A stretch of DNA of 64,000 nt from Shimia aestuarii (lineage in GTDB: Bacteria; Pseudomonadota; Alphaproteobacteria; Rhodobacterales; Rhodobacteraceae). The notes beneath the pieces were generated by a model, which saw only the letters and a list, made by a program, of their open reading frames with translations, had not been told where the DNA came from and did not search any database. Shown here in pieces: positions 1 through 64,000 of the stretch. The stretch is taken from contig NZ_JAKVRD010000016.1 in assembly GCF_022814865.1 (NCBI RefSeq), forward strand, positions 1 through 64,000, in the 5' to 3' direction. The stretch's first letter is position 1; every line of letters begins with the position of its first letter. Both the position numbers and the translations under genes were made by a program.

Positions 1-13
1 CCCCGTCAGAACC

Positions 14-1312
14 TCAACCTGCCTTAACTTCGTGACAATCTCTTCCGGCTTCGGTCGCTTGTTGGCCATGTGTTTCCTCCGTTTTCCTAAACATAGCGGA
101 GGACCACTTCAGTGGGGGAGGATCAGCTTCGGGAAATGGGTTTTGAAAGTCTCTTGCAAGCGCAAGGCTTGCGTCTGGAAACGCTATGTCCAAACCCAAG
201 CCTTCACACAAGCCTTCCCACTTTGCAAAAATGCGTTTCTTTCCGAGCTTGCTTGAAATGTTCAGGGCATGGTGCAGGCAATTCTTCAGTTGTCGAGCGC
301 TTCTGAACTGAAACCAATCGGCCGCGCTATCGAATGCTTCTAGGGCCTCGGGGAGCTGAGCCATCTGCGCATGGTAGAGGCCGCGGAAAAAGCCGAGGCC
401 AGCCAAGCGTGGCTGCCCCTCGAGACTGGTCTCAAGCATTTGGATAAGTCCAAGTGCACTTGTTGCGTCCTCGGCTTCTTTCGGGCGATGCGGATGTGTT
501 AGCCAAGTGAGCTCATTGACCACATCCTCGCAGCGTTTGTCCAAACAGCAGGTGGAGGAATACTCGAGAGATTGTGTGAGTTCTTGGATCGCAGTTTGAA
601 TTTCAGAATAGTCGAATGGCAGTTCGTAACCGGGGCGGTGTTTGTGATGATCCACCATCTCGAGTTCGCAATATCTTCTATATAGCCGGGCGGCGAGAAG
701 TGTTCTTGCGAACTTGCGATCCCAGTTTCTCATCAGCGCAAAAATAGTTGTGATCCGGGCATCATGTTGCCCCTTTAACCACCGGTCTATTGTTGCTTCC
801 CAGTTTTCCTGCCCTTTGTGTAGCCCGGTAATGCTCTCGATTTCGGTTGCAATCTGTTTGAGGCCAAGGTCTTTGATGCGTGATTGCCAAAGGAGCTGCG
901 TAGCTTGGTCTGGCTTGCCAAGAAGTTCGTTTGGGGCAACCCCAGTGATGGGGAGCAGGTTCTTGAAGAGCTCCAAGAAGCAACCACACGCGACACGATC
1001 AAACACACTCCGGATCACGTCTGTGGGTAAGGCTGAGCAATCTAGGTGCAAACATAATTGCGTGTAGCCCTTCAGCATTGGCAAAAAGTCGGTCGCCTCC
1101 CATTCGGTATTCCCATTTGCAGCATGGAATTCGCCCAGGTGTTTCTTGAGCATCGCGTTTGCAGCGCTTGGGGAGAGGGGCTTGCCCTTGCGAAGGCGTT
1201 GAAGCTCTTTCTTGAGCGCAAGCTCCTGCTCGTCACCAATGTGGGACATCGCGCGGATTAGGAATGCAACGATCTCGGAAGGCTGTGGTATAGGGGTGAG
1301 GGCATCTACCAT
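14..1312 (-). CDS. hypothetical protein with TPR-like C-terminal half
   Basis: I do not recognise this 432-residue protein. It is soluble by composition, with no signal peptide or membrane segment. The first 60 residues are charged and helical. The part from about residue 300 to 370 has the alternating small and aromatic pattern of tetratricopeptide-like helical pairs (GLGFFRGLYHAQMAQLPEAL then AFDSAADWFQF), so a scaffold or sensor role is possible, but this is inference. Its start codon overlaps by 7 bp the stop of the small upstream gene, so the two are probably co-transcribed. The gene is clearly less GC-rich than the hut genes to its right, which suggests acquired DNA. The reading frame is intact. 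Confidence 0.7.
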   Translation of the reverse strand: MVDALTPIPQPSEIVAFLIRAMSHIGDEQELALKKELQRLRKGKPLSPSAANAMLKKHLGEFHAANGNTEWEATDFLPMLKGYTQLCLHLDCSALPTDVIRSVFDRVACGCFLELFKNLLPITGVAPNELLGKPDQATQLLWQSRIKDLGLKQIATEIESITGLHKGQENWEATIDRWLKGQHDARITTIFALMRNWDRKFARTLLAARLYRRYCELEMVDHHKHRPGYELPFDYSEIQTAIQELTQSLEYSSTCCLDKRCEDVVNELTWLTHPHRPKEAEDATSALGLIQMLETSLEGQPRLAGLGFFRGLYHAQMAQLPEALEAFDSAADWFQFRSARQLKNCLHHALNISSKLGKKRIFAKWEGLCEGLGLDIAFPDASLALARDFQNPFPEADPPPLKWSSAMFRKTEETHGQQATEAGRDCHEVKAG

Positions 1313-1521
1313 GGAAATTCAGCCTGACATCTCTGTAGTCGCGTAAGTTCCGCTCTGACGTTGAGGTGCGTTCTCCGGTCGCTTGGTGTTCTTGATATGA
1401 TGAGTAGTCCGCCACCGACAAGAAAGAGTTTTCCGTGCTTCTTTCCGTTCAGGAAACGCGCTCCGCGGGCGACTTCATCTGCAACGAGTCTGTCTAATTT
1501 TCTGTCTTTGGAATAGTGCAT
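1306..1521 (-). CDS. small basic protein, tentatively HicA-like
   Basis: A 71-residue basic protein. The frame is open up to 1653 with a GTG, but I choose the ATG at 1521 because the longer version would overlap the 51-residue gene at 1568-1723 in another frame. The core reads KKHGKLFLVGGGLLIISRTPSDRR, here split as KKHGKLF, GGGLLIISRT and PSDRR, followed by an N-x-RA-x-L-x-RL helix. That layout (Gly/His hairpin, beta strand, TPSDRR turn, last helix) resembles small HicA-like RNA-binding or toxin folds from phages and plasmids. The similarity is from memory and weak. No clear ribosome-binding site is seen. Its stop overlaps the start of the 432-residue gene, implying translational coupling. 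Confidence 0.55.
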   Translation of the reverse strand: MHYSKDRKLDRLVADEVARGARFLNGKKHGKLFLVGGGLLIISRTPSDRRTHLNVRAELTRLQRCQAEFPW

Positions 1522-1567
1522 TTGTTGTCTCGAAAAGGGGTGGTGGTTGAACCACCGCCCGCTTGTG

Positions 1568-1723
1568 TCATTTGCTCTTGCCGCTACGGACAGCATTTTT
1601 TGCTGCGCTGCTTTGTGCTCGGGCGGCGAAACTTCCTTTGGAGGTCGTCCCACCGGTTCTGCGACTTGTCGAGGATTGAATGCGAGCCGCGGCCTTCGCG
1701 CTCATGGCTTTCGTTTTGGACAT
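1568..1723 (-). CDS. 51-residue KGSFAARAQ-type small protein
   Basis: A short gene encoding a 51-residue basic, Ala/Ser-rich protein. It begins MSKTKAMSAKAAARIQSS, has a T-G-G-T turn, then KGSFAARAQSSAAKN and a basic tail. I recall the pairing of an AARIQS helix with KGSFAARAQSAAAKN in many small uncharacterised proteobacterial proteins; it looks loosely like the repeat of plant seed-maturation proteins. An AAAGGAAAAC ribosome-binding site precedes the ATG at a good distance. It lies directly upstream of the HicA-like gene on the same strand and may form an operon with it. Function unknown. Reality as a gene is supported by the characteristic sequence and the ribosome-binding site. Confidence 0.7.
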   Translation of the reverse strand: MSKTKAMSAKAAARIQSSTSRRTGGTTSKGSFAARAQSSAAKNAVRSGKSK

Positions 1724-2202
1724 CCCGTTTTCCTTTCGATTTTGAGAATGCAGAATAAATGCGAAAGGGCGTGGGTGTTTTCAAAGGACAAGATGGGGAC
1801 AGCGTTTCAGAGTTTTGCAAATACTGTTTCGGTTGGGTGCCGCATTTGCCAAGTATTGGGTGCGCGGACGTGCTTCACTGCTTCAGCTGGTCCCACAGCA
1901 TATAGATGGGGTGCAATTTGGGGTATCTGTGGTGAGATATGGGTAAGATTATATTTCAAATCAATGAGATGGATATTTTTGGAGATTCCGCCCCCGGGCA
2001 CCACTTATCAAGACTTCTTTTTGGGATGTTGGGCCGCTTGGGCGGTTTGTCTGCCGCTTTGCTTTGTGAGGGTATTTGCCTTTCGGGATGCGGCGGCGCG
2101 TGGGTCTTGGCTTCTTTCTTTGTGGCCGAGTCAGTATGGTGTGTGGCAAGAGGGTCAGAGCCATTGTGCCGGATCCGATTGCGGCAAGAGGGGGCGGCGC
2201 CA
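1724..2202. other. intergenic, lower-GC region upstream of hutC
   Basis: About 480 bp separate the accessory genes from hutC. I find no convincing gene here: the open frames have atypical composition (many Trp and Cys) and lack ribosome-binding sites. The left half is AT-rich and should hold the promoter of the minus-strand small genes. No GTMTAKAC-type HutC operator is visible, so hutC autoregulation, if any, must use a site I cannot see. No tRNA-like or integrase-like sequence was noticed. Confidence 0.5.
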
Positions 2203-2892
2203 ATGACTGTGAGCTTCAAGGAAGTCAAAGCCGATCTTCTCAATCAGATCGAGCGTGGTGTGATGCCGCCGGGGAGTCTGATGCCGAGTGAGATTGACCT
2301 TGCTGAAAGCTACGGTTGCGCACGCGCCACGGTGAACAGGGCGATGCGGGAGCTGGCCGACGAGGGGATTGTCGAGCGCAAGCGTAAGGCGGGGACGCGG
2401 GTGCGAACCTCTCCGATCCGGCAGGCGCGTTTCTCGATTCCGATTGTTCGGGAAGAGATCGAGGCGCAGGGGGCGGAGTATCGCTATGCCTTGGTCGCGC
2501 GGTCCTTGCAGGTGGCGCCCGACTGGCTCCGGGGGCGGCTCGATCTGGAGCCAGGGCAGGATATCCTACACCTTGTCTGTATGCATTATGCTGATGGTAT
2601 GCCTTATCAGCATGAAGATCGCTGGATCAATCCGCGGACCGTTCCTGCCGTGCGGGATGCGGATTTCTCGGGGGCCGGGCCGAATGAGTGGCTTGTGGCA
2701 GAACTGCCGTTTTCAAACGCCGAGATCAGTTTCTCGGCGGTCGAGGCGGATCGCGATCTGGCCGATCATCTGGGCTGTTCCGTGGGCCAGGCGTTGTTTC
2801 GCACAGAGCGTACGACCTGGCTTCAGGGGAAGGCGATCACATTGGTGCGGCTGACGTATCAGCGTGGCCATAGGATGACCACGCAATACTAG
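2203..2892 (+). CDS. hutC: HutC, histidine-utilisation repressor (GntR family)
   Basis: A 229-residue GntR/HutC-type transcription factor, normally a repressor of hut genes released by urocanate. Residues 1-70 form the winged helix-turn-helix, with the recognition part around YGCARATVNRAMRELADEG. The rest is a UTRA (chorismate-lyase-like) ligand domain, ending in LVRLTYQRGHRM as in HutC. The frame is open further upstream, but the ATG at 2203 gives a normal HutC length and N-terminus. It converges on hutU, 24 bp from its stop. Its probable operator lies between hutI and hutF at 8169-8180. Confidence 0.93.
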   Translation: MTVSFKEVKADLLNQIERGVMPPGSLMPSEIDLAESYGCARATVNRAMRELADEGIVERKRKAGTRVRTSPIRQARFSIPIVREEIEAQGAEYRYALVARSLQVAPDWLRGRLDLEPGQDILHLVCMHYADGMPYQHEDRWINPRTVPAVRDADFSGAGPNEWLVAELPFSNAEISFSAVEADRDLADHLGCSVGQALFRTERTTWLQGKAITLVRLTYQRGHRMTTQY

Positions 2893-2916
2893 ACGCGCGC
2901 GCGGCGCGGCGCGCGG

Positions 2917-4584
2917 TCAGAGGATGCCGGGCAGGTTGAGCCCGTGCTCTTTCGCACAGTCCTTGGCAATATCGTACCCGGCATCCGCGTGTCGCATGAC
3001 GCCTGTTGCGGGATCGTTCCACAACACGTTGGCGATGCGTCTGTCGGCGTCTTCGGTGCCGTCGCAGCAGATCACCATGCCGGAGTGCTGTGAAAAGCCC
3101 ATGCCGACGCCGCCACCGTGGTGCAGCGAGACCCATGTTGCGCCACTTGCCGTGTTGAGGAGGGCGTTCAGGAGCGGCCAGTCGGACACGGCGTCAGAGC
3201 CGTCTTTCATCGCCTCGGTCTCGCGGTTGGGCGATGCGACGGAGCCGCTATCGAGGTGGTCGCGCCCGATCACCACCGGGGCTTTGAGCTCGCCGTTGCG
3301 GACCATTTCGTTGAAGGCGAGGCCGAGCTTGTGGCGCACACCCAAGCCCACCCAGCAGATGCGCGCGGGCAGGCCTTGGAAGCTGATGCGGTCGCGGGCC
3401 ATGTCGAGCCAGTTGTGCAGGTGGGCGTCTTCGACAAGTTCTTTCACCTTGGCGTCGGTCTTGTAGATGTCTTCCGGGTCGCCAGAGAGGGCGCACCAGC
3501 GAAACGGGCCGATGCCGCGGCAAAAGAGCGGGCGGATATAGGCGGGCACGAAGCCGGGGAAGGCAAAGGCGTTTTCAAGCCCTTCTTCGAGAGCCACCTG
3601 CCGGATGTTGTTGCCGTAGTCCAAGGTTGGCACGCCTGCGTTCCAGAAATCGACCATCGCGGCGACATGGGTCTTCATCGAGGCGCGGGCGGCTTTCTCG
3701 ACCGCCTTGGGGTCGCTTTCCTGTTTCTCACGCCACTCCGCGACGCTCCAGCCTTGTGGCAGGTAGCCGTGGATTGGATCGTGGGCCGAGGTCTGGTCGG
3801 TCACGATATCGGGGCGCACGCCGCGCTTGACCAGTTCGGGGAAGACATCTGCGGCATTGCCGATCAGGGCCACGGATTTGGCTTCGCCTGCTTTGGTCCA
3901 GCGGTCGATCATCGCCAGAGCTTCGTCGAGGCGATGGGTTTTCTCATCGACATAGCGGGTGCGCAGGCGGAAATCGGCGCGGGTTTCGTCGCATTCCACC
4001 GCAAGGCAGCAGGCCCCCGCCATCACCGCGGCAAGGGGTTGTGCGCCGCCCATGCCTCCGAGGCCGCCGGTCAGAATCCAACGGCCTTTGAGGGTGCCGT
4101 CATAGTGTTGGCGGCCTGCTTCCACGAAGGTCTCATAGGTGCCCTGCACGATGCCTTGCGATCCGATGTAGATCCAAGATCCGGCGGTCATCTGGCCATA
4201 CATTGCGAGCCCTTTCTTATCGAGCTCGTTGAAATGGTCCCAGTTGGCCCAGTGCGGCACGAGGTTGGAATTCGCGATCAGGACACGCGGGGCGTCTTTA
4301 TGGGTGCGAAACACGCCGACCGGTTTGCCGGATTGCACCAGCAGGGTTTCGTCGTCTTCAAGGGTCTTGAGGCTTGCGACGATGGTGTCGAAGTCGTCCC
4401 ATGTGCGCGCGGCCCGACCGATGCCGCCGTAGACCACCAATTCATGCGGGTTCTCTGCGACCTCGGGGTGCAGGTTGTTCATCAGCATCCGCATCGGCGC
4501 TTCGGTCAGCCAGCTTTTGGCGGTGATCTCGGGACCGGTGTCGGGAAAGATGTCACGGATGTTGTGGCGGGGATTGGTCATCAT
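2917..4584 (-). CDS. hutU: urocanate hydratase
   Basis: 555 residues, the usual full length. It converts urocanate to 4-imidazolone-5-propionate using tightly bound NAD+ as an electrophile, the second step of cytosolic histidine breakdown. The Gly-rich NAD site [12 protein letters not shown] sits near residue 172. Cys410 in ARICWVG matches in both motif and number the catalytic Cys410 known from Pseudomonas putida urocanase. The conserved block [16 protein letters not shown] is also present. Its ATG overlaps the hutG stop codon, so it is the last gene of the hutI-hutH-hutG-hutU transcription unit. Confidence 0.98.
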
Positions 4585-5384
4585 TTGCCTCCAAGGATCG
4601 GGGCCAGGCTGGCCAGTGTTGCAAGTATTTCGGAGAGGTGAGGGCGGAGCCGCTCGGCCTTTGCGTCATCGAAGGCCCAGGGGGGTGTTTCCTCGGTGAG
4701 ATAGGTCGATTGCGCCAGTTCCATCTGGATCGCGTGGATGCCTGTGTCGGGACGGCCGTAGTGGCGCGTGGTCCAGCCGCCCTTGAAGCGGCCATTGAGG
4801 GTTGTGCTGAACCCTTCCGCGGCTTGGGCGATCTTGTGTACCGCGTGCTCGATCTGTGGGGCGCAGGTGGTGCCGAGGTTCGTGCCGATGTTGAAGTCGG
4901 GCAGGAGGCCGTCGAAGAGGAACGGAATTCGGCTTCGGATCGAATGGCAATCATAGAGGATGGCGACGCCGTGCAAGGCGCGCACCCGCTCCAACTCGGC
5001 CTGTAGCGCGCGGTGGTAGGGGGCGTGATAGGCCTGTCGACGGGCCTCGATCTCGGTGTTGTCCGGTGGTCGATTCCAGATCGGTTCCCCATCGAAATCC
5101 GTCAGAGGCACCAGCCCGGTCGTGTTCTGGCCGGGATAAAGGCTATGGCCGGATGGATCGCGGTTGGCGTCGATCAGGTAGCGATGGAAGGTCGCGCGCA
5201 CGGTGGTCACGCCGGGCAATAGCCCGTCGTAGAGCCTGTCGATGTGCCAATCGGTATCCTCGAGCCCTTGGCCGCGCGGATTCAGTTGGGCGCGAACCTC
5301 TTCAGGGAGCCAGGTGCCAGTATGCGGCAGTCCCAGAACGATCGGGCTGTCTCCGCGTGTGATTTCGACCGGTGTCATACGCAA
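4581..5384 (-). CDS. hutG: N-formylglutamate deformylase
   Basis: 267 residues of the N-formylglutamate amidohydrolase family. It hydrolyses N-formyl-L-glutamate to glutamate and formate, the last step of the five-enzyme histidine route. Candidate metal ligands and active-site residues are in [19 protein letters not shown] and [16 protein letters not shown]. It overlaps hutH upstream (10 bp) and hutU downstream, so it is translationally coupled to both. Its presence beside hutF, rather than a formiminoglutamase, shows that the formylglutamate branch is used. A second, distant family member lies at 49415-50158. Confidence 0.95.
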
Positions 5385-6913
5385 AGCTCCGGCATGAGGG
5401 TTTGGGCTGCGCCGGTAAGGGCTGCGTCGCGCACCAGTGTGGCCGCCACTTCCAGATCGGGCGCCATGTAGCGATCTTCGGTGAGTGTCGGCACGCTTTT
5501 GCGCAGGTGGCTCAGGACGGCGGCAAGCGGTGGGCTTGTGCGAAGCGGGGCGCGGAATTCGATGCCTTGCGCCGCGCAGAGCAGTTCAACGCCGAGGATG
5601 CGTTCGAGATTGGCCACCATACGGCCTAGTCGCACCGCGCCATGCGCCGCCATGCTGACATGATCCTCTTGGTTTGCCGAGGTCGGGGTTGAGTCGGTCA
5701 CACAGGGGTTTGCAAGATGCTTGTTCTCGCTCATCAGGGCTGCGGTGGTGACTTCTGCGATCATCAGGCCCGAGTTCAGTCCTGGCGCGGGGGTCAGGAA
5801 AGGCGGCAGATCGAAGCTCAGGGTCGGATCTACGATCAACGCGATGCGGCGCTGCGCTATGGCGCCGATCTCGGCGACGGCCAGCGCGATCATGTCGGCG
5901 GCGAATCCCACCGGCTCGGCATGAAAATTGCCGCCAGACACGATCAGGTCGGGGTCGCTCAGCACGAGCGGATTGTCTGTCGCGGCGTTGGCTTCGATCT
6001 CGAGCGTGCGGCCTGCCATGCGCAACATGTCGATGGCGGCGCCGGTCACTTGTGGTTGGCATCGGATGCAATAGGGGTCTTGCACCCGTGTATCGCCGGT
6101 GCGGTGGCTTTCGCGGATTTCAGAGCCATCCAGCAGGCTGCGCATGCAGGCGGCTGCCTCGATCTGGCCGGCGTGGCCGCGCAGGGCGTGAATCTCGGGT
6201 TGTAACGGAGCGGTTGAGCCCATGATCGCGTCGGTGGACATGGCCGAGGTCACCAGCGCCGATTGCATCGCGCGCCATGCGTCGAACAGCCCTGCAAGGG
6301 CGAAGGCCGTCGAAAACTGCGTGCCGTTGATCAGCGCGAGCCCTTCCTTGGCGCCGAACTCTACCGGCGCCAGCCCGGCACGGTTCAAGGCTTCGGCACC
6401 GGGAAGGGTTTCGCCTTGGAAGGTTGCTTCGGCGTGCCCCATCATCACCGCCGCCATATGCGCGAGCGGCGCCAGATCGCCAGAGGCACCGACCGAGCCC
6501 TGCACCGGGATCACAGGGGTCACGTCCCGGGCCAGCATCTCTTCGATGAGCACGACAAGGTCCATCCGCACGCCCGAGGCGCCGCGCCCGAGGCTCAGGA
6601 GTTTCAGCGCCATCATCAGCCGTGTCTGTGCGCGCGGAATCGGATCACCGACGCCGCAGCAATGGGACAGGATCAGGTTCCGTTGCAGCGTGGCCGTATC
6701 CTCGGCGGCAATCTTGACCGATGCCAGTTTGCCAAAGCCGGTGTTCACGCCATACACGGCCGCCTCGCCATTGGCGGCGGCTTTGATCCGCGCGGCGGCG
6801 GCGTGGATTGCGGCGTGGCTCGACGGGTCGAGACGCACGGCGGCGGCGTCGTGGTAGATATGGGCAAGATCGGCAAGTGTCGCTGTGCCGGGGGTCAGGG
6901 TCAGTGTCGACAT
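5375..6913 (-). CDS. hutH: histidine ammonia-lyase
   Basis: 512 residues, full length for the family. It removes ammonia from L-histidine to give trans-urocanate, the committed step. The Ala143-Ser144-Gly145 triad in [12 protein letters not shown] cyclises by itself to the electrophilic MIO group. The early YGVNTGFG motif supplies the catalytic Tyr, and later blocks such as TDNPLV and [10 protein letters not shown] are typical of the aromatic lyase fold. It overlaps hutI by 13 bp and hutG by 10 bp. Confidence 0.98.
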
Positions 6914-8118
6914 GGAGCGTCTCCGAAAATACGCGTGTGCAGCGGGTTGAAGCCGATGCGGTAGGCAAGTTCTGCGGGGTCTTCGACAGACCAGACCGCC
7001 AGATCGGCGCGTTGGCCGCAGGCGATTGTGCCCACGTCTTTCAAGCCGAGGGCGCGGGCCGCATGCACCGTCACGCCGCGCAGGGCTTCTTCCGGTGTCA
7101 GGCGGAAGAGGGTGCAGCCCATATTCATCGTCAATAGGAGCGATGTCAGCGGCGAGGAGCCGGGGTTGGCGTCGGTGGCCAATGCGATTGGGACGCCTTG
7201 GTCGCGCAAAGCCGGGATGGGCGGCGCTTGGGTTTCATGCAGCGTGTAGAAGGCCCCCGGCAAAAGCACGGCGACGGTTCCGGATTTGGCCATGGCGGTG
7301 ACGCCCGCGGTGTCGAGGTATTCGATATGATCGGCGGAGAGCGCGCCATAGCCTGCGGCCATCGCTGCGCCGCCGAGATTGGACAACTGTTCAGCGTGGA
7401 GCTTCACCGGGAGGTCGAGTTCCTTCGCCAGATCGAAGACGCGCGCGATCTGCGTGGGAGAGAAGGCGATGCCTTCGCAGAACCCGTCCACCGCATCGAC
7501 AAGATCTTGTTCATGTGCGGCGCGTAAGGCCGGGAGGCAGATGTCGTCGATATAGGCGTCGGCGCGTCCCGTATATTCGGGCGGCACAGCATGGGCGCCG
7601 AGGAACGAGGTTCTGACCCGTACCGGGCGCTTTGTCGCCACCGCGCGGGCGACGCGCAACATGCGCAGTTCGGTCTCGATATCCAGACCGTAGCCAGATT
7701 TGATCTCGAGCGTAGTCACGCCTTCCGCGATCAGCGCATCGGCGCGGCAGAGGGCTGCGTCCAACAGCGCCTCTTCGCTCGCTTCGCGGGTGGCGCGCAC
7801 GGTCGAGACGATGCCACCCCCTGCGCGGGCCACTTCTTCGTAGCTGGCTCCGTTCAGACGCATCTCGAACTCAGCGGCGCGATTGCCGCCATGGACCAGA
7901 TGGGTGTGGCAATCGATCAATCCCGGCGTGACCAGGCGTCCGCCCAGATCGACCTGATCGCGAACGACCAGATCCTTGGGGAGGGCGGCGCGCGGGCCGA
8001 CCCAACGCACGCGCCCGGCCTCGACCGCAATCGCCGCATCCGGGATCAGCCCATAGGGGCCGGGGGCGGTCAGTGTGGCGGCTGTCAAGTTGGTCAGCAG
8101 GTATGGGGCGGAGGTCAT
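6901..8118 (-). CDS. hutI: imidazolonepropionase
   Basis: 405 residues, an amidohydrolase-superfamily enzyme. It opens 4-imidazolone-5-propionate to N-formimino-L-glutamate. The metal-binding motif is in [15 protein letters not shown], with further His ligands in SFLGAHAVP and KLHAEQLSN and the late Asp in [10 protein letters not shown]. It is the first gene of the minus-strand hut unit. The ATG at 8118 is 51 bp from the HutC operator in the divergent region shared with hutF. Confidence 0.97.
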
Positions 8119-8168
8119 GGGGAACGTCTCTTGAGTTTACACTTTCCTAGTAGCGACGACTCGCTTAT

Positions 8169-8180
8169 ATGTCTATACAT
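8169..8180. promoter_or_regulatory. HutC operator between hutI and hutF
   Basis: The sequence ATGTCTATACAT matches at every position the published consensus of the HutC subgroup of GntR regulators (NyGTMTAKACNy). It lies in the 89-bp divergent region between hutI and hutF, so one site could repress both directions. The upstream in-frame ATG at 8169 is part of this operator, a further reason to place the hutF start at 8208. Confidence 0.85.
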
Positions 8181-8207
8181 AACGATATTAAGTCCGGAAA
8201 TAAACAG

Positions 8208-9563
8208 ATGATACACGCGAAGCAAGCCTTGCTAGAGGATGGTTGGGCAACCGATGTGCGCCTGACAGTGGTGGATGGGCGTATTTCTTCGGTAGAGCGG
8301 GATGTGCCTGCGGTGGATGGCGATGCGCGGGTCGACGCGCTTTTGCCGGCGCTTGGCAACCTGCACAGCCATGCGTTTCAGCGCGCCATGGCGGGAATGA
8401 CGGAGGTCCGGCAGGCGGGGCGCGACAGTTTCTGGACCTGGCGCGCGCTCATGTACCGGTTCATGGACCGCCTTTCGCCTGAACAGATCGAAGCGATTGC
8501 CGCGCAGGTCTATGTCGAGATGTTGGAAGCGGGCTATGCCAGTGTGGGAGAATTCCATTATGTGCATCACCAGCCCGGCGGCGCGCCCTATGACAATAGC
8601 GCGGAACTGTCAGAGCGCATTTTTGCGGCGACCTCTGAGACGGGTATCGGCCTGACGCACCTGCCGGTGCTTTATAGCTATGGTGGGGCGCAGCAGGCGG
8701 CCTTGGGCGCGGGGCAGACCCGTTTTGGCAATGATGTGGACGGGTTTCAGGCGTTGGTCGCGGCGGCGTCGTCCGGGCTTCGGGATTTGCCGAGCGATGC
8801 GCGTCTTGGCATTGCGCCGCATTCGTTGCGCGCGACTTCGCCGGAAGACCTTGGGCGTGTCGTTGCCGGGCATGGGGAGGGGCCGATCCATATCCACATC
8901 GCGGAACAGCCGCGCGAGGTCGAGGAGATCGAAGCGTGGCTTGGGGCGCGGCCGGTCGAGTGGCTCTTGGATCATCACATTGTGGACGCGCGTTGGTGTC
9001 TCATTCATGCCACCCATATGACCGGCACCGAGACCCGCCGTCTTGCAGGGTCCGGTGCGGTGGCGGGGCTTTGTCCGATCACCGAGGCCAATCTTGGCGA
9101 TGGCCCGTTCAACGGACCGGACTATGTCGCGGCGGGAGGTCGGTTCGGGATCGGATCGGATTCCAACGTCAATATCTCGCTCACAGAAGAGCTTCGGACG
9201 TTGGAATATTCGCAGCGCCTTCGTGATACGAGCCGCAACGTCCTTACGCCCGGTGAAGGGTCGGTGGGGGCGTTTCTATACAGTTCGGCGGCGCGAGGCG
9301 GGGCGCAGGCACTTGCGCGGGAGGCCGGGGCGGTTGCGCCCGGCATGCTCGCCGATCTTGTTGCGATCAACAGTCAGGCCCCGTCGCTTTGTGCGCTGTC
9401 CCGCGACTCGCTTCTCGATGGGTTGGTTTTTGCCGCGAAGGACAATGTGGTCACGGATGTCTGGAGCGCTGGGCGGCATATGGTGCGCGACGGTCGTCAT
9501 ATCCGGCGCGCGCAGGTCGTTGAACGCTACCGGGCGGCGATGCGGGAACTGGTGCACGCGTAG
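8208..9563 (+). CDS. hutF: formimidoylglutamate deiminase
   Basis: 451 residues from the chosen ATG at 8208; the open frame begins at 8169, but that ATG is inside the HutC operator. This amidohydrolase-superfamily enzyme deiminates N-formimino-L-glutamate to N-formyl-L-glutamate and ammonia, feeding HutG. Metal-binding motifs are LGNLHSHAFQRAM near the N-terminus, the His of HIHIAEQPREVEE, and Asp in FGIGSDSNVNIS. Read divergently from hutI. It ends 28 bp from the convergent NRPS gene, with no clear T-rich terminator between. Confidence 0.95.
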   Translation: MIHAKQALLEDGWATDVRLTVVDGRISSVERDVPAVDGDARVDALLPALGNLHSHAFQRAMAGMTEVRQAGRDSFWTWRALMYRFMDRLSPEQIEAIAAQVYVEMLEAGYASVGEFHYVHHQPGGAPYDNSAELSERIFAATSETGIGLTHLPVLYSYGGAQQAALGAGQTRFGNDVDGFQALVAAASSGLRDLPSDARLGIAPHSLRATSPEDLGRVVAGHGEGPIHIHIAEQPREVEEIEAWLGARPVEWLLDHHIVDARWCLIHATHMTGTETRRLAGSGAVAGLCPITEANLGDGPFNGPDYVAAGGRFGIGSDSNVNISLTEELRTLEYSQRLRDTSRNVLTPGEGSVGAFLYSSAARGGAQALAREAGAVAPGMLADLVAINSQAPSLCALSRDSLLDGLVFAAKDNVVTDVWSAGRHMVRDGRHIRRAQVVERYRAAMRELVHA

Positions 9564-9591
9564 GATGTGTTGCGGGCACCCGTGCGGGGCG

Positions 9592-12500
9592 TCATGCGGC
9601 CGACATCTCGGCGAGGCCACGGGTCCTAATCCCATGCGCAATTCTCTCGGCGCCTTCGGGTAGGACAAAACCTTCGTGCGGGCCGGGAAAGTCCACAACG
9701 GCAAGATCCCCGTCAATCACCTCACGCCAGAGCCTGATCTGTTCGGCGTCAATGCTGCCAGCTTCGGCTCTGAAGAAGATCGGCGCACGAATCCTGACGG
9801 GTTCAGGAGACCAACCGGCGAGCAGGGCGCGGAAGTGAAGGTGTCGGTATCCGCGGCGCAGATTGGTTTTGCCCCGCGCGCGGCGAGAGAGATGTTTCTG
9901 CCATTCGGCGATGTATTTGACGGGCACGGGCCAGCGGTTCTTTACAGAAGTGAAATCGGTGTCGACGATTGCGAGACAGCCGATCTCATACCCCCAGCCA
10001 ACCAGAACACGCGCGGTTTCAAACGCAAGCACACCGCCGGCGGAACAGCCGATGAGGTCGATCGTTTTTCGATCTGTGGACTGGGCGATTGCGGTGGCTG
10101 CTTCTTCGGCGATGTTCTGAAGTCGATCAGAGGGGTTCCAACCGCCTTTGCCGAGCATCGGGGGTTTCACGCCGACGAGCCTTGCCGTGTCCGCCAGAGC
10201 GCGGGACAGGGCGAGGTACGCGCTATGATATCCGTTCAAGGGCGGTAGCGCATAGATTTCATGCGACGCCGTCGAATGGCCGATGGGAGAGATGACCCCT
10301 GTGACGTTGGTGTCCCGGCAAAACGCAATTGCGCGTGCCATGCTCTCGACCGTCGCGCCTTCTGCGAAGAGCAACTCGAACGGCAGGTCCATCCCGAGTT
10401 TTTGCTCAAGCTTCATCGCAAGGACCATCGCCTTGAGGGAATCGCCCCCCGCGTCGAAGAAGTCCTCTGTCTTGCCGATATGGGGACGTCGCAGGATTTG
10501 TGCCGTGTATTTGGCCACGACGGGTTCGTAGCGCGCGGACTCTGTGACGAGATGCAGCGTGGGGGCTGGCGCGCGCGGCGCCTCTTGCGTCGGGGCGTTT
10601 GCGGTGCTTCCTAAGGTCGGTGTCTCCCCTAGGATCTGGAGCACCTCCTTCTCAAGCGCAGCACTGAAGCGCGGGACGGCGTGGCCGTGTTCGTGTTGGC
10701 GGATTGATGCGGCTTCGCACCATTGGGTGATCTCGAGTTGTTGCGCCAGCGTATGTTGTTCGTCCGACCCCGAGACCAGATGCAGAGATCGGCAAGGGAT
10801 CGGCGTGGTTGGGCCGTTCCAGGACGCATCGAGGCTTGAGGCCGGGCTTGGCGACATGCTGAGGAAGAACTCAAGCTCGGGGTGTTCCATCGCGATCAGG
10901 GCGGCCACGAGGGCGCCGTCGCAGATGCCGCCAATTGCGTCGATGGGGCCAAGATCTTGCAGGCTCTGGCGGACGGCGGACAGGCTTTGCTGCAAAGTGT
11001 CCGGCTCTGTCACGGCCCAGCTTCGGTAGGCCGGTTTCTTGTAGAGCCCCGCCTCGACGGCGATGGCATGAAACTCGGGCATTGGGGCGCAGAGGTGGGG
11101 GGCGTCCAGAAAGACGAATTCGACCTTGCCGGACAAGCGCCCGGTCCAATGCGTGGCGCGCAGGCTCTTTTCCATGAGGTCGGCGTCGGCACCTTCGCCA
11201 TGCAGAAATAGCACACGTAGCGCAGAAGATCGCGGCGTTGCGGAGGGCGGCGGGTCTGTGCGCTCTTGTGGCGCCGGAGCGCCAGATCCCGGTGTTTTCA
11301 GGTCGGCGATCGCAGCAACGAGTCCGCGTGGCGTTGGGTGGTCGCTTAGGATCCATGTCGGGAGCTCAAGCTGAAACCGATCCCCGAGAAGTAAAGACAG
11401 CTCGACAGCAGCAAGCGAGTTGACGCCTGCGTCGGTCAGCGATGTATCCGGCCCCAAAGTGGTGCCCGCCCCGACATGCTGTTGGATCACCTCCAGAACC
11501 GCGGCGAGGCTAACCTCTGAGGCGGTTGCGGGGTGTGCGGATTGGACCGTCGCAGTGCGCGTGGAGTCGCGCAGGCGCGGGGCGGCCTCGTCATCTGACC
11601 AGATGTAGGTTTCGAGCAGTCCCGTCTGTCCCGGCGGCACCTTGGCATTGAAGCGCTCGGCGAACTGTGCCCGCTGTAGCTTGCCGTTGGGTGACCGGGG
11701 CAGGCTTGTGAGGTGCACGAGGGTTGTCGGGCGTTGTGGCGGCGGCAAATGTGCAACCGCCCAGCTATAGAGGTCGGATAGGGCCATTTCATCCGGGGCG
11801 CCGACCACAGCCAAGGCGACCTCTTCGCCAAGGTCATTGTGCTTGCGTGCAAAGGCCATCAGCTCTACGCGAACGCCATCGACAGTCCAGGCAGGATAGG
11901 GGGCCAGCACCCCTTCCACGTGGGCCGGGGGGATCGTTTCGCCTCCTGTGTTGATCGTGTCCTTGATCCGGCCCTCGATCCGGAGCCACCCGGAGCCATC
12001 GGCCGCAAGGCATCCTAGATCGCCGGTGCGGAAATATCCGCGCGGCGTAAAGCTATCGGTGTTTCGGCCACCGGTCTCGATATAACCGTCAAAGACACAG
12101 GGCCCTTTCACGGTGATCTCACCGACCTGACCCGGTGCCACAGGGGGTAGGGAGGGATCATCGTTGTCGACAATCTCGACGGAGACGGACGGCAGGACGC
12201 GACCGACGCTGCGCGGCTTTTCAAGGCGATAGGTCAGGGGCGGGGCGGCAATCGGCATCGCCTCGGTCATGCCATAGGTCGGCAGGACGGCGACGGCGTC
12301 TCCGAACAGATCTGCGAGGTCGCGGGCCATGGCATTCGGCAGGTCGGCGCTTGCGCTTCGGATGGCGCGCAAACGCGGCCAGGGGCGGGTGTCACGGAGT
12401 TCGGGATGGGTGCGGGCGTAGTCGAGCACCATGCCCCACATCGCCGGAACGAGATAGCACCAGGTTGCGCCTTGCGGGCCTGCGAGCGCGTCGAAAAAGG

Positions 12501-15500
12501 TCTTGGGGTCGAAGGCGGGCCGGTGGGTCATCCCGGCGGCGGCGAGAAGCGGGGCGATCAGGTTGCAGGCAATTCCGCCGACATGATGCAGCGGCAGCAT
12601 GGACACCCCGATATCCGCAGGAGACAGGGTCAGCGAGGCCCCAATTCCGGCCCCGGAGCGCATCAGCCGCGATAAGGTAAACCCGACGCTTTTCGGCTCG
12701 CCTGTGGTGCCCGATGTGCGCAGGCGAAGCACCTCATCGTGCAAGCCATTCCTTGGCGTCTCTTGCGTTGGCACGGTCTTGGTGCGTGCTTGCGGTAGTT
12801 CGGCGAGGGCCAACCGGTTGATCGAGGTCAGTGCGATGATCGGCAGGCCCGGCCGTTTGGGGAGGCTTTTGGCCCTATCCGCGGCATCGCTTCCTGCGAC
12901 GGTAAGAAGGGCGTCTAACCCGCCTTGTTCGATTTCGGAGGCGATCTGAGCGGCGGGGAGGGCGGCGTCGATCGGGACCGCAACATAGCGGTTCATGGTG
13001 GCAAGCAACGCAGCGGCAAGCTGAACGCCGTTCTCCACCAGAATGCCCACGCGTGCGCCGGGCGTGACATCCCACGGGGACAAATCGAACCCGGCAATGT
13101 AGCGGCGCAGCTCGCCGTAATTTACCCCTGCGGCAACGGACCAGAGCGCATGGGGCGCGGGCGGCAGGAAGGCTTCGATCCCCAACGTGTCTGGTGCGTT
13201 TTGGTCGAGGAGGTCCAGAGCGGTTTGGATCGGGTTGGTGTCCGGGGTGTCTTCGCCGCTTGGGAGGGGCTGCGCTGCACCATCCGGTTCAAGCCAGGCT
13301 GACTTCACGAGGGTGTTTGCCCAATCCGTATAGAACCCGCGCGGTTGCAACATATGCGGAAAGGTCGTGATTTCGCCCATGAGCGGCCCACGCACGCGAT
13401 CGGCGTACCAATCAAGACGCACGAAAATCCCCATCTCACGCGCCAAGCGTTTGGAGTTGGCCAGCATGTCGGAAAGGCATGTGGGGTTTCTCGCGTCTAC
13501 CATCGCCTGATCGGTGCAGACCAAGGTCCGGTGCGTGCGCCAGCAGGTGGCCGGATCCCATGCCGGTTGGGGCAACAGGCGAAACTCTTCGTCGAGGAAG
13601 GCGACCCAGTTGAAACCGTCCATGCGGAAATGCAGTTGAAGCCACAGGAACCTCTCGCCGATCATAAAGACCTTGTAGTCGGTCGGAGCGGGGAACCCTC
13701 TTTCGTCGAGGACGAAAGCCTCGATAAGGAAGGAGGAGAAGTTGAACGGAAAGACCTTGCCTTCGTGGCGACAGAATCCGCGCTCGGCCATCTTTGCGAG
13801 CTCTTGTCCGACGGTTGCCGGGTCGAAGGGAACGCCGCCTCGTGAGAGATCGATGCCGTTGCGCACAAGTGTCACGCCGAAGGAATGACCGGCGCCTACG
13901 GGTTTTATGACGAAGCTTTTCGGCAAATCCGGGGCCAGTTCGGTCAGCGCCTCTGCGATGCGGTCTTTCGGCACGATATGAAGTAGAACCGGCAGCGGCA
14001 CATCGTGGCTTTCAAGAAAGCGGCGCTCTTTCAGCTTATCAAGCTGTGTGAAGGGGAACGGATTGCTTGGCGTGCCGATGAAGCGGTTTTCTGTGTCGCG
14101 GCGCAGTCGGAACTGCGCGTCGTGTTGATACCAGCGCTGTTGGCGGGCCACGAGCTTTTCATAGATGAAAGCCCCGCTCTGTGCGGCCTTGTCGACAAGG
14201 GCCGAGGTGTCGCGCACATGGGTGGCTGCGAAATCCGCGCGATCCACGACGCGGGCGATGATCTCGTGGATCTGGAGGCCGGCAAGGCGGTCTTCGGAAG
14301 CGGCGAGCAGGTCGCGCAAGATCTCGACAAGGCAATAGGGCACGAGGCCCGCCAAGACGCGATCTTCGGAGAACGCCCGGAAGATGGCCCCGACAGGATC
14401 GTGGGATTCTGACCCTGCCTTTGCAGGCAATGTGGCGCGCAGCAACAGGCCCCAGCGGGGTTGCTGCGGGCGTTGAACGGAATGCTCGATGATCTCGGAT
14501 GCCGCGCCGGAGGCGGGTGTGGGGGTGCGGACGATATTGATATGCGGAAAACGTTCGATCAGTGCCGCGGCGCGCTGGCCCTCTGTTTCGGATGGATCGT
14601 CAGACCGTATCCAACCGCCGCGCGGCAGATCGGACACGCAGAGGTGCGCGCTGGAGAAGGCCTCGTGCGTCTTGTGGCAGAGGGAGGCGAGTGTCTCGTC
14701 CTTTTCCAGCCTGACCGCCACTGGCACCGAGGTGTCGAGGCAGCCAACGGTGTCCTTCAGCACCGGATCGCGTTCGCGGTTTGACACGACATGGCATAGG
14801 AGCGTGTCTTGGCGTCCTGAGAGCGCCTTGTCTTCTCCGGTGAGGCGAGCGATCAGCGCCGAGGCCAGGGTATGCAGCAGCAAGGGAAGCGTTGTGCCAA
14901 GGCGCGCGGCGCAACGTTCGAGCGCGTCGGTCTCGGAAAGGCGCAGCTCTGCCTTGGCGTCAAGGCTCGCGAAGATGTCCCAGGTTGTCTTGGCGACGCG
15001 TGGCAACGGTCTTGTGGTTGTGATGTCGGCGCGGGCAAGACATGCGTCGAGGGTGGTCGCGTGCTGTGCGCCGTCCGGGCCATTGGCGCGCTGGGCTTTC
15101 CAGATCGCGACGTCGGAGAAATCAAAACCCTTTGCTTCGGCGTTTTGCAGGCGGTTTGAGGCAATCATCTCGCGCAGCTGTCGAGCGAGCCTGTGCATGC
15201 TTATACGGTCCGAGAAGACATGGTGCATCGTGATGCACATCCAATGACGGCCTTCGCTATTCGGGTCGGAAAGGATCAGGGCGCGGGTGGATGGCTTGAA
15301 CGGCGAGCAGGGCTTGCCTTCAAAGGCTTCGATCAGGCGCATGGCCTCTTGGTCGGATGCGGGTGCGTCCTTGACCTCGACCGGAAGCTGGAGACCGGGC
15401 AGCGCCTGTTGTTGTACCGTGTCGCCTGACTGCACCAGAACCATACGCATGGCCTCGTTCGCGTCGCAGAGGGACTGCGCGATTGCGGGCAGAAACGGCG

Positions 15501-15900
15501 CGCGGATAAGCGAGGCAGGCATTGATAGACAGAGGCTTATGTTCGCCCATGGCCCCCAGCTTTCTTGCTCGAGCTGCGCCCACAAGACCTGTGGCCCAGC
15601 GAGGGCAATAGGGGCGGATGGGTCTCGAAGATCGGACGGTGCGGGCCGGGCTGCGGTTTTTTCGCCAAGGGCCTCAAACAGGAGGTCAATGCTGGTCTCA
15701 CTGAGGAGAAATTCATAGGCTACGTCGTAGCCGAGCAATTGAAGCTCTTCCAAAAGCTCCGCAGCGCCGAGCGAGTCGAGCCCTTGAGAAACAAGGGACC
15801 GTTCCGCATCAACGGGCGTTTGCAGAATTCTCGAGGCAAGGTCGATCAGGGACGTCCGGGAGATCGGATCGGACAGCTCATCTCTGAGCTTTGAGGCCAT
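9592..15900 (-). CDS. NRPS-like megasynthase with embedded ATP-grasp domain
   Basis: A 2102-residue multidomain protein. Domains in order: carrier 1 (about 10-80, phosphopantetheine Ser43 in QGLDSL); condensation-like (100-530, motif HHVFSDR at 226-232, with Arg where Gly is usual); TupA-like ATP-grasp (595-870, with FVIKPVGAGHSFGV at 663-676 and metal-binding MGEITTFPHM at 841-850); adenylation (915-1410, TSGTTGEPK at 1062, YGMTE at 1209, RTGDLG at 1291, Lys1407 in SPNGKLQR); carrier 2 (1460-1535, Ser1495 in GVNSL); FSH1-like alpha/beta hydrolase (1560-1755) with Cys1660 in GGICDGA as probable nucleophile plus Asp1713 and His1740; carrier 3 (1790-1865, Ser1821 in GGDSL); thioesterase (1880-2090, Ser1953 in GCSAGG, Asp1980, His2075). 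A good AGAGGA ribosome-binding site precedes the ATG. It stands alone: no transporter, regulator or phosphopantetheinyl transferase is adjacent. Product unknown. Confidence 0.92.
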   Translation of the reverse strand: MASKLRDELSDPISRTSLIDLASRILQTPVDAERSLVSQGLDSLGAAELLEELQLLGYDVAYEFLLSETSIDLLFEALGEKTAARPAPSDLRDPSAPIALAGPQVLWAQLEQESWGPWANISLCLSMPASLIRAPFLPAIAQSLCDANEAMRMVLVQSGDTVQQQALPGLQLPVEVKDAPASDQEAMRLIEAFEGKPCSPFKPSTRALILSDPNSEGRHWMCITMHHVFSDRISMHRLARQLREMIASNRLQNAEAKGFDFSDVAIWKAQRANGPDGAQHATTLDACLARADITTTRPLPRVAKTTWDIFASLDAKAELRLSETDALERCAARLGTTLPLLLHTLASALIARLTGEDKALSGRQDTLLCHVVSNRERDPVLKDTVGCLDTSVPVAVRLEKDETLASLCHKTHEAFSSAHLCVSDLPRGGWIRSDDPSETEGQRAAALIERFPHINIVRTPTPASGAASEIIEHSVQRPQQPRWGLLLRATLPAKAGSESHDPVGAIFRAFSEDRVLAGLVPYCLVEILRDLLAASEDRLAGLQIHEIIARVVDRADFAATHVRDTSALVDKAAQSGAFIYEKLVARQQRWYQHDAQFRLRRDTENRFIGTPSNPFPFTQLDKLKERRFLESHDVPLPVLLHIVPKDRIAEALTELAPDLPKSFVIKPVGAGHSFGVTLVRNGIDLSRGGVPFDPATVGQELAKMAERGFCRHEGKVFPFNFSSFLIEAFVLDERGFPAPTDYKVFMIGERFLWLQLHFRMDGFNWVAFLDEEFRLLPQPAWDPATCWRTHRTLVCTDQAMVDARNPTCLSDMLANSKRLAREMGIFVRLDWYADRVRGPLMGEITTFPHMLQPRGFYTDWANTLVKSAWLEPDGAAQPLPSGEDTPDTNPIQTALDLLDQNAPDTLGIEAFLPPAPHALWSVAAGVNYGELRRYIAGFDLSPWDVTPGARVGILVENGVQLAAALLATMNRYVAVPIDAALPAAQIASEIEQGGLDALLTVAGSDAADRAKSLPKRPGLPIIALTSINRLALAELPQARTKTVPTQETPRNGLHDEVLRLRTSGTTGEPKSVGFTLSRLMRSGAGIGASLTLSPADIGVSMLPLHHVGGIACNLIAPLLAAAGMTHRPAFDPKTFFDALAGPQGATWCYLVPAMWGMVLDYARTHPELRDTRPWPRLRAIRSASADLPNAMARDLADLFGDAVAVLPTYGMTEAMPIAAPPLTYRLEKPRSVGRVLPSVSVEIVDNDDPSLPPVAPGQVGEITVKGPCVFDGYIETGGRNTDSFTPRGYFRTGDLGCLAADGSGWLRIEGRIKDTINTGGETIPPAHVEGVLAPYPAWTVDGVRVELMAFARKHNDLGEEVALAVVGAPDEMALSDLYSWAVAHLPPPQRPTTLVHLTSLPRSPNGKLQRAQFAERFNAKVPPGQTGLLETYIWSDDEAAPRLRDSTRTATVQSAHPATASEVSLAAVLEVIQQHVGAGTTLGPDTSLTDAGVNSLAAVELSLLLGDRFQLELPTWILSDHPTPRGLVAAIADLKTPGSGAPAPQERTDPPPSATPRSSALRVLFLHGEGADADLMEKSLRATHWTGRLSGKVEFVFLDAPHLCAPMPEFHAIAVEAGLYKKPAYRSWAVTEPDTLQQSLSAVRQSLQDLGPIDAIGGICDGALVAALIAMEHPELEFFLSMSPSPASSLDASWNGPTTPIPCRSLHLVSGSDEQHTLAQQLEITQWCEAASIRQHEHGHAVPRFSAALEKEVLQILGETPTLGSTANAPTQEAPRAPAPTLHLVTESARYEPVVAKYTAQILRRPHIGKTEDFFDAGGDSLKAMVLAMKLEQKLGMDLPFELLFAEGATVESMARAIAFCRDTNVTGVISPIGHSTASHEIYALPPLNGYHSAYLALSRALADTARLVGVKPPMLGKGGWNPSDRLQNIAEEAATAIAQSTDRKTIDLIGCSAGGVLAFETARVLVGWGYEIGCLAIVDTDFTSVKNRWPVPVKYIAEWQKHLSRRARGKTNLRRGYRHLHFRALLAGWSPEPVRIRAPIFFRAEAGSIDAEQIRLWREVIDGDLAVVDFPGPHEGFVLPEGAERIAHGIRTRGLAEMSAA

Positions 15901-16165
15901 GGCAATGATCCTCTACAAAAAATCGTTAAACACATACTTTAGCATTACCAGCGTCGAAAAAAACTTATCCAAAATACACCATTACGGCAATAGAAGAGTG
16001 GTCTGTATGTATCAAATTGAAACGGTGCCAAGGGCGCTTGTCCAGACATGAGTGTGAGATGTTTTGGACTCCGATCGTGTTTTGACCGCGTGCCTGATTT
16101 CCGCGCGGTGCCGCCTTGTGACGCTTACCACTTTGACACGGTCAGACGAACCCGTTACCCCTTCG
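15901..16165. promoter_or_regulatory. AT-rich divergent promoter region, NRPS / thi operon
   Basis: The 110 bp just upstream of the NRPS ATG are strikingly AT-rich for this genome. They must contain the NRPS promoter (minus strand) and probably xenogeneic or regulated promoter DNA. The right half is GC-rich and leads into the riboswitch; a TTGACA-like hexamer at 16133-16138 is a weak -35 candidate for the thi operon. No open frame of note. Confidence 0.45.
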
Positions 16166-16239
16166 AATACCAGGGGCGCCGTGAGGCTGAGATGTACCCT
16201 TTGAACCTGAACCGGATAATGCCGGCGGAGGGAGGTACC
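16166..16239 (+). promoter_or_regulatory. TPP riboswitch (THI element)
   Basis: The two conserved halves of the thiamin-pyrophosphate aptamer are present: GGCTGAGATGTACCC at 16185-16199 and TTGAACCTGAACCGGATAAT at 16201-16220, followed by GCCGGCGGAGGGA. P1 can be drawn as TACC (16168-16171) with GGTA (16234-16237). It lies upstream of thiM and the whole thi operon, so TPP should reduce expression. The expression platform appears to be the hairpin at 16277-16299. Confidence 0.95.
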
Positions 16240-16276
16240 GGTCAGTTCGCGCATCGCCCTTGATGTCTTTCGACCG

Positions 16277-16299
16277 TCTCTCCCGTGCGGCGGGAGAGA
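16277..16299 (+). promoter_or_regulatory. Shine-Dalgarno-sequestering hairpin of thiM
   Basis: A 9-bp perfect stem, TCTCTCCCG (16277-16285) with CGGGAGAGA (16291-16299), loop TGCGG. The 3' arm is the ribosome-binding site of thiM, whose ATG is at 16304. There is no T-run. This fits a translational expression platform for the TPP riboswitch, as is common in Gram-negative bacteria. Confidence 0.8.
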
Positions 16300-16303
16300 G
16301 ATC

Positions 16304-17089
16304 ATGACCCAAACCCTGCTTAAAGACATGCGCGCCAAGGCTCCCTTGGTGCATTGCATTACCAACTATGTGGCGATGAATATCGCCGCGAATGTCGTCC
16401 TTGCGGCGGGCGCCTCTCCGGCGATGGTGCATGCGCCGGAAGAGATGGAGGCCTTCACCCCTTTGAGCGGTGCTGTCACGGTCAATATCGGCACGCTTTC
16501 TGCGCAGTGGCTCGAGAGCATGCGGGTGGCGGTGCGGGTGGCCAACGCCCATGGGATACCTTGGGTTCTGGACCCGGTCGCGCATTTCATCAGCGGCTTT
16601 CGCAAGCAGGCGGCGCAGGATCTTCTTGGGATGCGCCCCGCTATTTTGCGCGGCAACGCCTCGGAGATCATGACCCTTGCCGGAGAAGCCGGGGCCGGAA
16701 AGGGCGCGGATAGCGGTGATGCGGTCGCAGATGCCGAAGGGGCGGCCAAGGCACTTGCTCGCGAATATGGCTGTGTCGTCGCCGTCACGGGGCCAGAGGA
16801 TTTCGTGACCGATGGGGCACGCATGGCGCGGGTGGCAGGCGGTTCCGCGTTGATGCCTCAGGTCACTGCGCTGGGCTGTTCACAGACAGCATTGATGGGA
16901 GCCTATGCCGCTGTCGGGCCGGCCTTTGACGCCGCTCTTTCGGCACTGGCGCATTTCAAGGTTGCCGGGGCGCAGGCCGCCGCGCATGCCGAGGGGCCGG
17001 GCAGTTTCCAAGTCCATTTTCTCGATGCTCTGGCCTCGGTTGAACCATCACAGCTTGAGGCGGCGATCATGGACGCGGCCCTGTCATGA
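16304..17089 (+). CDS. thiM: hydroxyethylthiazole kinase
   Basis: 261 residues, ribokinase-like fold. It phosphorylates 4-methyl-5-(2-hydroxyethyl)thiazole for ThiE, a salvage reaction. The N-terminal signature is VHCITNYVAMNIAAN; the ATP/phosphate part is VTGPEDFVTDG; Cys192 in TALGCSQTA occupies the position of the catalytic Cys of Bacillus ThiM. First gene after the riboswitch. Its stop overlaps the thiE ATG by 4 bp (ATGA). Confidence 0.96.
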   Translation: MTQTLLKDMRAKAPLVHCITNYVAMNIAANVVLAAGASPAMVHAPEEMEAFTPLSGAVTVNIGTLSAQWLESMRVAVRVANAHGIPWVLDPVAHFISGFRKQAAQDLLGMRPAILRGNASEIMTLAGEAGAGKGADSGDAVADAEGAAKALAREYGCVVAVTGPEDFVTDGARMARVAGGSALMPQVTALGCSQTALMGAYAAVGPAFDAALSALAHFKVAGAQAAAHAEGPGSFQVHFLDALASVEPSQLEAAIMDAALS

Positions 17090-17718
17090 GCGATCTGCGA
17101 GAGCACTTGCGGCTCTATCTGGTGACCGATCCGGAGATGTGTCGAGCGCGAGGCGTCGTGGAAACGGTCGGGCAGGCTGTCGCCGCCGGAGTGACCATGG
17201 TGCAGTTGCGGGACAAGGACATCAGCACGCGTGACCGCATTGCCTTGGCTCTGGCGCTGAAAGACGCGTTGCAGGGGACCGGGGTGCCGTTGGTCATCAA
17301 TGATGATGTGGAGGCCGCGACCGCTGCAGAAGTGGATGGGGCCCATATCGGTCAGGGCGACATGTCGTCGGTAGAGGCGCGTGCGCGGCTTGGCGCAGGA
17401 AAGATCCTTGGCCTGTCCTGCGAGACGCCCGAGGCCGTTGTCGCGGCAGACCCTGCCCTTGTCGACTACCTTGGGTTGGGGCCGGTTTTTGGTACGGCGA
17501 CCAAAACCGATCATGCGACGCCCATCGGCCTATCGGGTCTTGCAGAGCTTGCGGGGTTGAGCCGGTTGCCGAGCGTAGCGATTGGCGGGATCAAGGCCAT
17601 GCACCATGAGCAGGTGTTGGCCGCCGGGGCCGATGGCTCGGCCGTTGTGTCGGCCATTTGTGGCCAGCCGGATATCGCCGCCGCAACGCAGGCCTTTTTC
17701 CCAGAGGCGCAGCCATGA
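17086..17718 (+). CDS. thiE: thiamine-phosphate synthase
   Basis: 210 residues, a TIM barrel of usual length. It joins HMP-pyrophosphate and thiazole phosphate to give thiamin monophosphate. Motifs: MVQLRDKD for the pyrimidine/pyrophosphate site, INDDVEAA with GAHIGQGDM, the GLGPVFGTATKTDH loop and AIGGI near the C-terminus. Overlaps both thiM and thiD by 4 bp (ATGA). Confidence 0.96.
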   Translation: MSDLREHLRLYLVTDPEMCRARGVVETVGQAVAAGVTMVQLRDKDISTRDRIALALALKDALQGTGVPLVINDDVEAATAAEVDGAHIGQGDMSSVEARARLGAGKILGLSCETPEAVVAADPALVDYLGLGPVFGTATKTDHATPIGLSGLAELAGLSRLPSVAIGGIKAMHHEQVLAAGADGSAVVSAICGQPDIAAATQAFFPEAQP

Positions 17719-18545
17719 TCCCGAATGTTCTTAGTATCGCGGGATCCGATCCCTCGGGCGGAGCGGGAATTCAGGCGGACCTGAAATCCATCTCGGCCAA
17801 TGGCGGGTTTGCCATGGCTGCGCTCACCGCGCTGACAGTGCAGAATACGGCGGGCGTGTCGGGTATCCATCTTGTGCCTGCCGAGTTTGTGCGCGCGCAG
17901 ATCGACGCGATCTTTGCGGATATCCGGGTCGATGCGGTGAAGATCGGCATGATCGCCACGGCAGAGATCGCAGAGGCCGTGGCCGATGCCTTGGAGGGTC
18001 GGGCCGTTCCGGTCGTGCTTGACCCGGTGATGATCGCCAAGGGCGGCGCGGCGCTGTTGCAGCCAGACGCCGTGGCGATGATACGCACGCGCCTGTTGCC
18101 TTTGGCGACGGTGGTGACACCGAACCTGCCGGAGGCGGCGCATTTGCTGGACAGTGAGATCACGACCAGCCGTGCCGAGATGGAAGAGCAGGGCCGGGCG
18201 CTGCGTGCCCTGTCGCCAGGGGCGGTCTTGATCAAAGGCGGCCATCTCGAAGGCGCGGGCAGCCCTGACTGCCTTGTGTTTGAGGACGGATGCCGATGGT
18301 TCGAAAGCCCGCGCAGGGAGACGCAAAACACCCATGGCACGGGCTGCACACTGTCCTCGGCGCTGGCCACGCAGATCGCCAAAGGCGCGGATCTGCCGAA
18401 AGCGACCGAAGCCGCCAAAGCCTATGTATCGCACGCCATTGCACATGCGGACGACCTCAGGGTTGGGCATGGGCATGGTCCGACACACCATTTCGCCGCG
18501 CTTTATGCGGCGTATTCCTCAGACCAGAATGGATCCCCCTCATGA
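17715..18545 (+). CDS. thiD: hydroxymethylpyrimidine/phosphomethylpyrimidine kinase
   Basis: 276 residues from the ATG at 17715; an open frame continues 57 bp upstream but the start inside the ATGA overlap gives the normal N-terminus MIPNVLSIAGSDPSGGAG. Ribokinase family. It phosphorylates HMP to HMP-P and then HMP-PP. The C-terminal NTHGTGCTLSSALA anion-hole motif and the LIKGGH strand are intact. Third gene of the thi operon. Confidence 0.96.
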   Translation: MIPNVLSIAGSDPSGGAGIQADLKSISANGGFAMAALTALTVQNTAGVSGIHLVPAEFVRAQIDAIFADIRVDAVKIGMIATAEIAEAVADALEGRAVPVVLDPVMIAKGGAALLQPDAVAMIRTRLLPLATVVTPNLPEAAHLLDSEITTSRAEMEEQGRALRALSPGAVLIKGGHLEGAGSPDCLVFEDGCRWFESPRRETQNTHGTGCTLSSALATQIAKGADLPKATEAAKAYVSHAIAHADDLRVGHGHGPTHHFAALYAAYSSDQNGSPS

Positions 18546-19480
18546 GAACGCTACTATACGCCACCGTCTTTTCGCTCTTGTCCTTGCCCGCCATGGCGCA
18601 GGACAAGGTCACGCTGCTGCTTGATTGGTTCGTCAACCCGGATCATGGCCCGGTCATCATTGCGCAGGAGAAGGGCTTTCTTGCCGAGGCGGGGCTAGAG
18701 GTTGAGATGATTGCCCCGGCCGATCCGTCCGATCCGCCGAAGATGGTGGCTGCCGGGCGGGCGGACCTTGCGATTTCCTATCAGCCGCAATTGCATCTGC
18801 AACGTCACGAGGGTTTGCCGCTGCGGCGGGTCGGGACGTTGGTGGCGACGCCTTTGAACTGCTTGCTGACGCTTGCGGACGGAGAGGTGGCCACACCTGC
18901 GGACCTGAAGGGGGCCAAGATCGGCTTTTCCGTTGGTGGCGTCGAGGAGGCGGTGTTGGGGCGCATCCTTGAGACCTACGGCCTGACGCTTGGGGATGTA
19001 GAGCTCGTCAATGTAAACTTCTCTCTCTCGCCGGCGCTCATGTCGGGGCAGGTGGATGCGGTGATCGGGGCGTTTCGCAATTTCGAGCTGAACCAGATGG
19101 AGATCGAAGGTCGGCCGGGGCGCTGTTTCTATGTCGAGGAAGAGGGGCTGCCGTCCTATGATGAGTTGATCTATGTGGCCAATGCGGATCGCATGGACAC
19201 CGACATGATACGCCGCTTTCTCGCAGCGACAGAGAAGGCCACGCAGTATATCGTCAACCATCCCAAGGACAGCTGGGACGTGTTTTCGGCAACTTCGCCA
19301 GAGTTGGCGGATGAGTTGAATCGCCGTGCATGGATCGACACGCTGCCCCGCTTTGCACTGCGTCCAGCGGCGCTTGATGCGGGCCGCTATGCTCGGTTCG
19401 AGGCCTTTCTGCTTGAGGCGGGCCTGACGCCGGGCCTGCATCCGGTTTCCGAAATCGCCATCGATGTGACAACGCAATGA
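18542..19480 (+). CDS. thiY: ABC transporter substrate-binding protein for thiamin pyrimidine precursor
   Basis: 312 residues from the ATG at 18542, which overlaps the thiD stop and begins a classical signal peptide (MRTLLYATVFSLLSLPAMAQ), so the protein is periplasmic. The mature part is NMT1/THI5-like: LLLDWFVNPDHGPVIIAQ followed by G-F-L-A-E-A-G-L. ThiY proteins bind formylaminopyrimidine (FAMP) or HMP. Neighbouring thiZ and thiX supply the ATPase and permease, and tenA the hydrolase for the imported compound, which supports pyrimidine salvage. The exact ligand is inferred. Confidence 0.9.
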   Translation: MRTLLYATVFSLLSLPAMAQDKVTLLLDWFVNPDHGPVIIAQEKGFLAEAGLEVEMIAPADPSDPPKMVAAGRADLAISYQPQLHLQRHEGLPLRRVGTLVATPLNCLLTLADGEVATPADLKGAKIGFSVGGVEEAVLGRILETYGLTLGDVELVNVNFSLSPALMSGQVDAVIGAFRNFELNQMEIEGRPGRCFYVEEEGLPSYDELIYVANADRMDTDMIRRFLAATEKATQYIVNHPKDSWDVFSATSPELADELNRRAWIDTLPRFALRPAALDAGRYARFEAFLLEAGLTPGLHPVSEIAIDVTTQ

Positions 19481-20160
19481 GCGGCGTTTCCTATGGGGCC
19501 GTCTTCGAACGGTGGCGCGCGGGCTGTGCCGAGACATGGCAGGCCTATACGCGGCATGCCTTTGTCCGAGGAATCGGCGATGGCAGTCTGCCGCGCGCGG
19601 CCTACCTGCGCTACCTCGTGCAGGACTATGTGTTTCTCGTGCATTTCGCTCGTGCGTGGTCCCTCGCTGTGGTGAAGGCGGAAACGCTTGAAGAGACAAA
19701 GGCCTGCACTGGAGTTCTCGATGCTTTGGTGAACCACGAGATGGCGTTGCATGTCGCGACCTGTGCGGACGAGGGGATTGACGAAGAAGCGCTCTATACC
19801 GCGACTGAAGAGATCGAGAACCTCGCCTATACGCGCTATGTTCTTGATGCCGGGTTGCAGGGGGATTTCATCGACCTGATGGCCGCGCTCGCGCCGTGTT
19901 GTTTTGGATATGGGGAGATCGGGCGCCGTCTTGCACATGAGGCCGCGCCGGGCACGCCCTACCGCGACTGGATCGAAACCTACGCGGATGAGTCATACCA
20001 ATCTTCCATGGTGATGCTTGGCAAAATGGTCGATGGCGCCGTGTCGCGACGTCTGGGGGCTGAACCTTGGCAGGCGCCCCGGTGGGCGCAGGTGCAACAG
20101 CGGTTCACGACCGCCACGCGGCTCGAGGTTGGTTTCTGGGAGATGGGGCTTAGGGTGTGA
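19477..20160 (+). CDS. tenA: TenA family aminopyrimidine hydrolase
   Basis: 227 residues, all-helical TenA/THI-4 fold. TenA hydrolyses aminomethylpyrimidine to HMP in thiamin salvage (and can act as thiaminase II). Features: YLVQDYVFLVHFARAW near residue 46, the NHEMALH helix, Cys141/Cys142 in LAPCCFGYGEIG at the place of the catalytic Cys of the TenA_C class, and the late YADESYQ helix. It overlaps thiY by 4 bp. Its place between transporter genes fits degradation-product salvage. Confidence 0.93.
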   Translation: MSGVSYGAVFERWRAGCAETWQAYTRHAFVRGIGDGSLPRAAYLRYLVQDYVFLVHFARAWSLAVVKAETLEETKACTGVLDALVNHEMALHVATCADEGIDEEALYTATEEIENLAYTRYVLDAGLQGDFIDLMAALAPCCFGYGEIGRRLAHEAAPGTPYRDWIETYADESYQSSMVMLGKMVDGAVSRRLGAEPWQAPRWAQVQQRFTTATRLEVGFWEMGLRV

Positions 20161-20888
20161 TGAGCGCAGTGGCGCCCGGTATCGCGCTTCGGGGTCATCA
20201 TGAGATTGCGGGAACGCCTCTGTTTGCGCCAGTGTCCTGCCATCTGCCTGCGGGGCAATGGACCTGCCTTCTCGGGAGATCAGGCACCGGTAAGACAACG
20301 CTGCTCCGCCTGATTGCCGGGCTTGAGGTTGCGGGGCAGTTCGTCGGGGACATCGCGGTTTCAGATGGGCTGCCGATTGAGGGGCGTTGCAGTTTCATGG
20401 CGCAGACGGATCTGCTCTTGCCGTGGCTCTCGGCGCTGGAGAACGCCGTGTTGGGGCAGCGTCTGCGGGGAGAGCCGCCGGATTTGCCCCGCGCGCGCCG
20501 ACTATTGGAACGTATTGGCCTCGGCGCGTATCTCTCGGCGCGGCCAAGCGCGCTCTCTGGAGGGATGCGGCAGCGGGTGGCTTTGGCGCGAACCTTGTTG
20601 GAGGATCGGCCTATCGTCCTGCTCGACGAGCCGTTCTCGGCGTTGGATGCAAGCACGCGGGCCGCGATGCAGGAATTGGCATGCGAGATGTTTCGCGACA
20701 AGACGGTCTTGCTTGTGACGCATGACCCTGCCGAGGCGATACGTCTCGGTCATCAGGTCATCTTTCTGACCGGCGAAGGCGCAAGGATTTGGCCCGTGCC
20801 CGAGACCCCTCCGTTGCGTGATTCCTATGCGCCAGACAGCGTCAAGGCGCAGGCAGAGTTGATGGCCGCGTTGCGGAGGCTTGCGTGA
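20160..20888 (+). CDS. thiZ: thiamin-precursor ABC transporter ATPase
   Basis: 242 residues. A nucleotide-binding subunit with Walker A LLGRSGTGKTT, Q-loop FMAQTDLLLPW, signature LSGGMRQRVALAR, Walker B IVLLDEPFSALD and switch His in LLVTHDPAEA. I use the ATG at 20160 (TGATG overlap with tenA) rather than the GTG one codon earlier. It would energise uptake through ThiX of the ligand carried by ThiY. Confidence 0.92.
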   Translation: MSAVAPGIALRGHHEIAGTPLFAPVSCHLPAGQWTCLLGRSGTGKTTLLRLIAGLEVAGQFVGDIAVSDGLPIEGRCSFMAQTDLLLPWLSALENAVLGQRLRGEPPDLPRARRLLERIGLGAYLSARPSALSGGMRQRVALARTLLEDRPIVLLDEPFSALDASTRAAMQELACEMFRDKTVLLVTHDPAEAIRLGHQVIFLTGEGARIWPVPETPPLRDSYAPDSVKAQAELMAALRRLA

Positions 20889-21637
20889 TGAGGTGGGCGT
20901 ATGGAGTCCTCGCTGCGGGGGTCGTGCTTGGCGTGTGGCAGGCGGTTGTCTGGGGCATGGAAATGCCACCCTTTATTCTTCCCTCTCCCCTGCGCGTCGC
21001 CGAGGCGTTTTGGCAGAACCGGTTGATTTTGCTCGGCCATGCGGGGGTAACGCTGGCTGAGGTTCTTCTCGGCCTGCTGATTGGCAGTGTGCTTGGGGCA
21101 GGTACGGCGATCGCGATTGCGGGGTCGGAGCGGTTGAGCCGTCTGGTGATGCCGCTTTTGGTCTTGACCCAAGCCGTGCCGGTCTTTGCGCTCGCACCGA
21201 TCCTGACGCTTTGGTTTGGCTATGGGATGGCGTCGAAAGTGCTTATGGCGGTGCTCATCATTTTCTTCCCTGTCACCAGCGCATTTCATGATGGGCTGAC
21301 ACGCATTCCCAAAGGGCTACGCGATCTGGCGCGCACCATGAATGCAACTCCGTTTCAGGAGATGCTCCGCCTGCGCATTCCCCATGCGCTGCCGTCGCTG
21401 GCGACAGGCCTGAAGATGGGGGCGGTCTATGCGCCCATCGGGGCGGTGATCGGGGAATGGGTGGGCGCCTCGCAAGGCTTGGGATACCTGATGCTTTTGG
21501 CCAATGGTCGGGCGAAAACCGATCTCATGTTTGCGAGCTTGCTGCTGCTCGCGCTGATGACTGTAACGCTTTACCAAGTCGTCTCATGGGCCGCGGATCG
21601 CGCATCCTTTCGGGATAAGGATTTGCACGCTGCCTAG
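20888..21637 (+). CDS. thiX: thiamin-precursor ABC transporter permease
   Basis: 249 residues with about six transmembrane segments and the EAA-type cytoplasmic loop GLRDLARTMNATPFQEML ... RLRIPHALPSL, typical of the nitrate/sulfonate/taurine-like permease family. The ATG at 20888 overlaps the thiZ stop (TGATG). Last gene of the thi operon; a GC-rich hairpin follows at 21680-21710. Confidence 0.92.
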   Translation: MRWAYGVLAAGVVLGVWQAVVWGMEMPPFILPSPLRVAEAFWQNRLILLGHAGVTLAEVLLGLLIGSVLGAGTAIAIAGSERLSRLVMPLLVLTQAVPVFALAPILTLWFGYGMASKVLMAVLIIFFPVTSAFHDGLTRIPKGLRDLARTMNATPFQEMLRLRIPHALPSLATGLKMGAVYAPIGAVIGEWVGASQGLGYLMLLANGRAKTDLMFASLLLLALMTVTLYQVVSWAADRASFRDKDLHAA

Positions 21638-21679
21638 CCGCGTTTCGGTAGGTGCTGGGCAGGAACATATTCGCGGGGG

Positions 21680-21710
21680 CGCGCGGCGAAGCGAGAGGCC
21701 ACGCCGCGCG
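21680..21710. terminator. hairpin between convergent thiX and ridA
   Basis: CGCGCGGCG (21680-21688) pairs perfectly with CGCCGCGCG (21702-21710), 13-nt loop, between two convergent genes. There is no T-run on either side, so intrinsic termination is uncertain; it may act as an RNA-stabilising 3' structure or a weak bidirectional terminator. Confidence 0.5.
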
Positions 21711-21716
21711 ATTGGA

Positions 21717-22067
21717 TTAGGCCTTGGCGGCGGTCACGATGACTTCGACCAAATATTCCGGGGTTGCCAGTTTCGATTCGCCGCAGGCGCGGGTTGGCGC
21801 GTGGCCCTTGGGAACCCAAGCATCCCAGACAGCGTTCATTTCGGCGAAATCCTTCATGTCTGCGAGCCAGATCACCGCTTGTAGGATGCGCGTGTTGTCG
21901 CTGCCTGCTTCGGCAAGCAGGGCATCGACCTTGTCGAGACAGTCCTGAGTCTGCTGGGCGACGCTGGCCCCGGCGGTGCCGACTTGGCCCGCGAGGTAGA
22001 TGGTCTCGCCGTGGGTGACGATCTGGCTCATGCGATCGCCGACATGTTTGCGCGTGATTTCAGTCAT
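21717..22067 (-). CDS. RidA/YjgF family enamine/imine deaminase
   Basis: 116 residues of the Rid family. RidA proteins hydrolyse reactive enamine/imine intermediates to ketoacids and ammonia. Arg93 (in HAPTRACGES) corresponds to the essential Arg105 of YjgF/RidA, and Glu108 to Glu120, so it should be active. It follows the amidohydrolase-like deacetylase on the same strand (45 bp apart) under the GntR regulator. A role in the same catabolic route is plausible, but many Rid paralogues have unknown substrates. Confidence 0.9.
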   Translation of the reverse strand: MTEITRKHVGDRMSQIVTHGETIYLAGQVGTAGASVAQQTQDCLDKVDALLAEAGSDNTRILQAVIWLADMKDFAEMNAVWDAWVPKGHAPTRACGESKLATPEYLVEVIVTAAKA

Positions 22068-22111
22068 GGTCTTTCCTGTTTGGTTGAGTCGTCTGAATAG
22101 GGTCTAGCGTG

Positions 22112-23137
22112 TCAGGTGCTTGCCTGAAAGCCGCTCAGGGTTCGGGTCAGATTTTCGCCGAGGGAGTCCGACAGGTAGCCACCTTCTTGCACGAAGAGAA
22201 CGGGCAGACCTGTCTTGGCGAGCGCCGCGCCAATGCGGGAGAAGCCCTCTTTGGTGACGCGAAGCCAGTCGAAAGGATCATCGATGGATGCGTCGAGGCC
22301 GAGGGCGACCACGAGAACGTCCGTTCCGAAATCATCGATGCGATTTAGGGCCGTGTCCAACGCCACGAGGTAATCCTCGTCGCCAATGCCGCGGGAAAGC
22401 GGGATGTTGAGATTGTAGCCGAGCCCGGCGCCTTCGCCGCGTTCATGGGCATGACCCCAGAAGAAGGGGTAGAACTTGGTCGGGTCGGCGTGAATCGACA
22501 CGGTGAGCACATCGTCACGGCGATAGAAGATGTCTTGGGTGCCGTTGCCGTGGTGCACATCTACATCGAGAATCGCGGGGCGCAGACCGGCTTTGCACAG
22601 GCGTTCGGCGGCGATACCCGAGTTGTTGAGGAAGCAGAAACCCGCTGCAAGATCGCCATAGGCGTGGTGCCCCGGCGGGCGCGAGAGCACGTAGGCCGCA
22701 TGTTCGCCGCCAAGAAGCAAATCGGCCCCCGTGATGGCGGATTGGGCCGACCAGTAGGCCGCTTCCCAAGTGCCTTCTGCAATCGGGCAAGCGGTATCGC
22801 CTTGGTGGTATCCAGCCTGACCTACGGGCGAGGTGGGGTAGCTATTGCTGCGGGCGAGGGGGTGGATGTTGGGAATAACCTCTTCGCCTGCGTCCGGAAG
22901 TGCGCGCCAGCGGGGGTAGATGGTTTTCAGGAAGGCAAGGTATTCGGGAGAATGCAGGGCCGCGATGGGGCCGATGCCGGCGTCCTTGGGGGCCTCGAAC
23001 TGGCAGCCCGCCGCAAGCGCGCCCGCATGCAGCACTTCGATTCGTTTGGGTTGTTCTGGGTTGGGGCGAATGGCGCCGCTTGCGATGAAGTGCTTTGGGT
23101 CGTGGCGCCATTGCCGTTCGTCGAAGACTGCTTTCAC
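22112..23137 (-). CDS. histone-deacetylase family protein, acetylpolyamine amidohydrolase-like
   Basis: 341 residues, the length of Mycoplana acetylpolyamine amidohydrolase. The family is zinc-dependent and removes acetyl groups from acetylated polyamines or related N-acyl amines. Active-site motifs are complete: RPPGHHAYG with His157/His158, zinc ligands in DVDVHHGNGTQ (Asp193, His195) and Asp282 in LGLDASIDDP, and the catalytic-Tyr turn QEGGYLSDSLGEN. It lies between gntR and ridA on one strand and opposite an ABC transporter and amidase. The acetylpolyamine substrate is inferred from family and length only. Confidence 0.88.
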   Translation of the reverse strand: MKAVFDERQWRHDPKHFIASGAIRPNPEQPKRIEVLHAGALAAGCQFEAPKDAGIGPIAALHSPEYLAFLKTIYPRWRALPDAGEEVIPNIHPLARSNSYPTSPVGQAGYHQGDTACPIAEGTWEAAYWSAQSAITGADLLLGGEHAAYVLSRPPGHHAYGDLAAGFCFLNNSGIAAERLCKAGLRPAILDVDVHHGNGTQDIFYRRDDVLTVSIHADPTKFYPFFWGHAHERGEGAGLGYNLNIPLSRGIGDEDYLVALDTALNRIDDFGTDVLVVALGLDASIDDPFDWLRVTKEGFSRIGAALAKTGLPVLFVQEGGYLSDSLGENLTRTLSGFQAST

Positions 23138-23188
23138 GTCGTTCCTCTCAGGGCCGGAAGCCCGGCCTCGTCCGTTGTTTCTTGAGTT

Positions 23189-23887
23189 TCAATCCCGGTC
23201 GGCCGTTTCCAGCCCGCTGAAATGCGCCACGATCACGTGACGCGCCAGCCCGATGTGATAGTCCATCGCGTTGCGGACCTGTTCCACATCACCGCTCTCG
23301 AGGGCTTCGATGATGTGGCCGTGATTGCTCGCGATGTTGTCTGGTGCGTTTTCCATCCTCCCGATCAGCGAAAGACCGAGTTGGATCTCCGAAGAGATCT
23401 GCTGGAAGATCGCAAGAAAACGGGGGTTGCCAGACGCCTCGATGAGAAGGCGGTGGAACTCGAGGTCTGCGGCAGACGTCTCGGGTTCGCGCCCGGCATC
23501 TGCCAAGGCGATCATCTTTTCAAGCTGTTGGCGCAGGACGGGTATCACATCCGCCGCGCCCTTGCGCACGACAAGCGCCGCAGCTTCGCGTTCGATCGCC
23601 AAGCGCAATTCATAGAGCGAACCGAGGTCTTCGGAGTTCATGGTGCGCACAAAGAAACCGCGATTGGGATGGGACACCAACAACCCCGTGCTTTCCAGCA
23701 TGCGCCCGGCTTCGCGCACTGGTGCGCGGCTGACACCGAGCTCTCGCGCGATGACAGATTCGGACACTCTTTCACCGGGTCGAAGGCGACCGGACAGGAT
23801 GTGATCGGTCAGAAGTGTCGCGATTTCTTGCGAGAGCGATCTCCGCTCGAGGTGATCTAGTCTCAGGGGGTTGGTTTTTGTGCTCAT
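23189..23887 (-). CDS. GntR family regulator with FCD domain
   Basis: 232 residues. The N-terminal winged helix (residues 15-80) includes LRPGERVSESVIAREL and VSRAPVREAGRML; the remainder is an all-helical FCD ligand domain with a likely metal site (Asp/His in DLEFHRLL, late HGHIIEAL and DYHIGLARH). Such regulators usually repress a neighbouring catabolic operon. It is divergent from the ABC transporter operon, and a perfect 19-bp palindrome lies between them. It probably controls both itself with aphA-like/ridA and the transporter. Confidence 0.92.
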   Translation of the reverse strand: MSTKTNPLRLDHLERRSLSQEIATLLTDHILSGRLRPGERVSESVIARELGVSRAPVREAGRMLESTGLLVSHPNRGFFVRTMNSEDLGSLYELRLAIEREAAALVVRKGAADVIPVLRQQLEKMIALADAGREPETSAADLEFHRLLIEASGNPRFLAIFQQISSEIQLGLSLIGRMENAPDNIASNHGHIIEALESGDVEQVRNAMDYHIGLARHVIVAHFSGLETADRD

Positions 23888-23907
23888 TCGTTCAAACTAC
23901 GCCTCAG

Positions 23908-23926
23908 ATTGTCGACTGTCGACAAT
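23908..23926. promoter_or_regulatory. 19-bp palindromic operator for the FCD-type GntR regulator
   Basis: ATTGTCGACTGTCGACAAT is a perfect inverted repeat around a central T, followed a few bases later by a half-site-like TTGTTGACA at 23929-23937. It lies 20 bp from the gntR start and about 130 bp before the transporter start. Nested TGTCGACA-like units suit a GntR/FadR-type dimer. Confidence 0.8.
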
Positions 23927-24054
23927 ATTGTTGACATTCGGTGGGAACCTCCCCGAGCATGGAGGCGTGAAGCGTGGGGTGCCCGCGCACAGTCTGCGAA
24001 GTGAAAGAGACCGGAAGAAATAATTCGGTCGCCACCAAAACAGGGAAGAATCAA

Positions 24055-25590
24055 ATGATGAAACGACTAGTCACAAGCCTTATGGCGATGACCTTGGCGG
24101 GTGCTGTGCATGCCGAGAATCGCCTCGATATCGTGGTCCAGCCAGAGCCGCCCAGCTTGATGCTCGGCCTCGTGAGCAACGGGCCGACGCAGTTGGTCGC
24201 GGGCGATATCTATGAAAGCCTGCTGCGCTATGACACTGATCTCAATCCGATGCCGTCTTTGGCTTCCGAGTGGGAGATTTCGGACGATGCGCTTACCTAT
24301 ACGTTCAAGCTCCGTGAGGACGTGACATGGCATGACGGCGAGCCGTTCACCGCCGAAGACGTGGTGTTCTCGGTCGACAAGTTCCTGCGCGAGACCCATG
24401 CGCGCCTGCGTGTCAGCCTCGAACATGTCGAAAGCGTCACAGCGCCGGATGCGCACACCGTGGTCTTTAAGTTGAAACAGCCGTTTGGCCCGTTCATCGG
24501 GGTTTTCGAGGCTGGCACGATGCCGATGATCCCGAAGCACATCTATGAAGGCACCGACTACAAGACCAACCCGGCCAACAATACGCCGATCGGTACAGGC
24601 CCGTTCAAATTCGAAGCCTGGGAAAAGGGCAGCTATATCCACCTCGTGAAGAACGAGGATTACTATCTCGACGGTAAACCGGCGATTGACGATGTCTATT
24701 ATCGCGTGATCCCCGATGCCGCGTCGCGCGCGGTGGCGTTCGAGAATGGCGATGTCGATGTTCTGCCGGGTGGCTCGGTCGAGAACTGGGACGTGAAGCG
24801 CCTGATCGAGATGGATGGCGTCTGTTCGACGGGGCATGGCTGGGAATATTTCGCGCCGCATGCGATGGCGTGGATGAACAACCGTGAGGGGCCGACCTCG
24901 AGCAAGGCATTCCGCAAGGCAGTCATGTATGCGACGGACCGCGAATTCGTCAAAGACGTGATCTGGAACGGGTATGGCAAGGTCGCGACGAGCCCGGTTT
25001 CGTCCAAGACCAACTTCTATAGCGACGATACGGTCATGTATGACTATGACCCGGACAAGGCGCGCGAGCTTCTTGCAGAGTCGGGCTATGATGGCGAGAC
25101 CGTTCGCATCCTGCCGCTGCCTTATGGCGAGACCTGGCAGCGCTGGGCCGAAGCGATGAAGCAGAACCTCGAAGAGGTTGGCGTCAACGTGCAGGTCGTG
25201 GCGACCGATGTTGCGGGCTGGAACCAGAAGCAGGCGGAGTGGGATTTCGATATCGCCTTCACCTACCTCTACCAGTATGGCGACCCGGCGCTTGGTGTCG
25301 CACGTAGCTATCTCGCGAGCAACATTGCCAAGGGTAGCCCCTGGAACAACGTCGCCGGGTATGAAAACCCCAAGGTGGACGATCTCTTCGCCAAGGCCGC
25401 TGTTGCGGCGACCCCCGAAGAGCGCCAGGCGCTTTATACCGAGATTCAACAGATCCTCGTCGATGACGTGCCTGTCGCATGGCAGCTCGAGATCGAATTC
25501 CCGACGATCTATCGTTGCAACGTCAAAGACCTCGTCACCACGGCGATCGGCGTGAATGACGGTATGCGCGACGCGTATCTCGAAGACTAA
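24055..25590 (+). CDS. peptide/nickel-type ABC transporter substrate-binding protein
   Basis: 511 residues of the SBP_bac_5 (DppA/OppA) family, exported by the signal peptide MMKRLVTSLMAMTLAGAVHA. I choose the ATG at 24055 because GGGAAGA lies at proper distance and the signal peptide starts there, not at the earlier ATG at 23974. Family blocks YESLLRYD, YTFKLREDVTWHDGEPFTAEDV and TPIGTGPFKF are present. Ligand not predictable; the amidase and deacetylase nearby suggest an amide or acylated amine. First gene of a long operon. Confidence 0.93.
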   Translation: MMKRLVTSLMAMTLAGAVHAENRLDIVVQPEPPSLMLGLVSNGPTQLVAGDIYESLLRYDTDLNPMPSLASEWEISDDALTYTFKLREDVTWHDGEPFTAEDVVFSVDKFLRETHARLRVSLEHVESVTAPDAHTVVFKLKQPFGPFIGVFEAGTMPMIPKHIYEGTDYKTNPANNTPIGTGPFKFEAWEKGSYIHLVKNEDYYLDGKPAIDDVYYRVIPDAASRAVAFENGDVDVLPGGSVENWDVKRLIEMDGVCSTGHGWEYFAPHAMAWMNNREGPTSSKAFRKAVMYATDREFVKDVIWNGYGKVATSPVSSKTNFYSDDTVMYDYDPDKARELLAESGYDGETVRILPLPYGETWQRWAEAMKQNLEEVGVNVQVVATDVAGWNQKQAEWDFDIAFTYLYQYGDPALGVARSYLASNIAKGSPWNNVAGYENPKVDDLFAKAAVAATPEERQALYTEIQQILVDDVPVAWQLEIEFPTIYRCNVKDLVTTAIGVNDGMRDAYLED

Positions 25591-25605
25591 GCGAAAGCAG
25601 ACGAG

Positions 25606-25646
25606 AAAGACCGGCCTGGTCAGAGATCGGGCCGGTCTTTCTTTCT
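25606..25646 (+). terminator. intercistronic hairpin after the binding-protein gene
   Basis: AAAGACCGGCC (25606-25616) pairs with GGCCGGTCTTT (25630-25640), followed by CTTTCT. It sits between the binding-protein and permease genes. It may be a partial terminator or an RNase barrier that makes the binding protein more abundant than the membrane parts. Confidence 0.75.
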
Positions 25647-25678
25647 AACGCAACAAGTGAAGCAGGCATTGGCACAGT

Positions 25679-26662
25679 ATGGACATCGTGACAGCTATCG
25701 TGGGGCGATTGTTGAAGGCGGTCATCACGCTCTTGATGATCGTCATTCTGAATTTCTTTCTCATTCATGCGGCTCCGGGGGATCCGGCGGCCGTCATGGC
25801 AGGCGAAGCGGGTGCGGCGGACGCCAAGTATATCGCCCAACTGCGAGAGCAGTTCGGGCTCGATCAGCCGCTCATGGTGCAGTTCTGGAACTACGTGTCG
25901 GGGGTCTTGCAGCTTGATCTGGGCTATTCCTATCGCCAGCAGATGCCGGTTCTGGATCTGATCCTCGAACGCCTGCCCGCGACCTTGATCCTCACACTGA
26001 CCGCCTTTGGCATGTCGCTCTTGCTTGGGATCGTGTTCGGCCTTGCCGCCGCCGCGCGCCAGGGCAAGTGGAGCGATACGGTTATTACCTCGCTCTCGTT
26101 GCTGTTTTACGCCACGCCGCTTTTCTGGGTCGCGCTTATGGCGGTGGTGCTATTCTCGGTGAAGCTCGGTTGGTTTCCCGCCTTTGGCTATGAGACCGTG
26201 GGGGCCGACTATGTGGGTTTCCAAATGGTGCTCGACCGGCTCAAGCACCTTGTGTTGCCGGCTTTCACGCTCGGCCTTTTCTTCATGGCGGTGTACCTGC
26301 GCATGACGCGATCCTCGGTTCTTGAGGTGAGCCAGATGGATTTCGTCAAGACGGCCCGCGCCAAGGGCTTGCAGGAGAATGTCATCCGTCGTCGCCACAT
26401 CCTGCGCAATGCGTTGTTGCCGGTGGTCACACTGGCCGGTCTTCAGGCCGGGCAGCTTGTCGGGGGCGCGGTCCTTACGGAGACGGTTTTTGCCTGGCCG
26501 GGGATCGGGCGGTTGATGTTCGAGAGCCTGACGGCTCGGGACTATAACACGCTTCTTGGCGTGTTCCTGATCTCGGCGGCGATGGTGATCCTTTTCAACG
26601 TGGTCACGGACCTTGTTTATCGGCTGATTGATCCGCGTATCGGCGCAGGAGGTGCAGCATGA
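25679..26662 (+). CDS. peptide-type ABC transporter permease, DppB-like
   Basis: 327 residues, six predicted membrane segments, first one near residues 10-30, then the DppB-type periplasmic start ending in FGLDQPLMVQFWNYVSG. The EAA loop is DFVKTARAKGLQENVIRRRH. It partners the DppC-like gene, with which it overlaps by 4 bp (ATGA), in the inner membrane. Confidence 0.93.
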   Translation: MDIVTAIVGRLLKAVITLLMIVILNFFLIHAAPGDPAAVMAGEAGAADAKYIAQLREQFGLDQPLMVQFWNYVSGVLQLDLGYSYRQQMPVLDLILERLPATLILTLTAFGMSLLLGIVFGLAAAARQGKWSDTVITSLSLLFYATPLFWVALMAVVLFSVKLGWFPAFGYETVGADYVGFQMVLDRLKHLVLPAFTLGLFFMAVYLRMTRSSVLEVSQMDFVKTARAKGLQENVIRRRHILRNALLPVVTLAGLQAGQLVGGAVLTETVFAWPGIGRLMFESLTARDYNTLLGVFLISAAMVILFNVVTDLVYRLIDPRIGAGGAA

Positions 26663-27498
26663 AGGACTTCTTCAAACGCTTCTCGCGCAATCGTGGCGCG
26701 TTGATCGGGCTATTCATCCTTGTGGTCGTGATCCTTGTCGCGGTCTTTGCGCCGCTCCTTTATCCGGACAGCCCGTGGAAGATGGTGCAGCGTCCTTTCC
26801 TTGCGCCCTTTAGTGTCGATGGCTTCCCGCTTGGGACCGACACGCTTGGTCGCGACGTGGCGGCGGGGCTTGCGCATGGGGCGCGGGTGTCGCTTATCGT
26901 CGGGCTTGTTTCGACGCTGGTCGCCTTGTTGATTGGTGTGCCGCTTGGCGCGCTGGCGGGGTTCTATGGCGGGCTTGTCGATGATGGCGCGATGCGCTTC
27001 ACCGAGTTTTTCCAGACCATTCCGAATTTCGCGTTGGCCATCGTGCTTGTCGCGATCATGGAGCCGACGCTTCCGACAATCACGCTTGCCATTGCAATTG
27101 TGAGTTGGCCGCCGGTGGCGCGCCTTGTGCGGGCGGAGGTTCTGTCGCTTCGCAGGCGCGAGTTTGTCGATGCCGCGCGTTTGGCGGGGCTTTCGAACAT
27201 GCGCATCCTGTTCGGGCATATCCTGCCCAATGCCATGTCGCCGATCATCGTCATGGCTTCGCTCATGGTGGCGACGGCGATCCTTCTTGAAAGCTCGCTT
27301 TCCTTCCTTGGGCTCGGCGATCCCAACATCATGAGCTGGGGCTATATGATCGGGGCGGCGCGGACCGTCATCCGCAATGCCTGGTGGCTGAGCTTTATTC
27401 CGGGGGTGGCGATCCTGATGACCGTTCTTGCCCTCAACCTGATTGGCGAAGGCCTCAATGACGCGCTCAACCCGCGTCTGGCACGGAAAGGACGATAA
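26659..27498 (+). CDS. peptide-type ABC transporter permease, DppC-like
   Basis: 279 residues. N-terminal membrane segment (RGALIGLFILVVVILVAVFA), the DppC mark FPLGTDTLGRDV, and the EAA loop EFVDAARLAGLSNMRILFGH. The C-terminal part has NPRLARKGR. Overlaps the upstream permease by 4 bp and is 2 bp from the ATPase gene. Confidence 0.93.
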   Translation: MKDFFKRFSRNRGALIGLFILVVVILVAVFAPLLYPDSPWKMVQRPFLAPFSVDGFPLGTDTLGRDVAAGLAHGARVSLIVGLVSTLVALLIGVPLGALAGFYGGLVDDGAMRFTEFFQTIPNFALAIVLVAIMEPTLPTITLAIAIVSWPPVARLVRAEVLSLRRREFVDAARLAGLSNMRILFGHILPNAMSPIIVMASLMVATAILLESSLSFLGLGDPNIMSWGYMIGAARTVIRNAWWLSFIPGVAILMTVLALNLIGEGLNDALNPRLARKGR

Positions 27499-27500
27499 CC

Positions 27501-29108
27501 ATGGATTCAGTGCTTTCTATTCGTGACCTCGCCATCTCCTTGCCGCCCGGCGCGGACCGGGACTATGCGGTGCAGAATATCGAATTCGACCTGACGCCGG
27601 GGGAAATCCTCTGTGTCGTGGGCGAGTCCGGTTCGGGGAAATCCATGACGGCGAATGCGCTCATGGGGCTTTTGCCGGATCTTGTGCATGTGACCCGTGG
27701 CGAAGCGTTCTTTGAGGGGCGCGATGTGCTCGCGCTTCCGGATGCGGAGCGGCGCAAATTGCGCGGGGATCGGATCGGGATGATCTTTCAGGAGCCAATG
27801 TCGGCGCTCAACCCCCTGATGCGGATCGGGGACCAGATCGCCGAGACCTACGAGGCGCATGGGCGCTACACCCCGTCCGAGCGGCGTGAACGGGCGCTCG
27901 ATCTGATCCGCGAGGTGGGCCTGCCAGAGCCGGAGAAGATCATCCGCGCCTATCCGTTCCAGCTTTCGGGCGGGCAGCGGCAGCGGGCGATGATTGCGAT
28001 GGCGCTTGCGATGGACCCTGCGGTTCTTATCGCGGACGAGCCGACGACGGCGCTTGATGTGACCACGCAGGCGCAGATACTCGACCTCATCAAATCCCTG
28101 CAGGAACGGCACGGCATGGCAGTGATGTTCATCACCCATGACTTTGGTGTCGTGGCGGAAATCGCCGATCAGGTCATCGTCATGCGCTATGGCGAGATTG
28201 TCGAACAGGGCGGGGCCGCGCAGGTGCTTGAGAACCCGCAGCATGACTATACCAAGGCGCTCCTCGCGGCGGTGCCCTCGGATGTTGTTCCAAGCGGGCA
28301 GGAAACGTCAGAGCAGCATGTTCTCGAGGTGCGCGATCTGCGTAAGACCTACAAAACGCGCGGTGGCCTTTTCAAGGCGACCCGCGAGGTCCGGGCGATT
28401 GATGGCGTGTCCTTCACTGTTGGCAAGGGCGAGGTTCTCGGGATCGTGGGCGAAAGCGGATCGGGCAAGTCCACGGTGGGGCGGTCGATCGTGCGCCTTG
28501 TCGAGGCCGATAGCGGGCAGATCCTCCTTGATGGGGAAGATATGAACGCGCTTTCGACCGAGGAATTGCGGAGTGCACGGCGTCGGGTTCAGATGATCTT
28601 TCAGGACCCTTACGCCTCGCTCAACCCGCGCAAGAAAATCCTCTCGGCGATCAGCGAGGGGCCGATCACAATGGGCACGCCTGTGGCAGAGGCCCATGCG
28701 CGGGCGCGGGACTTGCTTGAGACAGTCGGCTTGGATGCCAGCGCGGCAGACCGCTATCCGCACGAGTTCTCCGGCGGACAGCGGCAACGAATCGGGATTG
28801 CCCGCGCGCTTGCCATGGACCCGGACCTGATCATTGCGGATGAGGCTGTTTCGGCGCTCGACGTGTCGATTCAGGCGCAGGTTCTCGAATTGCTGCGCGA
28901 CCTGCAGCAGCGGTTGCACTTGTCCCTGCTCTTCATCACCCACGATTTGCGTGTAGCGGCACAGCTTTGCGACCGGATCGCGGTTATGCAGCACGGGAAA
29001 CTGGTCGAGATTGGCTCGGTGGCGGAGGTCTTCCTGTCGCCGAAGCAGGACTATACGCGCAACCTTTTGGCTGCGGTGCCGGGCACTGAATGGGGCGGGG
29101 CGGCCTAG
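27501..29108 (+). CDS. fused DppD-DppF-type ABC ATPase
   Basis: 535 residues containing two full nucleotide-binding domains: first with Walker A GESGSGKSMTAN and signature LSGGQRQRAMIA, second with GESGSGKSTVGRS and FSGGQRQRIGIARA; Walker B AVLIADEPTTALD and DLIIADEAVSALD. In many bacteria these are two genes (dppD, dppF); here one polypeptide energises the transporter. The fusion is common in Rhodobacteraceae and Rhizobiales. Confidence 0.94.
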   Translation: MDSVLSIRDLAISLPPGADRDYAVQNIEFDLTPGEILCVVGESGSGKSMTANALMGLLPDLVHVTRGEAFFEGRDVLALPDAERRKLRGDRIGMIFQEPMSALNPLMRIGDQIAETYEAHGRYTPSERRERALDLIREVGLPEPEKIIRAYPFQLSGGQRQRAMIAMALAMDPAVLIADEPTTALDVTTQAQILDLIKSLQERHGMAVMFITHDFGVVAEIADQVIVMRYGEIVEQGGAAQVLENPQHDYTKALLAAVPSDVVPSGQETSEQHVLEVRDLRKTYKTRGGLFKATREVRAIDGVSFTVGKGEVLGIVGESGSGKSTVGRSIVRLVEADSGQILLDGEDMNALSTEELRSARRRVQMIFQDPYASLNPRKKILSAISEGPITMGTPVAEAHARARDLLETVGLDASAADRYPHEFSGGQRQRIGIARALAMDPDLIIADEAVSALDVSIQAQVLELLRDLQQRLHLSLLFITHDLRVAAQLCDRIAVMQHGKLVEIGSVAEVFLSPKQDYTRNLLAAVPGTEWGGAA

Positions 29109-29150
29109 GCGGCTGCAAAGCTCTGGAGGATTTGGGGGGGAGATGACGGA

Positions 29151-30566
29151 ATGAGCGAACTTTGGTCCCTGACCGCCACAGAGATCGGTGCGGGCCTGCG
29201 CGCGGGAGACTTTACCGCGCGGGCCGTGGCAGAGGCGACATTGGCGCGGATCGACGCCGTAAACGGCCCGATCAACGCGGTTGTCGAACGCTGCGATGCG
29301 CAGGCCTTGGCGGCTGCGGAGGCCGTAGATGCGGCGCTTGCCACGGGAGACCCGCTTGGACCGCTCGCCGGGGTGCCGGTGACGATCAAGGTCAACGTCG
29401 ATCAGGCCGGTATGGCGACAACCAACGGGCTTCAACTTCAGAAGGATCTTGTCGCGGCTGAAGATAGCCCCGTTGTCGCCAATCTCCGCAAGGCAGGGGC
29501 GATGATTGTCGGGCGCACCAACACGCCGGCGTTCTCCCTGCGTTGGTTTACCCGCAACAGCCTTCACGGAGCGACCCGCAACCCGCGCAATGCGGCGCTG
29601 ACACCGGGCGGATCGTCCGGCGGGGCGGCGGCGGCGACAGCGGCGGGTATAGGGGTCATCGGGCATGGCACTGACATCGCGGGTTCTATCCGCTACCCGG
29701 CGTATGCTTGCGGTCTGCATGGGTTGCGCCCGTCTCTAGGCCGTGTGCCCGCGGTCAATTTTTCGGGCCCCGATCGCCATATCGGAGCGCAGTTGATGGC
29801 GGTATCCGGACCGATCGCTCGGTCTATCCCCGACCTGCGATTGGCGCTTGAGGCGATGGCTGCGCCCGATCTGCGCGACCCGTGGTATGCGCCGGTATCT
29901 TTACAAGGACCATCCGTTCCGCGACGCGTGGCGCTTTGTGTTGCGCCGGATGGCATGGAGGTCGATCCGGCCGTGGAAAGCGCTTTGCGCGATGCAGCGG
30001 ATCGGCTCTCACGAGCGGGTTGGATCGTCGAGGAACAGGAGACGCCGCCGCTAAGAGAGGCAGTGCGTCATCAGCTTACTCTTTGGCTTGCCGAAACGCG
30101 GCGGGGCGCGGATGAAGCGATCCGGGAAGAGAACGATCCGGACTCTTCATTGGTCTACGAACGCCTGTCTGCGATGACGCCAGCCGTGGACGTGAATGGG
30201 CTTCTCGATACGCTTCAGGCGCGGGCAGGGCTAAGCCGTGCGTGGCGTCAGTTCCTTGGTCAATGGCCTGTGATGCTCTGTCCGGTGTCGGGGCAGCTTC
30301 CGTTCAAGGATCATCTCGACACCGAGAGCCAGTCCGCCTTTGAGGGGATTGTCGCGGCGCAGATGACTCAGATTGGTTTGCCGTTTATGGGCCTGCCGGG
30401 TCTTACCGTCAGCACGGGCACAGTCGATGGCCCGCATGGCAAGACGCCGATTGGCGTGCAGCTTGTCGCGAACCAATTTCGAGAGGACCTGCTTTTGGAA
30501 GCGGGGGAGGCCCTTGTCGGTGCGACAGCCGTGAACTATGCGGCGGTTGATATTTCTGCGGGCTAG
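29151..30566 (+). CDS. amidase signature family enzyme
   Basis: 471 residues. The Ser-cisSer-Lys triad of the amidase signature family is visible: Lys in PVTIKVNVDQAG, the Gly/Ser-rich TPGGSSGGAAAAT, and catalytic Ser in GTDIAGSIRYPAYACG. Hydrolyses a carboxamide to acid and ammonia; substrate unknown. It is 42 bp after the ABC ATPase and probably processes the imported compound. A distance of 104 bp separates it from the next gene. Confidence 0.9.
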   Translation: MSELWSLTATEIGAGLRAGDFTARAVAEATLARIDAVNGPINAVVERCDAQALAAAEAVDAALATGDPLGPLAGVPVTIKVNVDQAGMATTNGLQLQKDLVAAEDSPVVANLRKAGAMIVGRTNTPAFSLRWFTRNSLHGATRNPRNAALTPGGSSGGAAAATAAGIGVIGHGTDIAGSIRYPAYACGLHGLRPSLGRVPAVNFSGPDRHIGAQLMAVSGPIARSIPDLRLALEAMAAPDLRDPWYAPVSLQGPSVPRRVALCVAPDGMEVDPAVESALRDAADRLSRAGWIVEEQETPPLREAVRHQLTLWLAETRRGADEAIREENDPDSSLVYERLSAMTPAVDVNGLLDTLQARAGLSRAWRQFLGQWPVMLCPVSGQLPFKDHLDTESQSAFEGIVAAQMTQIGLPFMGLPGLTVSTGTVDGPHGKTPIGVQLVANQFREDLLLEAGEALVGATAVNYAAVDISAG

Positions 30567-30670
30567 ACACCCGCTTCTCATTTTCAAAGAAGTCATCTTA
30601 TGCCTGAAATCCTGACGATCCCGAACGCTGCCACCCGTCCTTTTGCACATCGACAGGGGGGATCGCGCAG

Positions 30671-32047
30671 ATGACGCTTGTTGAGGACCTTATCGAAATT
30701 GTCGGGGCGGCGCAGGTCTTTACCGGGACAGACGCCAAGCGCTGGTCCGAGGACTGGACCGGTCAGTACAAGGGAATGCCGCTTGCGGTTGTCCGTCCCG
30801 CAAGAACCGGGGAGGTCGCCGCAGTGGTCAAGCTCGCCAATGCGCGTGAGATTCCGGTCGTGCCGGTTTCGGGAAATACCGGCCTGAATGGTGGCGCTCT
30901 GGGCACAGATTCCATCATGATTTCCTTTGAGCGTATGAACCGTGTGCGCGAAATTCGCGCTGATGCGCGGGTCGCTGTCGTCGAAGCAGGGGTAATTGTG
31001 GACGCGCTCAACACCGCTACGGAAGAGCACGATCTTTTCTTCCCGTTAAGTTTCGGCGCGTCTGGGTCGGCCATGATGGGCGGTGTCTTGTCGACGAATG
31101 CCGGTGGCGCCAATGTCTTGCGCTACGGGAATACGCGCGATCTGTGTCTTGGGCTTGAGGTTGTGCTGGCGGACGGCCGGGTGATGGACCTGATGCAGGC
31201 GCTTCACAAGGACAACTCCGGCTTTGACCTGCGCAACTTGATGATCGGTGCGGAGGGGCAGCTTGGGCTTATCACAGCAGCGGTGGTCAAGCTTCACCCG
31301 CGTCCAGTCGACCACGTCACCGCCATGGTGGCGATGGATTCCCTGGAGCGGTCGTGTGAGTTGCTCAACGCAATTCAGGACGCATCCGATAGCGCGGTTG
31401 TGGCCTTCGAGTTCATGCCCCGCGCATATATCGAGGGGCATTTCCTTGTCAGTCTCGACGCGCGCGAGCCGTTTGAGGCGGCACACCCTGTGAATCTGCT
31501 CGTCGAACTTGCCGTGATGTCTCCCGGTGCGCTGGAAGATGTGCTCGAAGAAGTTCTGGCGGAGTGGATGGAGGAAGGCGCTGTGACGGATGCTGTCATC
31601 GCCCAGAATGAAGCGCAACGGACCGAAATGTGGGCCCGGCGGGAAGCCGCTGCGGAGATCGCGTTTCGCCAGCAACCGGTCCTGAGCGCGGATGTGGCCG
31701 TCCCGAGAGAATCTGTCGCCGCATATCTAGATGAGATCGAACCGCGTTTGCGCGCGATTGATCCCTCTTGCGAGGTTCTGTCGGTGGCGCATCTGGGCGA
31801 CGGCAATATCCATTGCGGGTGCCACACGAAAGATGCGTCTCTGATCCCGGCCCTGCGTGCAGAAATCGACGCCCTTGCCGTCGAAATGAAAGGTACGTTC
31901 TCGGCAGAGCACGGTATCGGCCTTTCGAAGCTTGCGGCGATGGCCCGTTTCAAGGATCCGGTTGCACAAGACGTAATGAAGGCGATCAAGAGCGCACTTG
32001 ACCCCAAAGGGATTTTGAACCCGGGCAAGACGCTTGCCCCGGAGTGA
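30671..32047 (+). CDS. FAD-binding oxidoreductase, D-2-hydroxyacid dehydrogenase type
   Basis: 458 residues of the VAO/GlcD family (FAD_binding_4 plus FAD-oxidase_C). FAD contacts are in PVSGNTGLNGGAL and GGVLSTNAGGANVLRYGNTR; metal-binding and active-site residues are in HLGDGNIHCG and AEHGIGLSKL. Family members oxidise D-lactate, D-2-hydroxyglutarate or glycolate. The precise substrate is not inferable. GGGGG before the ATG serves as ribosome-binding site. A 24-codon mini-frame (30601-30674) overlaps its ATG by 4 bp but is not called as a gene. Confidence 0.9.
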   Translation: MTLVEDLIEIVGAAQVFTGTDAKRWSEDWTGQYKGMPLAVVRPARTGEVAAVVKLANAREIPVVPVSGNTGLNGGALGTDSIMISFERMNRVREIRADARVAVVEAGVIVDALNTATEEHDLFFPLSFGASGSAMMGGVLSTNAGGANVLRYGNTRDLCLGLEVVLADGRVMDLMQALHKDNSGFDLRNLMIGAEGQLGLITAAVVKLHPRPVDHVTAMVAMDSLERSCELLNAIQDASDSAVVAFEFMPRAYIEGHFLVSLDAREPFEAAHPVNLLVELAVMSPGALEDVLEEVLAEWMEEGAVTDAVIAQNEAQRTEMWARREAAAEIAFRQQPVLSADVAVPRESVAAYLDEIEPRLRAIDPSCEVLSVAHLGDGNIHCGCHTKDASLIPALRAEIDALAVEMKGTFSAEHGIGLSKLAAMARFKDPVAQDVMKAIKSALDPKGILNPGKTLAPE

Positions 32048-32079
32048 GTGCAGCGTTCTTGTGCCGTGGGAACAGGGTA

Positions 32080-32691
32080 TCAGAGCAGTTTCTCGAAGAT
32101 ACCGCGGAAGACCGCTGCAACCTCTGCCGTGTCCTGTGGGCCATCGCTGATCTGACGCTGCATGAGATGCAGAAAGACCCCATCAATCAGCGCGTATTGA
32201 ATGGCCAAGGTCTCGTCGATGGGATGCCCGGCTTTCTCGAGCGCATCCGCGACGATCCCGACGAGCATCTCTTCGATTTCGCGGACGATGGGCCGGAATG
32301 TCTCGTCGAACATGGCTTGCGAGCGGATGTCATACCAGAGGCGGTGCGTCATCGCGTCATCCGTAATCGACTCGGCGAGCGCGTTTGAAAAAGTCTCGAT
32401 AACCGAGTCGCGCCCTTCGGCGCCTGCGAGCGCGTCCACGATATTGCTGACGAATTGCTGTTTGTAGATGCTCACGCAGTAGATGATGAGCTCGGAGCGA
32501 TCCTCGAAATAGTAGTGCAGCATGCCGAGCGACATGTCGCTTTTCTCGGCGATGTCACGCAAGGACGTGTTGGCATAGCCCAACTCTTGAAGCGCGAGGA
32601 TCGCACTTTCTGCGATCTGGCGCTTCTTGACGTCTCGCTTGGCGTTTTTTCTTTCGGCGCGGGCTTTGAGTTTCGAGGGCATTTCGTTCAT
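32080..32691 (-). CDS. TetR family regulator, BetI-like
   Basis: 203 residues from the ATG at 32691; the frame is open 36 bp further but that extension is not TetR-like. The helix-turn-helix is at about 22-68: AILALQELGYANTSLRDIAE, then MSLGMLHYYFEDRSELI. The C-terminal part resembles BetI-type ligand domains. Last gene in the minus-strand group with aldehyde dehydrogenase, CoA ligase and GMC oxidoreductase, so it is probably their regulator. A possible operator lies at 37913-37926. Confidence 0.88.
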   Translation of the reverse strand: MNEMPSKLKARAERKNAKRDVKKRQIAESAILALQELGYANTSLRDIAEKSDMSLGMLHYYFEDRSELIIYCVSIYKQQFVSNIVDALAGAEGRDSVIETFSNALAESITDDAMTHRLWYDIRSQAMFDETFRPIVREIEEMLVGIVADALEKAGHPIDETLAIQYALIDGVFLHLMQRQISDGPQDTAEVAAVFRGIFEKLL

Positions 32692-32754
32692 GGGCGAGAA
32701 AATGAGGGTTTCCGAGGCCAAAAGCAAGCTGCATCCGGCCTCGGGGAGGGCAGG

Positions 32755-34494
32755 TTATCCAAGAAGGGCGTTCAGGAAAATCCGCGGGAGTTTGAGCCAA
32801 CCAGGCTTGTACTGGAAACGTGTCAGGAGTTTTCCGACTTTATCCTGTTTCCGGTTGGTGATGAACCACGGTGGGCGCGGCAAGAGCGTGAACTGCAAGG
32901 ACAAGAGCCCGCGCGGGAAAGGGCGGAATGGGGCGCTGACAACGGTGCGTTCGACGTTCTCGAACATGAAAGTGTTGTGCACCGTGCCGATGCCCGATTG
33001 AACATCCTCCAGCGTATGGCCCGGGAAGGCGCCCCAGGGACATGGCGTCATCAAGAACCCAAGCCCCGTCCACGCGTTGATTGCGATTGTGCCATAGCGG
33101 AACTCGGCGATGATCTCCTCGAACCGCTTCTTTCCGATTTTGCGAATGGTGCGTGGGTGGATGATGATATTGCCACCGAGCGTGCCATAGAGGTTTTCAT
33201 TGGCCCATTGGATCGCGTTGACCAGATAGGTTTCAGGGTCCGGGTCATCCATTGCGTGGGTGGACATGGCGGGGGCAAAGACCTCGTTGGTCTTGAAGTA
33301 GTCATCGTCCTGCATCGGGTTGATGACACAGGCAGGCGCAGCCCCGCGCGCGACCTCTTCGGTGCTGTCGGCATGATCCGCGAATGTCGCGATACGATCC
33401 TCGGCACCGGGGTAGTAGGCAAGGCGCGTCGAGGAGGCCATGACGGACTTCAGGTTCGCCATGAAAGTCTTGGTCTTGTTCCATGTCTTCGGTGTGATGA
33501 GGACTTGGCAAGCGACACAGTTGAAACCGGAATTGTGCAGTTTCTGGGTCGCGACGTTCTCGGCCTGAAAGCGCAGGTCGGCTCGGCTCCACGGGCCGGG
33601 GACGATGATCGTCGGGCAGACGGCGCCAAGCTCGGAGGTGAACCGCTTGGTGTTCTTCGGCGTGCCGGCCTCCTTGTTCTTGATGCCTTCTGCGCCCGGA
33701 CCCCAGACGATGGCGTCATGTGTCGCGCCTGCACCGGTGATGTGGAGTTCTTCGACGATGGGGTGTTCGGTCAGCCACGCGCCAGCAACCCCGTCGCCTT
33801 TGACGATGCGCAGGGCGTTGCGGTCGATCAGCGGTTTCAGCGCGGCCTTGAGATAGTCGGTCAGGTAGTCGTTGACCGGGTTCATCTTGAGGATCACGAC
33901 CTGGTTCTCGTTGAAGACCTTGTGGAAGACATCAAGCGGCGTGATGGCATTGATGTTGCCTGCCCCGAGGACGAGCGCGACCTTGCCTTTCCGTTTCACG
34001 GTCGGCACGTCGTATTCGACCGCCGTATGCTTGGCGAGATTGCCTCGGTTGACCCCTTTCTGCATCCAGATCTCGGCATTCACACCGGACAGAAGCAAGC
34101 GATCCCAGATCGAATGTGGCACAACGCGCACAGCGGTTTGGCCTGTGGCCAATTCCCGGGTCTTCAGGTGATCGAGGTAAGACTTTCGTTCAAGCTCGGC
34201 GAAGGTCTGCATGTAGCCGTTACATGCGGACATCACCGCGTAGGGGCCGGAGGTCCACTCTTCGCCCACCAGCGGCGAGCCTTCAGGAATCATCTTTTTG
34301 CGGGCGGCCGTTTCTGCCCAACCCTCAGCGACGCTCAGGAGATTGTCCTTGATGTGTTGCAGGATTTGCAGGCGCTCGGCGTTGGAGGTGCGCGCCCAGT
34401 TGTCCTTGCCCGCGTCTAGCGCGGTCAGGGCGGCTTCATACTCTTCGAGCCAGAAGGGCTGGGCCTCGACGGGTTGTTGTATGGCTTGGGTCAT
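32755..34494 (-). CDS. aldehyde dehydrogenase family protein with C-terminal extension
   Basis: 579 residues. NAD(P)-dependent oxidation of an aldehyde to an acid: catalytic Cys in HNSGFNCVACQ, general-base Glu in FTSELGAVCP, cofactor site VLGAGNINAITPLD. About 80 extra residues follow the catalytic core (from about residue 500), rich in Pro, Arg and aromatics (for example FRPFPRGLLSL and LLPRPPWFITN), perhaps for membrane or partner contact. It is 3 bp after the CoA ligase gene. Together they should take an alcohol to an acyl-CoA. Confidence 0.88.
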   Translation of the reverse strand: MTQAIQQPVEAQPFWLEEYEAALTALDAGKDNWARTSNAERLQILQHIKDNLLSVAEGWAETAARKKMIPEGSPLVGEEWTSGPYAVMSACNGYMQTFAELERKSYLDHLKTRELATGQTAVRVVPHSIWDRLLLSGVNAEIWMQKGVNRGNLAKHTAVEYDVPTVKRKGKVALVLGAGNINAITPLDVFHKVFNENQVVILKMNPVNDYLTDYLKAALKPLIDRNALRIVKGDGVAGAWLTEHPIVEELHITGAGATHDAIVWGPGAEGIKNKEAGTPKNTKRFTSELGAVCPTIIVPGPWSRADLRFQAENVATQKLHNSGFNCVACQVLITPKTWNKTKTFMANLKSVMASSTRLAYYPGAEDRIATFADHADSTEEVARGAAPACVINPMQDDDYFKTNEVFAPAMSTHAMDDPDPETYLVNAIQWANENLYGTLGGNIIIHPRTIRKIGKKRFEEIIAEFRYGTIAINAWTGLGFLMTPCPWGAFPGHTLEDVQSGIGTVHNTFMFENVERTVVSAPFRPFPRGLLSLQFTLLPRPPWFITNRKQDKVGKLLTRFQYKPGWLKLPRIFLNALLG

Positions 34495-34497
34495 AGG

Positions 34498-36126
34498 TTA
34501 CTCCTCCCTTTCGATGAGCAGGTTTCCAAACTGTTCGCGCAGTTGGTTCTTGAGCATCTTGCCAGTGGCGTTGAGTGGGATGGCATCGGTAAAGACCACC
34601 GCGTCAGGAATCTGCCACTTGGCGACCTTGCCGTCGAAGAGGGCAAGAATATCGTCCTCTTTCGGGTCGGCCCCTTCGGCCTTGACCGCGACGACGATCG
34701 GGCGCTCGTCCCATTTCGGGTGCACGGCACCGATGGCGGCTGCCATGGCCACACCGGGATGCGAAACGGCAATATTCTCGAGATCGACCGACGAGATCCA
34801 TTCGCCACCGGATTTTATGATGTCCTTGGTGCGGTCACGGATCACCATGTAGCCGTCGGCGTCGATGGTGGAGACGTCTCCGGTATCGAACCAGCCATCT
34901 TCGGTCGTCGCGCTCTGGTCCTTGCCGAAGTAGGTCTCGACAACCCAGTGACCACGGACCTGAAGCGCGCCCTGTGCCTCGCCATCATGCGGCAATGGGT
35001 TGCCCTCGTCATCGACGATGCGCAGGTCGATCCCGAAGGGCGGACGCCCTTGTCCGAGGCGCAGCGCCGCGAGCGTGTCTGCGTCGAGATCGTCATGCTT
35101 GCCCTTCGGCACGTTGGCCGAGCCGAGAGGCGAGGTTTCTGTCATGCCCCAAGCGTGGATCGTGTCACAGTCATATTCGTCGCGGAACGCGGCGATCATC
35201 GAGGGGGCGGCTGCGGATCCGCCGATGACATTGCGCTTGAGGCTTTCCATTTTGGAGCCGGACTTGGCGGCAGAGGCCAAGAGCATCATCCAGATCGTTG
35301 GAACACCGAGGGCAAGCGAAACGCCATAGTCGTCGATCAGGTGCAGGAGGCTATCGCCGTCGAGGCCCGGTCCGGGCATGACAAGCTTAGCGCCTGTCAT
35401 CGCTGCAGCGTAGGGGATGCCCCAGGCATTGGCGTGGAACATTGGCACCACGGGCAAGATCGTCTCTCGCGAAGAGAGCGAGAGCGCATCGGGTAGTGAG
35501 ATCGCGAGCGTGTGGAGCATCGTAGAGCGATGGTAATAGAGGACACCCTTTGGGTTTCCGGTCGTGCCGGAGGTATAGCAGAGCGAACAAGGGGTATTTT
35601 CGCTGAATTGCGGCCAGTCGTAGTCTGCGTCGCCCTTCTCGATCAGTTCATCAAAGAAGATCGCTTCGGGCAGGGCGGCGGCGACCTCTTCGTCTCGCGG
35701 CCCCATGAAGATGAAATGTTCGATGGTCTTGAGGTGTGCCTTGGTGCCGGTGATGAGCGGCATGAAGGTCTTGTCGAAGAAGATCGCCTTGTCCGCGGCA
35801 TCATTGCAAATGAAGATGAACTGTTCCGGGGGAAGGCGCGGATTCAGCGTGTGGCAGACGAGGCCACTGCCGGAGACCGCGAACCAGATCTTGAGGTGGC
35901 GATGATTGTTCCAAGCGAGCGTCGCGACGCGGTCACCGTGATCCAATCCCAGCGTGCCAAGTGCAGAGGCCAGTTGACGCGAGGAAGACGCAACCGCGCT
36001 CCACGTTGTTGTGTTCATGTCGCCTGTGGTCTCTCGCGATACGATTTCCGTATCGGCATGGTATTTTCCGGCATGGACGATCAGGTCGCTGATCAAAAGG
36101 TCCTTGTGCATCATCGCGCCAAGCAT
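34498..36126 (-). CDS. AMP-forming fatty acyl-CoA synthetase, AlkK-like
   Basis: 542 residues, full-length ANL enzyme. It activates a carboxylic acid with ATP and CoA. Motifs: CYTSGTTGNPKGVLYYH, HAWGMTETSPLG, GWFDTGDVSTID, IKSGGEWISSVDLEN and catalytic Lys in LNATGKMLKNQ. Most similar in feel to medium-chain AlkK-type synthetases. The ATG at 36126 is preceded by GAAGG. Located between the GMC and aldehyde dehydrogenase genes. Confidence 0.92.
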   Translation of the reverse strand: MLGAMMHKDLLISDLIVHAGKYHADTEIVSRETTGDMNTTTWSAVASSSRQLASALGTLGLDHGDRVATLAWNNHRHLKIWFAVSGSGLVCHTLNPRLPPEQFIFICNDAADKAIFFDKTFMPLITGTKAHLKTIEHFIFMGPRDEEVAAALPEAIFFDELIEKGDADYDWPQFSENTPCSLCYTSGTTGNPKGVLYYHRSTMLHTLAISLPDALSLSSRETILPVVPMFHANAWGIPYAAAMTGAKLVMPGPGLDGDSLLHLIDDYGVSLALGVPTIWMMLLASAAKSGSKMESLKRNVIGGSAAAPSMIAAFRDEYDCDTIHAWGMTETSPLGSANVPKGKHDDLDADTLAALRLGQGRPPFGIDLRIVDDEGNPLPHDGEAQGALQVRGHWVVETYFGKDQSATTEDGWFDTGDVSTIDADGYMVIRDRTKDIIKSGGEWISSVDLENIAVSHPGVAMAAAIGAVHPKWDERPIVVAVKAEGADPKEDDILALFDGKVAKWQIPDAVVFTDAIPLNATGKMLKNQLREQFGNLLIEREE

Positions 36127-36199
36127 GGTGTGGCCTTCTTTCTTTCTAGACGTGTCGAGAGACGCCGCCAGTCGCGTAAACGCCGGCAGCGTCTTTGGA

Positions 36200-37819
36200 T
36201 CAGGCGGCGTATTCGGCCTTGATCATGTCGGCAGCTTTTTCCGCGATCATGATCGTGGGGGCATTGGTGTTGCCGCCAATCAGGGTCGGCATGACAGAGG
36301 CATCGACGACGCGAAGCCCTTCCATACCGTGCACCTTGAGTTTGGGGTCGACGACGGACATGTCATCCACGCCCATCTTGCAGGTGCCAATCGGGTGGTA
36401 GATCGTGTCGGCACGGGCGCGGATATGAGATTCCCACTCGGCGTCCGTCATGTTGTCGGTCACGCCGAAAAGCTCCTTGTGACGATACTTGGACATGGCC
36501 TGCGATTGCAGGATGTCACGGGTCATCTTGGCACCCTTGATCGTGGTCTCGAGGTCGCGCTCGTCGGAAAGGAACTTCGGGTCGATGCCCGGAGCGGCCA
36601 TGGGATCGGCGCTTTGCAGGAAGACCTCGCCGCGCGAATGCGGGCGCACGGCGCAGACATGGCAGCTAAAGCCATAGCCCATGTGCAGCTTGCGCGCGTG
36701 GTCATCGACGACCGAGATCACGAAGTGAAGCTGGATATCCGGGCGGTCGAGCGACGGGTCGGTCTTGAGGAAAGCGGCCCCTTCGGCGAAGGGTGTCGCG
36801 ATCATGCCGGTGCCATCCTTGCGCCATTTGAAGATATGCTTCGTCAGGCCGATCGTTCCCGCAAGGCCGATACCGAAGTTATCGGTATCCTTGGTCTTGT
36901 AGCCGAGGATGAAGTCGAGGTGATCCTGAAGGTTCTGGCCGACACCGGGCAGTTCGTGGACCATCTCGATGCCGTGCGGACGGATATCCTGCGCCCGACC
37001 GACGCCCGAAAGCTGAAGCAGTTGCGGCGAGTTGAAGGCACCGCCGGAGAGGATCACTTCCTTGCCCGCCATGGCACGATGGGTCTTCTTGCCGATACGG
37101 TATTCCACGCCGGTCGCACGTTTGCCTTCGAAAAGAACCTTGGTTGCGTGCGCCTTGGTGATGATCGTCAGGTTGGGGCGCGAACCCATCACCGGGAACA
37201 GGTAGGCCGCCGCGGCAGAGCAGCGCTCGCCGTTCTTTTCCTTGGAATGGAATTGGGTCACCTGATAGAGGCCAACACCTTCGTTGTCGCCGGTGTTAAA
37301 GTCACTGACCTCGCGATGTTGAAGCTCGGTCGCACCCTTGATGAAGGCGCGCGTGATGTCCCGAGGGCTTTTCTGGTTGGAGACCTGAAGCGGCCCGTCA
37401 TGGCCATGCACATCATCCGCGCCGGTTTCGTTGTTCTCGGATTTCTTGAAGTAGGGCAGACATTCGTCCCAAGACCAGCCGTCACAGCCCATTTCGGCCC
37501 AACCGTCATAATCGGACTTGTGACCGCGGACGTAGAGCATGGCGTTGATCGCTGACGAGCCACCGAGCGCCTTGCCGCGCGGCTGATAGCCTTTGCGACC
37601 GTTGAGGCCCGGCTGTGGCACGGTGTTGAAACACCAGTTTGAAATCTTGCCGTGCCCGGGCAACATCCCGACAACGCCAGCAGGCGCGCGGATCAAAAGG
37701 TGGTTTCCGCCACCGCCAGCTTCGAGCAGGCAAACTTTGGTGTTTGGGTCTTCTGACAAGCGCGACGCCAAGGTCGCGCCGGCGGATCCACCGCCAACAA
37801 TCACGAAATCGTAACTCAT
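36200..37819 (-). CDS. GMC family FAD alcohol dehydrogenase (choline/alkanol type)
   Basis: 539 residues from the ATG at 37819, chosen because GGGAGGAAAG precedes it and the Rossmann strand FVIVGGGSAGATLASRL follows at once. The GMC signatures GKALGGSSAIN and SGGAFNSPQLL are present, with the catalytic HPIGTCKMG and final GGNTNAPTIMIAEKAADMI. Family members oxidise choline or primary alcohols. With a CoA ligase rather than only an aldehyde dehydrogenase downstream, an alkanol or similar alcohol (as in AlkJ-AlkH-AlkK) is more likely than choline. Confidence 0.9.
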   Translation of the reverse strand: MSYDFVIVGGGSAGATLASRLSEDPNTKVCLLEAGGGGNHLLIRAPAGVVGMLPGHGKISNWCFNTVPQPGLNGRKGYQPRGKALGGSSAINAMLYVRGHKSDYDGWAEMGCDGWSWDECLPYFKKSENNETGADDVHGHDGPLQVSNQKSPRDITRAFIKGATELQHREVSDFNTGDNEGVGLYQVTQFHSKEKNGERCSAAAAYLFPVMGSRPNLTIITKAHATKVLFEGKRATGVEYRIGKKTHRAMAGKEVILSGGAFNSPQLLQLSGVGRAQDIRPHGIEMVHELPGVGQNLQDHLDFILGYKTKDTDNFGIGLAGTIGLTKHIFKWRKDGTGMIATPFAEGAAFLKTDPSLDRPDIQLHFVISVVDDHARKLHMGYGFSCHVCAVRPHSRGEVFLQSADPMAAPGIDPKFLSDERDLETTIKGAKMTRDILQSQAMSKYRHKELFGVTDNMTDAEWESHIRARADTIYHPIGTCKMGVDDMSVVDPKLKVHGMEGLRVVDASVMPTLIGGNTNAPTIMIAEKAADMIKAEYAA

Positions 37820-37912
37820 TCTTTCCTCCCTGTGTCCGCCCCTCTCCCTGAGGCGAAACGCTTGCGAATCCAGAGTGGAGTCAGGCAAGCAAAATCACTT
37901 AACAAAAAAATT

Positions 37913-37926
37913 TGGACAAAAGTCCA
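37913..37926. promoter_or_regulatory. inverted repeat upstream of the GMC operon, possible TetR operator
   Basis: TGGAC-AAAA-GTCCA in an AT-rich stretch, 94 bp upstream of the GMC start on the minus strand. A short dyad in the promoter of an operon that carries its own TetR gene is a reasonable operator candidate, but no motif of a known regulator is matched. Confidence 0.4.
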
Positions 37927-38000
37927 GAAAAAATGTTCAGATGACTTTTCAAGCCCCGCGCGAGCTACGGGCTCTGGCATTTTCATGCGGGTGGGATTTC

Positions 38001-41000
38001 TTAGCCCGCCTGCTCCAGCTCACGTTCAAGTGCCTTTTCAACGGCGCCACGCGGCTTGGTGAAGCGTGCGAACAAGTCATAAAGAGTTGGCGTAACGATC
38101 AGCATCAGGACGGCAGAAAGGGTCAGGCCGGCGATGATGACCGTGCCGATGGCATTGCGGCTTTCGGCGCCTGCGCCTTCTGCAAGGACGAGAGGCAAGG
38201 CGCCGAGGATCGTTGAAAGCACTGTCATCATGATCGGGCGCAGACGCAGGACGGCGGCTAGGATTGCGGCCTCGTGCACGGACTTGCCCTCGTCGCGTAG
38301 CTGGTTGGCGAACTCGACGATCAGGATGCCGTTCTTGGCCACGAGGCCGATCAATAGGATGATGCCGATCTGGCTATAGACGTTGAGTGATAATCCTCCG
38401 AGCGCCATCGCGTAGATTGCACCGGCGACACCGGCAGGCACACTGAGAAGGATAATCGCCGGGTGCACGAAGCTCTCGAACTGCGCGGCAAGAACCAGGA
38501 AGACAATCAACAGCGCCATCGCAAAGACGGCGGTCGCACCGGCTGTGGTGTCCTTGAAGGTTCGCGATTGCCCTTCATAGCCGAGCTTCCCCGTTGCTGG
38601 CACGATGTCATCGGCAAGCGCTTCGATCTCGCCCAGTACGGCACCGAGATCAGCACCGGGTGCGAGCGCGCCGGAAAGCTGGATAGAGGGCAGGCGGTCA
38701 AAGCGGCGCAAGGACGGGGCCGCTGCGTTCTCTTGCAAGGTGACAAGAGCGCCGAGCGGCACAAGCGTTTCGCCATCTCCGGAACGGATATAGATGTTGT
38801 CGATATCCGAGGGCGAACGGCGATCCTGCGCCTCGGCCTGAAGGATGACAGGGTATTCGCGTCCGCGACTGATAAAGGTCGTGGCCTGCCGAGATGCGAG
38901 CATGGATTGCATCGTGGAGGCAATGGTCTCGATGGAAATCCCAAGATCATCGGCGCGCTGCCGGTCGATGTTGATCTCAAGCTGTGGCAGGTTCTGTTCG
39001 TAGTTGATCTCTGGATTGACGAGACCTTCAATGGATTCCGCGCGGGCGAGAAGCGTGGTGGACCAGTCTTTGACGCTCTCGAAATCAGGGCCGCTGATCA
39101 CGATGCGGACCGGAGTCGAGTTGCCGCGCAGGCCGAGACCCGCAGGAGTAATCGGGAAACCGCGCGCGGCGGTGATTTGTGCCATCTTGGGAGCGATCTC
39201 GCGGGCGACCTCTGAGGCGGATTTCTCGCGCGCTTCCCACGGTGCCAGACGAAAGACGACAAAAGAGCGCCAGGCACGATTGCCCCAGCCGGTAAAGGTA
39301 AAGACGGTTTCGATCGTGCCTTCTTCGCGTAGCGGATCAAGCAGGGCCTCGACCTGTTGTGCGGCTCGGTCGGTATAGGCCGTGGTGCTGCCTTGCGGAG
39401 CGGTCAGGGGAATAAAGCCGACACCACGGTCCTCGCGCGGGGCGAGTTCACGCGGCAGGCTATCATAGAAGAAGAACGCGCCGCCGCTGATCGCTGTGCC
39501 AAGAACGATGACGACAAGGGGCATCCTCAGGCAGTATCGCAGGAGCGCGGCATAGGCACGTTGCACCGGGCTTTCGGGGTGTGCTGTGGTTGCAAGGGGC
39601 GCGCCGTCGCTTTGTTTTCTTGCCCGCAAGATCTTGGAGGCAAGTGCCGGGCAGGCCGTCAGGGCAACGAAAGTTGAGATGGCCACCGTGCCCGCCATCA
39701 CCCAACCGAACTCGATAAAAAGGCGCCCGACCTGACCCGGCATGAAGGAGAGCGGCACGAAGACCGCAATCAACGTGACCGAGGTCGCCAACACTGCAAA
39801 GGTGACCTGTCGCGCGCCCTTGAGCGCAGCAACAAGCGGCGTCTCGCCGTTCTCGATCCGGCGTTGGATGTTCTCGAGTACGACGATGGCGTCGTCCACT
39901 ACGAGGCCGATGGCGAGGAGCAGTGCAAGCAGTGTCAGGGTGTTGAGAGAGAACCCCCAAGCCCCAATCAGGACAAACGCACCAATGAGAGAAACGGGAA
40001 TGGTGATCGCGGGAATGAGCGTGGCCCGGAACGAACGCAGGAAAAGGAGGATCACGAGAACGACGAGGCCGAGCGAGATCATCAAGGCATTGACCACTTC
40101 GCGGATCGAAGCGCCGACGAAAAGCGCATCATCGGAGCCGATCTGAATCTTCATACCTTCGGGAAGGGTGGGGTTGATGCGGTCGACTTCGGCGCGCACG
40201 GCGTTGGAAATCTGCAGTGTGTTGGACTGGCTTTGGCGTTGAACGGCGATGCCAACCGCATCTCGACCGTCACTGCGCGCGATGGTGGTGTCCTCGGCGA
40301 CACCGGGCTCTACTCTGGCAACATCGCCAAGGCGCACAGGGTATCCTGCGACCCGGTCGAGTACGACATCCCGGAAATCATCGACGCTCTGAAGGCGGCT
40401 GTTGAGCCGCACGGTCAGTTGCCGGTTGCGAGAGGTGACCTCTCCGGCTGGTAGCTCGACGTTGTTGCGTTTGAGGGCGTTCTCGACATCCGCCACCGTC
40501 AGTTTGCGCGCGGCCAGCGCGCGGCGGTCGAGCCATATCCGCACGGCAAAAGATCGTTCGCCGTAAATGCGTAAGCTGGCGACACCGTCAAGTGTGGCTA
40601 GGCGATCGGATATGAAGCGATCCACATAGTCGGTGATTTCGGCGGTTGTCATTCGGTCGGACACCACCGCAAGACGCATCACCGGGTCGGCGTCGGCGTC
40701 GCTCTTCTCGACTTCGGGTTGATCGGCCTCCTGCGGGAGGTTGTCTCGGATGCGCCCCACGGCGTCGCGCACGTCATTGGCGGCGACATCCACATCGCGC
40801 CCGGCCTCGAACTCTATGGTGACCCGAGAACGGCCCTGTCGGCTTTCTGAACTGATCGACCGGATGCCCGAGATGGAGGCAACTGCCCCTTCGATTGTTT
40901 CGGTGATGTCGGTGTCGATGACTTCTGGCGCGGCGCCGCGATAGGTCGTCGTGACGGTCACAACGGCGTTGTCGACATCTGGCAATTCCCGCACAGGGAT

Positions 41001-41093
41001 GTCGCGCAGCGCAATGATGCCGAACACAATGAGCAACAAATTTGCGACCGCGGCGAGAACCGGTCGGCGCACCGATATGTCGGAGAGAGTCAC
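38001..41093 (-). CDS. RND efflux pump, inner-membrane transporter
   Basis: 1030 residues, AcrB/MexF-like HAE1 type, with 12 membrane segments and two large periplasmic loops. First segment VLAAVANLLLIVFGIIALRD; proton-relay Asp pair in LAIGLVVDDAIVVLENI; porter repeat after about residue 540. It exports lipophilic compounds together with the adaptor at 41090-42193 (4-bp ATGA overlap) and an outer-membrane TolC protein not encoded here. Substrate unknown. Confidence 0.94.
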   Translation of the reverse strand: MTLSDISVRRPVLAAVANLLLIVFGIIALRDIPVRELPDVDNAVVTVTTTYRGAAPEVIDTDITETIEGAVASISGIRSISSESRQGRSRVTIEFEAGRDVDVAANDVRDAVGRIRDNLPQEADQPEVEKSDADADPVMRLAVVSDRMTTAEITDYVDRFISDRLATLDGVASLRIYGERSFAVRIWLDRRALAARKLTVADVENALKRNNVELPAGEVTSRNRQLTVRLNSRLQSVDDFRDVVLDRVAGYPVRLGDVARVEPGVAEDTTIARSDGRDAVGIAVQRQSQSNTLQISNAVRAEVDRINPTLPEGMKIQIGSDDALFVGASIREVVNALMISLGLVVLVILLFLRSFRATLIPAITIPVSLIGAFVLIGAWGFSLNTLTLLALLLAIGLVVDDAIVVLENIQRRIENGETPLVAALKGARQVTFAVLATSVTLIAVFVPLSFMPGQVGRLFIEFGWVMAGTVAISTFVALTACPALASKILRARKQSDGAPLATTAHPESPVQRAYAALLRYCLRMPLVVIVLGTAISGGAFFFYDSLPRELAPREDRGVGFIPLTAPQGSTTAYTDRAAQQVEALLDPLREEGTIETVFTFTGWGNRAWRSFVVFRLAPWEAREKSASEVAREIAPKMAQITAARGFPITPAGLGLRGNSTPVRIVISGPDFESVKDWSTTLLARAESIEGLVNPEINYEQNLPQLEINIDRQRADDLGISIETIASTMQSMLASRQATTFISRGREYPVILQAEAQDRRSPSDIDNIYIRSGDGETLVPLGALVTLQENAAAPSLRRFDRLPSIQLSGALAPGADLGAVLGEIEALADDIVPATGKLGYEGQSRTFKDTTAGATAVFAMALLIVFLVLAAQFESFVHPAIILLSVPAGVAGAIYAMALGGLSLNVYSQIGIILLIGLVAKNGILIVEFANQLRDEGKSVHEAAILAAVLRLRPIMMTVLSTILGALPLVLAEGAGAESRNAIGTVIIAGLTLSAVLMLIVTPTLYDLFARFTKPRGAVEKALERELEQAG

Positions 41094-42193
41094 GACTCGC
41101 CCTCCGCCCCATCCGGGGTCTGCCCTTCTGCACCGACCTCCCTGACAGGGGATCCATCACGTACTCGGTGCAGCCCTTTGACGACCACCCTGTCGCCTGC
41201 CTCCAATCCGCTGAGGATCGCGACAAGCCCATTGCGGCGTTGGCCCGCTTTCACAGTGGTGCGTTTTGCGATGCCATCATGAACCGCAAAGACATAGGTC
41301 TCGGCGGCCTGAAACAAGATGGCTTCTTCAGGGACAACAAGGTGATCTGTCCGCAAGAGTGTGAGTTCAAGCGACATGAACATGCCGGAGGGCAAGGTGC
41401 CGCTTGGGTTCGGGATGACGGCGCGGGCGCGGAACGAACGGCTCTGGGGGTCAATACGGCTATCTACCGCGTCGATGGCCCCGTCAAACCGCTGTCCGGG
41501 AAATGCGGCGCTCGTGGCGACGATGGTTTGCCCTCTCGAGACGCGGGCGAAAAGGGTCTCGGGAAGCGCGAACTCAACCTCGACATGAGAAAGGTCGTCG
41601 AGCCGCGCGATGAAGGTTCCGGCATTCACGCGCGCGCCTTCATCGACTTCTGCAAGGCCGATGGTCCCGTCAAAAGGCGCGCGCAGGCTCCGTTGGGCAA
41701 GGCGTTGCTCAGCGCGATCAAACTCGGCATGGGCTTCGGCTTGACGGGCCGTGGCATCCTCGAGCGTGGCTTCGGCCACAGCACTTGCGCCGCGTAGCTG
41801 TGTCATACGTTCAAGCATCCTATCACGCTCGGTGACTTGGGCGCGGGCCTCGGCAAGGTCGGCGCGTGCAATCGTATCATCAAGGCGGACAAGGACGGCG
41901 CCAGCCTTTACCTTTTGGCCAGAGGAGAACGTGATTTCTTCAATTCGACCGCTCGCCTCGGGCACGATATCGACGGATTGCCGCGCACGTGTGGTTCCGA
42001 CGGCCTCGACCGCATCGGATAGTGTTTCGAGACGCACTTCGGCGAGTTCAACAGGTGCGGCGCCCGACCGGCGCGGCGCGGTTTGTGCCTCGGAAGCGGT
42101 GTCGGCGGCGATAAAGCGCTGGTAACCTTCGTAGCCGCCATAGCCAAGCGCCGCACACACGGCCAAGATCAGAACCTGTTTCCAGATAGACAT
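41090..42193 (-). CDS. RND efflux periplasmic adaptor (membrane fusion protein)
   Basis: 367 residues from the ATG at 42193; a GTG 12 bp earlier is possible. N-terminal membrane anchor (VLILAVCAALGYGGYEGY), lipoyl halves around VDIVPEASGRIEEI and RSLRAPFDGTIGLAEVDEGA, a short coiled coil between them, then beta-barrel. First gene of the two-gene pump operon. Confidence 0.92.
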   Translation of the reverse strand: MSIWKQVLILAVCAALGYGGYEGYQRFIAADTASEAQTAPRRSGAAPVELAEVRLETLSDAVEAVGTTRARQSVDIVPEASGRIEEITFSSGQKVKAGAVLVRLDDTIARADLAEARAQVTERDRMLERMTQLRGASAVAEATLEDATARQAEAHAEFDRAEQRLAQRSLRAPFDGTIGLAEVDEGARVNAGTFIARLDDLSHVEVEFALPETLFARVSRGQTIVATSAAFPGQRFDGAIDAVDSRIDPQSRSFRARAVIPNPSGTLPSGMFMSLELTLLRTDHLVVPEEAILFQAAETYVFAVHDGIAKRTTVKAGQRRNGLVAILSGLEAGDRVVVKGLHRVRDGSPVREVGAEGQTPDGAEGES

Positions 42194-42322
42194 AAGAGTC
42201 GACACCCGTTTTGACGTTCCAGCGATCAGCAGAACCAGTCATTGAGGGTAGAGGAACGGGCCGGATAAGCAATCTTAACCTTGCGGGTCGGACCGCAGCG
42301 ACCACCCCGCTCTTTACGCCGC

Positions 42323-43030
42323 TCAAGCGTTGGTCACATGTGTTCGCAAGCTTTGGGCAATCAAGGCCGGTGTCTGTGGCCATTCGATGAAGGGCGGCAA
42401 AAGTGGACCGCTGAACGCGGCAGATGCGAGAGCATCGGGGACATCCTCGATGTAGTGCCCGGCACGAAGTGCAAAGAACGGCAGGCAAATCGCCTGACCA
42501 AGGTCTTGCGCGGCATCGCCGAGGAAAGGCTCCTGCTCCACAAATCCGGGGTGCGCGGAGCTGAACCCGAGCGCCGATTCAAGCCGTGATGTGAGGGCTT
42601 TTGTGGTTTCGGCATTCTTTTCGGAGACAGCGCTCCCATGTGCAGCGACAAGAAGCGCCGTGTCCTTGGCGTGCCACTCATTTGCGGCAAGGCACTCTGT
42701 GAGCGCAGCCATGATGGTATCGGTCAAGGCCGGCTCATGGCCGAAGGGGGGTAGAACGCTGAGCCCCAGCGCCTCGGCTTTCTTGCCGATGACGCGTCCG
42801 ACGAAATAACCATCGGCCATGAAGAACGGATAGAGCAGCGGTGCACCAAGCTTCTCCACCGCAGCTTCAAAGCGGCCCGGTGCAGCGAGCGTTGCGCTTG
42901 ACACCTGAATGTCAGGCAGAAGCGCATCGACCTTTGCAGCAAGAGCAGCAAGTGCGTCTTCCTGCACTTCTGGATCAGAGGGGCTTCCATGGGCAACGAT
43001 GAGAACAGAGGGGGTATGGGTTTGTTGCAT
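42323..43030 (-). CDS. CbiX/SirB-like sirohydrochlorin chelatase
   Basis: 235 residues with two chelatase-like halves, each marked by a His-Gly turn: VLIVAHGSPSDPE near residue 14 and LLVAAHGSAVS near 130. The family inserts Co2+ or Fe2+ into sirohydrochlorin (cobalamin or siroheme pathway). No other cobalamin or siroheme gene is close, so the pathway assignment is uncertain. It is divergent from the ProC-like gene. Confidence 0.82.
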   Translation of the reverse strand: MQQTHTPSVLIVAHGSPSDPEVQEDALAALAAKVDALLPDIQVSSATLAAPGRFEAAVEKLGAPLLYPFFMADGYFVGRVIGKKAEALGLSVLPPFGHEPALTDTIMAALTECLAANEWHAKDTALLVAAHGSAVSEKNAETTKALTSRLESALGFSSAHPGFVEQEPFLGDAAQDLGQAICLPFFALRAGHYIEDVPDALASAAFSGPLLPPFIEWPQTPALIAQSLRTHVTNA

Positions 43031-43123
43031 TTGAGGGCCTTTGGTGCGGCTGATGCGGTTTGTTGTATCCTAGAGGCTCTGTCCTGAAAGCTGAATGGTG
43101 CGTTTACAGCGGAGGGCGCAAAA

Positions 43124-43145
43124 TCCGTCTATAGTCCGTCTATAG
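43124..43145. repeat. tandem 11-bp repeat in the cbiX-like / proC-like divergent region
   Basis: TCCGTCTATAG occurs twice in direct succession (43124-43134 and 43135-43145) within the 223-bp divergent region. The 11-bp period is one helical turn, so two regulator subunits could bind the same face; or one copy could be part of a -10 region. No known regulator recognised. Confidence 0.6.
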
Positions 43146-43253
43146 GATGGCATTGTCCCGCGTCCTCACAAGGACTTGATTGATGGCTGCAAGCAGGACA
43201 TCTTCTTTTCTCTGGCGGAAATGACGAAAGCAAAGCTTTGCGCGGGGTGTCAA

Positions 43254-43979
43254 ATGCGGATCGGATTTCTCGGAACTGGCACAATCGCAAGCGCGGTTGT
43301 CGAGGGAATCGCTGGCGACGGGCATGTGATCATCGTGTCTCGGCGCAGTGAGGCCAGATCAAGCGCTTTGGCGGAGGCTTATTCTTCGGTGCACGTCGGT
43401 GAGAACCAAGAGGTCTTGGATCAGAGCGACGTGGTGTTCCTTGGCCTCATGGCGGAAACCGCAGCGGAGACGCTAGCACCGCTGACGTTCCGCGAGAATC
43501 AGGCTGTGATCTCTTTCATGGCGGGCGCGACATTGGAGGCGGTTGGGGAAATGGTGCGCCCGGCGCGGGCGGCGGCAGGGATGATGCCCTTCCCCGGGAT
43601 CGCGCAAGGCGGCTCACCGATCATGATGCAGGGCGATGCGGGCCTCGTTAAAACGATCTTCGGGGCGCGGAATAAGGTTTTCGCTCTTGGGGATGACAGC
43701 GAGTTACAGGCCTATCTCGCAGCGCAGGCCGTGTTGTCGCCGGTGGCGGCGATGGTCGGCGAAGCGGCGGCTTGGCTTGGGGCGCGCGTGGAGGATCTGG
43801 GTCAGGGTGAGGCCTTCCTGCGGTTGCTCGTTGCGTCGAGCCTTGCCGAGACCGGCTGCGCCGATCTCGTGGCGGCGCTCAATACGCCCGGCGGATATAA
43901 TCAGCGGTTGCGGGTGCATATGGAAGAGGCGGGGATAGGCGCGGCCCTGACAACAGGTCTCGACGCCTTGGAGGGCTGA
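43254..43979 (+). CDS. pyrroline-5-carboxylate reductase-like NAD(P)-binding protein
   Basis: 241 residues from the ATG at 43254, where the Rossmann strand MRIGFLGTGTIASAVVEGI begins; earlier in-frame starts would add an untypical tail. ProC fold: later G-x-x-PFPGIAQGGSP and the helical dimerisation domain from about 145. It lacks the best-conserved C-terminal ProC segments and is shorter than typical ProC (about 270), so it may reduce another imine. Ends 8 bp from convergent ectR. Confidence 0.75.
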   Translation: MRIGFLGTGTIASAVVEGIAGDGHVIIVSRRSEARSSALAEAYSSVHVGENQEVLDQSDVVFLGLMAETAAETLAPLTFRENQAVISFMAGATLEAVGEMVRPARAAAGMMPFPGIAQGGSPIMMQGDAGLVKTIFGARNKVFALGDDSELQAYLAAQAVLSPVAAMVGEAAAWLGARVEDLGQGEAFLRLLVASSLAETGCADLVAALNTPGGYNQRLRVHMEEAGIGAALTTGLDALEG

Positions 43980-43987
43980 GACGCGCG

Positions 43988-44464
43988 TCAATGCGTAGAG
44001 CGGATTTCCCCGGTGTCGAGAACGGGCGCCACATCAAGATCTTCTGCGTCGAGCATAGAGGCGACACGTTCCAGAGCCGCAATGAGCGCCGCTTGTTCCC
44101 AATCTTCCATCGCGTCGAACTTGCGCACGAATCGTTGTTGTAGTGGATCGGGCGCGTCCGCGATGGCCTGACGCCCTTTTTCTGTGGCGACGATGTTGGT
44201 TTGGCGGCGGTCGGTCTCTGAACGCTGACGCTCGACCATATCTTGCCGCACCAGCTTGTCGACGAGCGAAGTCACCGTAGCCTGCGAAATGCGCATTTGT
44301 TGCGCGATCTTGGTGGCGGTGCATTGGCCATTCTCGGCCACGATCTGCAGCACTCGGAACTGCGCGCCAGTCAGGCCAACCGACTGTGCCAGCTCACGTG
44401 AGAACATCTCTGTCGCCCGAAGAATACGGCGAATGGCAATAAGGCTTGTATCAACGCGATCCAT
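43988..44464 (-). CDS. ectR: MarR family regulator of ectoine genes (EctR-like)
   Basis: 158 residues. Winged helix: LTGAQFRVLQIVAENGQCTA, recognition helix QATVTSLVDKLV, wing RQRSETDRRQTNIV. In halophilic methylotrophs and many marine bacteria a MarR protein divergent to ectABC (EctR1) represses ectoine synthesis at low salinity. The divergent position before ectA supports that here; the symbol rests on family plus context. Confidence 0.85.
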   Translation of the reverse strand: MDRVDTSLIAIRRILRATEMFSRELAQSVGLTGAQFRVLQIVAENGQCTATKIAQQMRISQATVTSLVDKLVRQDMVERQRSETDRRQTNIVATEKGRQAIADAPDPLQQRFVRKFDAMEDWEQAALIAALERVASMLDAEDLDVAPVLDTGEIRSTH

Positions 44465-44580
44465 GCTTTCACGTTCTCAGGTTTCGCTGGTGAAGGCAAG
44501 AACAGGCGTTCTGTTTACACTTTGATAAGCAAAGCAATTGAATTCGGCCGAAACCCCTAGTTTGCAACGCTCATAGCGCG

Positions 44581-44624
44581 TTTATCGCTCAAAAAGGGCT
44601 GATTTATCGCTCAAAAAGGGCTGA
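44581..44624. repeat. exact 22-bp tandem duplication in the ectA promoter
   Basis: The 22-bp unit starting TTTATCGCTC and ending AAAAAGGGCTGA is present twice without a mismatch, at 44581-44602 and 44603-44624, just upstream of the ectA -35 region. The unit equals about two helical turns. The CTCAAAA inside copy 2 also forms an inverted repeat with TTTTGAG at 44634-44640. Likely regulator-binding sites. Confidence 0.9.
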
Positions 44625-44628
44625 AAGG

Positions 44629-44655
44629 TTGACTTTTGAGGGGCTGCAATATACT
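44629..44655 (+). promoter_or_regulatory. candidate ectA promoter
   Basis: TTGACT at 44629-44634 and TATACT at 44650-44655, spaced 15 bp (short of the 17 optimum). The -35 lies between the arms of the CTCAAAA/TTTTGAG inverted repeat, so a bound regulator would block polymerase. ectA begins 36 bp after the -10. Confidence 0.5.
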
Positions 44656-44691
44656 TAGCCTATCAAAGCAAATCTGGAGGCCTCGAAAGAG

Positions 44692-45222
44692 ATGCAGAAT
44701 ACATTGGAGTTTTTTCGCAAGTCCGTGCCGGTGCTTCGCAAGCCTGAAGCAGAGGATGGTGCAGATATTTGGGCTCTCGTGCGCGCGTGCAAACCGCTCG
44801 ACGAGAATTCCATGTATTGCAACCTGATCCAGTGCGATCACTTCCGCGATACCTGTATCCTGGCCGAGCTTGATGGCGAGGTTGTGGGCTGGATCTCTGC
44901 CTATATTCCCCCTGCCGACCCAGAGACGCTCTTTATTTGGCAGGTGGCCGTGTCCGAGAAGGCGCGTGGCATGGGCCTTGGCACGCAGATGCTCGACGGG
45001 CTTCTGCACCGCGATGCCTGCCGGAAGATCACGCAGCTTCAGACCACGATCACCGGGGACAACTCGGCGTCTTGGGGGCTGTTCCGCAAATTTGCCGATA
45101 AGCACGGGGGCGATCTCGATGCGGAGCCCCACTTCACCAAAAAGGACCACTTCCGAGGCAAGCATGACACCGAGAACATGGTGACGATCGACCTCGAGGA
45201 GCGGATGCGCAAAGCGGCCTGA
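44692..45222 (+). CDS. ectA: L-2,4-diaminobutyrate acetyltransferase
   Basis: 176 residues, GNAT fold. It acetylates diaminobutyrate at N4, the second step of ectoine synthesis. Signatures: PLDENSMYCNLIQCDHF (substrate), VAVSEKARGMGLGTQML (acetyl-CoA loop), TTITGDNSASWGLFRKFA. GGAGG lies 11 bp before the ATG. First gene of ectA-ectB-ectC-ask. Confidence 0.97.
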   Translation: MQNTLEFFRKSVPVLRKPEAEDGADIWALVRACKPLDENSMYCNLIQCDHFRDTCILAELDGEVVGWISAYIPPADPETLFIWQVAVSEKARGMGLGTQMLDGLLHRDACRKITQLQTTITGDNSASWGLFRKFADKHGGDLDAEPHFTKKDHFRGKHDTENMVTIDLEERMRKAA

Positions 45223-45274
45223 GCCGATGCTGCGCCCGCCCGTCCTGAACTCAACAATCCCAAAAGGATCCAAC

Positions 45275-46564
45275 ATGTCGACTGATAAGTCAGCCGAAAT
45301 TTCCGTATTCAAACGTCGTGAATCCGAGGCGCGCAGCTACTGCCGCGGCTTCGATACGGTGTTCAAAAAGGCCCAAGGTTCCGAGCTCACCGACGAGCGC
45401 GGCCGGACCTATATCGATTTTCTTGCCGGGTGTTCCTCGCTCAACTACGGGCACAATGACCCGGACATGAAAGAGGCGCTTGTCGATCACATCTCGTCGG
45501 ACGGGATCGCGCATGGCCTTGACCTGCACACCGATACCAAGGGCGCATTCCTCGAAGCCTTCGAGAGCCATATCCTCAAGCCGCGCAACATGGACCACAA
45601 GGTCATGTTCACCGGCCCGACCGGCGCCAATGCCGTCGAGGCGGCGATGAAGCTCGCCCGCAAGGTGACGGGGCGCACCAACATCATCTCGTTCACCAAC
45701 GGGTTCCACGGTGTGACGCTCGGCGCGCTGGCCGCGACCGGCAACAGCTATCATCGTGGTGGCGCAGGCACGTCGCTTGGCGATGTGACCCGGATGCCGT
45801 TTGACAAATACATGGGCAATGGCTGCGACACGGCCGATTTCCTCGAGGCGATGCTCAATGACCGCTCCGGCGGCATGGATGCCCCGGCGGCGATCATGTT
45901 CGAGACGGTACAGGGCGAAGGCGGTCTCAATGCCGCGAGCCCGGAATGGATCAAACGCGTGGCCGACCTTGCCAAGGAACATGGCGCGCTGCTCATCATC
46001 GACGATGTGCAGGCGGGCTGTGGCCGTGCCGGTTCGTTCTTCTCGTTCGAGGACATGGATGTGACCCCGGATATCGTCACCATGGCGAAATCGGTTTCGG
46101 GCTTCGGTCTTCCGATGGCGCTTATGCTGGTGCGTCCGGAGCATGACATCTTTGGTCCGGCCGAGCATAACGGCACGTTTCGCGGCAACACCCATGCCTT
46201 CGTGACCGCCCGCGTCGCGATCGAAAAATTCTGGAGCGACACGTCCTTCCAGGAAGAGATTGCTGCCAAGGCGCGCCTTCTTGAGGTCGTGCTCGGCGAG
46301 ATGGTCGAGATGGTGCCGGGGGCCGAGATCAAGGGCCGTGGCATGATGCAGGGCGTCGATGTGAAATCCGGAGCGCTGGCTTCGGAAATCTGTGCGCGCG
46401 CCTTTCAGAAGGGTCTCATCATCGAGACCTCAGGCAACGAAGATCAGGTCGTGAAGGTTCTCGCGCCGCTGACCACGCCGGATGCAACGTTCCGCAACGG
46501 CCTTTCCATCCTCCTCGACGCCACGCGCGAGGTCACCGACAACAACAAGATCGCGGCGGAGTAA
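45275..46564 (+). CDS. ectB: diaminobutyrate--2-oxoglutarate transaminase
   Basis: 429 residues from the ATG at 45275 (in-frame extension to 45227 rejected: ectB proteins start near SAEISVFKRRESEARSYCR, and AAAGGATC precedes this ATG). PLP-dependent class III aminotransferase making diaminobutyrate from aspartate semialdehyde. Lys272 in TMAKSVSGFG is the Schiff-base Lys; Asp243/244 contact the pyridine nitrogen. Confidence 0.97.
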   Translation: MSTDKSAEISVFKRRESEARSYCRGFDTVFKKAQGSELTDERGRTYIDFLAGCSSLNYGHNDPDMKEALVDHISSDGIAHGLDLHTDTKGAFLEAFESHILKPRNMDHKVMFTGPTGANAVEAAMKLARKVTGRTNIISFTNGFHGVTLGALAATGNSYHRGGAGTSLGDVTRMPFDKYMGNGCDTADFLEAMLNDRSGGMDAPAAIMFETVQGEGGLNAASPEWIKRVADLAKEHGALLIIDDVQAGCGRAGSFFSFEDMDVTPDIVTMAKSVSGFGLPMALMLVRPEHDIFGPAEHNGTFRGNTHAFVTARVAIEKFWSDTSFQEEIAAKARLLEVVLGEMVEMVPGAEIKGRGMMQGVDVKSGALASEICARAFQKGLIIETSGNEDQVVKVLAPLTTPDATFRNGLSILLDATREVTDNNKIAAE

Positions 46565-46570
46565 GACACC

Positions 46571-46963
46571 ATGATCGTTAGAGATTTCAACAAGATCATC
46601 GAGACCGAGAAAGAGCGCGTCGTCTCAGACGCCCAGTGGTCTTCGGTTCGCATGTTGCTCGCGGATGATGGAATGGGGTTCTCGTTCCACATCACCTTTC
46701 TTGAAGCCGGTTCGGAACACACGTTCGAATACAAGAACCACTTCGAAAGCGTCTACTGCATGCAGGGGACAGGGTCGATCACGGATCTCGCCACCGGCGA
46801 GACCTACGAGATCAAGCCGGGCGTGATGTATGCTCTGAACGAGCATGATCGCCATATCCTGCGCGCCGAGGAAGAGCTTGTCATGGCTTGTGTGTTCAAC
46901 CCTCCCGTAACGGGGAAAGAGGTTCACCAAGCCGACGGTTCCTACGCGCTCGAAGACGCTTAA
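46571..46963 (+). CDS. ectC: ectoine synthase
   Basis: 130 residues, cupin fold, usual length. It cyclises N4-acetyl-diaminobutyrate to ectoine with loss of water. Cupin motifs [20 protein letters not shown] and [14 protein letters not shown], with the metal-site Glu and His. Seven bp after ectB. Confidence 0.97.
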
Positions 46964-46980
46964 CCCAGTTGAAACGGAGG

Positions 46981-47003
46981 CCCCGGTTCGAAAACGGCCG
47001 GGG
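46981..47003 (+). promoter_or_regulatory. hairpin holding the ribosome-binding site of ask
   Basis: CCCCGG (46981-46986) pairs with CCGGGG (46998-47003). The 3' arm GGGGA is the only plausible ribosome-binding site for the TTG start at 47012. It could lower or condition translation of the aspartokinase relative to ectABC. Confidence 0.55.
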
Positions 47004-47011
47004 AAATCCCA

Positions 47012-48448
47012 TTGACCTTTCCTGACCATACCGTCGAAAAAATCGGCGGCACTTCCATGAGCCGCATTGATGAGCTTGTGGAAACCCTCATCATCGGGGA
47101 TCGCAAACCCGAGGATCTTTATCACCGCGTTTTCGTGGTGTCCGCCTTTGGCGGGATCACGAACCTGCTTCTTGAGCACAAGAAGACGGGGACACCAGGC
47201 GTGTTCGCGCTTTTCTCCAATGACGACAACGACCATAGCTGGCTCGATGCGCTGACCAAGGTGTCTGACGCGATGAGCGAGGCGCATAATGCGGTGCTTA
47301 CCGAGGCTGCCGATCAGTCGGCCGCGGATGACTTCGTGCGCGAACGGATCGAGGGTGCGCGCAGTGTGCTCTTTGACCTGCGCCGCCTGTGTTCCTACGG
47401 CCATTTCCGCCTGTCGAGCCACATGCAGATCGTGCGCGAGCTGCTGTCGGGGCTTGGCGAGGCGCATTCCGCCTTCGTCACCAGCCTGATGCTGCAACGC
47501 GCCGGTGTGAACGCGCGGTTTGTCGACCTTTCGGGGTGGCGCGACGAGACGGAGTGCTCGCTTCAGGAGCGGATCGCGGGCGGTTTCGCCGATGTCGATC
47601 TTGCACGCGAAATGCCGATCGTGACGGGCTATGCCCAATGCCGCGAGGGGCTTATGAAAGAGTATGACCGCGGCTATTCCGAGGTCACCTTCTCGAGCAT
47701 CGCGGCCTATACGCAGGCGCGCGAGGCGATCATCCACAAGGAGTTTCACCTCTCCTCAGCGGACCCGAACCTTGTAGGAGAGAGCTCGGTTCAGAAGCTT
47801 GGCCACACGAATTACGACGTCGCAGATCAGCTTTCAAACATGGGGATGGAGGCGATTCACCCCAATGCCGCCAAGACCTTACGCCAAGCGAGCGTCGCGC
47901 TGCGTGTGACCAACGCGTTCGATCCGGGCGACCCTGGCACGTTGATTGATGACGAGGCTGGAGAGGCGGCAGGCGTCGAGATCATCACCGGCCTCGATGT
48001 CTTTGCGCTCGAGCTTTTCGAGCAGGACATGGTGGGCGTCAAAGGCTATGACGCGACAGCGCTGGAGGCGTTGACGCGGCATAATGTTCGGATTGTTTCG
48101 AAGACGTCGAATGCGAACACGATTACCCATTATGTCGAGGCGACGTTGAAGTCGGTGCGGCGGGTGATTGCGGAGTTGGAAAAGGCCTATCCGTCTGCTG
48201 ATATCAGCGCCCGCAGTCTTGCGCTTGTTTCGGCGATCGGACGCGACCTTTCGGGGACGCGGGCCTTTAGCCGGGGGCTTTGTGCGCTTGAAGAAGCGGG
48301 CATCGGTGTCGTCGCGGCGCATCAGACACCGCGCAATGTCGATATTCAGTTCGCGGTGGATCGTTCGGACGCTGACAAGGCCATCAAGGCGCTGCACGAA
48401 GTGCTTATCGAAGAGCCATCGAAACCGGTTCTGAACGTCGCGGCCTAA
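47012..48448 (+). CDS. ask: ectoine-specific aspartate kinase
   Basis: 478 residues from a TTG. No ATG or GTG lies between this codon and the in-frame stop at 46970-46972, so TTG is the only likely start, giving MTFPDHTVEKIGGTSMSRID with the KIGGTSM nucleotide motif typical of Ask_Ect. FGGITNLLLEHK, SGWRDETECSLQ and C-terminal ACT repeats follow. It supplies aspartyl phosphate for ectoine and is usually insensitive to the normal amino-acid feedback. Last gene of the operon. Confidence 0.94.
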   Translation: MTFPDHTVEKIGGTSMSRIDELVETLIIGDRKPEDLYHRVFVVSAFGGITNLLLEHKKTGTPGVFALFSNDDNDHSWLDALTKVSDAMSEAHNAVLTEAADQSAADDFVRERIEGARSVLFDLRRLCSYGHFRLSSHMQIVRELLSGLGEAHSAFVTSLMLQRAGVNARFVDLSGWRDETECSLQERIAGGFADVDLAREMPIVTGYAQCREGLMKEYDRGYSEVTFSSIAAYTQAREAIIHKEFHLSSADPNLVGESSVQKLGHTNYDVADQLSNMGMEAIHPNAAKTLRQASVALRVTNAFDPGDPGTLIDDEAGEAAGVEIITGLDVFALELFEQDMVGVKGYDATALEALTRHNVRIVSKTSNANTITHYVEATLKSVRRVIAELEKAYPSADISARSLALVSAIGRDLSGTRAFSRGLCALEEAGIGVVAAHQTPRNVDIQFAVDRSDADKAIKALHEVLIEEPSKPVLNVAA

Positions 48449-48474
48449 GGCCCGGCAGCAGGCCAGTTCATGCG

Positions 48475-48505
48475 CCCCCGTCGCGTCCCTCGCGGCGGGG
48501 GTTTT
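48475..48505 (+). terminator. rho-independent terminator of the ect operon
   Basis: An 11-bp stem (48475-48485 with 48491-48501, one T-G wobble), loop TCCCT, then TTTT. It stands 26 bp after ask and just before the convergent DUF1244 gene. Confidence 0.9.
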
Positions 48506-48510
48506 CCGTC

Positions 48511-48828
48511 TTAGCCTTTGTTTTCGCCTACGTTTTCTGCAAAGGCGACCTTGAAGGCCTCTTGCTTTTCGGGGCTGGCCTCGGTCTGGTTCTGGGCCTT
48601 CCAGTCGTCGTAGGGCATGCCGTAGTAGATCTCGCGGGCCTCGTCCTTGGACATCTCGATGCCGCGCTCGTTGGCGGCTTCCTGATACCAGCGCGAGAGG
48701 CAGTTGCGGCAGAACCCGGCGAGGTTCATCAGGTCGATATTCTGCACGTCGGTGCGTTTTTCCATGAGGTGTTCGCGCAGGGTCCGGAAGGCGGCGGCCT
48801 CAAGTTCAATGCGGGTCTGGTCGTCCAT
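48511..48828 (-). CDS. DUF1244 family small protein
   Basis: 105 residues from the ATG at 48828, preceded by GGAGC; the longer open frame to 49131 crosses intergenic repeats and is rejected. Family mark: LMNLAGFCRNCLSRWYQEAA with two Cys, then EAREIYYGMPYDDWKAQ. Conserved across alphaproteobacteria, function unknown; the Cys pair could bind metal. Confidence 0.88.
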   Translation of the reverse strand: MDDQTRIELEAAAFRTLREHLMEKRTDVQNIDLMNLAGFCRNCLSRWYQEAANERGIEMSKDEAREIYYGMPYDDWKAQNQTEASPEKQEAFKVAFAENVGENKG

Positions 48829-48947
48829 GAAAAGCTCCGATCTGGTCTGGCGGGTATGTTCCCCATCTAGGGAAGTGGCGCGGTCAGGGCAAGTGTGAGG
48901 GCGATTCGGCGCAGAGTGGTAAACGGAGGAAAACGCCTGCTGTATCG

Positions 48948-48978
48948 CGTCGGTATAACGTCGGTATTGCGTCGGTAT
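48948..48978. repeat. three 11-bp-spaced direct repeats upstream of the DUF1244 gene
   Basis: CGTCGGTAT occurs at 48948-48956, 48959-48967 and 48970-48978, period exactly 11 bp (one helical turn). On the minus strand this reads ATACCGACG three times, about 120-150 bp upstream of the DUF1244 start. Iteron-like regulator site or slipped-strand expansion. Confidence 0.8.
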
Positions 48979-49031
48979 GGACCCCGGAAATGCCATGATG
49001 AACGCAGCGCACGCCCTGCGGAGAGGTAAAC

Positions 49032-49049
49032 AAAACCCTAATGGGTTTT
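49032..49049 (-). terminator. terminator of the isomerase / FGase operon
   Basis: AAAACCC-TAAT-GGGTTTT palindrome, 9 bp after the stop of the gene at 49058 when read on the minus strand, followed there by GTTT. Confidence 0.7.
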
Positions 49050-49057
49050 CGGGTCGC

Positions 49058-49411
49058 TCATTCCTCTTCGATGGTGCGCTTGGCGTAGGTCTCGGTTTGC
49101 ATGTCCTGCGTATCGACGGAGAGCGCGCCAACTGTGGGCAGGTGCTGATCCATCACCGCGAGGAGGGACGCAGACAATTCTTGCTTGGCCTCCACCGTGC
49201 GGCCCGAGAGCATCCAGACCGTCAGGTGGGCGAAGGTCGCGGGGGCGGTGCCCATGTGGACATTCTCGCAGGCGATTGTGCGGGTCTTGATGGCGGCGAT
49301 GTTGTGAAAGACGGGGCTTGCCGCCGCCGCATCAAACAGCGCCTTGGAGAGCGCGTCGAGGTCATGAGTTCCGGCGAGTTCGGCGGAATGTTCGAGAACG
49401 AGATGCGGCAT
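49058..49411 (-). CDS. 5-carboxymethyl-2-hydroxymuconate isomerase family protein
   Basis: 117 residues, tautomerase superfamily. Pro1 after the start Met (MPHLVLEHSAEL) is the catalytic base of the family, which interconverts enol and keto acids in homoprotocatechuate degradation. No aromatic-degradation genes are near, so the true role is open. Four bp after the FGase gene. Confidence 0.82.
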   Translation of the reverse strand: MPHLVLEHSAELAGTHDLDALSKALFDAAAASPVFHNIAAIKTRTIACENVHMGTAPATFAHLTVWMLSGRTVEAKQELSASLLAVMDQHLPTVGALSVDTQDMQTETYAKRTIEEE

Positions 49412-49414
49412 GGT

Positions 49415-50158
49415 TCAAAGACCCGTGAGTTGGAGCGTTTCGGTCAGGAGCGGCGCGAGGCGCGCGGCCCAGGCGTTTTGCTTTGCCTCGGCGTCGATCT
49501 CGTCATGGCGCAGCTCGATCAGCGCGTTGAGACGGCCATGGGCAAAGCAATGCTTGTCGACGGAATCGCCGGGCAGGTGGCCAGCATAGGGTTCGTTGTC
49601 GCCCACGGTCAGGTCGCCTTCGCGGTTCAGGCGGTCAATGAGGGCGACGCCAAAGCGTTCTTCTTGCGGGGCGTGCAGGATGCCGATCTCCCAAGGGCGC
49701 GGGGCGCGGCCATTGAGCTTGGGCGAAAAGCTATGCATGGCGATGATCACGGGATCCTTGCGCGCGGCGGCGAGGCCGGAGAGGGCCTCGTGGTAGGGGC
49801 GGTAGTAGGCCTGTTTGCGGCGCTCGATCTCGGTCGCGTCGATATGGCGGTTGGCGGGGATGATCGTACCGTCATAGAGCCGCATCACGAGGGTCGGATC
49901 GTCTTCGCCCCGGTTCGGATCAATCACGAGGCGCGAGAAATTCGACGAGATGACCGGCGCGTCGAGCAGTTCACCGAGCCGAAGAGAGGTGCCGAGCGCG
50001 CCGATGTCATAGGCGATATGGCGTTGCATGTCGGCAGGAGCGAGGCCGAGGTCGCCGCCGTTGATTTCCTCGGGGACGTGGTTCGAGGCGTGATCGACGG
50101 TCACAAGGAAGCGCGATTTGCGGTCTGCGCCGTGAATGTGAAAAGGTTGGTATGTCAT
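49415..50158 (-). CDS. N-formylglutamate amidohydrolase family protein
   Basis: 247 residues, FGase family but distant from hutG. Motifs: LVTVDHASNHVPEE, SRLVIDPNRGEDDP, AMHSFSP. It is not in the hut locus and HutG already serves there; such paralogues may act on other N-formyl or acyl acids. Divergent from pyk. Confidence 0.85.
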   Translation of the reverse strand: MTYQPFHIHGADRKSRFLVTVDHASNHVPEEINGGDLGLAPADMQRHIAYDIGALGTSLRLGELLDAPVISSNFSRLVIDPNRGEDDPTLVMRLYDGTIIPANRHIDATEIERRKQAYYRPYHEALSGLAAARKDPVIIAMHSFSPKLNGRAPRPWEIGILHAPQEERFGVALIDRLNREGDLTVGDNEPYAGHLPGDSVDKHCFAHGRLNALIELRHDEIDAEAKQNAWAARLAPLLTETLQLTGL

Positions 50159-50229
50159 GAGCCTGTTATTTCCTTACGCGACAGACTTAAGATGTTTCTG
50201 GGGGAAACTGAAACAGAGATTTTCCGGAA

Positions 50230-50386
50230 ACGGCCAGAGGTGTAGATGTGAGGCAGGTTCGGGGGCACGGGTGCCCGGCAATTCAGCCCCGCGACGCTTC
50301 GGCCCGTTGCTCCCGAAGGGGAATTGGGCGATAAGCCCAGAGAGATACGTTAGCGGTAACAGGTGCCGCGAGAAAGCAAAGACGAT
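50230..50386 (+). other. structured leader region upstream of pyk
   Basis: Several small hairpins: GGGCAC-GG-GTGCCC (50263-50276), CTTCGG (50297-50302) with CCGAAG (50313-50318), TGGGC-GATAA-GCCCA (50325-50339). Might be a leader RNA of pyk or a small RNA. No family recognised. Confidence 0.35.
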
Positions 50387-51832
50387 ATGAGAAGACTTCG
50401 AAATACCAAGATCGTGGCGACCCTCGGGCCGGCAAGCGAAACCTATGAGATGATCCGCGCCCTGCACGAGGCGGGGGCGGATGTGTTCCGGCTCAACATG
50501 AGCCACGGGAGCCATGAGGAAATCCGCGAGAAGCACCGGATCATTCGTCAGGTCGAGAAAGAGCTCAACAGCCCGATTGCGATCCTTGCGGATTTGCAGG
50601 GGCCGAAACTGCGCGTTGGGGTCTTTGCCAAGGGTAAGGAAAAGCTCGTCAACGGGGCGAAGTTCCGCATGGACCTTGATCCGGCAGAGGGCGACAAGCA
50701 TCGTGTCTGCCTGCCGCATCCGGAGATTTTTGCCGCACTTGAGCCGGGCAAGACGCTCCTCGTCAATGACGGCAAGATCCGGCTGCGGGTCGAGGGGTGT
50801 GGCGCGGACTATGCCGATTGCGTCGTGGTCAATGGGGGCAAGATCTCGGACCGCAAGGGCGTAAATGTGCCGGACGTGGTTTTGCCGTTGGCGGCGCTTT
50901 CGGAGAAGGATCGCGACGACCTCGAGTTTGTCTGTGGTCTTGGGATCGACTGGCTTGCGCTTTCTTTCGTGCAGCGGCCTGAGGATGTGGACGAGGCGCG
51001 CGCGTTGGCGCAGGGGCGGGCGGCGATCCTGTCGAAGATCGAAAAACCCTCGGCGGTCGAGCATTTCGAGGAGATACTCGCGGCGTCGGACGGGATCATG
51101 GTTGCGCGGGGCGATCTTGGGGTTGAATTGCCGGTAAGCCATGTGCCGCCGATCCAGAAGCGCCTTGTACGGAAGTGCCGTTTTGCGGCCAAGCCTGTGA
51201 TCGTCGCGACGCAGATGCTCGAGAGCATGATCGACAGCCCGATGCCGACGCGGGCCGAGGTCAGCGACGTGGCGACGGCGATCTACGAGGGCACGGATGC
51301 GATCATGCTTTCGGCGGAATCGGCGGCGGGGCATTTCCCGATTGAGGCGGTGAAGACGATGAATGACGTCGCCGCAGAGGTCGAGGAAGACGAGACCTAT
51401 CGCACCATTATCGAGGCGTCGCGCTCTGCGCCGCGCTCGAGCGTGGCGGATGCCATCGTGTCGGCGGCGCGGGAGGTTGCGGAGACCACGGATATCGAGG
51501 CGATCTGCTGTTTCACGGAAAGCGGGACCACGGCGCTCAAGACGGCGCGGGAACGGCCGCGCGTGCCGATCCTTGCCATGACATCCTTGCGTGGCACGGC
51601 ACGGCGGTTGGCGCTGAGCTGGGGCATCAACTGTGTGATGACGGGCGAGGTCAAACGCTTCAAAGAGGCCGTTGTCGCCGCGGCGCGGGCCGCCACGGCG
51701 CAGGGCTTTGCAGGGCCGGAAGATCAGATCGCGGTCATGGCGGGCCTGCCGTTCAACGTTCCGGGGACGACGAATATCCTGCGTGTCGCACCCTGCGATG
51801 AGCGTTTGATTTACAATATGGAAACAGAGTAG
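50387..51832 (+). CDS. pyk: pyruvate kinase
   Basis: 481 residues from the ATG at 50387 (MRRLRNTKIVATLGPAS is the usual N-terminus; a GTG 24 bp upstream is less likely). Final ATP-forming step of glycolysis. Motifs: RLNMSHGSHEE, ILADLQGPKLR, the signature ILSKIEKP with Lys, and RAEVSDVATAIYEGTDA. Complete A, B and C domains. Confidence 0.97.
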   Translation: MRRLRNTKIVATLGPASETYEMIRALHEAGADVFRLNMSHGSHEEIREKHRIIRQVEKELNSPIAILADLQGPKLRVGVFAKGKEKLVNGAKFRMDLDPAEGDKHRVCLPHPEIFAALEPGKTLLVNDGKIRLRVEGCGADYADCVVVNGGKISDRKGVNVPDVVLPLAALSEKDRDDLEFVCGLGIDWLALSFVQRPEDVDEARALAQGRAAILSKIEKPSAVEHFEEILAASDGIMVARGDLGVELPVSHVPPIQKRLVRKCRFAAKPVIVATQMLESMIDSPMPTRAEVSDVATAIYEGTDAIMLSAESAAGHFPIEAVKTMNDVAAEVEEDETYRTIIEASRSAPRSSVADAIVSAAREVAETTDIEAICCFTESGTTALKTARERPRVPILAMTSLRGTARRLALSWGINCVMTGEVKRFKEAVVAAARAATAQGFAGPEDQIAVMAGLPFNVPGTTNILRVAPCDERLIYNMETE

Positions 51833-51862
51833 GTTCGTCCGAGGATTAAGACAGGCGGGCAA

Positions 51863-52096
51863 ATGCTAAGCGACTACTTGCTGACGAGCGGGCTTGTGTT
51901 GGGGCTTTTCTCGATCCCGGCGATGCTTGCCGCCTATGCGGATCTGCGCACACCGCGCGCGTCGATGGCGGCCTTCATCCTCGCCTGTGCGATCATCGCG
52001 TTCGCCTATATGAGTCACCCCGGTGGCTATGTGATCGCCGATGTGCCCAACGTGGTGGTGTCGGTGATCGCGGATATCATCAAGGTCACCCAGTAG
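51863..52096 (+). CDS. small membrane protein, conserved hypothetical
   Basis: 77 residues with two hydrophobic segments (about 5-25 and 36-50), Tyr/Pro-containing C-terminal helix. Thirty bp after pyk. I recall such two-helix proteins beside pyk in Rhodobacteraceae; no function known. Confidence 0.75.
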   Translation: MLSDYLLTSGLVLGLFSIPAMLAAYADLRTPRASMAAFILACAIIAFAYMSHPGGYVIADVPNVVVSVIADIIKVTQ

Positions 52097-52125
52097 CGCC
52101 ACGCGCGAAAGGTGCAAGAATCCCC

Positions 52126-52154
52126 TTGCAGCTTGGGGTTTTGCCCCGTATACG
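52126..52154 (+). promoter_or_regulatory. candidate rpmI promoter
   Basis: TTGCAG at 52126-52131 and TATACG at 52149-52154 with 17-bp spacing, a form common in this group. Located 75 bp before rpmI. Confidence 0.55.
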
Positions 52155-52228
52155 GCGCCTCTATCCGCGCGACCGGCCCGAGAGGCATGCCGAGTCGCGT
52201 TTGTAACCGACCATCGAAGGAGACGGAA

Positions 52229-52429
52229 ATGCCCAAGATGAAGACAAAGTCGAGCGCCAAGAAGCGCTTTAAAGTGACGGCGAAAGGCAAGGTCATGGCA
52301 GGCCAGGCCGGCAAGCGCCACGGTATGATCAAGCGTACCCGCAAGTTCATCCGCGACGCCCGCGGCACCACCACCCTGTCCGCCCCTGACGCAAAGACCG
52401 TCAAGGGCTACATGCCCTACGACCGCTAA
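52229..52429 (+). CDS. rpmI: 50S ribosomal protein L35
   Basis: 66 residues from the ATG at 52229, after AAGGAGACGG. Basic protein of the large subunit: [20 protein letters not shown] and [15 protein letters not shown] are diagnostic. Upstream in-frame codons are leader. Operon with rplT, 14 bp apart. Confidence 0.98.
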
Positions 52430-52443
52430 GAGGAGTACGAGAG

Positions 52444-52809
52444 ATGTCCCGAGTTAAAGGTGGAACCGTCACTCACGCCCGTCACAAGAAAATCACGAAG
52501 GCAGCGAAGGGCTATTACGGCCGTCGCAAGAATACCTTCAAGGTGGCGACGCAGGCCGTTGATAAGGCCAACCAGTATGCAACCCGCGACCGTAAGAACC
52601 GCAAGCGCAATTTCCGCGCGCTGTGGATCCAGCGTATCAACGCTGCTGTGCGCGCACATGACGCCGATCTGACCTATTCGCGCTTCATCAACGGCCTGAA
52701 CCTGGCCGGGATCGAAGTCGATCGTAAGGTCCTTGCCGATCTCGCCGTGCATGAGCCGGAAGCGTTCAACGCTATCGTCGATCAGGCGAAAGGCGCGCTG
52801 GCCGCGTAA
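52444..52809 (+). CDS. rplT: 50S ribosomal protein L20
   Basis: 121 residues. Binds 23S rRNA early in assembly: [62 protein letters not shown] strong terminator follows at 52834-52866. Confidence 0.98.
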
Positions 52810-52833
52810 GTTTTCCCGATAAGGGATTGAGGA

Positions 52834-52866
52834 AACGCCGCTGACCGAAAGGTTGGCGGCGTTTTT
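52834..52866 (+). terminator. rho-independent terminator after rplT
   Basis: AACGCCGC (52834-52841) pairs with GCGGCGTT (52856-52863), then TTT; 25 bp after rplT. Confidence 0.9.
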
Positions 52867-52947
52867 CGTTGGGCCGGATGGGCCGTGCGCGCTCTTGCAT
52901 TCGTGGCCCTCTGTGGTAGCAGAGAGCCGACGAATTTGGAGGGTCCG

Positions 52948-54018
52948 ATGGACGATCTCAGAGACAAGTATATCGCGCTCATTGCGGAGGCCGGGAACGA
53001 GGCCACGCTCGAAGAGTTGCGGGTGCAGGCCGTGGGCAAGAAGGGCGAGATCAGCCTCAAGATGCGCGAGCTTGGCAAGATGACCCCGGAAGAGCGGCAG
53101 GTCATGGGGCCAAAGCTCAACACGCTCAAGGACGAGATCAATTCGGCGCTTGCCATGAAGAAAGAGGCGCTGGCCGATGCAGCGCTTGATGAGCGGCTCA
53201 AGGGCGAATGGCTTGACGTGACGCTTCCCGGGCGCGCGCGCCGCGAAGGCACGATCCATCCGGTGTCACAGGTCATGGAAGAGGTCACGGCGATCTTTGC
53301 CGATCTTGGCTTCTCGGTGGCCGAGGGGCCGCAGATCGAGACCGATTGGTACAACTTCGACGCGCTCAACATTCCGGGCCATCACCCGGCCCGCGCCGAG
53401 ATGGACACGTTCTATACCCATCGCGCAGAAGGCGATAATCGCCCGCCGCACGTGCTTCGCACGCATACCTCGCCGGTGCAGATCCGGTCGATGGAAAAGC
53501 ACGGCGCGCCGATCCGCATCATTTGTCCGGGCCGTGTTTATCGCGCGGATTATGACCAGACGCACACGCCGATGTTCCATCAGGTCGAGGGCCTCGCGAT
53601 TGGTAAGGATATTTCCATGGCGAACCTGAAATGGGTTCTCGAGGAGTTCTTCTCGGCCTTCTTTGGCACCCATGTGGATACCCGTTTCCGCGCCTCGCAT
53701 TTCCCGTTCACGGAGCCGTCGGCGGAAGTCGATATTCAGTGTGAATGGGTCGATGGGCAGGTCAAGGTCGGCGAAGGCAATGACTGGCTCGAGGTGCTTG
53801 GCTCGGGCATGGTGCATCCCAAGGTGCTCGAGGCGGGCGGCATTGATCCGAACGAATATCAGGGCTTTGCCTTTGGGATCGGGATCGACCGGCTTGCGAT
53901 GCTGAAATACGGTATCCCGGATCTGCGGGCGTTCTTTGATAGCGACCTGCGCTGGCTGCGCCACTACGGGTTTGCGAGCCTCGATCAGCCGACGCTGCAT
54001 GGCGGGTTGTCGCGGTAA
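52948..54018 (+). CDS. pheS: phenylalanyl-tRNA synthetase alpha subunit
   Basis: 356 residues from the ATG at 52948 with GGAGGG before it (frame open to 52885). Class II core: motif 2 region [20 protein letters not shown], motif 3 [17 protein letters not shown], and an N-terminal coiled coil for tRNA. Forms an alpha2beta2 enzyme with PheT, which is separated here by two extra genes. Confidence 0.98.
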
Positions 54019-54024
54019 TCGGAC

Positions 54025-54402
54025 GTGTCCAAGTTTGACGAGATCGTTGCGCTTGATGGAACGGTCTGGTCCATTGCTTGGGGAGTGGATGATCACCCCG
54101 ATGTTGCGTCTGAGGTTCTGGGCGTGCCCCTGAAACCGAAAGGGCGCATCGGAGCAGTCGCATTTTACGAGCCGCGATATGGCGAAGAGAAGACGCTCTC
54201 GATCTATGACTGTGGCGCGTATCTATGGGCTGCCGCTGAGATTACCCCTGGTGTCTATGCGCAGGCGGTGCGGCCCAAGAACGGCAAGGTGGTAAGCACT
54301 CCCGAGGTTCCGAAACCCGATCCTGTAGAGCGTCGTACCAAAGTTCTTAAGACGATGCTCGTTCTGATAGGGGTTGCGATCATCTATTGGTTTCTTGGGT
54401 AG
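54025..54402 (+). CDS. hypothetical protein with C-terminal membrane anchor
   Basis: 125 residues from a GTG 6 bp after pheS. About 85 soluble residues, a Pro/Glu linker (STPEVPKPDPVERRTK), then a single hydrophobic segment at the extreme C-terminus (MLVLIGVAIIYWFLG), i.e. tail-anchored topology. Not recognised. Confidence 0.72.
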   Translation: MSKFDEIVALDGTVWSIAWGVDDHPDVASEVLGVPLKPKGRIGAVAFYEPRYGEEKTLSIYDCGAYLWAAAEITPGVYAQAVRPKNGKVVSTPEVPKPDPVERRTKVLKTMLVLIGVAIIYWFLG

Positions 54403-54476
54403 TTTTCAGTGGTCTAAGTGCAGTGGCGGGCTGAGGCCCGCCCTACGGGTGGACGGCCATGTCGGGATGGTTGAAG

Positions 54477-54501
54477 GGGGCGCGTTTGGCGTCCCTTTTT
54501 T
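54477..54501 (+). terminator. rho-independent terminator
   Basis: GGGGCGC (54477-54483) with GCGTCCC (54489-54495), one G-T pair, then TTTTTT. Another GC hairpin (GGCGGGC/GCCCGCC, 54425-54442) precedes it in the same 200-bp gap. Confidence 0.8.
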
Positions 54502-54604
54502 GGTTTCGCGACAGAGGCCGCAGATAGGCGAAACTTGGTCGGGATCGGTGGGGTTTTTGCGCGGGCTATCGGGCAGGGTTTTTCCGAGATAAGGAGACCT
54601 GCCG

Positions 54605-55381
54605 ATGACGACGATTCTTATTGTGGAGAGCAATTCGCCCGATCTTTTGGCGATTGGGAAGTCGGCGGCGTCGAGTTTTTTGCGGACATTTCAGGCGCTT
54701 GTGCCGGAGGCAGAGCTGCGGGTGGCGTGCCCATATGCGGCGGCGTTGCGTGAGGATGCGCTCGACGGGATCGACGGGGTCGTGTTCTCGGGCTCGGGTG
54801 TGATGTGGTCGACGGATGGTCCCGAGGCGGCGCCGCTACGGGCCGAGATGGAGCGGGTTTTCGCGGCGGGTTTGCCGGTTTGGGGATCGTGCAACGGGAT
54901 GCAGCTTGCCGCGTCGGTACTCGGCGGGCGGGTCGGCGCGTCGCCCAACGGGTTCGAGCTTGGCACCGCGCGGGATGTGCAGGTTACCGAAGAGGGCGCA
55001 GCGCATCCGATGATGGCGGGGCGCGCGGCGGGGTTTGCCGTGCCGTGTATCCATCGCGACGAGGTGCAGAGCGTGCCGGAGGGCGCGGTTCTCATGGCCG
55101 GGAACGGCCATTCGCCGGTGCAGGCGATGGTGTATGAGAGCGGTGGCGTCGATTTCTGGGGCACGCAGTATCACCCGGAGATGAGCCTTCAGGAGATCGC
55201 GGCAGCGGTGCGGGGCAAGGGGCTTTTCGAGGCGGCGGACCGGATGGCGGATCGCCTCGAGATTGCCGATCAGGACGCGGGCGCGGCGGCGGAGTTCGGC
55301 ACCAGCCCCGAGGCGCTTGCCGTGCCGGTCCGGGGGCGGGAGCTTGTCAACTGGATCGCGCATCTGCACGGGCGGCGCTAG
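54605..55381 (+). CDS. class I glutamine amidotransferase-like protein
   Basis: 258 residues, GuaA-type amidotransferase domain without a synthetase partner. The triad is complete: Cys96 in VWGSCNGMQLA, His190 and Glu192 in GTQYHPEMS. Free-standing members hydrolyse gamma-glutamyl compounds or serve unknown ligases. About 40 extra C-terminal residues. Start has AAGGAGACC before the ATG. Confidence 0.85.
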   Translation: MTTILIVESNSPDLLAIGKSAASSFLRTFQALVPEAELRVACPYAAALREDALDGIDGVVFSGSGVMWSTDGPEAAPLRAEMERVFAAGLPVWGSCNGMQLAASVLGGRVGASPNGFELGTARDVQVTEEGAAHPMMAGRAAGFAVPCIHRDEVQSVPEGAVLMAGNGHSPVQAMVYESGGVDFWGTQYHPEMSLQEIAAAVRGKGLFEAADRMADRLEIADQDAGAAAEFGTSPEALAVPVRGRELVNWIAHLHGRR

Positions 55382-55448
55382 GGGCTTTGCCCCTCTGGCC
55401 GCAAGCGGCCATTCACCCCAGGATATTTTCGGCAAGAGGAAGAGCGGG
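55382..55448 (+). repeat. Rhodobacteraceae-type intergenic repeat, copy 1
   Basis: Directly after the amidotransferase stop: GGGGC-TTT-GCCCC, then GGCCGC-AA-GCGGCC (55397-55410), then a conserved tail TTCACCCCAGGATATTTTC and AAGAGGAAGAGCGGG. Shares its layout with copies at 57943 and 61721. Confidence 0.75.
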
Positions 55449-55535
55449 CGCAGTTTCGGCGCAACGCGCCCTTTCCCCTGTGATCCATATCCGGTAAAGC
55501 CCCTATGACCCGGTTTTGAACGACGGACGGATACG

Positions 55536-57935
55536 ATGAAATTCACGCTTTCCTGGCTCAAGGATCACCTTGAAACGCAAGCGACCCTGGATGAGATTCT
55601 CTATGCCCTGACTGATCTTGGGCTTGAGGTTGAGGGGGTCGAGGACCCGGCGGCGAAGCTTGCAGGCTTTACGCTTGCCAAGGTGGTGCATGCCGAGCAG
55701 CACCCGGATGCGGATCGCCTGCGGGTGTGCAAGGTGGCGACCGATGAGGGCGAGAAACAGATCGTCTGTGGCGCGCCGAATGCCCGCGAGGGGATCACCG
55801 TGGTGCTTGCCAAGCCGGGCGACTATGTGCCGGGGATCGACGTGACGCTTTCGGTCGGCAATATCCGCGGTGTCGAGAGCCATGGCATGATGGCCTCGGA
55901 GCGCGAGCTGGAATTGTCGGATGAGCATGACGGGATTATTGAGCTTCCGTCGGGCGAGGTTGGCGAGAAGTTCGTGGATTGGCTTGCCGCGAATGATCCT
56001 GCGAAGGTCGATGCGGTGATCGAGATCGCCATTACGCCGAACCGTCCGGATGCGCTTGGCGTGCGGGGCATTGCGCTTGATCTTGCGGCGCGGGGGCTTG
56101 GCACGATGAAGCCGGCGCCAAAGGCAGAGATTGCGGGCGGCTGTCCCTCGCGGATCAATATCACCATCGACGACGAGGCGCGCAAAGATGGCTGTGAGGT
56201 GTTCGCGGGCCGTCTCATCAAAGGTGTGACAAACGGGCCGTCGCCCAAGTGGCTTCAGGATCGCCTTCGCGCCATCGGGCTTCGCCCGATTTCGGCGCTT
56301 GTCGATGTCACCAACTTCTTCACTTTCGACCGCAACCGCCCGCTGCACGTGTTTGACGCGGACAAGGTCAAGGGCGACCTGCGCGTGCATCGCACCAAAG
56401 GCGGCGAGACGCTCGTCGGTCTGGACGAGAAGGAATACACGTTCGGGGCCGGTCAGGTTGTGATCTCGGACGATGAGGGGATCGAGAGCATCGGCGGGAT
56501 CATGGGCGGCTTGCCCACGGGCTGCACCGAGGAGACCACGAATGTGTTCCTTGAGGCCGCGGTCTGGGACCGGGTGCAGATCGCCTATACGGGGCGCGCG
56601 CTCAAGATCAATTCGGATGCGCGTTACCGCAATGAGCGCGGCATTGACCCGGCGTTCAACATGGAAGCGATTGACCTCGCGACGCAGATGATCATCGACC
56701 TGTGCGGCGGGGAGCCTTCGGAGGTTGTCGTCGCGGGCGAAGTGCCGGATGTGAGCCGGGCCTACAAGCTCGACACGGATCGGGTGCAGTCGCTTGTCGG
56801 GATGGAAATCCCCGCCGAGACGCAGCGCGCGACGCTGACGGCGCTTGGCTTTGTGATTGAGGGCGACATGGCGCAGGTGCCGAGCTGGCGGCCCGACGTG
56901 ATGGGCGAGGCGGACCTTGTGGAAGAGGTGGCGCGTGTGGCGTCGCTGACCAAGCTTGAAGGTAAGCCGATGCGCCGCCCGGTCGAGGGTATCCCGGCGC
57001 CGATCCTGTCACCGATGCAGAAGCGCGAACAGATCGCGCGGCGCACGGCGGCGGCTTTGGGCTATAACGAATGCGTCACCTATAGCTTTATCGACAAAGC
57101 GTCGGCGGAACTCTTTGGCGGTGGCAGCGATGCGACCATGCTCGAGAACCCGATTTCGAGCGAGATGAGCCATATGCGCCCGGCGCTTCTTCCGGGGCTG
57201 TTGCAGGCGGCGGCGCGCAATCAGGCGCGCGGGTACATGGACATGGCGCTTTTCGAATGTGGCGCGGCGTTCCATGGTGGCGAGCCGGGGGAGCAGCATC
57301 TTCTGATCTCCGGTCTTCTCGTCGGGAAGACCGTTGGCAAGGATGTGCATGGCGAGAGTCGGGGCGTCGATCTTTATGATGTGAAGGCCGATGCCGAGGC
57401 GATCCTCGCGGCGATTGGTGCGCCCGCGAAGGTGCAAATCCTGCGCGGCGCGCGGGAATGGTGGCATCCGGGGCGGCACGGCAAGATCTGTCTTGGGCCG
57501 AAGAAGGTTCTTGGCGTCTTTGGTGAACTGCACCCGAAAGTCCTTGCGGCAATGGATGTGAAGGGGCCGGCGGTTGCCTTCACGATCTGGCCGGAAGAGA
57601 TTCCGATGCCGCGCAAGAAGAACGCGACGCGCCCGGCGCTGGCGATCAACGATCTTCAGGCGGTCGAGCGCGACTTTGCCTTTGTCGTGGACAAGGATGT
57701 AGAGGCGCTGACGCTGGTCAATGCGGCGGCGGGCGCGGACAAGGCGCTTATCGAGGATGTGCGGGTCTTTGACGAATTCATCGGCGGTGCGCTTGGCGAG
57801 GACAAGAAATCCATCGCCGTGACCGTGCGCCTTCAGCCGACGGACAAGACGCTCAAGGAAGCCGATATCGAGGCTGTTGCGGGCAAGATTGTCGAGAAGG
57901 TTACCAAGGCGACGGGCGGCAGCCTGCGCGGGTAA
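55536..57935 (+). CDS. pheT: phenylalanyl-tRNA synthetase beta subunit
   Basis: 799 residues, complete. EMAP/OB tRNA-binding domain (about 40-150, GVESHGMMASERELELS), B3/B4 editing domain (about 210-390), B5 domain, catalytic-like core, and C-terminal ferredoxin-fold anticodon-binding domain (about 705-799, QAVERDFAFVVDKDV). Pairs with PheS. Preceded by GACGGACGG. Confidence 0.98.
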   Translation: MKFTLSWLKDHLETQATLDEILYALTDLGLEVEGVEDPAAKLAGFTLAKVVHAEQHPDADRLRVCKVATDEGEKQIVCGAPNAREGITVVLAKPGDYVPGIDVTLSVGNIRGVESHGMMASERELELSDEHDGIIELPSGEVGEKFVDWLAANDPAKVDAVIEIAITPNRPDALGVRGIALDLAARGLGTMKPAPKAEIAGGCPSRINITIDDEARKDGCEVFAGRLIKGVTNGPSPKWLQDRLRAIGLRPISALVDVTNFFTFDRNRPLHVFDADKVKGDLRVHRTKGGETLVGLDEKEYTFGAGQVVISDDEGIESIGGIMGGLPTGCTEETTNVFLEAAVWDRVQIAYTGRALKINSDARYRNERGIDPAFNMEAIDLATQMIIDLCGGEPSEVVVAGEVPDVSRAYKLDTDRVQSLVGMEIPAETQRATLTALGFVIEGDMAQVPSWRPDVMGEADLVEEVARVASLTKLEGKPMRRPVEGIPAPILSPMQKREQIARRTAAALGYNECVTYSFIDKASAELFGGGSDATMLENPISSEMSHMRPALLPGLLQAAARNQARGYMDMALFECGAAFHGGEPGEQHLLISGLLVGKTVGKDVHGESRGVDLYDVKADAEAILAAIGAPAKVQILRGAREWWHPGRHGKICLGPKKVLGVFGELHPKVLAAMDVKGPAVAFTIWPEEIPMPRKKNATRPALAINDLQAVERDFAFVVDKDVEALTLVNAAAGADKALIEDVRVFDEFIGGALGEDKKSIAVTVRLQPTDKTLKEADIEAVAGKIVEKVTKATGGSLRG

Positions 57936-57942
57936 GGGGGGA

Positions 57943-58011
57943 GGGGGCGCTGCCCCCTCTTGGCCAAAGGCCAATTCACCCCCGAGGTATTTTCACCAAG
58001 AAGAAGCGGCA
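57943..58011 (+). repeat. Rhodobacteraceae-type intergenic repeat, copy 2
   Basis: GGGGGC-GCT-GCCCCC (57943-57957), TTGGCC-AAA-GGCCAA (57960-57974), then TTCACCCCCGAGGTATTTTC and AAGAAGAAGCGG. Starts 7 bp after pheT. Confidence 0.78.
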
Positions 58012-58051
58012 GGGTTTGCCCGGCCTCTTGGGGTGTGCAAGGGAGCATGAC

Positions 58052-58501
58052 ATGACACTGAGAATCTATCTGTCCGGGGAAATTCACACCGATTGGCGCG
58101 AGCAGATCGTTGCGGGGGCCGAGGGGCTTGATGTGGCGTTCGATAGTCCGGTGACGGATCACGCGGCGAGCGATGATTGTGGGGTGGCGATCCTTGGGGC
58201 AGAGGATCAGAAGTTCTGGCACGATCACAAGGGCGCGAAGCTTAATGCGATCCGCACCCGCAAGGGGATCGAGGATGCCGATATCGTCGTCGTGCGGTTT
58301 GGCGAGAAATACAAGCAGTGGAACGCGGCCTTTGACGCGGGCTATGCGGCGGCGCTTGGCAAGTCGATCATCGTGTTGAGCCAGCCGGAGCATCAGCACG
58401 CGCTCAAGGAAGTGCATGCCGCCGCGCTGGCCGTGGCCGAAGAGCCGAAGCAGGTTGTCGAGATCCTGCGCTATGTGTTGACGGGTGCGCTTCCGGGGTA
58501 A
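58052..58501 (+). CDS. YtoQ family protein
   Basis: 149 residues from the ATG at 58052, after GGGAGC. Family pattern MTLRIYLSGEIHTDWREQI, ILGAEDQKFWHDHKG, ADIVVVRFGEKYKQWNAAFD. Related to nucleoside 2-deoxyribosyltransferase folds; biological role unknown. Confidence 0.85.
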   Translation: MTLRIYLSGEIHTDWREQIVAGAEGLDVAFDSPVTDHAASDDCGVAILGAEDQKFWHDHKGAKLNAIRTRKGIEDADIVVVRFGEKYKQWNAAFDAGYAAALGKSIIVLSQPEHQHALKEVHAAALAVAEEPKQVVEILRYVLTGALPG

Positions 58502-58613
58502 GGGGCATGGGTTTTTCCCCTGTTGCCAGACCCTCGCTCCATGAGACAGAGTAAGTCACGCCAGCTTTGCGCGAGCGTTATGACAACTGTGAGCGTGGGG
58601 GAAAGGAACCAGG

Positions 58614-59048
58614 ATGCTTCAGGAATTCAAGGATTTCATTGCCAAGGGCAATGTCATGGACATGGCCGTCGGGATCATCATCGGCGCGGCCTTTACGGCG
58701 ATCGTCAAGTCGATGGTCGGCGATCTTATCAACCCGTTTGTCGGGCTTTTCCTTGGGGGTGTGGATTTCACCAACCTCTATGTGGTGCTCTCGGGCAGTG
58801 TGCCGGAAGGTGCGAGCCTTGAGGCGGCGCGCGAAGCGGGTGCGGCGGTCTTTGCCTATGGGGCCTTCATCATGGCGGTGATCAATTTTCTCATCATTGC
58901 CTTCGTCGTCTTCATGCTTGTGCGCTATGTGAACAAGGTCAAGGAAGCGGCAGCGAAGCAGGAAGAAGAGGCACCGGCCGAAGAAGCGCCCGCCGGGCCA
59001 AGCGAGCTTGATGTTCTGCTTGAGATTCGCGACGCGCTGAAGAAGTAA
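58614..59048 (+). CDS. mscL: large-conductance mechanosensitive channel
   Basis: 144 residues. Emergency valve opened by membrane tension at osmotic downshock. N-terminal helix [22 protein letters not shown]1 with [21 protein letters not shown]2 near 82-105, charged C-terminal bundle. Followed by a terminator, then mscS. Confidence 0.97.
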
Positions 59049-59063
59049 GACAAGAGACATTCC

Positions 59064-59100
59064 GGGGCAGTCCTGCCGCTGGCGGGACTGCTCCTTTTTT
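59064..59100 (+). terminator. rho-independent terminator after mscL
   Basis: Long stem: 59064-59073 with 59085-59094 (one wobble), extended by an inner GCC/GGC, then TTTTTT. Confidence 0.9.
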
Positions 59101-59120
59101 GTGGAAAGGGGAAACGCGCA

Positions 59121-59927
59121 ATGGAACAGGTATTGGACTACGTCGGCGATATGGGGCCGCTGGTCATTTCGGCGATCAAGGCGCTCGTCGTCATCGTCAT
59201 CGGCTGGAGCGTGGCTGGGATCGTGAGCGGCATGGTGCGGCGCAAGGTTAACGCCAAGCCGGAGATCGACGACACGCTTGGCAACTTCGTGGCGTCGATG
59301 ATCCGCTGGGTGATCCTGCTCATGGTGCTGATCGCGGTGCTTGGGCTTTTCGGGATCGAGGCGACATCGCTTGTCGCGGTGATGGGGGCGGCAACGCTGG
59401 CGATTGGCCTTGCGCTACAAGGCACGCTGAGCGATTTGGCGGCAGGGTTCATGCTTATCCTGTTCCGACCCTACAAGCTTGGCCAGTATGTCGATATTGG
59501 CGGCACGGCGGGGACGGTCAAAGATCTCAACCTTTTCATCACCGAGTTGGTGACGCCGGACAATGTGCAGATCATTATCCCCAATGGTCAGGCCTGGGGG
59601 GCGATCATCACCAATTATTCCGCACATGCGACGCGGCGTGTCGATCTCACCTTTGGCATTGATTATGGCAATGACGCCGATCACGCGATGGCGATCATCC
59701 TGCGCGAAGCCGTGGCCGAGGGGCGGGTCAAGGAAGACCCGGCGCCTTGGGTGCGTGTCACCAACCTCGGTGATAGCTCGGTCGATATCACCACGCGCCT
59801 TTGGGTCGATGCGGCGGACTATTGGGACGTGAAGTTTGCGCTTACCAAGACGGTCAAAGAGGCCTTTGACAAAGAGGGGGTCTCGATCCCCTATCCGCAT
59901 GTGGTCGAGATCAAGAAACAGGGCTAG
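59121..59927 (+). CDS. mscS: small-conductance mechanosensitive channel
   Basis: 268 residues, E. coli MscS size. Pore-lining TM3 with the Gly/Ala pattern VAVMGAATLAIGLALQGTLS, then beta domain FRPYKLGQYVDIGGTAGTV and C-terminal vestibule. Acts with MscL in release of solutes such as ectoine on dilution. Its own unit, since a terminator separates it from mscL. Confidence 0.95.
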   Translation: MEQVLDYVGDMGPLVISAIKALVVIVIGWSVAGIVSGMVRRKVNAKPEIDDTLGNFVASMIRWVILLMVLIAVLGLFGIEATSLVAVMGAATLAIGLALQGTLSDLAAGFMLILFRPYKLGQYVDIGGTAGTVKDLNLFITELVTPDNVQIIIPNGQAWGAIITNYSAHATRRVDLTFGIDYGNDADHAMAIILREAVAEGRVKEDPAPWVRVTNLGDSSVDITTRLWVDAADYWDVKFALTKTVKEAFDKEGVSIPYPHVVEIKKQG

Positions 59928-59948
59928 CGCCCGGTTGCCAGACATGGA

Positions 59949-59980
59949 AAAGGCGCCCCGAAAGAGTGGGGCGCCTTTTG
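59949..59980. terminator. bidirectional terminator between mscS and ald
   Basis: AAAAGGCGCCCC (59949-59960) pairs perfectly with GGGGCGCCTTTT (59969-59980), giving a 12-bp stem with A and T runs on both sides between convergent genes. Confidence 0.95.
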
Positions 59981-59999
59981 TCGTTCCCGGGTGGGAGGG

Positions 60000-61118
60000 T
60001 CAGCCCTTGAGAACGACGTTCGGAGACACGACGTCCAGCCCGAGCGCCTTGCCGACCGCATAGTAGGTCAGCTTGCCCGCGTGGACGTTGAGCCCGTTGA
60101 GGAGGTGCGGATCGTCTTCGCAAGCCTTGCGCCAGCCCTTGTCGGCGAGCGAGAGCATGAAGGGCATGGTCGCGTTGCCAAGGGCGATGGTCGAGGTGCG
60201 GGCCACGGCGCCGGGCATGTTGGCAACGCAGTAATGCATGATCCCGTCCACGTCATAGATCGGGTCCGCATGGGTCGTGGCGCGAGAGGTTTCGAAGCAA
60301 CCGCCTTGGTCGATGGCGACATCGACGAGCGCCGCGCCGGGCTTCATGGTCGAGAGCTGGGCGCGGGAGACGAGTTTGGGCGCGGCGGCGCCGGGGATGA
60401 GGACCGCACCGATCACCATGTCGGCCTGTTCGAGCATTTCGGCGGTGTAGCCTGCCGAGGAGAAGCCGGTCTTGAAGGTGCCGCCAAAGACGTCATCGAG
60501 ATAGCGCATGCGGGGCAGGGAACGGTCAAGCACCGTCACATCCGCGCCCATGCCCGCGGCGATGCGGGCGGCATGGGTGCCGACGACGCCGCCACCGATC
60601 ACCAAGACCTTGGCAGGGCCGACGCCGGGGACGCCGCCCATGAGCACGCCGCGCCCGCCATTGGCCTTTTGCAGGGTCCATGCGCCGACCTGCGGCGCGA
60701 GGCGGCCCGCGACCTCGGACATGGGGGCCAGAAGCGGCAGGCCGCCAGCGGCGTCAGTCACGGTTTCATAGGCGATGGCGGTGCAGCCAGAGGCGATCAG
60801 GTCATGGGTCTGATCCGGGTCGGGGGCGAGGTGCAGATAGGTGAAGAGGAGTTGGCTCTCGCGCAGCATCTTGCGCTCGCCAGCCTGGGGTTCCTTCACC
60901 TTCACGATCATGTCGGAGATCGCAAAGACTTCTTCTGCGGTGTCGATGATCTTGGCCCCGGCGCGGGTATAGTCTTCGTCGTTGAAGCCCGAGCCAGTTC
61001 CGGCCCCGGCCTGAATATAGACCTCGTGGCCGTGGGCAACGGCTTCTTGCGCGGCGTTCGGTGTCATACCAACGCGGAATTCTTGTGGTTTGATCTCTGT
61101 GGGGCAACCGATTTTCAT
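60000..61118 (-). CDS. ald: alanine dehydrogenase
   Basis: 372 residues from the ATG at 61118, after GGGAGGACAC (frame open to 61178). NAD-dependent interconversion of alanine with pyruvate and ammonia. Arg15, Lys75 and His96 stand at the numbers of the substrate residues known in Mycobacterium Ald; the NAD site is LVIGGGVVGTHAA. Divergent from an Lrp regulator. Confidence 0.97.
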   Translation of the reverse strand: MKIGCPTEIKPQEFRVGMTPNAAQEAVAHGHEVYIQAGAGTGSGFNDEDYTRAGAKIIDTAEEVFAISDMIVKVKEPQAGERKMLRESQLLFTYLHLAPDPDQTHDLIASGCTAIAYETVTDAAGGLPLLAPMSEVAGRLAPQVGAWTLQKANGGRGVLMGGVPGVGPAKVLVIGGGVVGTHAARIAAGMGADVTVLDRSLPRMRYLDDVFGGTFKTGFSSAGYTAEMLEQADMVIGAVLIPGAAAPKLVSRAQLSTMKPGAALVDVAIDQGGCFETSRATTHADPIYDVDGIMHYCVANMPGAVARTSTIALGNATMPFMLSLADKGWRKACEDDPHLLNGLNVHAGKLTYYAVGKALGLDVVSPNVVLKG

Positions 61119-61255
61119 ATGTGTCCTCCCTGTTCCCTGTGGCGGAGCTTGCCGGATTCTCTTCGCAAAGTGCTGCAAAAATAGGCAAAATATGAAAGTG
61201 CAAATGGGAGATTCTTCGCGTAGATATGGGGAATGGGAAAAGGAGCTTCGCGAAA

Positions 61256-61714
61256 ATGTCGCTAGACCAGACGGATCGTCGGATTCTCACGGTCCTTCAG
61301 AAGCAGGGCCGGATTTCCAACGCGGACCTGTCGGAGGCTGTCAACCTCTCGCAGTCGGCCTGTCATAGGCGGGTGCATCGCCTCGAACAGGAAGGGTATA
61401 TCCGAGAGTATGTCGCGCTTCTTGATGCGCGCAAGATGGCGGTGCCGACGACTGTGTTCGTGGAAATTTCGCTCTCAGGGCAGGCCGAAGACGTGCTTGG
61501 CGCGTTCGAGACGGCGGTGTCGCGGATCCCGGATGTGCTTGAATGTCATCTCATGGCTGGGTCGGCGGATTACCTTTTGAAGGTGGTGGCCGAGAACACG
61601 GACGATTTCGCGCGTATCCATCGGCAATACCTTTCGCGCCTGCCGGGGGTTGTCAGGATGCAGTCGTCTTTTGCGCTGCGCACGGTGTTCAAGACGACGG
61701 CGCTTCCGGTTTAG
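61256..61714 (+). CDS. Lrp/AsnC family regulator, probably of ald
   Basis: 152 residues from the ATG at 61256, with AGGAG 11 bp before it. Helix-turn-helix VNLSQSACHRRVHRLEQEGY, then RAM effector domain. The divergent pairing with ald is the classical arrangement for alanine-responsive activators (AldR-like). The shared 137-bp region has GCAAAGTGC and GAAAGTGCAAA near-repeats that could be sites. Confidence 0.92.
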   Translation: MSLDQTDRRILTVLQKQGRISNADLSEAVNLSQSACHRRVHRLEQEGYIREYVALLDARKMAVPTTVFVEISLSGQAEDVLGAFETAVSRIPDVLECHLMAGSADYLLKVVAENTDDFARIHRQYLSRLPGVVRMQSSFALRTVFKTTALPV

Positions 61715-61720
61715 GGGGGA

Positions 61721-61801
61721 GGGGCGCTGCCCCTCACGTCGCTTTTGCCCTGCAAAAGCGACGCTCACCCCGGAGTATTTTTACAGAGAAGAAGAGCGGG
61801 G
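61721..61801 (+). repeat. Rhodobacteraceae-type intergenic repeat, copy 3
   Basis: GGGGC-GCT-GCCCC (61721-61733), GTCGCTTTTGC (61738-61748) with GCAAAAGCGAC (61752-61762), then CTCACCCCGGAGTATTTTT and AGAAGAAGAGCGGGG. The middle stem differs from the other copies, while the flanks agree. Confidence 0.78.
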
Positions 61802-61803
61802 CC

Positions 61804-62778
61804 TTAGCGATAGGGTGGCACCGGGTCGTTTGGGGCGGCCGTGGCGTGATAGACGGCGCGGGCGATGGCGCGGGCGAGGCAGGTGGCGGCGGCGTGACCG
61901 AGCCAGAGCGTGTCGGCGACCGGATCGGTGAGCGGTTTGCCCGCGGTTGAAACGGCGAAGACGAGATCGCCATCCATCGGCGTATGGGAGGGCACCAGCG
62001 CGCGGGCCATGCCGTCATGGGCGGCAGTGGCGAGGCGGGTGCATTGGCTTTGGTCGAGGGTGGCGTCGGTGGCGACGATGGCGATGGTGGTGTTGGCGTT
62101 GTGGCTTGCGAGTTTCGTTGGCGGCAGGCCGGGCGGGATCGTCTTGGCTGGCCCGTGGCCGCCGAACTCCTCGCCGACCTCGAAGGGAGCGGCCCAGAAA
62201 TGGGTGCCGTCGACGGTCGCATCGCCAAGCGCGTTGACGGCGACCAGCGCGCCGACCGTATGGCCCGAGGGGAGCGTTGCGGAGGCAGACCCGAGGCCGC
62301 CCTTGCGGGTTGCGAGCATGGCGCCAGTGCCAGCGCCAGTCGTGCCGATCCGGAAGTCCATGGAGGCGTTAGCGAGGGCCTCGGCACCGAGGCGTTTATA
62401 GGGGTTCTCGGGCCAGTTCTTGTCACCGCCATTCAGCAGGTCGAAGAGGATCGCGCCGGGCACGATCGGCACGCGCTGATCGCCGACGGCAAAGCCGCGG
62501 CCCGCCGCGCGTAAAGCATCGGCCACGCCGGAGGCGGCATCGAGGCCAAAGGCGGAGCCGCCCGAGAGCACCAGCGCGTCGACCTGTTGCACGGTTTTGT
62601 CGGGGGCGAGCAGGTCGCTTTCGCGCGTGCCGGGCGCGCCGCCCATGACATGCAGCCCCGCAGTAAAGGGCGCGTCCGCTGTCAGCACGGTGACGCCGGT
62701 CTTGATCGCGGCATCGGAGGCGTTGCCGACGCGCAGGCCGGGGATATCTGTGATGAGGTTCTTGGGACCGGGGGTCAT
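61804..62778 (-). CDS. P1 family (DmpA/NylC-type) peptidase
   Basis: 324 residues from the ATG at 62778 (open frame to 62916 rejected: the ITDIPGLRVGNA start is typical). N-terminal-nucleophile enzyme that cuts itself; Asn229-Thr230 in SHNANTTIAIVATDA is the expected cleavage site, freeing Thr230 as nucleophile, as in NylC nylon-oligomer hydrolase. Other marks LSGGSAFGLDAASG and GTTGAGTGA. Natural substrates likely small or beta-amino amides. Divergent to creatinase. Confidence 0.88.
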   Translation of the reverse strand: MTPGPKNLITDIPGLRVGNASDAAIKTGVTVLTADAPFTAGLHVMGGAPGTRESDLLAPDKTVQQVDALVLSGGSAFGLDAASGVADALRAAGRGFAVGDQRVPIVPGAILFDLLNGGDKNWPENPYKRLGAEALANASMDFRIGTTGAGTGAMLATRKGGLGSASATLPSGHTVGALVAVNALGDATVDGTHFWAAPFEVGEEFGGHGPAKTIPPGLPPTKLASHNANTTIAIVATDATLDQSQCTRLATAAHDGMARALVPSHTPMDGDLVFAVSTAGKPLTDPVADTLWLGHAAATCLARAIARAVYHATAAPNDPVPPYR

Positions 62779-62984
62779 GGGGCGCTCCGTTGCATGTCTT
62801 GCAGGCAGAGTAGCGGCGGACGTGCGCGAATGCGACGGCAGAGTCGCAAAGGGGCTTGATCGGGGGCGCGGAAGGCGGCAAAGGAAGAGAAGAGCAATCG
62901 GCGATGGCGTCGCCACGGCCCGATTAGGCCGCGCTCGTCTTTCCCAGTCCTGAACGCCGGGACCTCTTTGATCGGAGGTCTATT

Positions 62985-64000
62985 ATGACTGCACGTCCTG
63001 AATTCTATCGTTTCCACAATGGCGAGAAAGCACGCCTGCAATTTGCCGAGGCCGAGTATGCGGCGCGGATTGACGCCCTACGTAAGCGTATGGGTGAGGC
63101 GGGGGCCGAGGCGGCTGTGTTCACCTCGATGCACAATGTCTCCTATTACTCGGGCTTCACCTATTGTTCTTTCGGGCGGCCCTATGCGCTTGTAGTGACA
63201 GACACGGAATGCGTCACGATCTCGGCCGGGATCGACGCGGGCCAGCCGTGGCGGCGCTGTTATGGCGACAACATCACCTATACCGATTGGCAGCGCGACA
63301 ACTACTGGCGCGCGATCTGCTCGGTGACGGGGGAGGGGCGCAAGATCGGGTATGAGAGCGATCACCTGACCCTTTTGCAGAAGGGGAAATGCGAGGCGTT
63401 CCTCAAGCCCGCCGCGATGGTCGATCTATACGAGACGACGATGCGCCAGCGGATGCATAAATCGCCCGCCGAGCTCGACATGATCCGCGCGGGCGCGGCG
63501 GTGGCCGATGTGGGCGGCTATGCGATCCGTGACGCGGTCAAGATCGGGGCGCGGGAGATCGACATTGCGATGGCGGGGCGCGATGCGATGGAGCTTGAGA
63601 TCGCGAAGCGGTTCCCGGATGCGGAATATCGCGACACGTGGGTCTGGTTCCAGTCGGGGATCAACACCGACGGGGCGCATAACCCGGTGACCAGCCGGGC
63701 GCTTGAGCGGGGTGATATCCTGTCGCTCAACACCTTTCCGATGATCTCGGGCTATTACACGGCGCTTGAGCGGACGATGTTCGCGGGCGAGGTCGATGCC
63801 GAGAGCCTAAGGATTTGGGAGGCGAATGTCGGGGCGCATGAGTTGGGGATTTCCCTGCTCAAGCCCGGTGCGAGCTGTGCGGAGGTGACGCATAAGATCA
63901 ACGCGTTCTTTGCCGAGCGCGACCTGCTGCAATACCGGACCTTTGGCTATGGGCATTCGTTTGGCGTGTTGTCGCATTACTATGGCCGTGAGGCGGGGCT
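62985..64000 (+). CDS. creatinase (creatine amidinohydrolase), 3' end outside window
   Basis: 338 residues visible, no stop before the edge; the family has about 400. Hydrolyses creatine to sarcosine and urea; M24 pita-bread fold without metal. Strong likeness to Pseudomonas putida creatinase: YCSFGRPYALVVTDTE, GQPWRRCYGDNITYTDWQRD (20 residues), WFQSGINTDGAHNPVT. His232 and Glu262 have the same numbers as catalytic residues of that enzyme; His324 in GYGHSFG also matches. GGAGG precedes the ATG. Together with peptidase and ald it suggests amino-nitrogen scavenging. Confidence 0.93.
   Translation, partial: MTARPEFYRFHNGEKARLQFAEAEYAARIDALRKRMGEAGAEAAVFTSMHNVSYYSGFTYCSFGRPYALVVTDTECVTISAGIDAGQPWRRCYGDNITYTDWQRDNYWRAICSVTGEGRKIGYESDHLTLLQKGKCEAFLKPAAMVDLYETTMRQRMHKSPAELDMIRAGAAVADVGGYAIRDAVKIGAREIDIAMAGRDAMELEIAKRFPDAEYRDTWVWFQSGINTDGAHNPVTSRALERGDILSLNTFPMISGYYTALERTMFAGEVDAESLRIWEANVGAHELGISLLKPGASCAEVTHKINAFFAERDLLQYRTFGYGHSFGVLSHYYGREAG

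Follow-up and report, generated by a model that had tools for sequence, protein, structure and literature searches.

The analysed window (the whole stretch of DNA, 64 kb long) encodes a complete megasynthase of 2102 aa, in which a TupA-like ATP-grasp ligase domain is located between the condensation (C) and adenylation (A) domains of an NRPS-like chain. Judged from its sequence, the enzyme probably makes a small molecule by an unusual route. It may represent a self-contained NRPS-like synthetase, which joins two building blocks activated by different ATP chemistries and frees a small conjugate; this reading is given a probability of roughly 45%. Two features have been counted in its favour: the presence of only one C domain, and carriers that outnumber the A domains.

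Domain order and family

A reading made earlier from the sequence only had placed the open reading frame at 9592-15900, and the ORF list of the window together with the translation gives exactly this frame, on the reverse strand, with an ATG start and no internal stops. The following features have been identified:

9592..15900, reverse strand: complete megasynthase gene, 2102 aa; full-length homologue in G088 with 51% identity
15661..15858, reverse strand: carrier T1, residues ~15-80, GLDS43; PF00550 below cut-off
14296..15612, reverse strand: condensation domain, residues ~97-535, H226-H227-x3-D231; PF00668
13315..14169, reverse strand: TupA-like ATP-grasp ligase domain, residues 578-862; hhalign to nine PF14305 proteins
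11638..13200, reverse strand: A domain of acyl-CoA-ligase type, residues ~901-1421, Val1107, Lys1407; PF00501
11296..11538, reverse strand: carrier T2, residues ~1455-1535, GVNS1495; PF00550
10651..11226, reverse strand: FSH1-type alpha/beta hydrolase, residues 1559-1750, Cys1660, Asp1713, His1740; PF03959
10321..10545, reverse strand: carrier T3, residues ~1786-1860, GGDS1821; PF00550
9616..10278, reverse strand: type I thioesterase, residues ~1875-2095, Ser1953, Asp1980, His2075; PF00975

The order proposed by the sequence-only reading (carrier, C-like, ATP-grasp, A, carrier, hydrolase, carrier, thioesterase) is borne out by Pfam and by profile comparison with hhalign, and can now be written as T1 - C - ATP-grasp - A - T2 - FSH1 hydrolase (Cys) - T3 - TE. 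The single C domain that it had counted was also the only one in the Pfam scan of the protein, alongside one A domain and three carriers. The expected catalytic residues are present across the domains. Besides the megasynthase, the Pfam scan covered 30 others among the 146 ORFs of at least 120 aa in the window; PADLOC gave no matches.

The carriers differ in the strength of their PF00550 matches: (i) T1, matched at 18-55 with 19.4 bits, lies slightly under the cut-off of 20.8; (ii) T2 reaches 40.6 bits at about 1467-1531; (iii) T3 has its best stretch at 1797-1858. The serines Ser43 (GLDS) and Ser1495 occur in all three family members, and Ser1821 in both members that reach T3.

The same domain order was searched for in other genomes, as had been suggested at the outset, and it has been found twice. 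G088, which belongs to another genus, encodes a homologue of 2138 aa with the identical order, and a “Deltaproteobacteria” MAG encodes one with 52% identity, its order being identical as far as the contig end that cuts the protein. Because the order recurs in full in the former and as far as the contig reaches in the latter, the layout is, on sequence grounds, that of a real family and not a product of chance. A sequencing error or a fusion artefact was also dropped as an explanation, given the full-length homologue of G088. The first scan of genome contigs gave no relatives and the second, made with the strict patterns DYKVFMI and FIYEKLVA only, gave one; the absence of further relatives on the scanned contigs is judged by these patterns.

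The ATP-grasp domain

The assignment of this stretch, now placed at residues 578-862, to the TupA type of ATP-grasp ligases had been made with a proposal to check it by HMM search. Library models do not support it: nothing in Pfam, PF14305 included, matches the stretch over cut-off (best PF02655, E 0.057; PF14397, E 0.4), and the four weak NCBIfam matches, all to D-Ala-D-Ala or D-Ala-D-Ser ligases, remain far below cut-off (best E 0.0015). In contrast, a profile of the three family members matches nine PF14305 (TupA-like) proteins with a probability of 99.6 and an E-value of 2e-24 over 235 columns (hhalign), compared with a probability of 0.2 and E 0.32 in a control against six A domains. There were 19 distinct weak matches to the stretch, of which nine have been scanned, and all nine fall into PF14305 over cut-off. 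Fifteen columns, K666, E727, D741, K743, R828, D830, E843 and T845 among them, are invariant in all 11 aligned sequences (the three megasynthases and eight of the nine PF14305 proteins). The profile match and the invariant residues identify the region, at the level of sequence, as an ATP-grasp domain of the TupA kind, a domain family that the megasynthase shares with the TupA-like amidoligases. The nine scanned PF14305 frames contain no NRPS domains, unlike the fusion described here, and in the alignment, viewed by eye, the megasynthase domain has extra stretches that the stand-alone TupA-like proteins lack. One TupA-like relative adjoins glycosyltransferase and sulfotransferase genes, a carrier-free setting that counts against the reading with two ATP chemistries.

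The ATP-grasp domain is also the most conserved one, with 68-71% identity between the three members as against 50-56% for the C and A domains and 37% for the TE, an indication that it works and is central to the enzyme. The opposite view would regard the stretch as an insert, decayed or structural, in an otherwise ordinary NRPS of one module that has an odd linker. Such a view could draw on the library models, all below cut-off, and on the structure model from a two-sequence alignment, whose mean pLDDT is 36.7; it is nevertheless very improbable, given that this domain is the best conserved among the three members and has its invariant residues in common with eight TupA-like proteins. The fold search with this low-confidence model found nothing in the PDB at E <= 0.001, a search of PDB sequences gave no credible relative (best E 0.48), and the domain was unmatched in phage records.

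Activation, release and the proposed route

The C domain matches PF00668 with its best stretch at 141-418 (E 3.8e-21 to 5.3e-20), and its HHxxxD motif (H226, H227, D231) is kept in all three members. The E. coli EntF, a C-A-T-TE protein, has one carrier and neither an ATP-grasp nor an FSH1 domain. Its C motif HHxxxD and TE triad align with those of the megasynthase. The A domain (PF00501 at 944-1273, E 8.2e-48) contains Lys1407. In the alignment with EntE and EntF, the column of Asp235 is occupied by Val1107 in all three members, whereas EntF has Asp; this Asp is described as a mark of alpha-amino-acid substrates in A domains (PMC11355689, accessible text). Of the four best-matching relatives of the domain among PDB sequences, three are oxalate or oxalyl-CoA ligases. 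Since Val replaces Asp and the domain resembles oxalate-CoA ligases, it probably activates a carboxylic acid other than an alpha-amino acid. An HHxxxD condensation domain, an A domain and carriers with a phosphopantetheine serine are all present, and because the A domain lacks the Asp235 of alpha-amino-acid activation, the protein is classed by sequence as NRPS-like and not as a proven peptide synthetase.

A hydrolase does lie between T2 and T3, as claimed by the sequence-only reading, and can be placed more precisely among the alpha/beta hydrolases of the FSH1 family (PF03959, 68.6 bits against a cut-off of 21; E 1.1e-19 to 8.1e-19) with a Cys nucleophile. Its motif GICDG carries Cys1660 in place of the Ser of GxSxG in both members that reach the domain; the Cys, Asp and His are kept in these two full members and in the FSH1 domain of a Vibrio nigripulchritudo megasynthase. 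A PDB sequence search with this domain gave only weak and irrelevant rows (best E 0.1). The C-terminal thioesterase matches PF00975 over 1882-1986 (E 1.5e-15 to 2.6e-14). The thioesterases of SulM and ObiF are likewise alpha/beta hydrolases with a Cys nucleophile placed after a carrier; as far as their accessible descriptions go, they differ from the megasynthase, whose Cys domain is of the FSH1 family and is followed further on by a Ser-TE.

In the proposed two-chemistry route, the A domain would adenylate a carboxylic acid that has no alpha-amino group, and would pass it as a thioester to a carrier. The TupA-like ATP-grasp domain would convert a free carboxylate to an acyl phosphate and so provide or lengthen the partner that bears the amine, which is probably an amino acid. 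Condensation would follow, the C domain handing the acyl group of the donor carrier on to this amine to form an N-acyl product, which the Cys-TE and the C-terminal Ser-TE may hydrolyse, transfer or cyclise off T2 and T3. We tentatively suggest, further, that the ATP-grasp domain between C and A could do the work of an A domain, its acyl phosphate charging or extending a carrier-bound amine, while the sole A domain supplies the non-amino acid. With an A domain outside the amino-acid type, the two amide chemistries that the sequence-only reading had deduced are just one option among several: the bond made by the C domain could be an ester, or the ATP-grasp domain could serve to load a carrier.

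The overall plan would place in a single polypeptide the division of labour put forward for the closthioamide pathway. In that proposal, as far as the accessible text describes it, the ATP-grasp CtaD serves beta-alanine, the acetyl-CoA-synthetase-type CtaI serves hydroxybenzoate, and CtaG is the peptidyl transferase; the loading of carriers by CtaD and CtaI is termed “predicted” (PMC6772006). The two systems share an ATP-grasp enzyme (CtaD, compared by description), acyl-ligase-type activation, carriers (CtaE, CtaH) and a separate condensing activity, and hydroxybenzoate, a non-amino acid, parallels the inferred substrate of the megasynthase A domain. Closthioamide is, however, made by separate proteins in an NRPS-independent pathway, whereas the megasynthase is a single chain that includes a canonical C domain and two domains for release.

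CtaD, predicted to load beta-alanine onto the carrier CtaE, is also the precedent for regarding the ATP-grasp as a loading domain that replaces an A domain, the phosphopantetheine thiol of T1 attacking the acyl phosphate. No A domain precedes T1, and the single A domain lies after the ATP-grasp and before T2. The A domain could also load T1, and we know of no TupA-like enzyme that forms a thioester, which counts against such loading; we hold it to be unlikely.

The scleric acid pathway, the other close parallel, combines a single C-A-PCP module with SclG, an ATP-grasp enzyme apart from it, and production is lost when sclG is deleted (PMC6335953, PMC13307308, accessible text). With one condensation module (SclN), a thioesterase (SclT) and SclG, it resembles the megasynthase, by description of SclG, in making a small conjugate through two condensations. 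It differs in its separate genes, within an 18-gene cluster, and in the predicted substrate of SclN, proline, since the A domain of the megasynthase falls outside the amino-acid type. The chain could then be a fused pathway of this kind: C-A-T makes a short ester or amide, a TE frees it, and the ATP-grasp couples a second acid or amine after release. For scleric acid, the C-A-PCP module and a TE are proposed to build the intermediate, SclG is proposed for the last coupling, the sclG deletion leaves an intermediate, and the megasynthase has two release domains. We consider this order of events rather unlikely, as the ATP-grasp is located mid-chain between C and A instead of terminally, action on a free intermediate would leave the fusion without a clear reason, and SclN has an A domain of the amino-acid (proline) type.

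The sequence-only reading knew no precedent for the architecture, and an NRPS chain with a built-in ATP-grasp domain was indeed not described among the matches listed from the full-text literature searched, a scope outside which most subscription papers lie. The fusion is absent from the accessible text of PMC11355689, PMC6335953, PMC13307308, PMC13338154, PMC11298585, PMC10445470, PMC9231227, PMC2922099, PMC8868522 and PMC6772006; operons in which ATP-grasp ligases or NRPSs are encoded by genes of their own are described (PMC2922099).

Product prediction for NRPSs takes an A domain to be the entry point of every block, a rule broken by an ATP-grasp between C and A; because Pfam and NCBIfam do not call this domain over cut-off, the megasynthase would be mis-predicted. 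If the two-chemistry model is true, the gene is a compact unit for studying the cooperation of acyl phosphate and acyl adenylate on carriers, doing in one protein what the closthioamide and scleric acid pathways do with separate ones, and it points to a new metabolite. If the ATP-grasp does replace an A domain, this would be the first such NRPS-type line, with the whole pathway on a single transferable gene.

Genomic setting and carrier priming

In the flanks of the gene (0-9.6 kb and 16.3-20.2 kb), ten ORFs were scanned, nine of which were matched in Pfam, with histidine-utilisation and thiamine genes. PPTase, tailoring and export genes are absent from these ten ORFs, so the gene stands alone and their claimed absence holds here; for PPTase it fails in the family, since in G088 a gene for an Sfp-type PPTase (PF17837 and PF01648) adjoins the megasynthase homologue in tail-to-tail orientation. 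No neighbours are shared across the three genomes (in the MAG, one side is on the contig), and for this reason the polypeptide seems to need no partner except for priming. In the whole genome, no 4PPT_N match and no Sfp-type PPTase has been found, a point against the proposed route, and AcpS is the sole PF01648 match; as the only PPTase found in the source strain, AcpS is the candidate that would prime the carriers.

A siderophore cluster was considered and dropped, as nothing among the ten scanned flanking ORFs suggests it. Also dropped, as partners, were an acyl-CoA ligase and efflux genes (32.7-42.2 kb), which are at least 17 kb away with no evidence of a link. The megasynthase gives the sole Condensation match in the whole genome, and its gene is sited between hutF and thiM.

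Domain order and the stretch between the C and A domains

The megasynthase is encoded by a single frame:
9592-15900, minus strand, megasynthase gene, open reading frame of 2102 codons

Pfam identified carriers (T1-T3), Condensation (C), AMP-binding (A), FSH1 hydrolase and Thioesterase (TE) domains in the order proposed by an earlier sequence-only reading, the ATP-grasp stretch apart. That stretch, which spans residues 578-862 and separates C from A, scored above cut-off with neither Pfam nor NCBIfam models, the matches below cut-off being ATP-grasp families; a PDB sequence search also returned nothing, and relatives were therefore sought. Seven of 394 same-family genomes matched at E <= 0.001: the window's own, G088 (another genus; E 4.5e-148, within a 2151-aa open frame) and five weakly, in short frames. 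Four weak matches were found in plasmid records, three annotated "ATP-grasp fold amidoligase family protein" and one hypothetical. Nine of the 19 distinct weak places over all genome and plasmid searches (seven genome and two plasmid loci) were scanned with Pfam, and all nine carried PF14305, the TupA-like ATP-grasp family, above cut-off.

A profile of the three megasynthase ATP-grasp domains matched these nine proteins with a probability of 99.6 (E 2e-24, 235 columns); the identical profile against six A domains, as a control, gave 0.2 (E 0.32). Alignment of the three domains with eight of the nine proteins (that of locus L034 left out) revealed 15 columns invariant in all eleven sequences, including K666, E727, D741, K743, R828, D830, E843 and T845, which we take to be nucleotide- and metal-binding positions of ATP-grasp enzymes. 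Structure prediction from two sequences, recommended by the earlier reading, was of no help (mean pLDDT 36.7; fold search without significant match), and the assignment as TupA-like ATP-grasp is therefore one by sequence profiles only. The proposed ATP-grasp identity was thus not recovered by direct library search but was upheld by profile comparison. Alongside three carriers, the chain has a single copy each of the ATP-grasp, the C domain and the A domain, the last of non-amino-acid type.

Distribution and gene surroundings

The G088 homologue (2138 aa, 51% identity) has an identical domain order. A third member, 52% identical over the part present, is encoded by a metagenome-assembled genome labelled Deltaproteobacteria bacterium MED660, where the frame ends past the second carrier, 26 bases short of the contig end, likely owing to a contig break. 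When the C-terminal 602 residues were used to query this genome, no other contig carried an FSH1 continuation, and the six further matches were in other frames (25-30% identical, carrier-TE part only); the MED660 protein may also be truly shorter. The order, sought in other genomes as had been suggested, is therefore present whole in G088 and as far as the contig end in MED660, and the architecture is that of a family, not an accident. Identity among the three members is 44-56% for T1, 50-53% for C, 68-71% for ATP-grasp, 53-56% for A and 48-57% for T2; between the two full-length members it is 57% for FSH1, 39% for T3 and 37% for TE. It is therefore the domain overlooked by Pfam that is under the tightest constraint, its identity being the highest.

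The family is rare among the genomes searched: strong matches were limited to G000, G088 and G959 in overlapping sets of 40, 394, 341, 337, 90, 398 and 367 genomes. It was absent from all 23 other same-genus genomes searched, and among 72,556 plasmid records none had a locus covering 80% of the megasynthase. NRPS-like megasynthases, TupA-like ATP-grasp enzymes and FSH1 hydrolases are known parts; the fusion of an NRPS-like chain with an ATP-grasp is not described among the full-text literature matches listed or in the excerpts consulted; the earlier reading likewise placed the order outside the NRPS architectures familiar to it.

In the window, the gene faces hutF tail to tail, with a thiamine operon head to head on its other side; the G088 gene stands tail to tail with an Sfp-type phosphopantetheinyl transferase (PPTase) gene and head to head with a fatty-acid desaturase gene:
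16162-16250, plus strand, TPP riboswitch (RF00059, 70.3 bits), heading thiM-thiE and further thiamine genes
L009 (G088 locus) 5132-5983, plus strand, Sfp-type PPTase gene beside the homologue

On its one available side, MED660 carries an acyl-CoA-thioesterase-type gene and a molybdopterin/2Fe-2S oxidoreductase pair. Because no neighbour is common to the three loci (MED660 one side only), the gene seems to travel alone. The earlier remark that no PPTase gene adjoins it holds for the window but fails in G088. In the window's genome (70 contigs, stated 99.99% complete) the megasynthase is the sole Condensation match; the sole PF01648 match is AcpS (136 aa, TIGR00516 above cut-off), 4PPT_N has no match, and the G088 PPTase as query retrieved nothing credible (best E 0.095).

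Active sites and possible mechanism

The C domain, aligned with EntF, retains HHxxxD in all three members. At the column of the EntF amino-group Asp (the role of Asp235 in A domains is covered in an excerpt of PMC11355689) all three A domains have Val1107, and the aryl-acid enzyme EntE has Asn. Oxalate or oxalyl-CoA ligases account for three of the four top-ranked relatives of known structure. The FSH1 domain contains Cys1660 within GICDG, Asp1713 and His1740. The only relatives that the plasmid search found for it are in two Vibrio nigripulchritudo records, in a megasynthase-like frame, and the one domain aligned likewise has Cys:
L037 301-1011, Cys-nucleophile FSH1 domain, C-terminal in the product of a Vibrio nigripulchritudo plasmid gene (annotation: SDR family oxidoreductase)

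A Cys-type subfamily of FSH1 release domains is possible. According to literature excerpts, a Cys nucleophile is also known from the NRPS thioesterases SulM (forming a beta-lactam) and ObiF (forming a beta-lactone). In the TE, Ser1953, Asp1980 and His2075 align with EntF.

Sequence shows which domains and residues are present; every step of the mechanism past that is what we infer. The megasynthase could follow the closthioamide plan in one chain, a tentative reading at somewhat under even odds (about 0.45), because its set of domains (non-amino-acid A, ATP-grasp and C once each, carriers three times) fits it. In closthioamide, as predicted in an excerpt of PMC6772006, CtaI (acetyl-CoA-synthetase type) charges one carrier with hydroxybenzoate, CtaD, an ATP-grasp enzyme, charges a second with beta-alanine, and CtaG would move the acyl group to the amine. 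These functions would be united in the megasynthase, which differs by its single chain, true C domain, Cys-TE and Ser-TE; the C domain would perform the joining step (amide or ester), and the Cys-TE and Ser-TE transfer and release. The main rival, rather unlikely, is a scheme like that of scleric acid, where a released intermediate is the substrate of the ATP-grasp, as in the excerpts of PMC6335953 and PMC13307308.

Other loci

On a Gemmobacter aquarius plasmid (L036, 11788-14409), a gene with A-T-TE order has an A domain 32% identical to that of the megasynthase; a P450 and a sulfotransferase are among the genes annotated nearby, two proteins of the locus have no Pfam match, and this is possibly an undescribed small cluster. 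Two further gene groups lie in the window:
32755-42205, minus strand, in a row: aldehyde-dehydrogenase-like, AMP-binding (acyl-CoA-ligase-type) and GMC oxidoreductase genes, AcrB/HlyD-type efflux pair
44692-48448, plus strand, genes of class III aminotransferase and amino-acid-kinase type, with two small frames preceding or separating them

The latter presumably resembles an ectoine operon in order and size.
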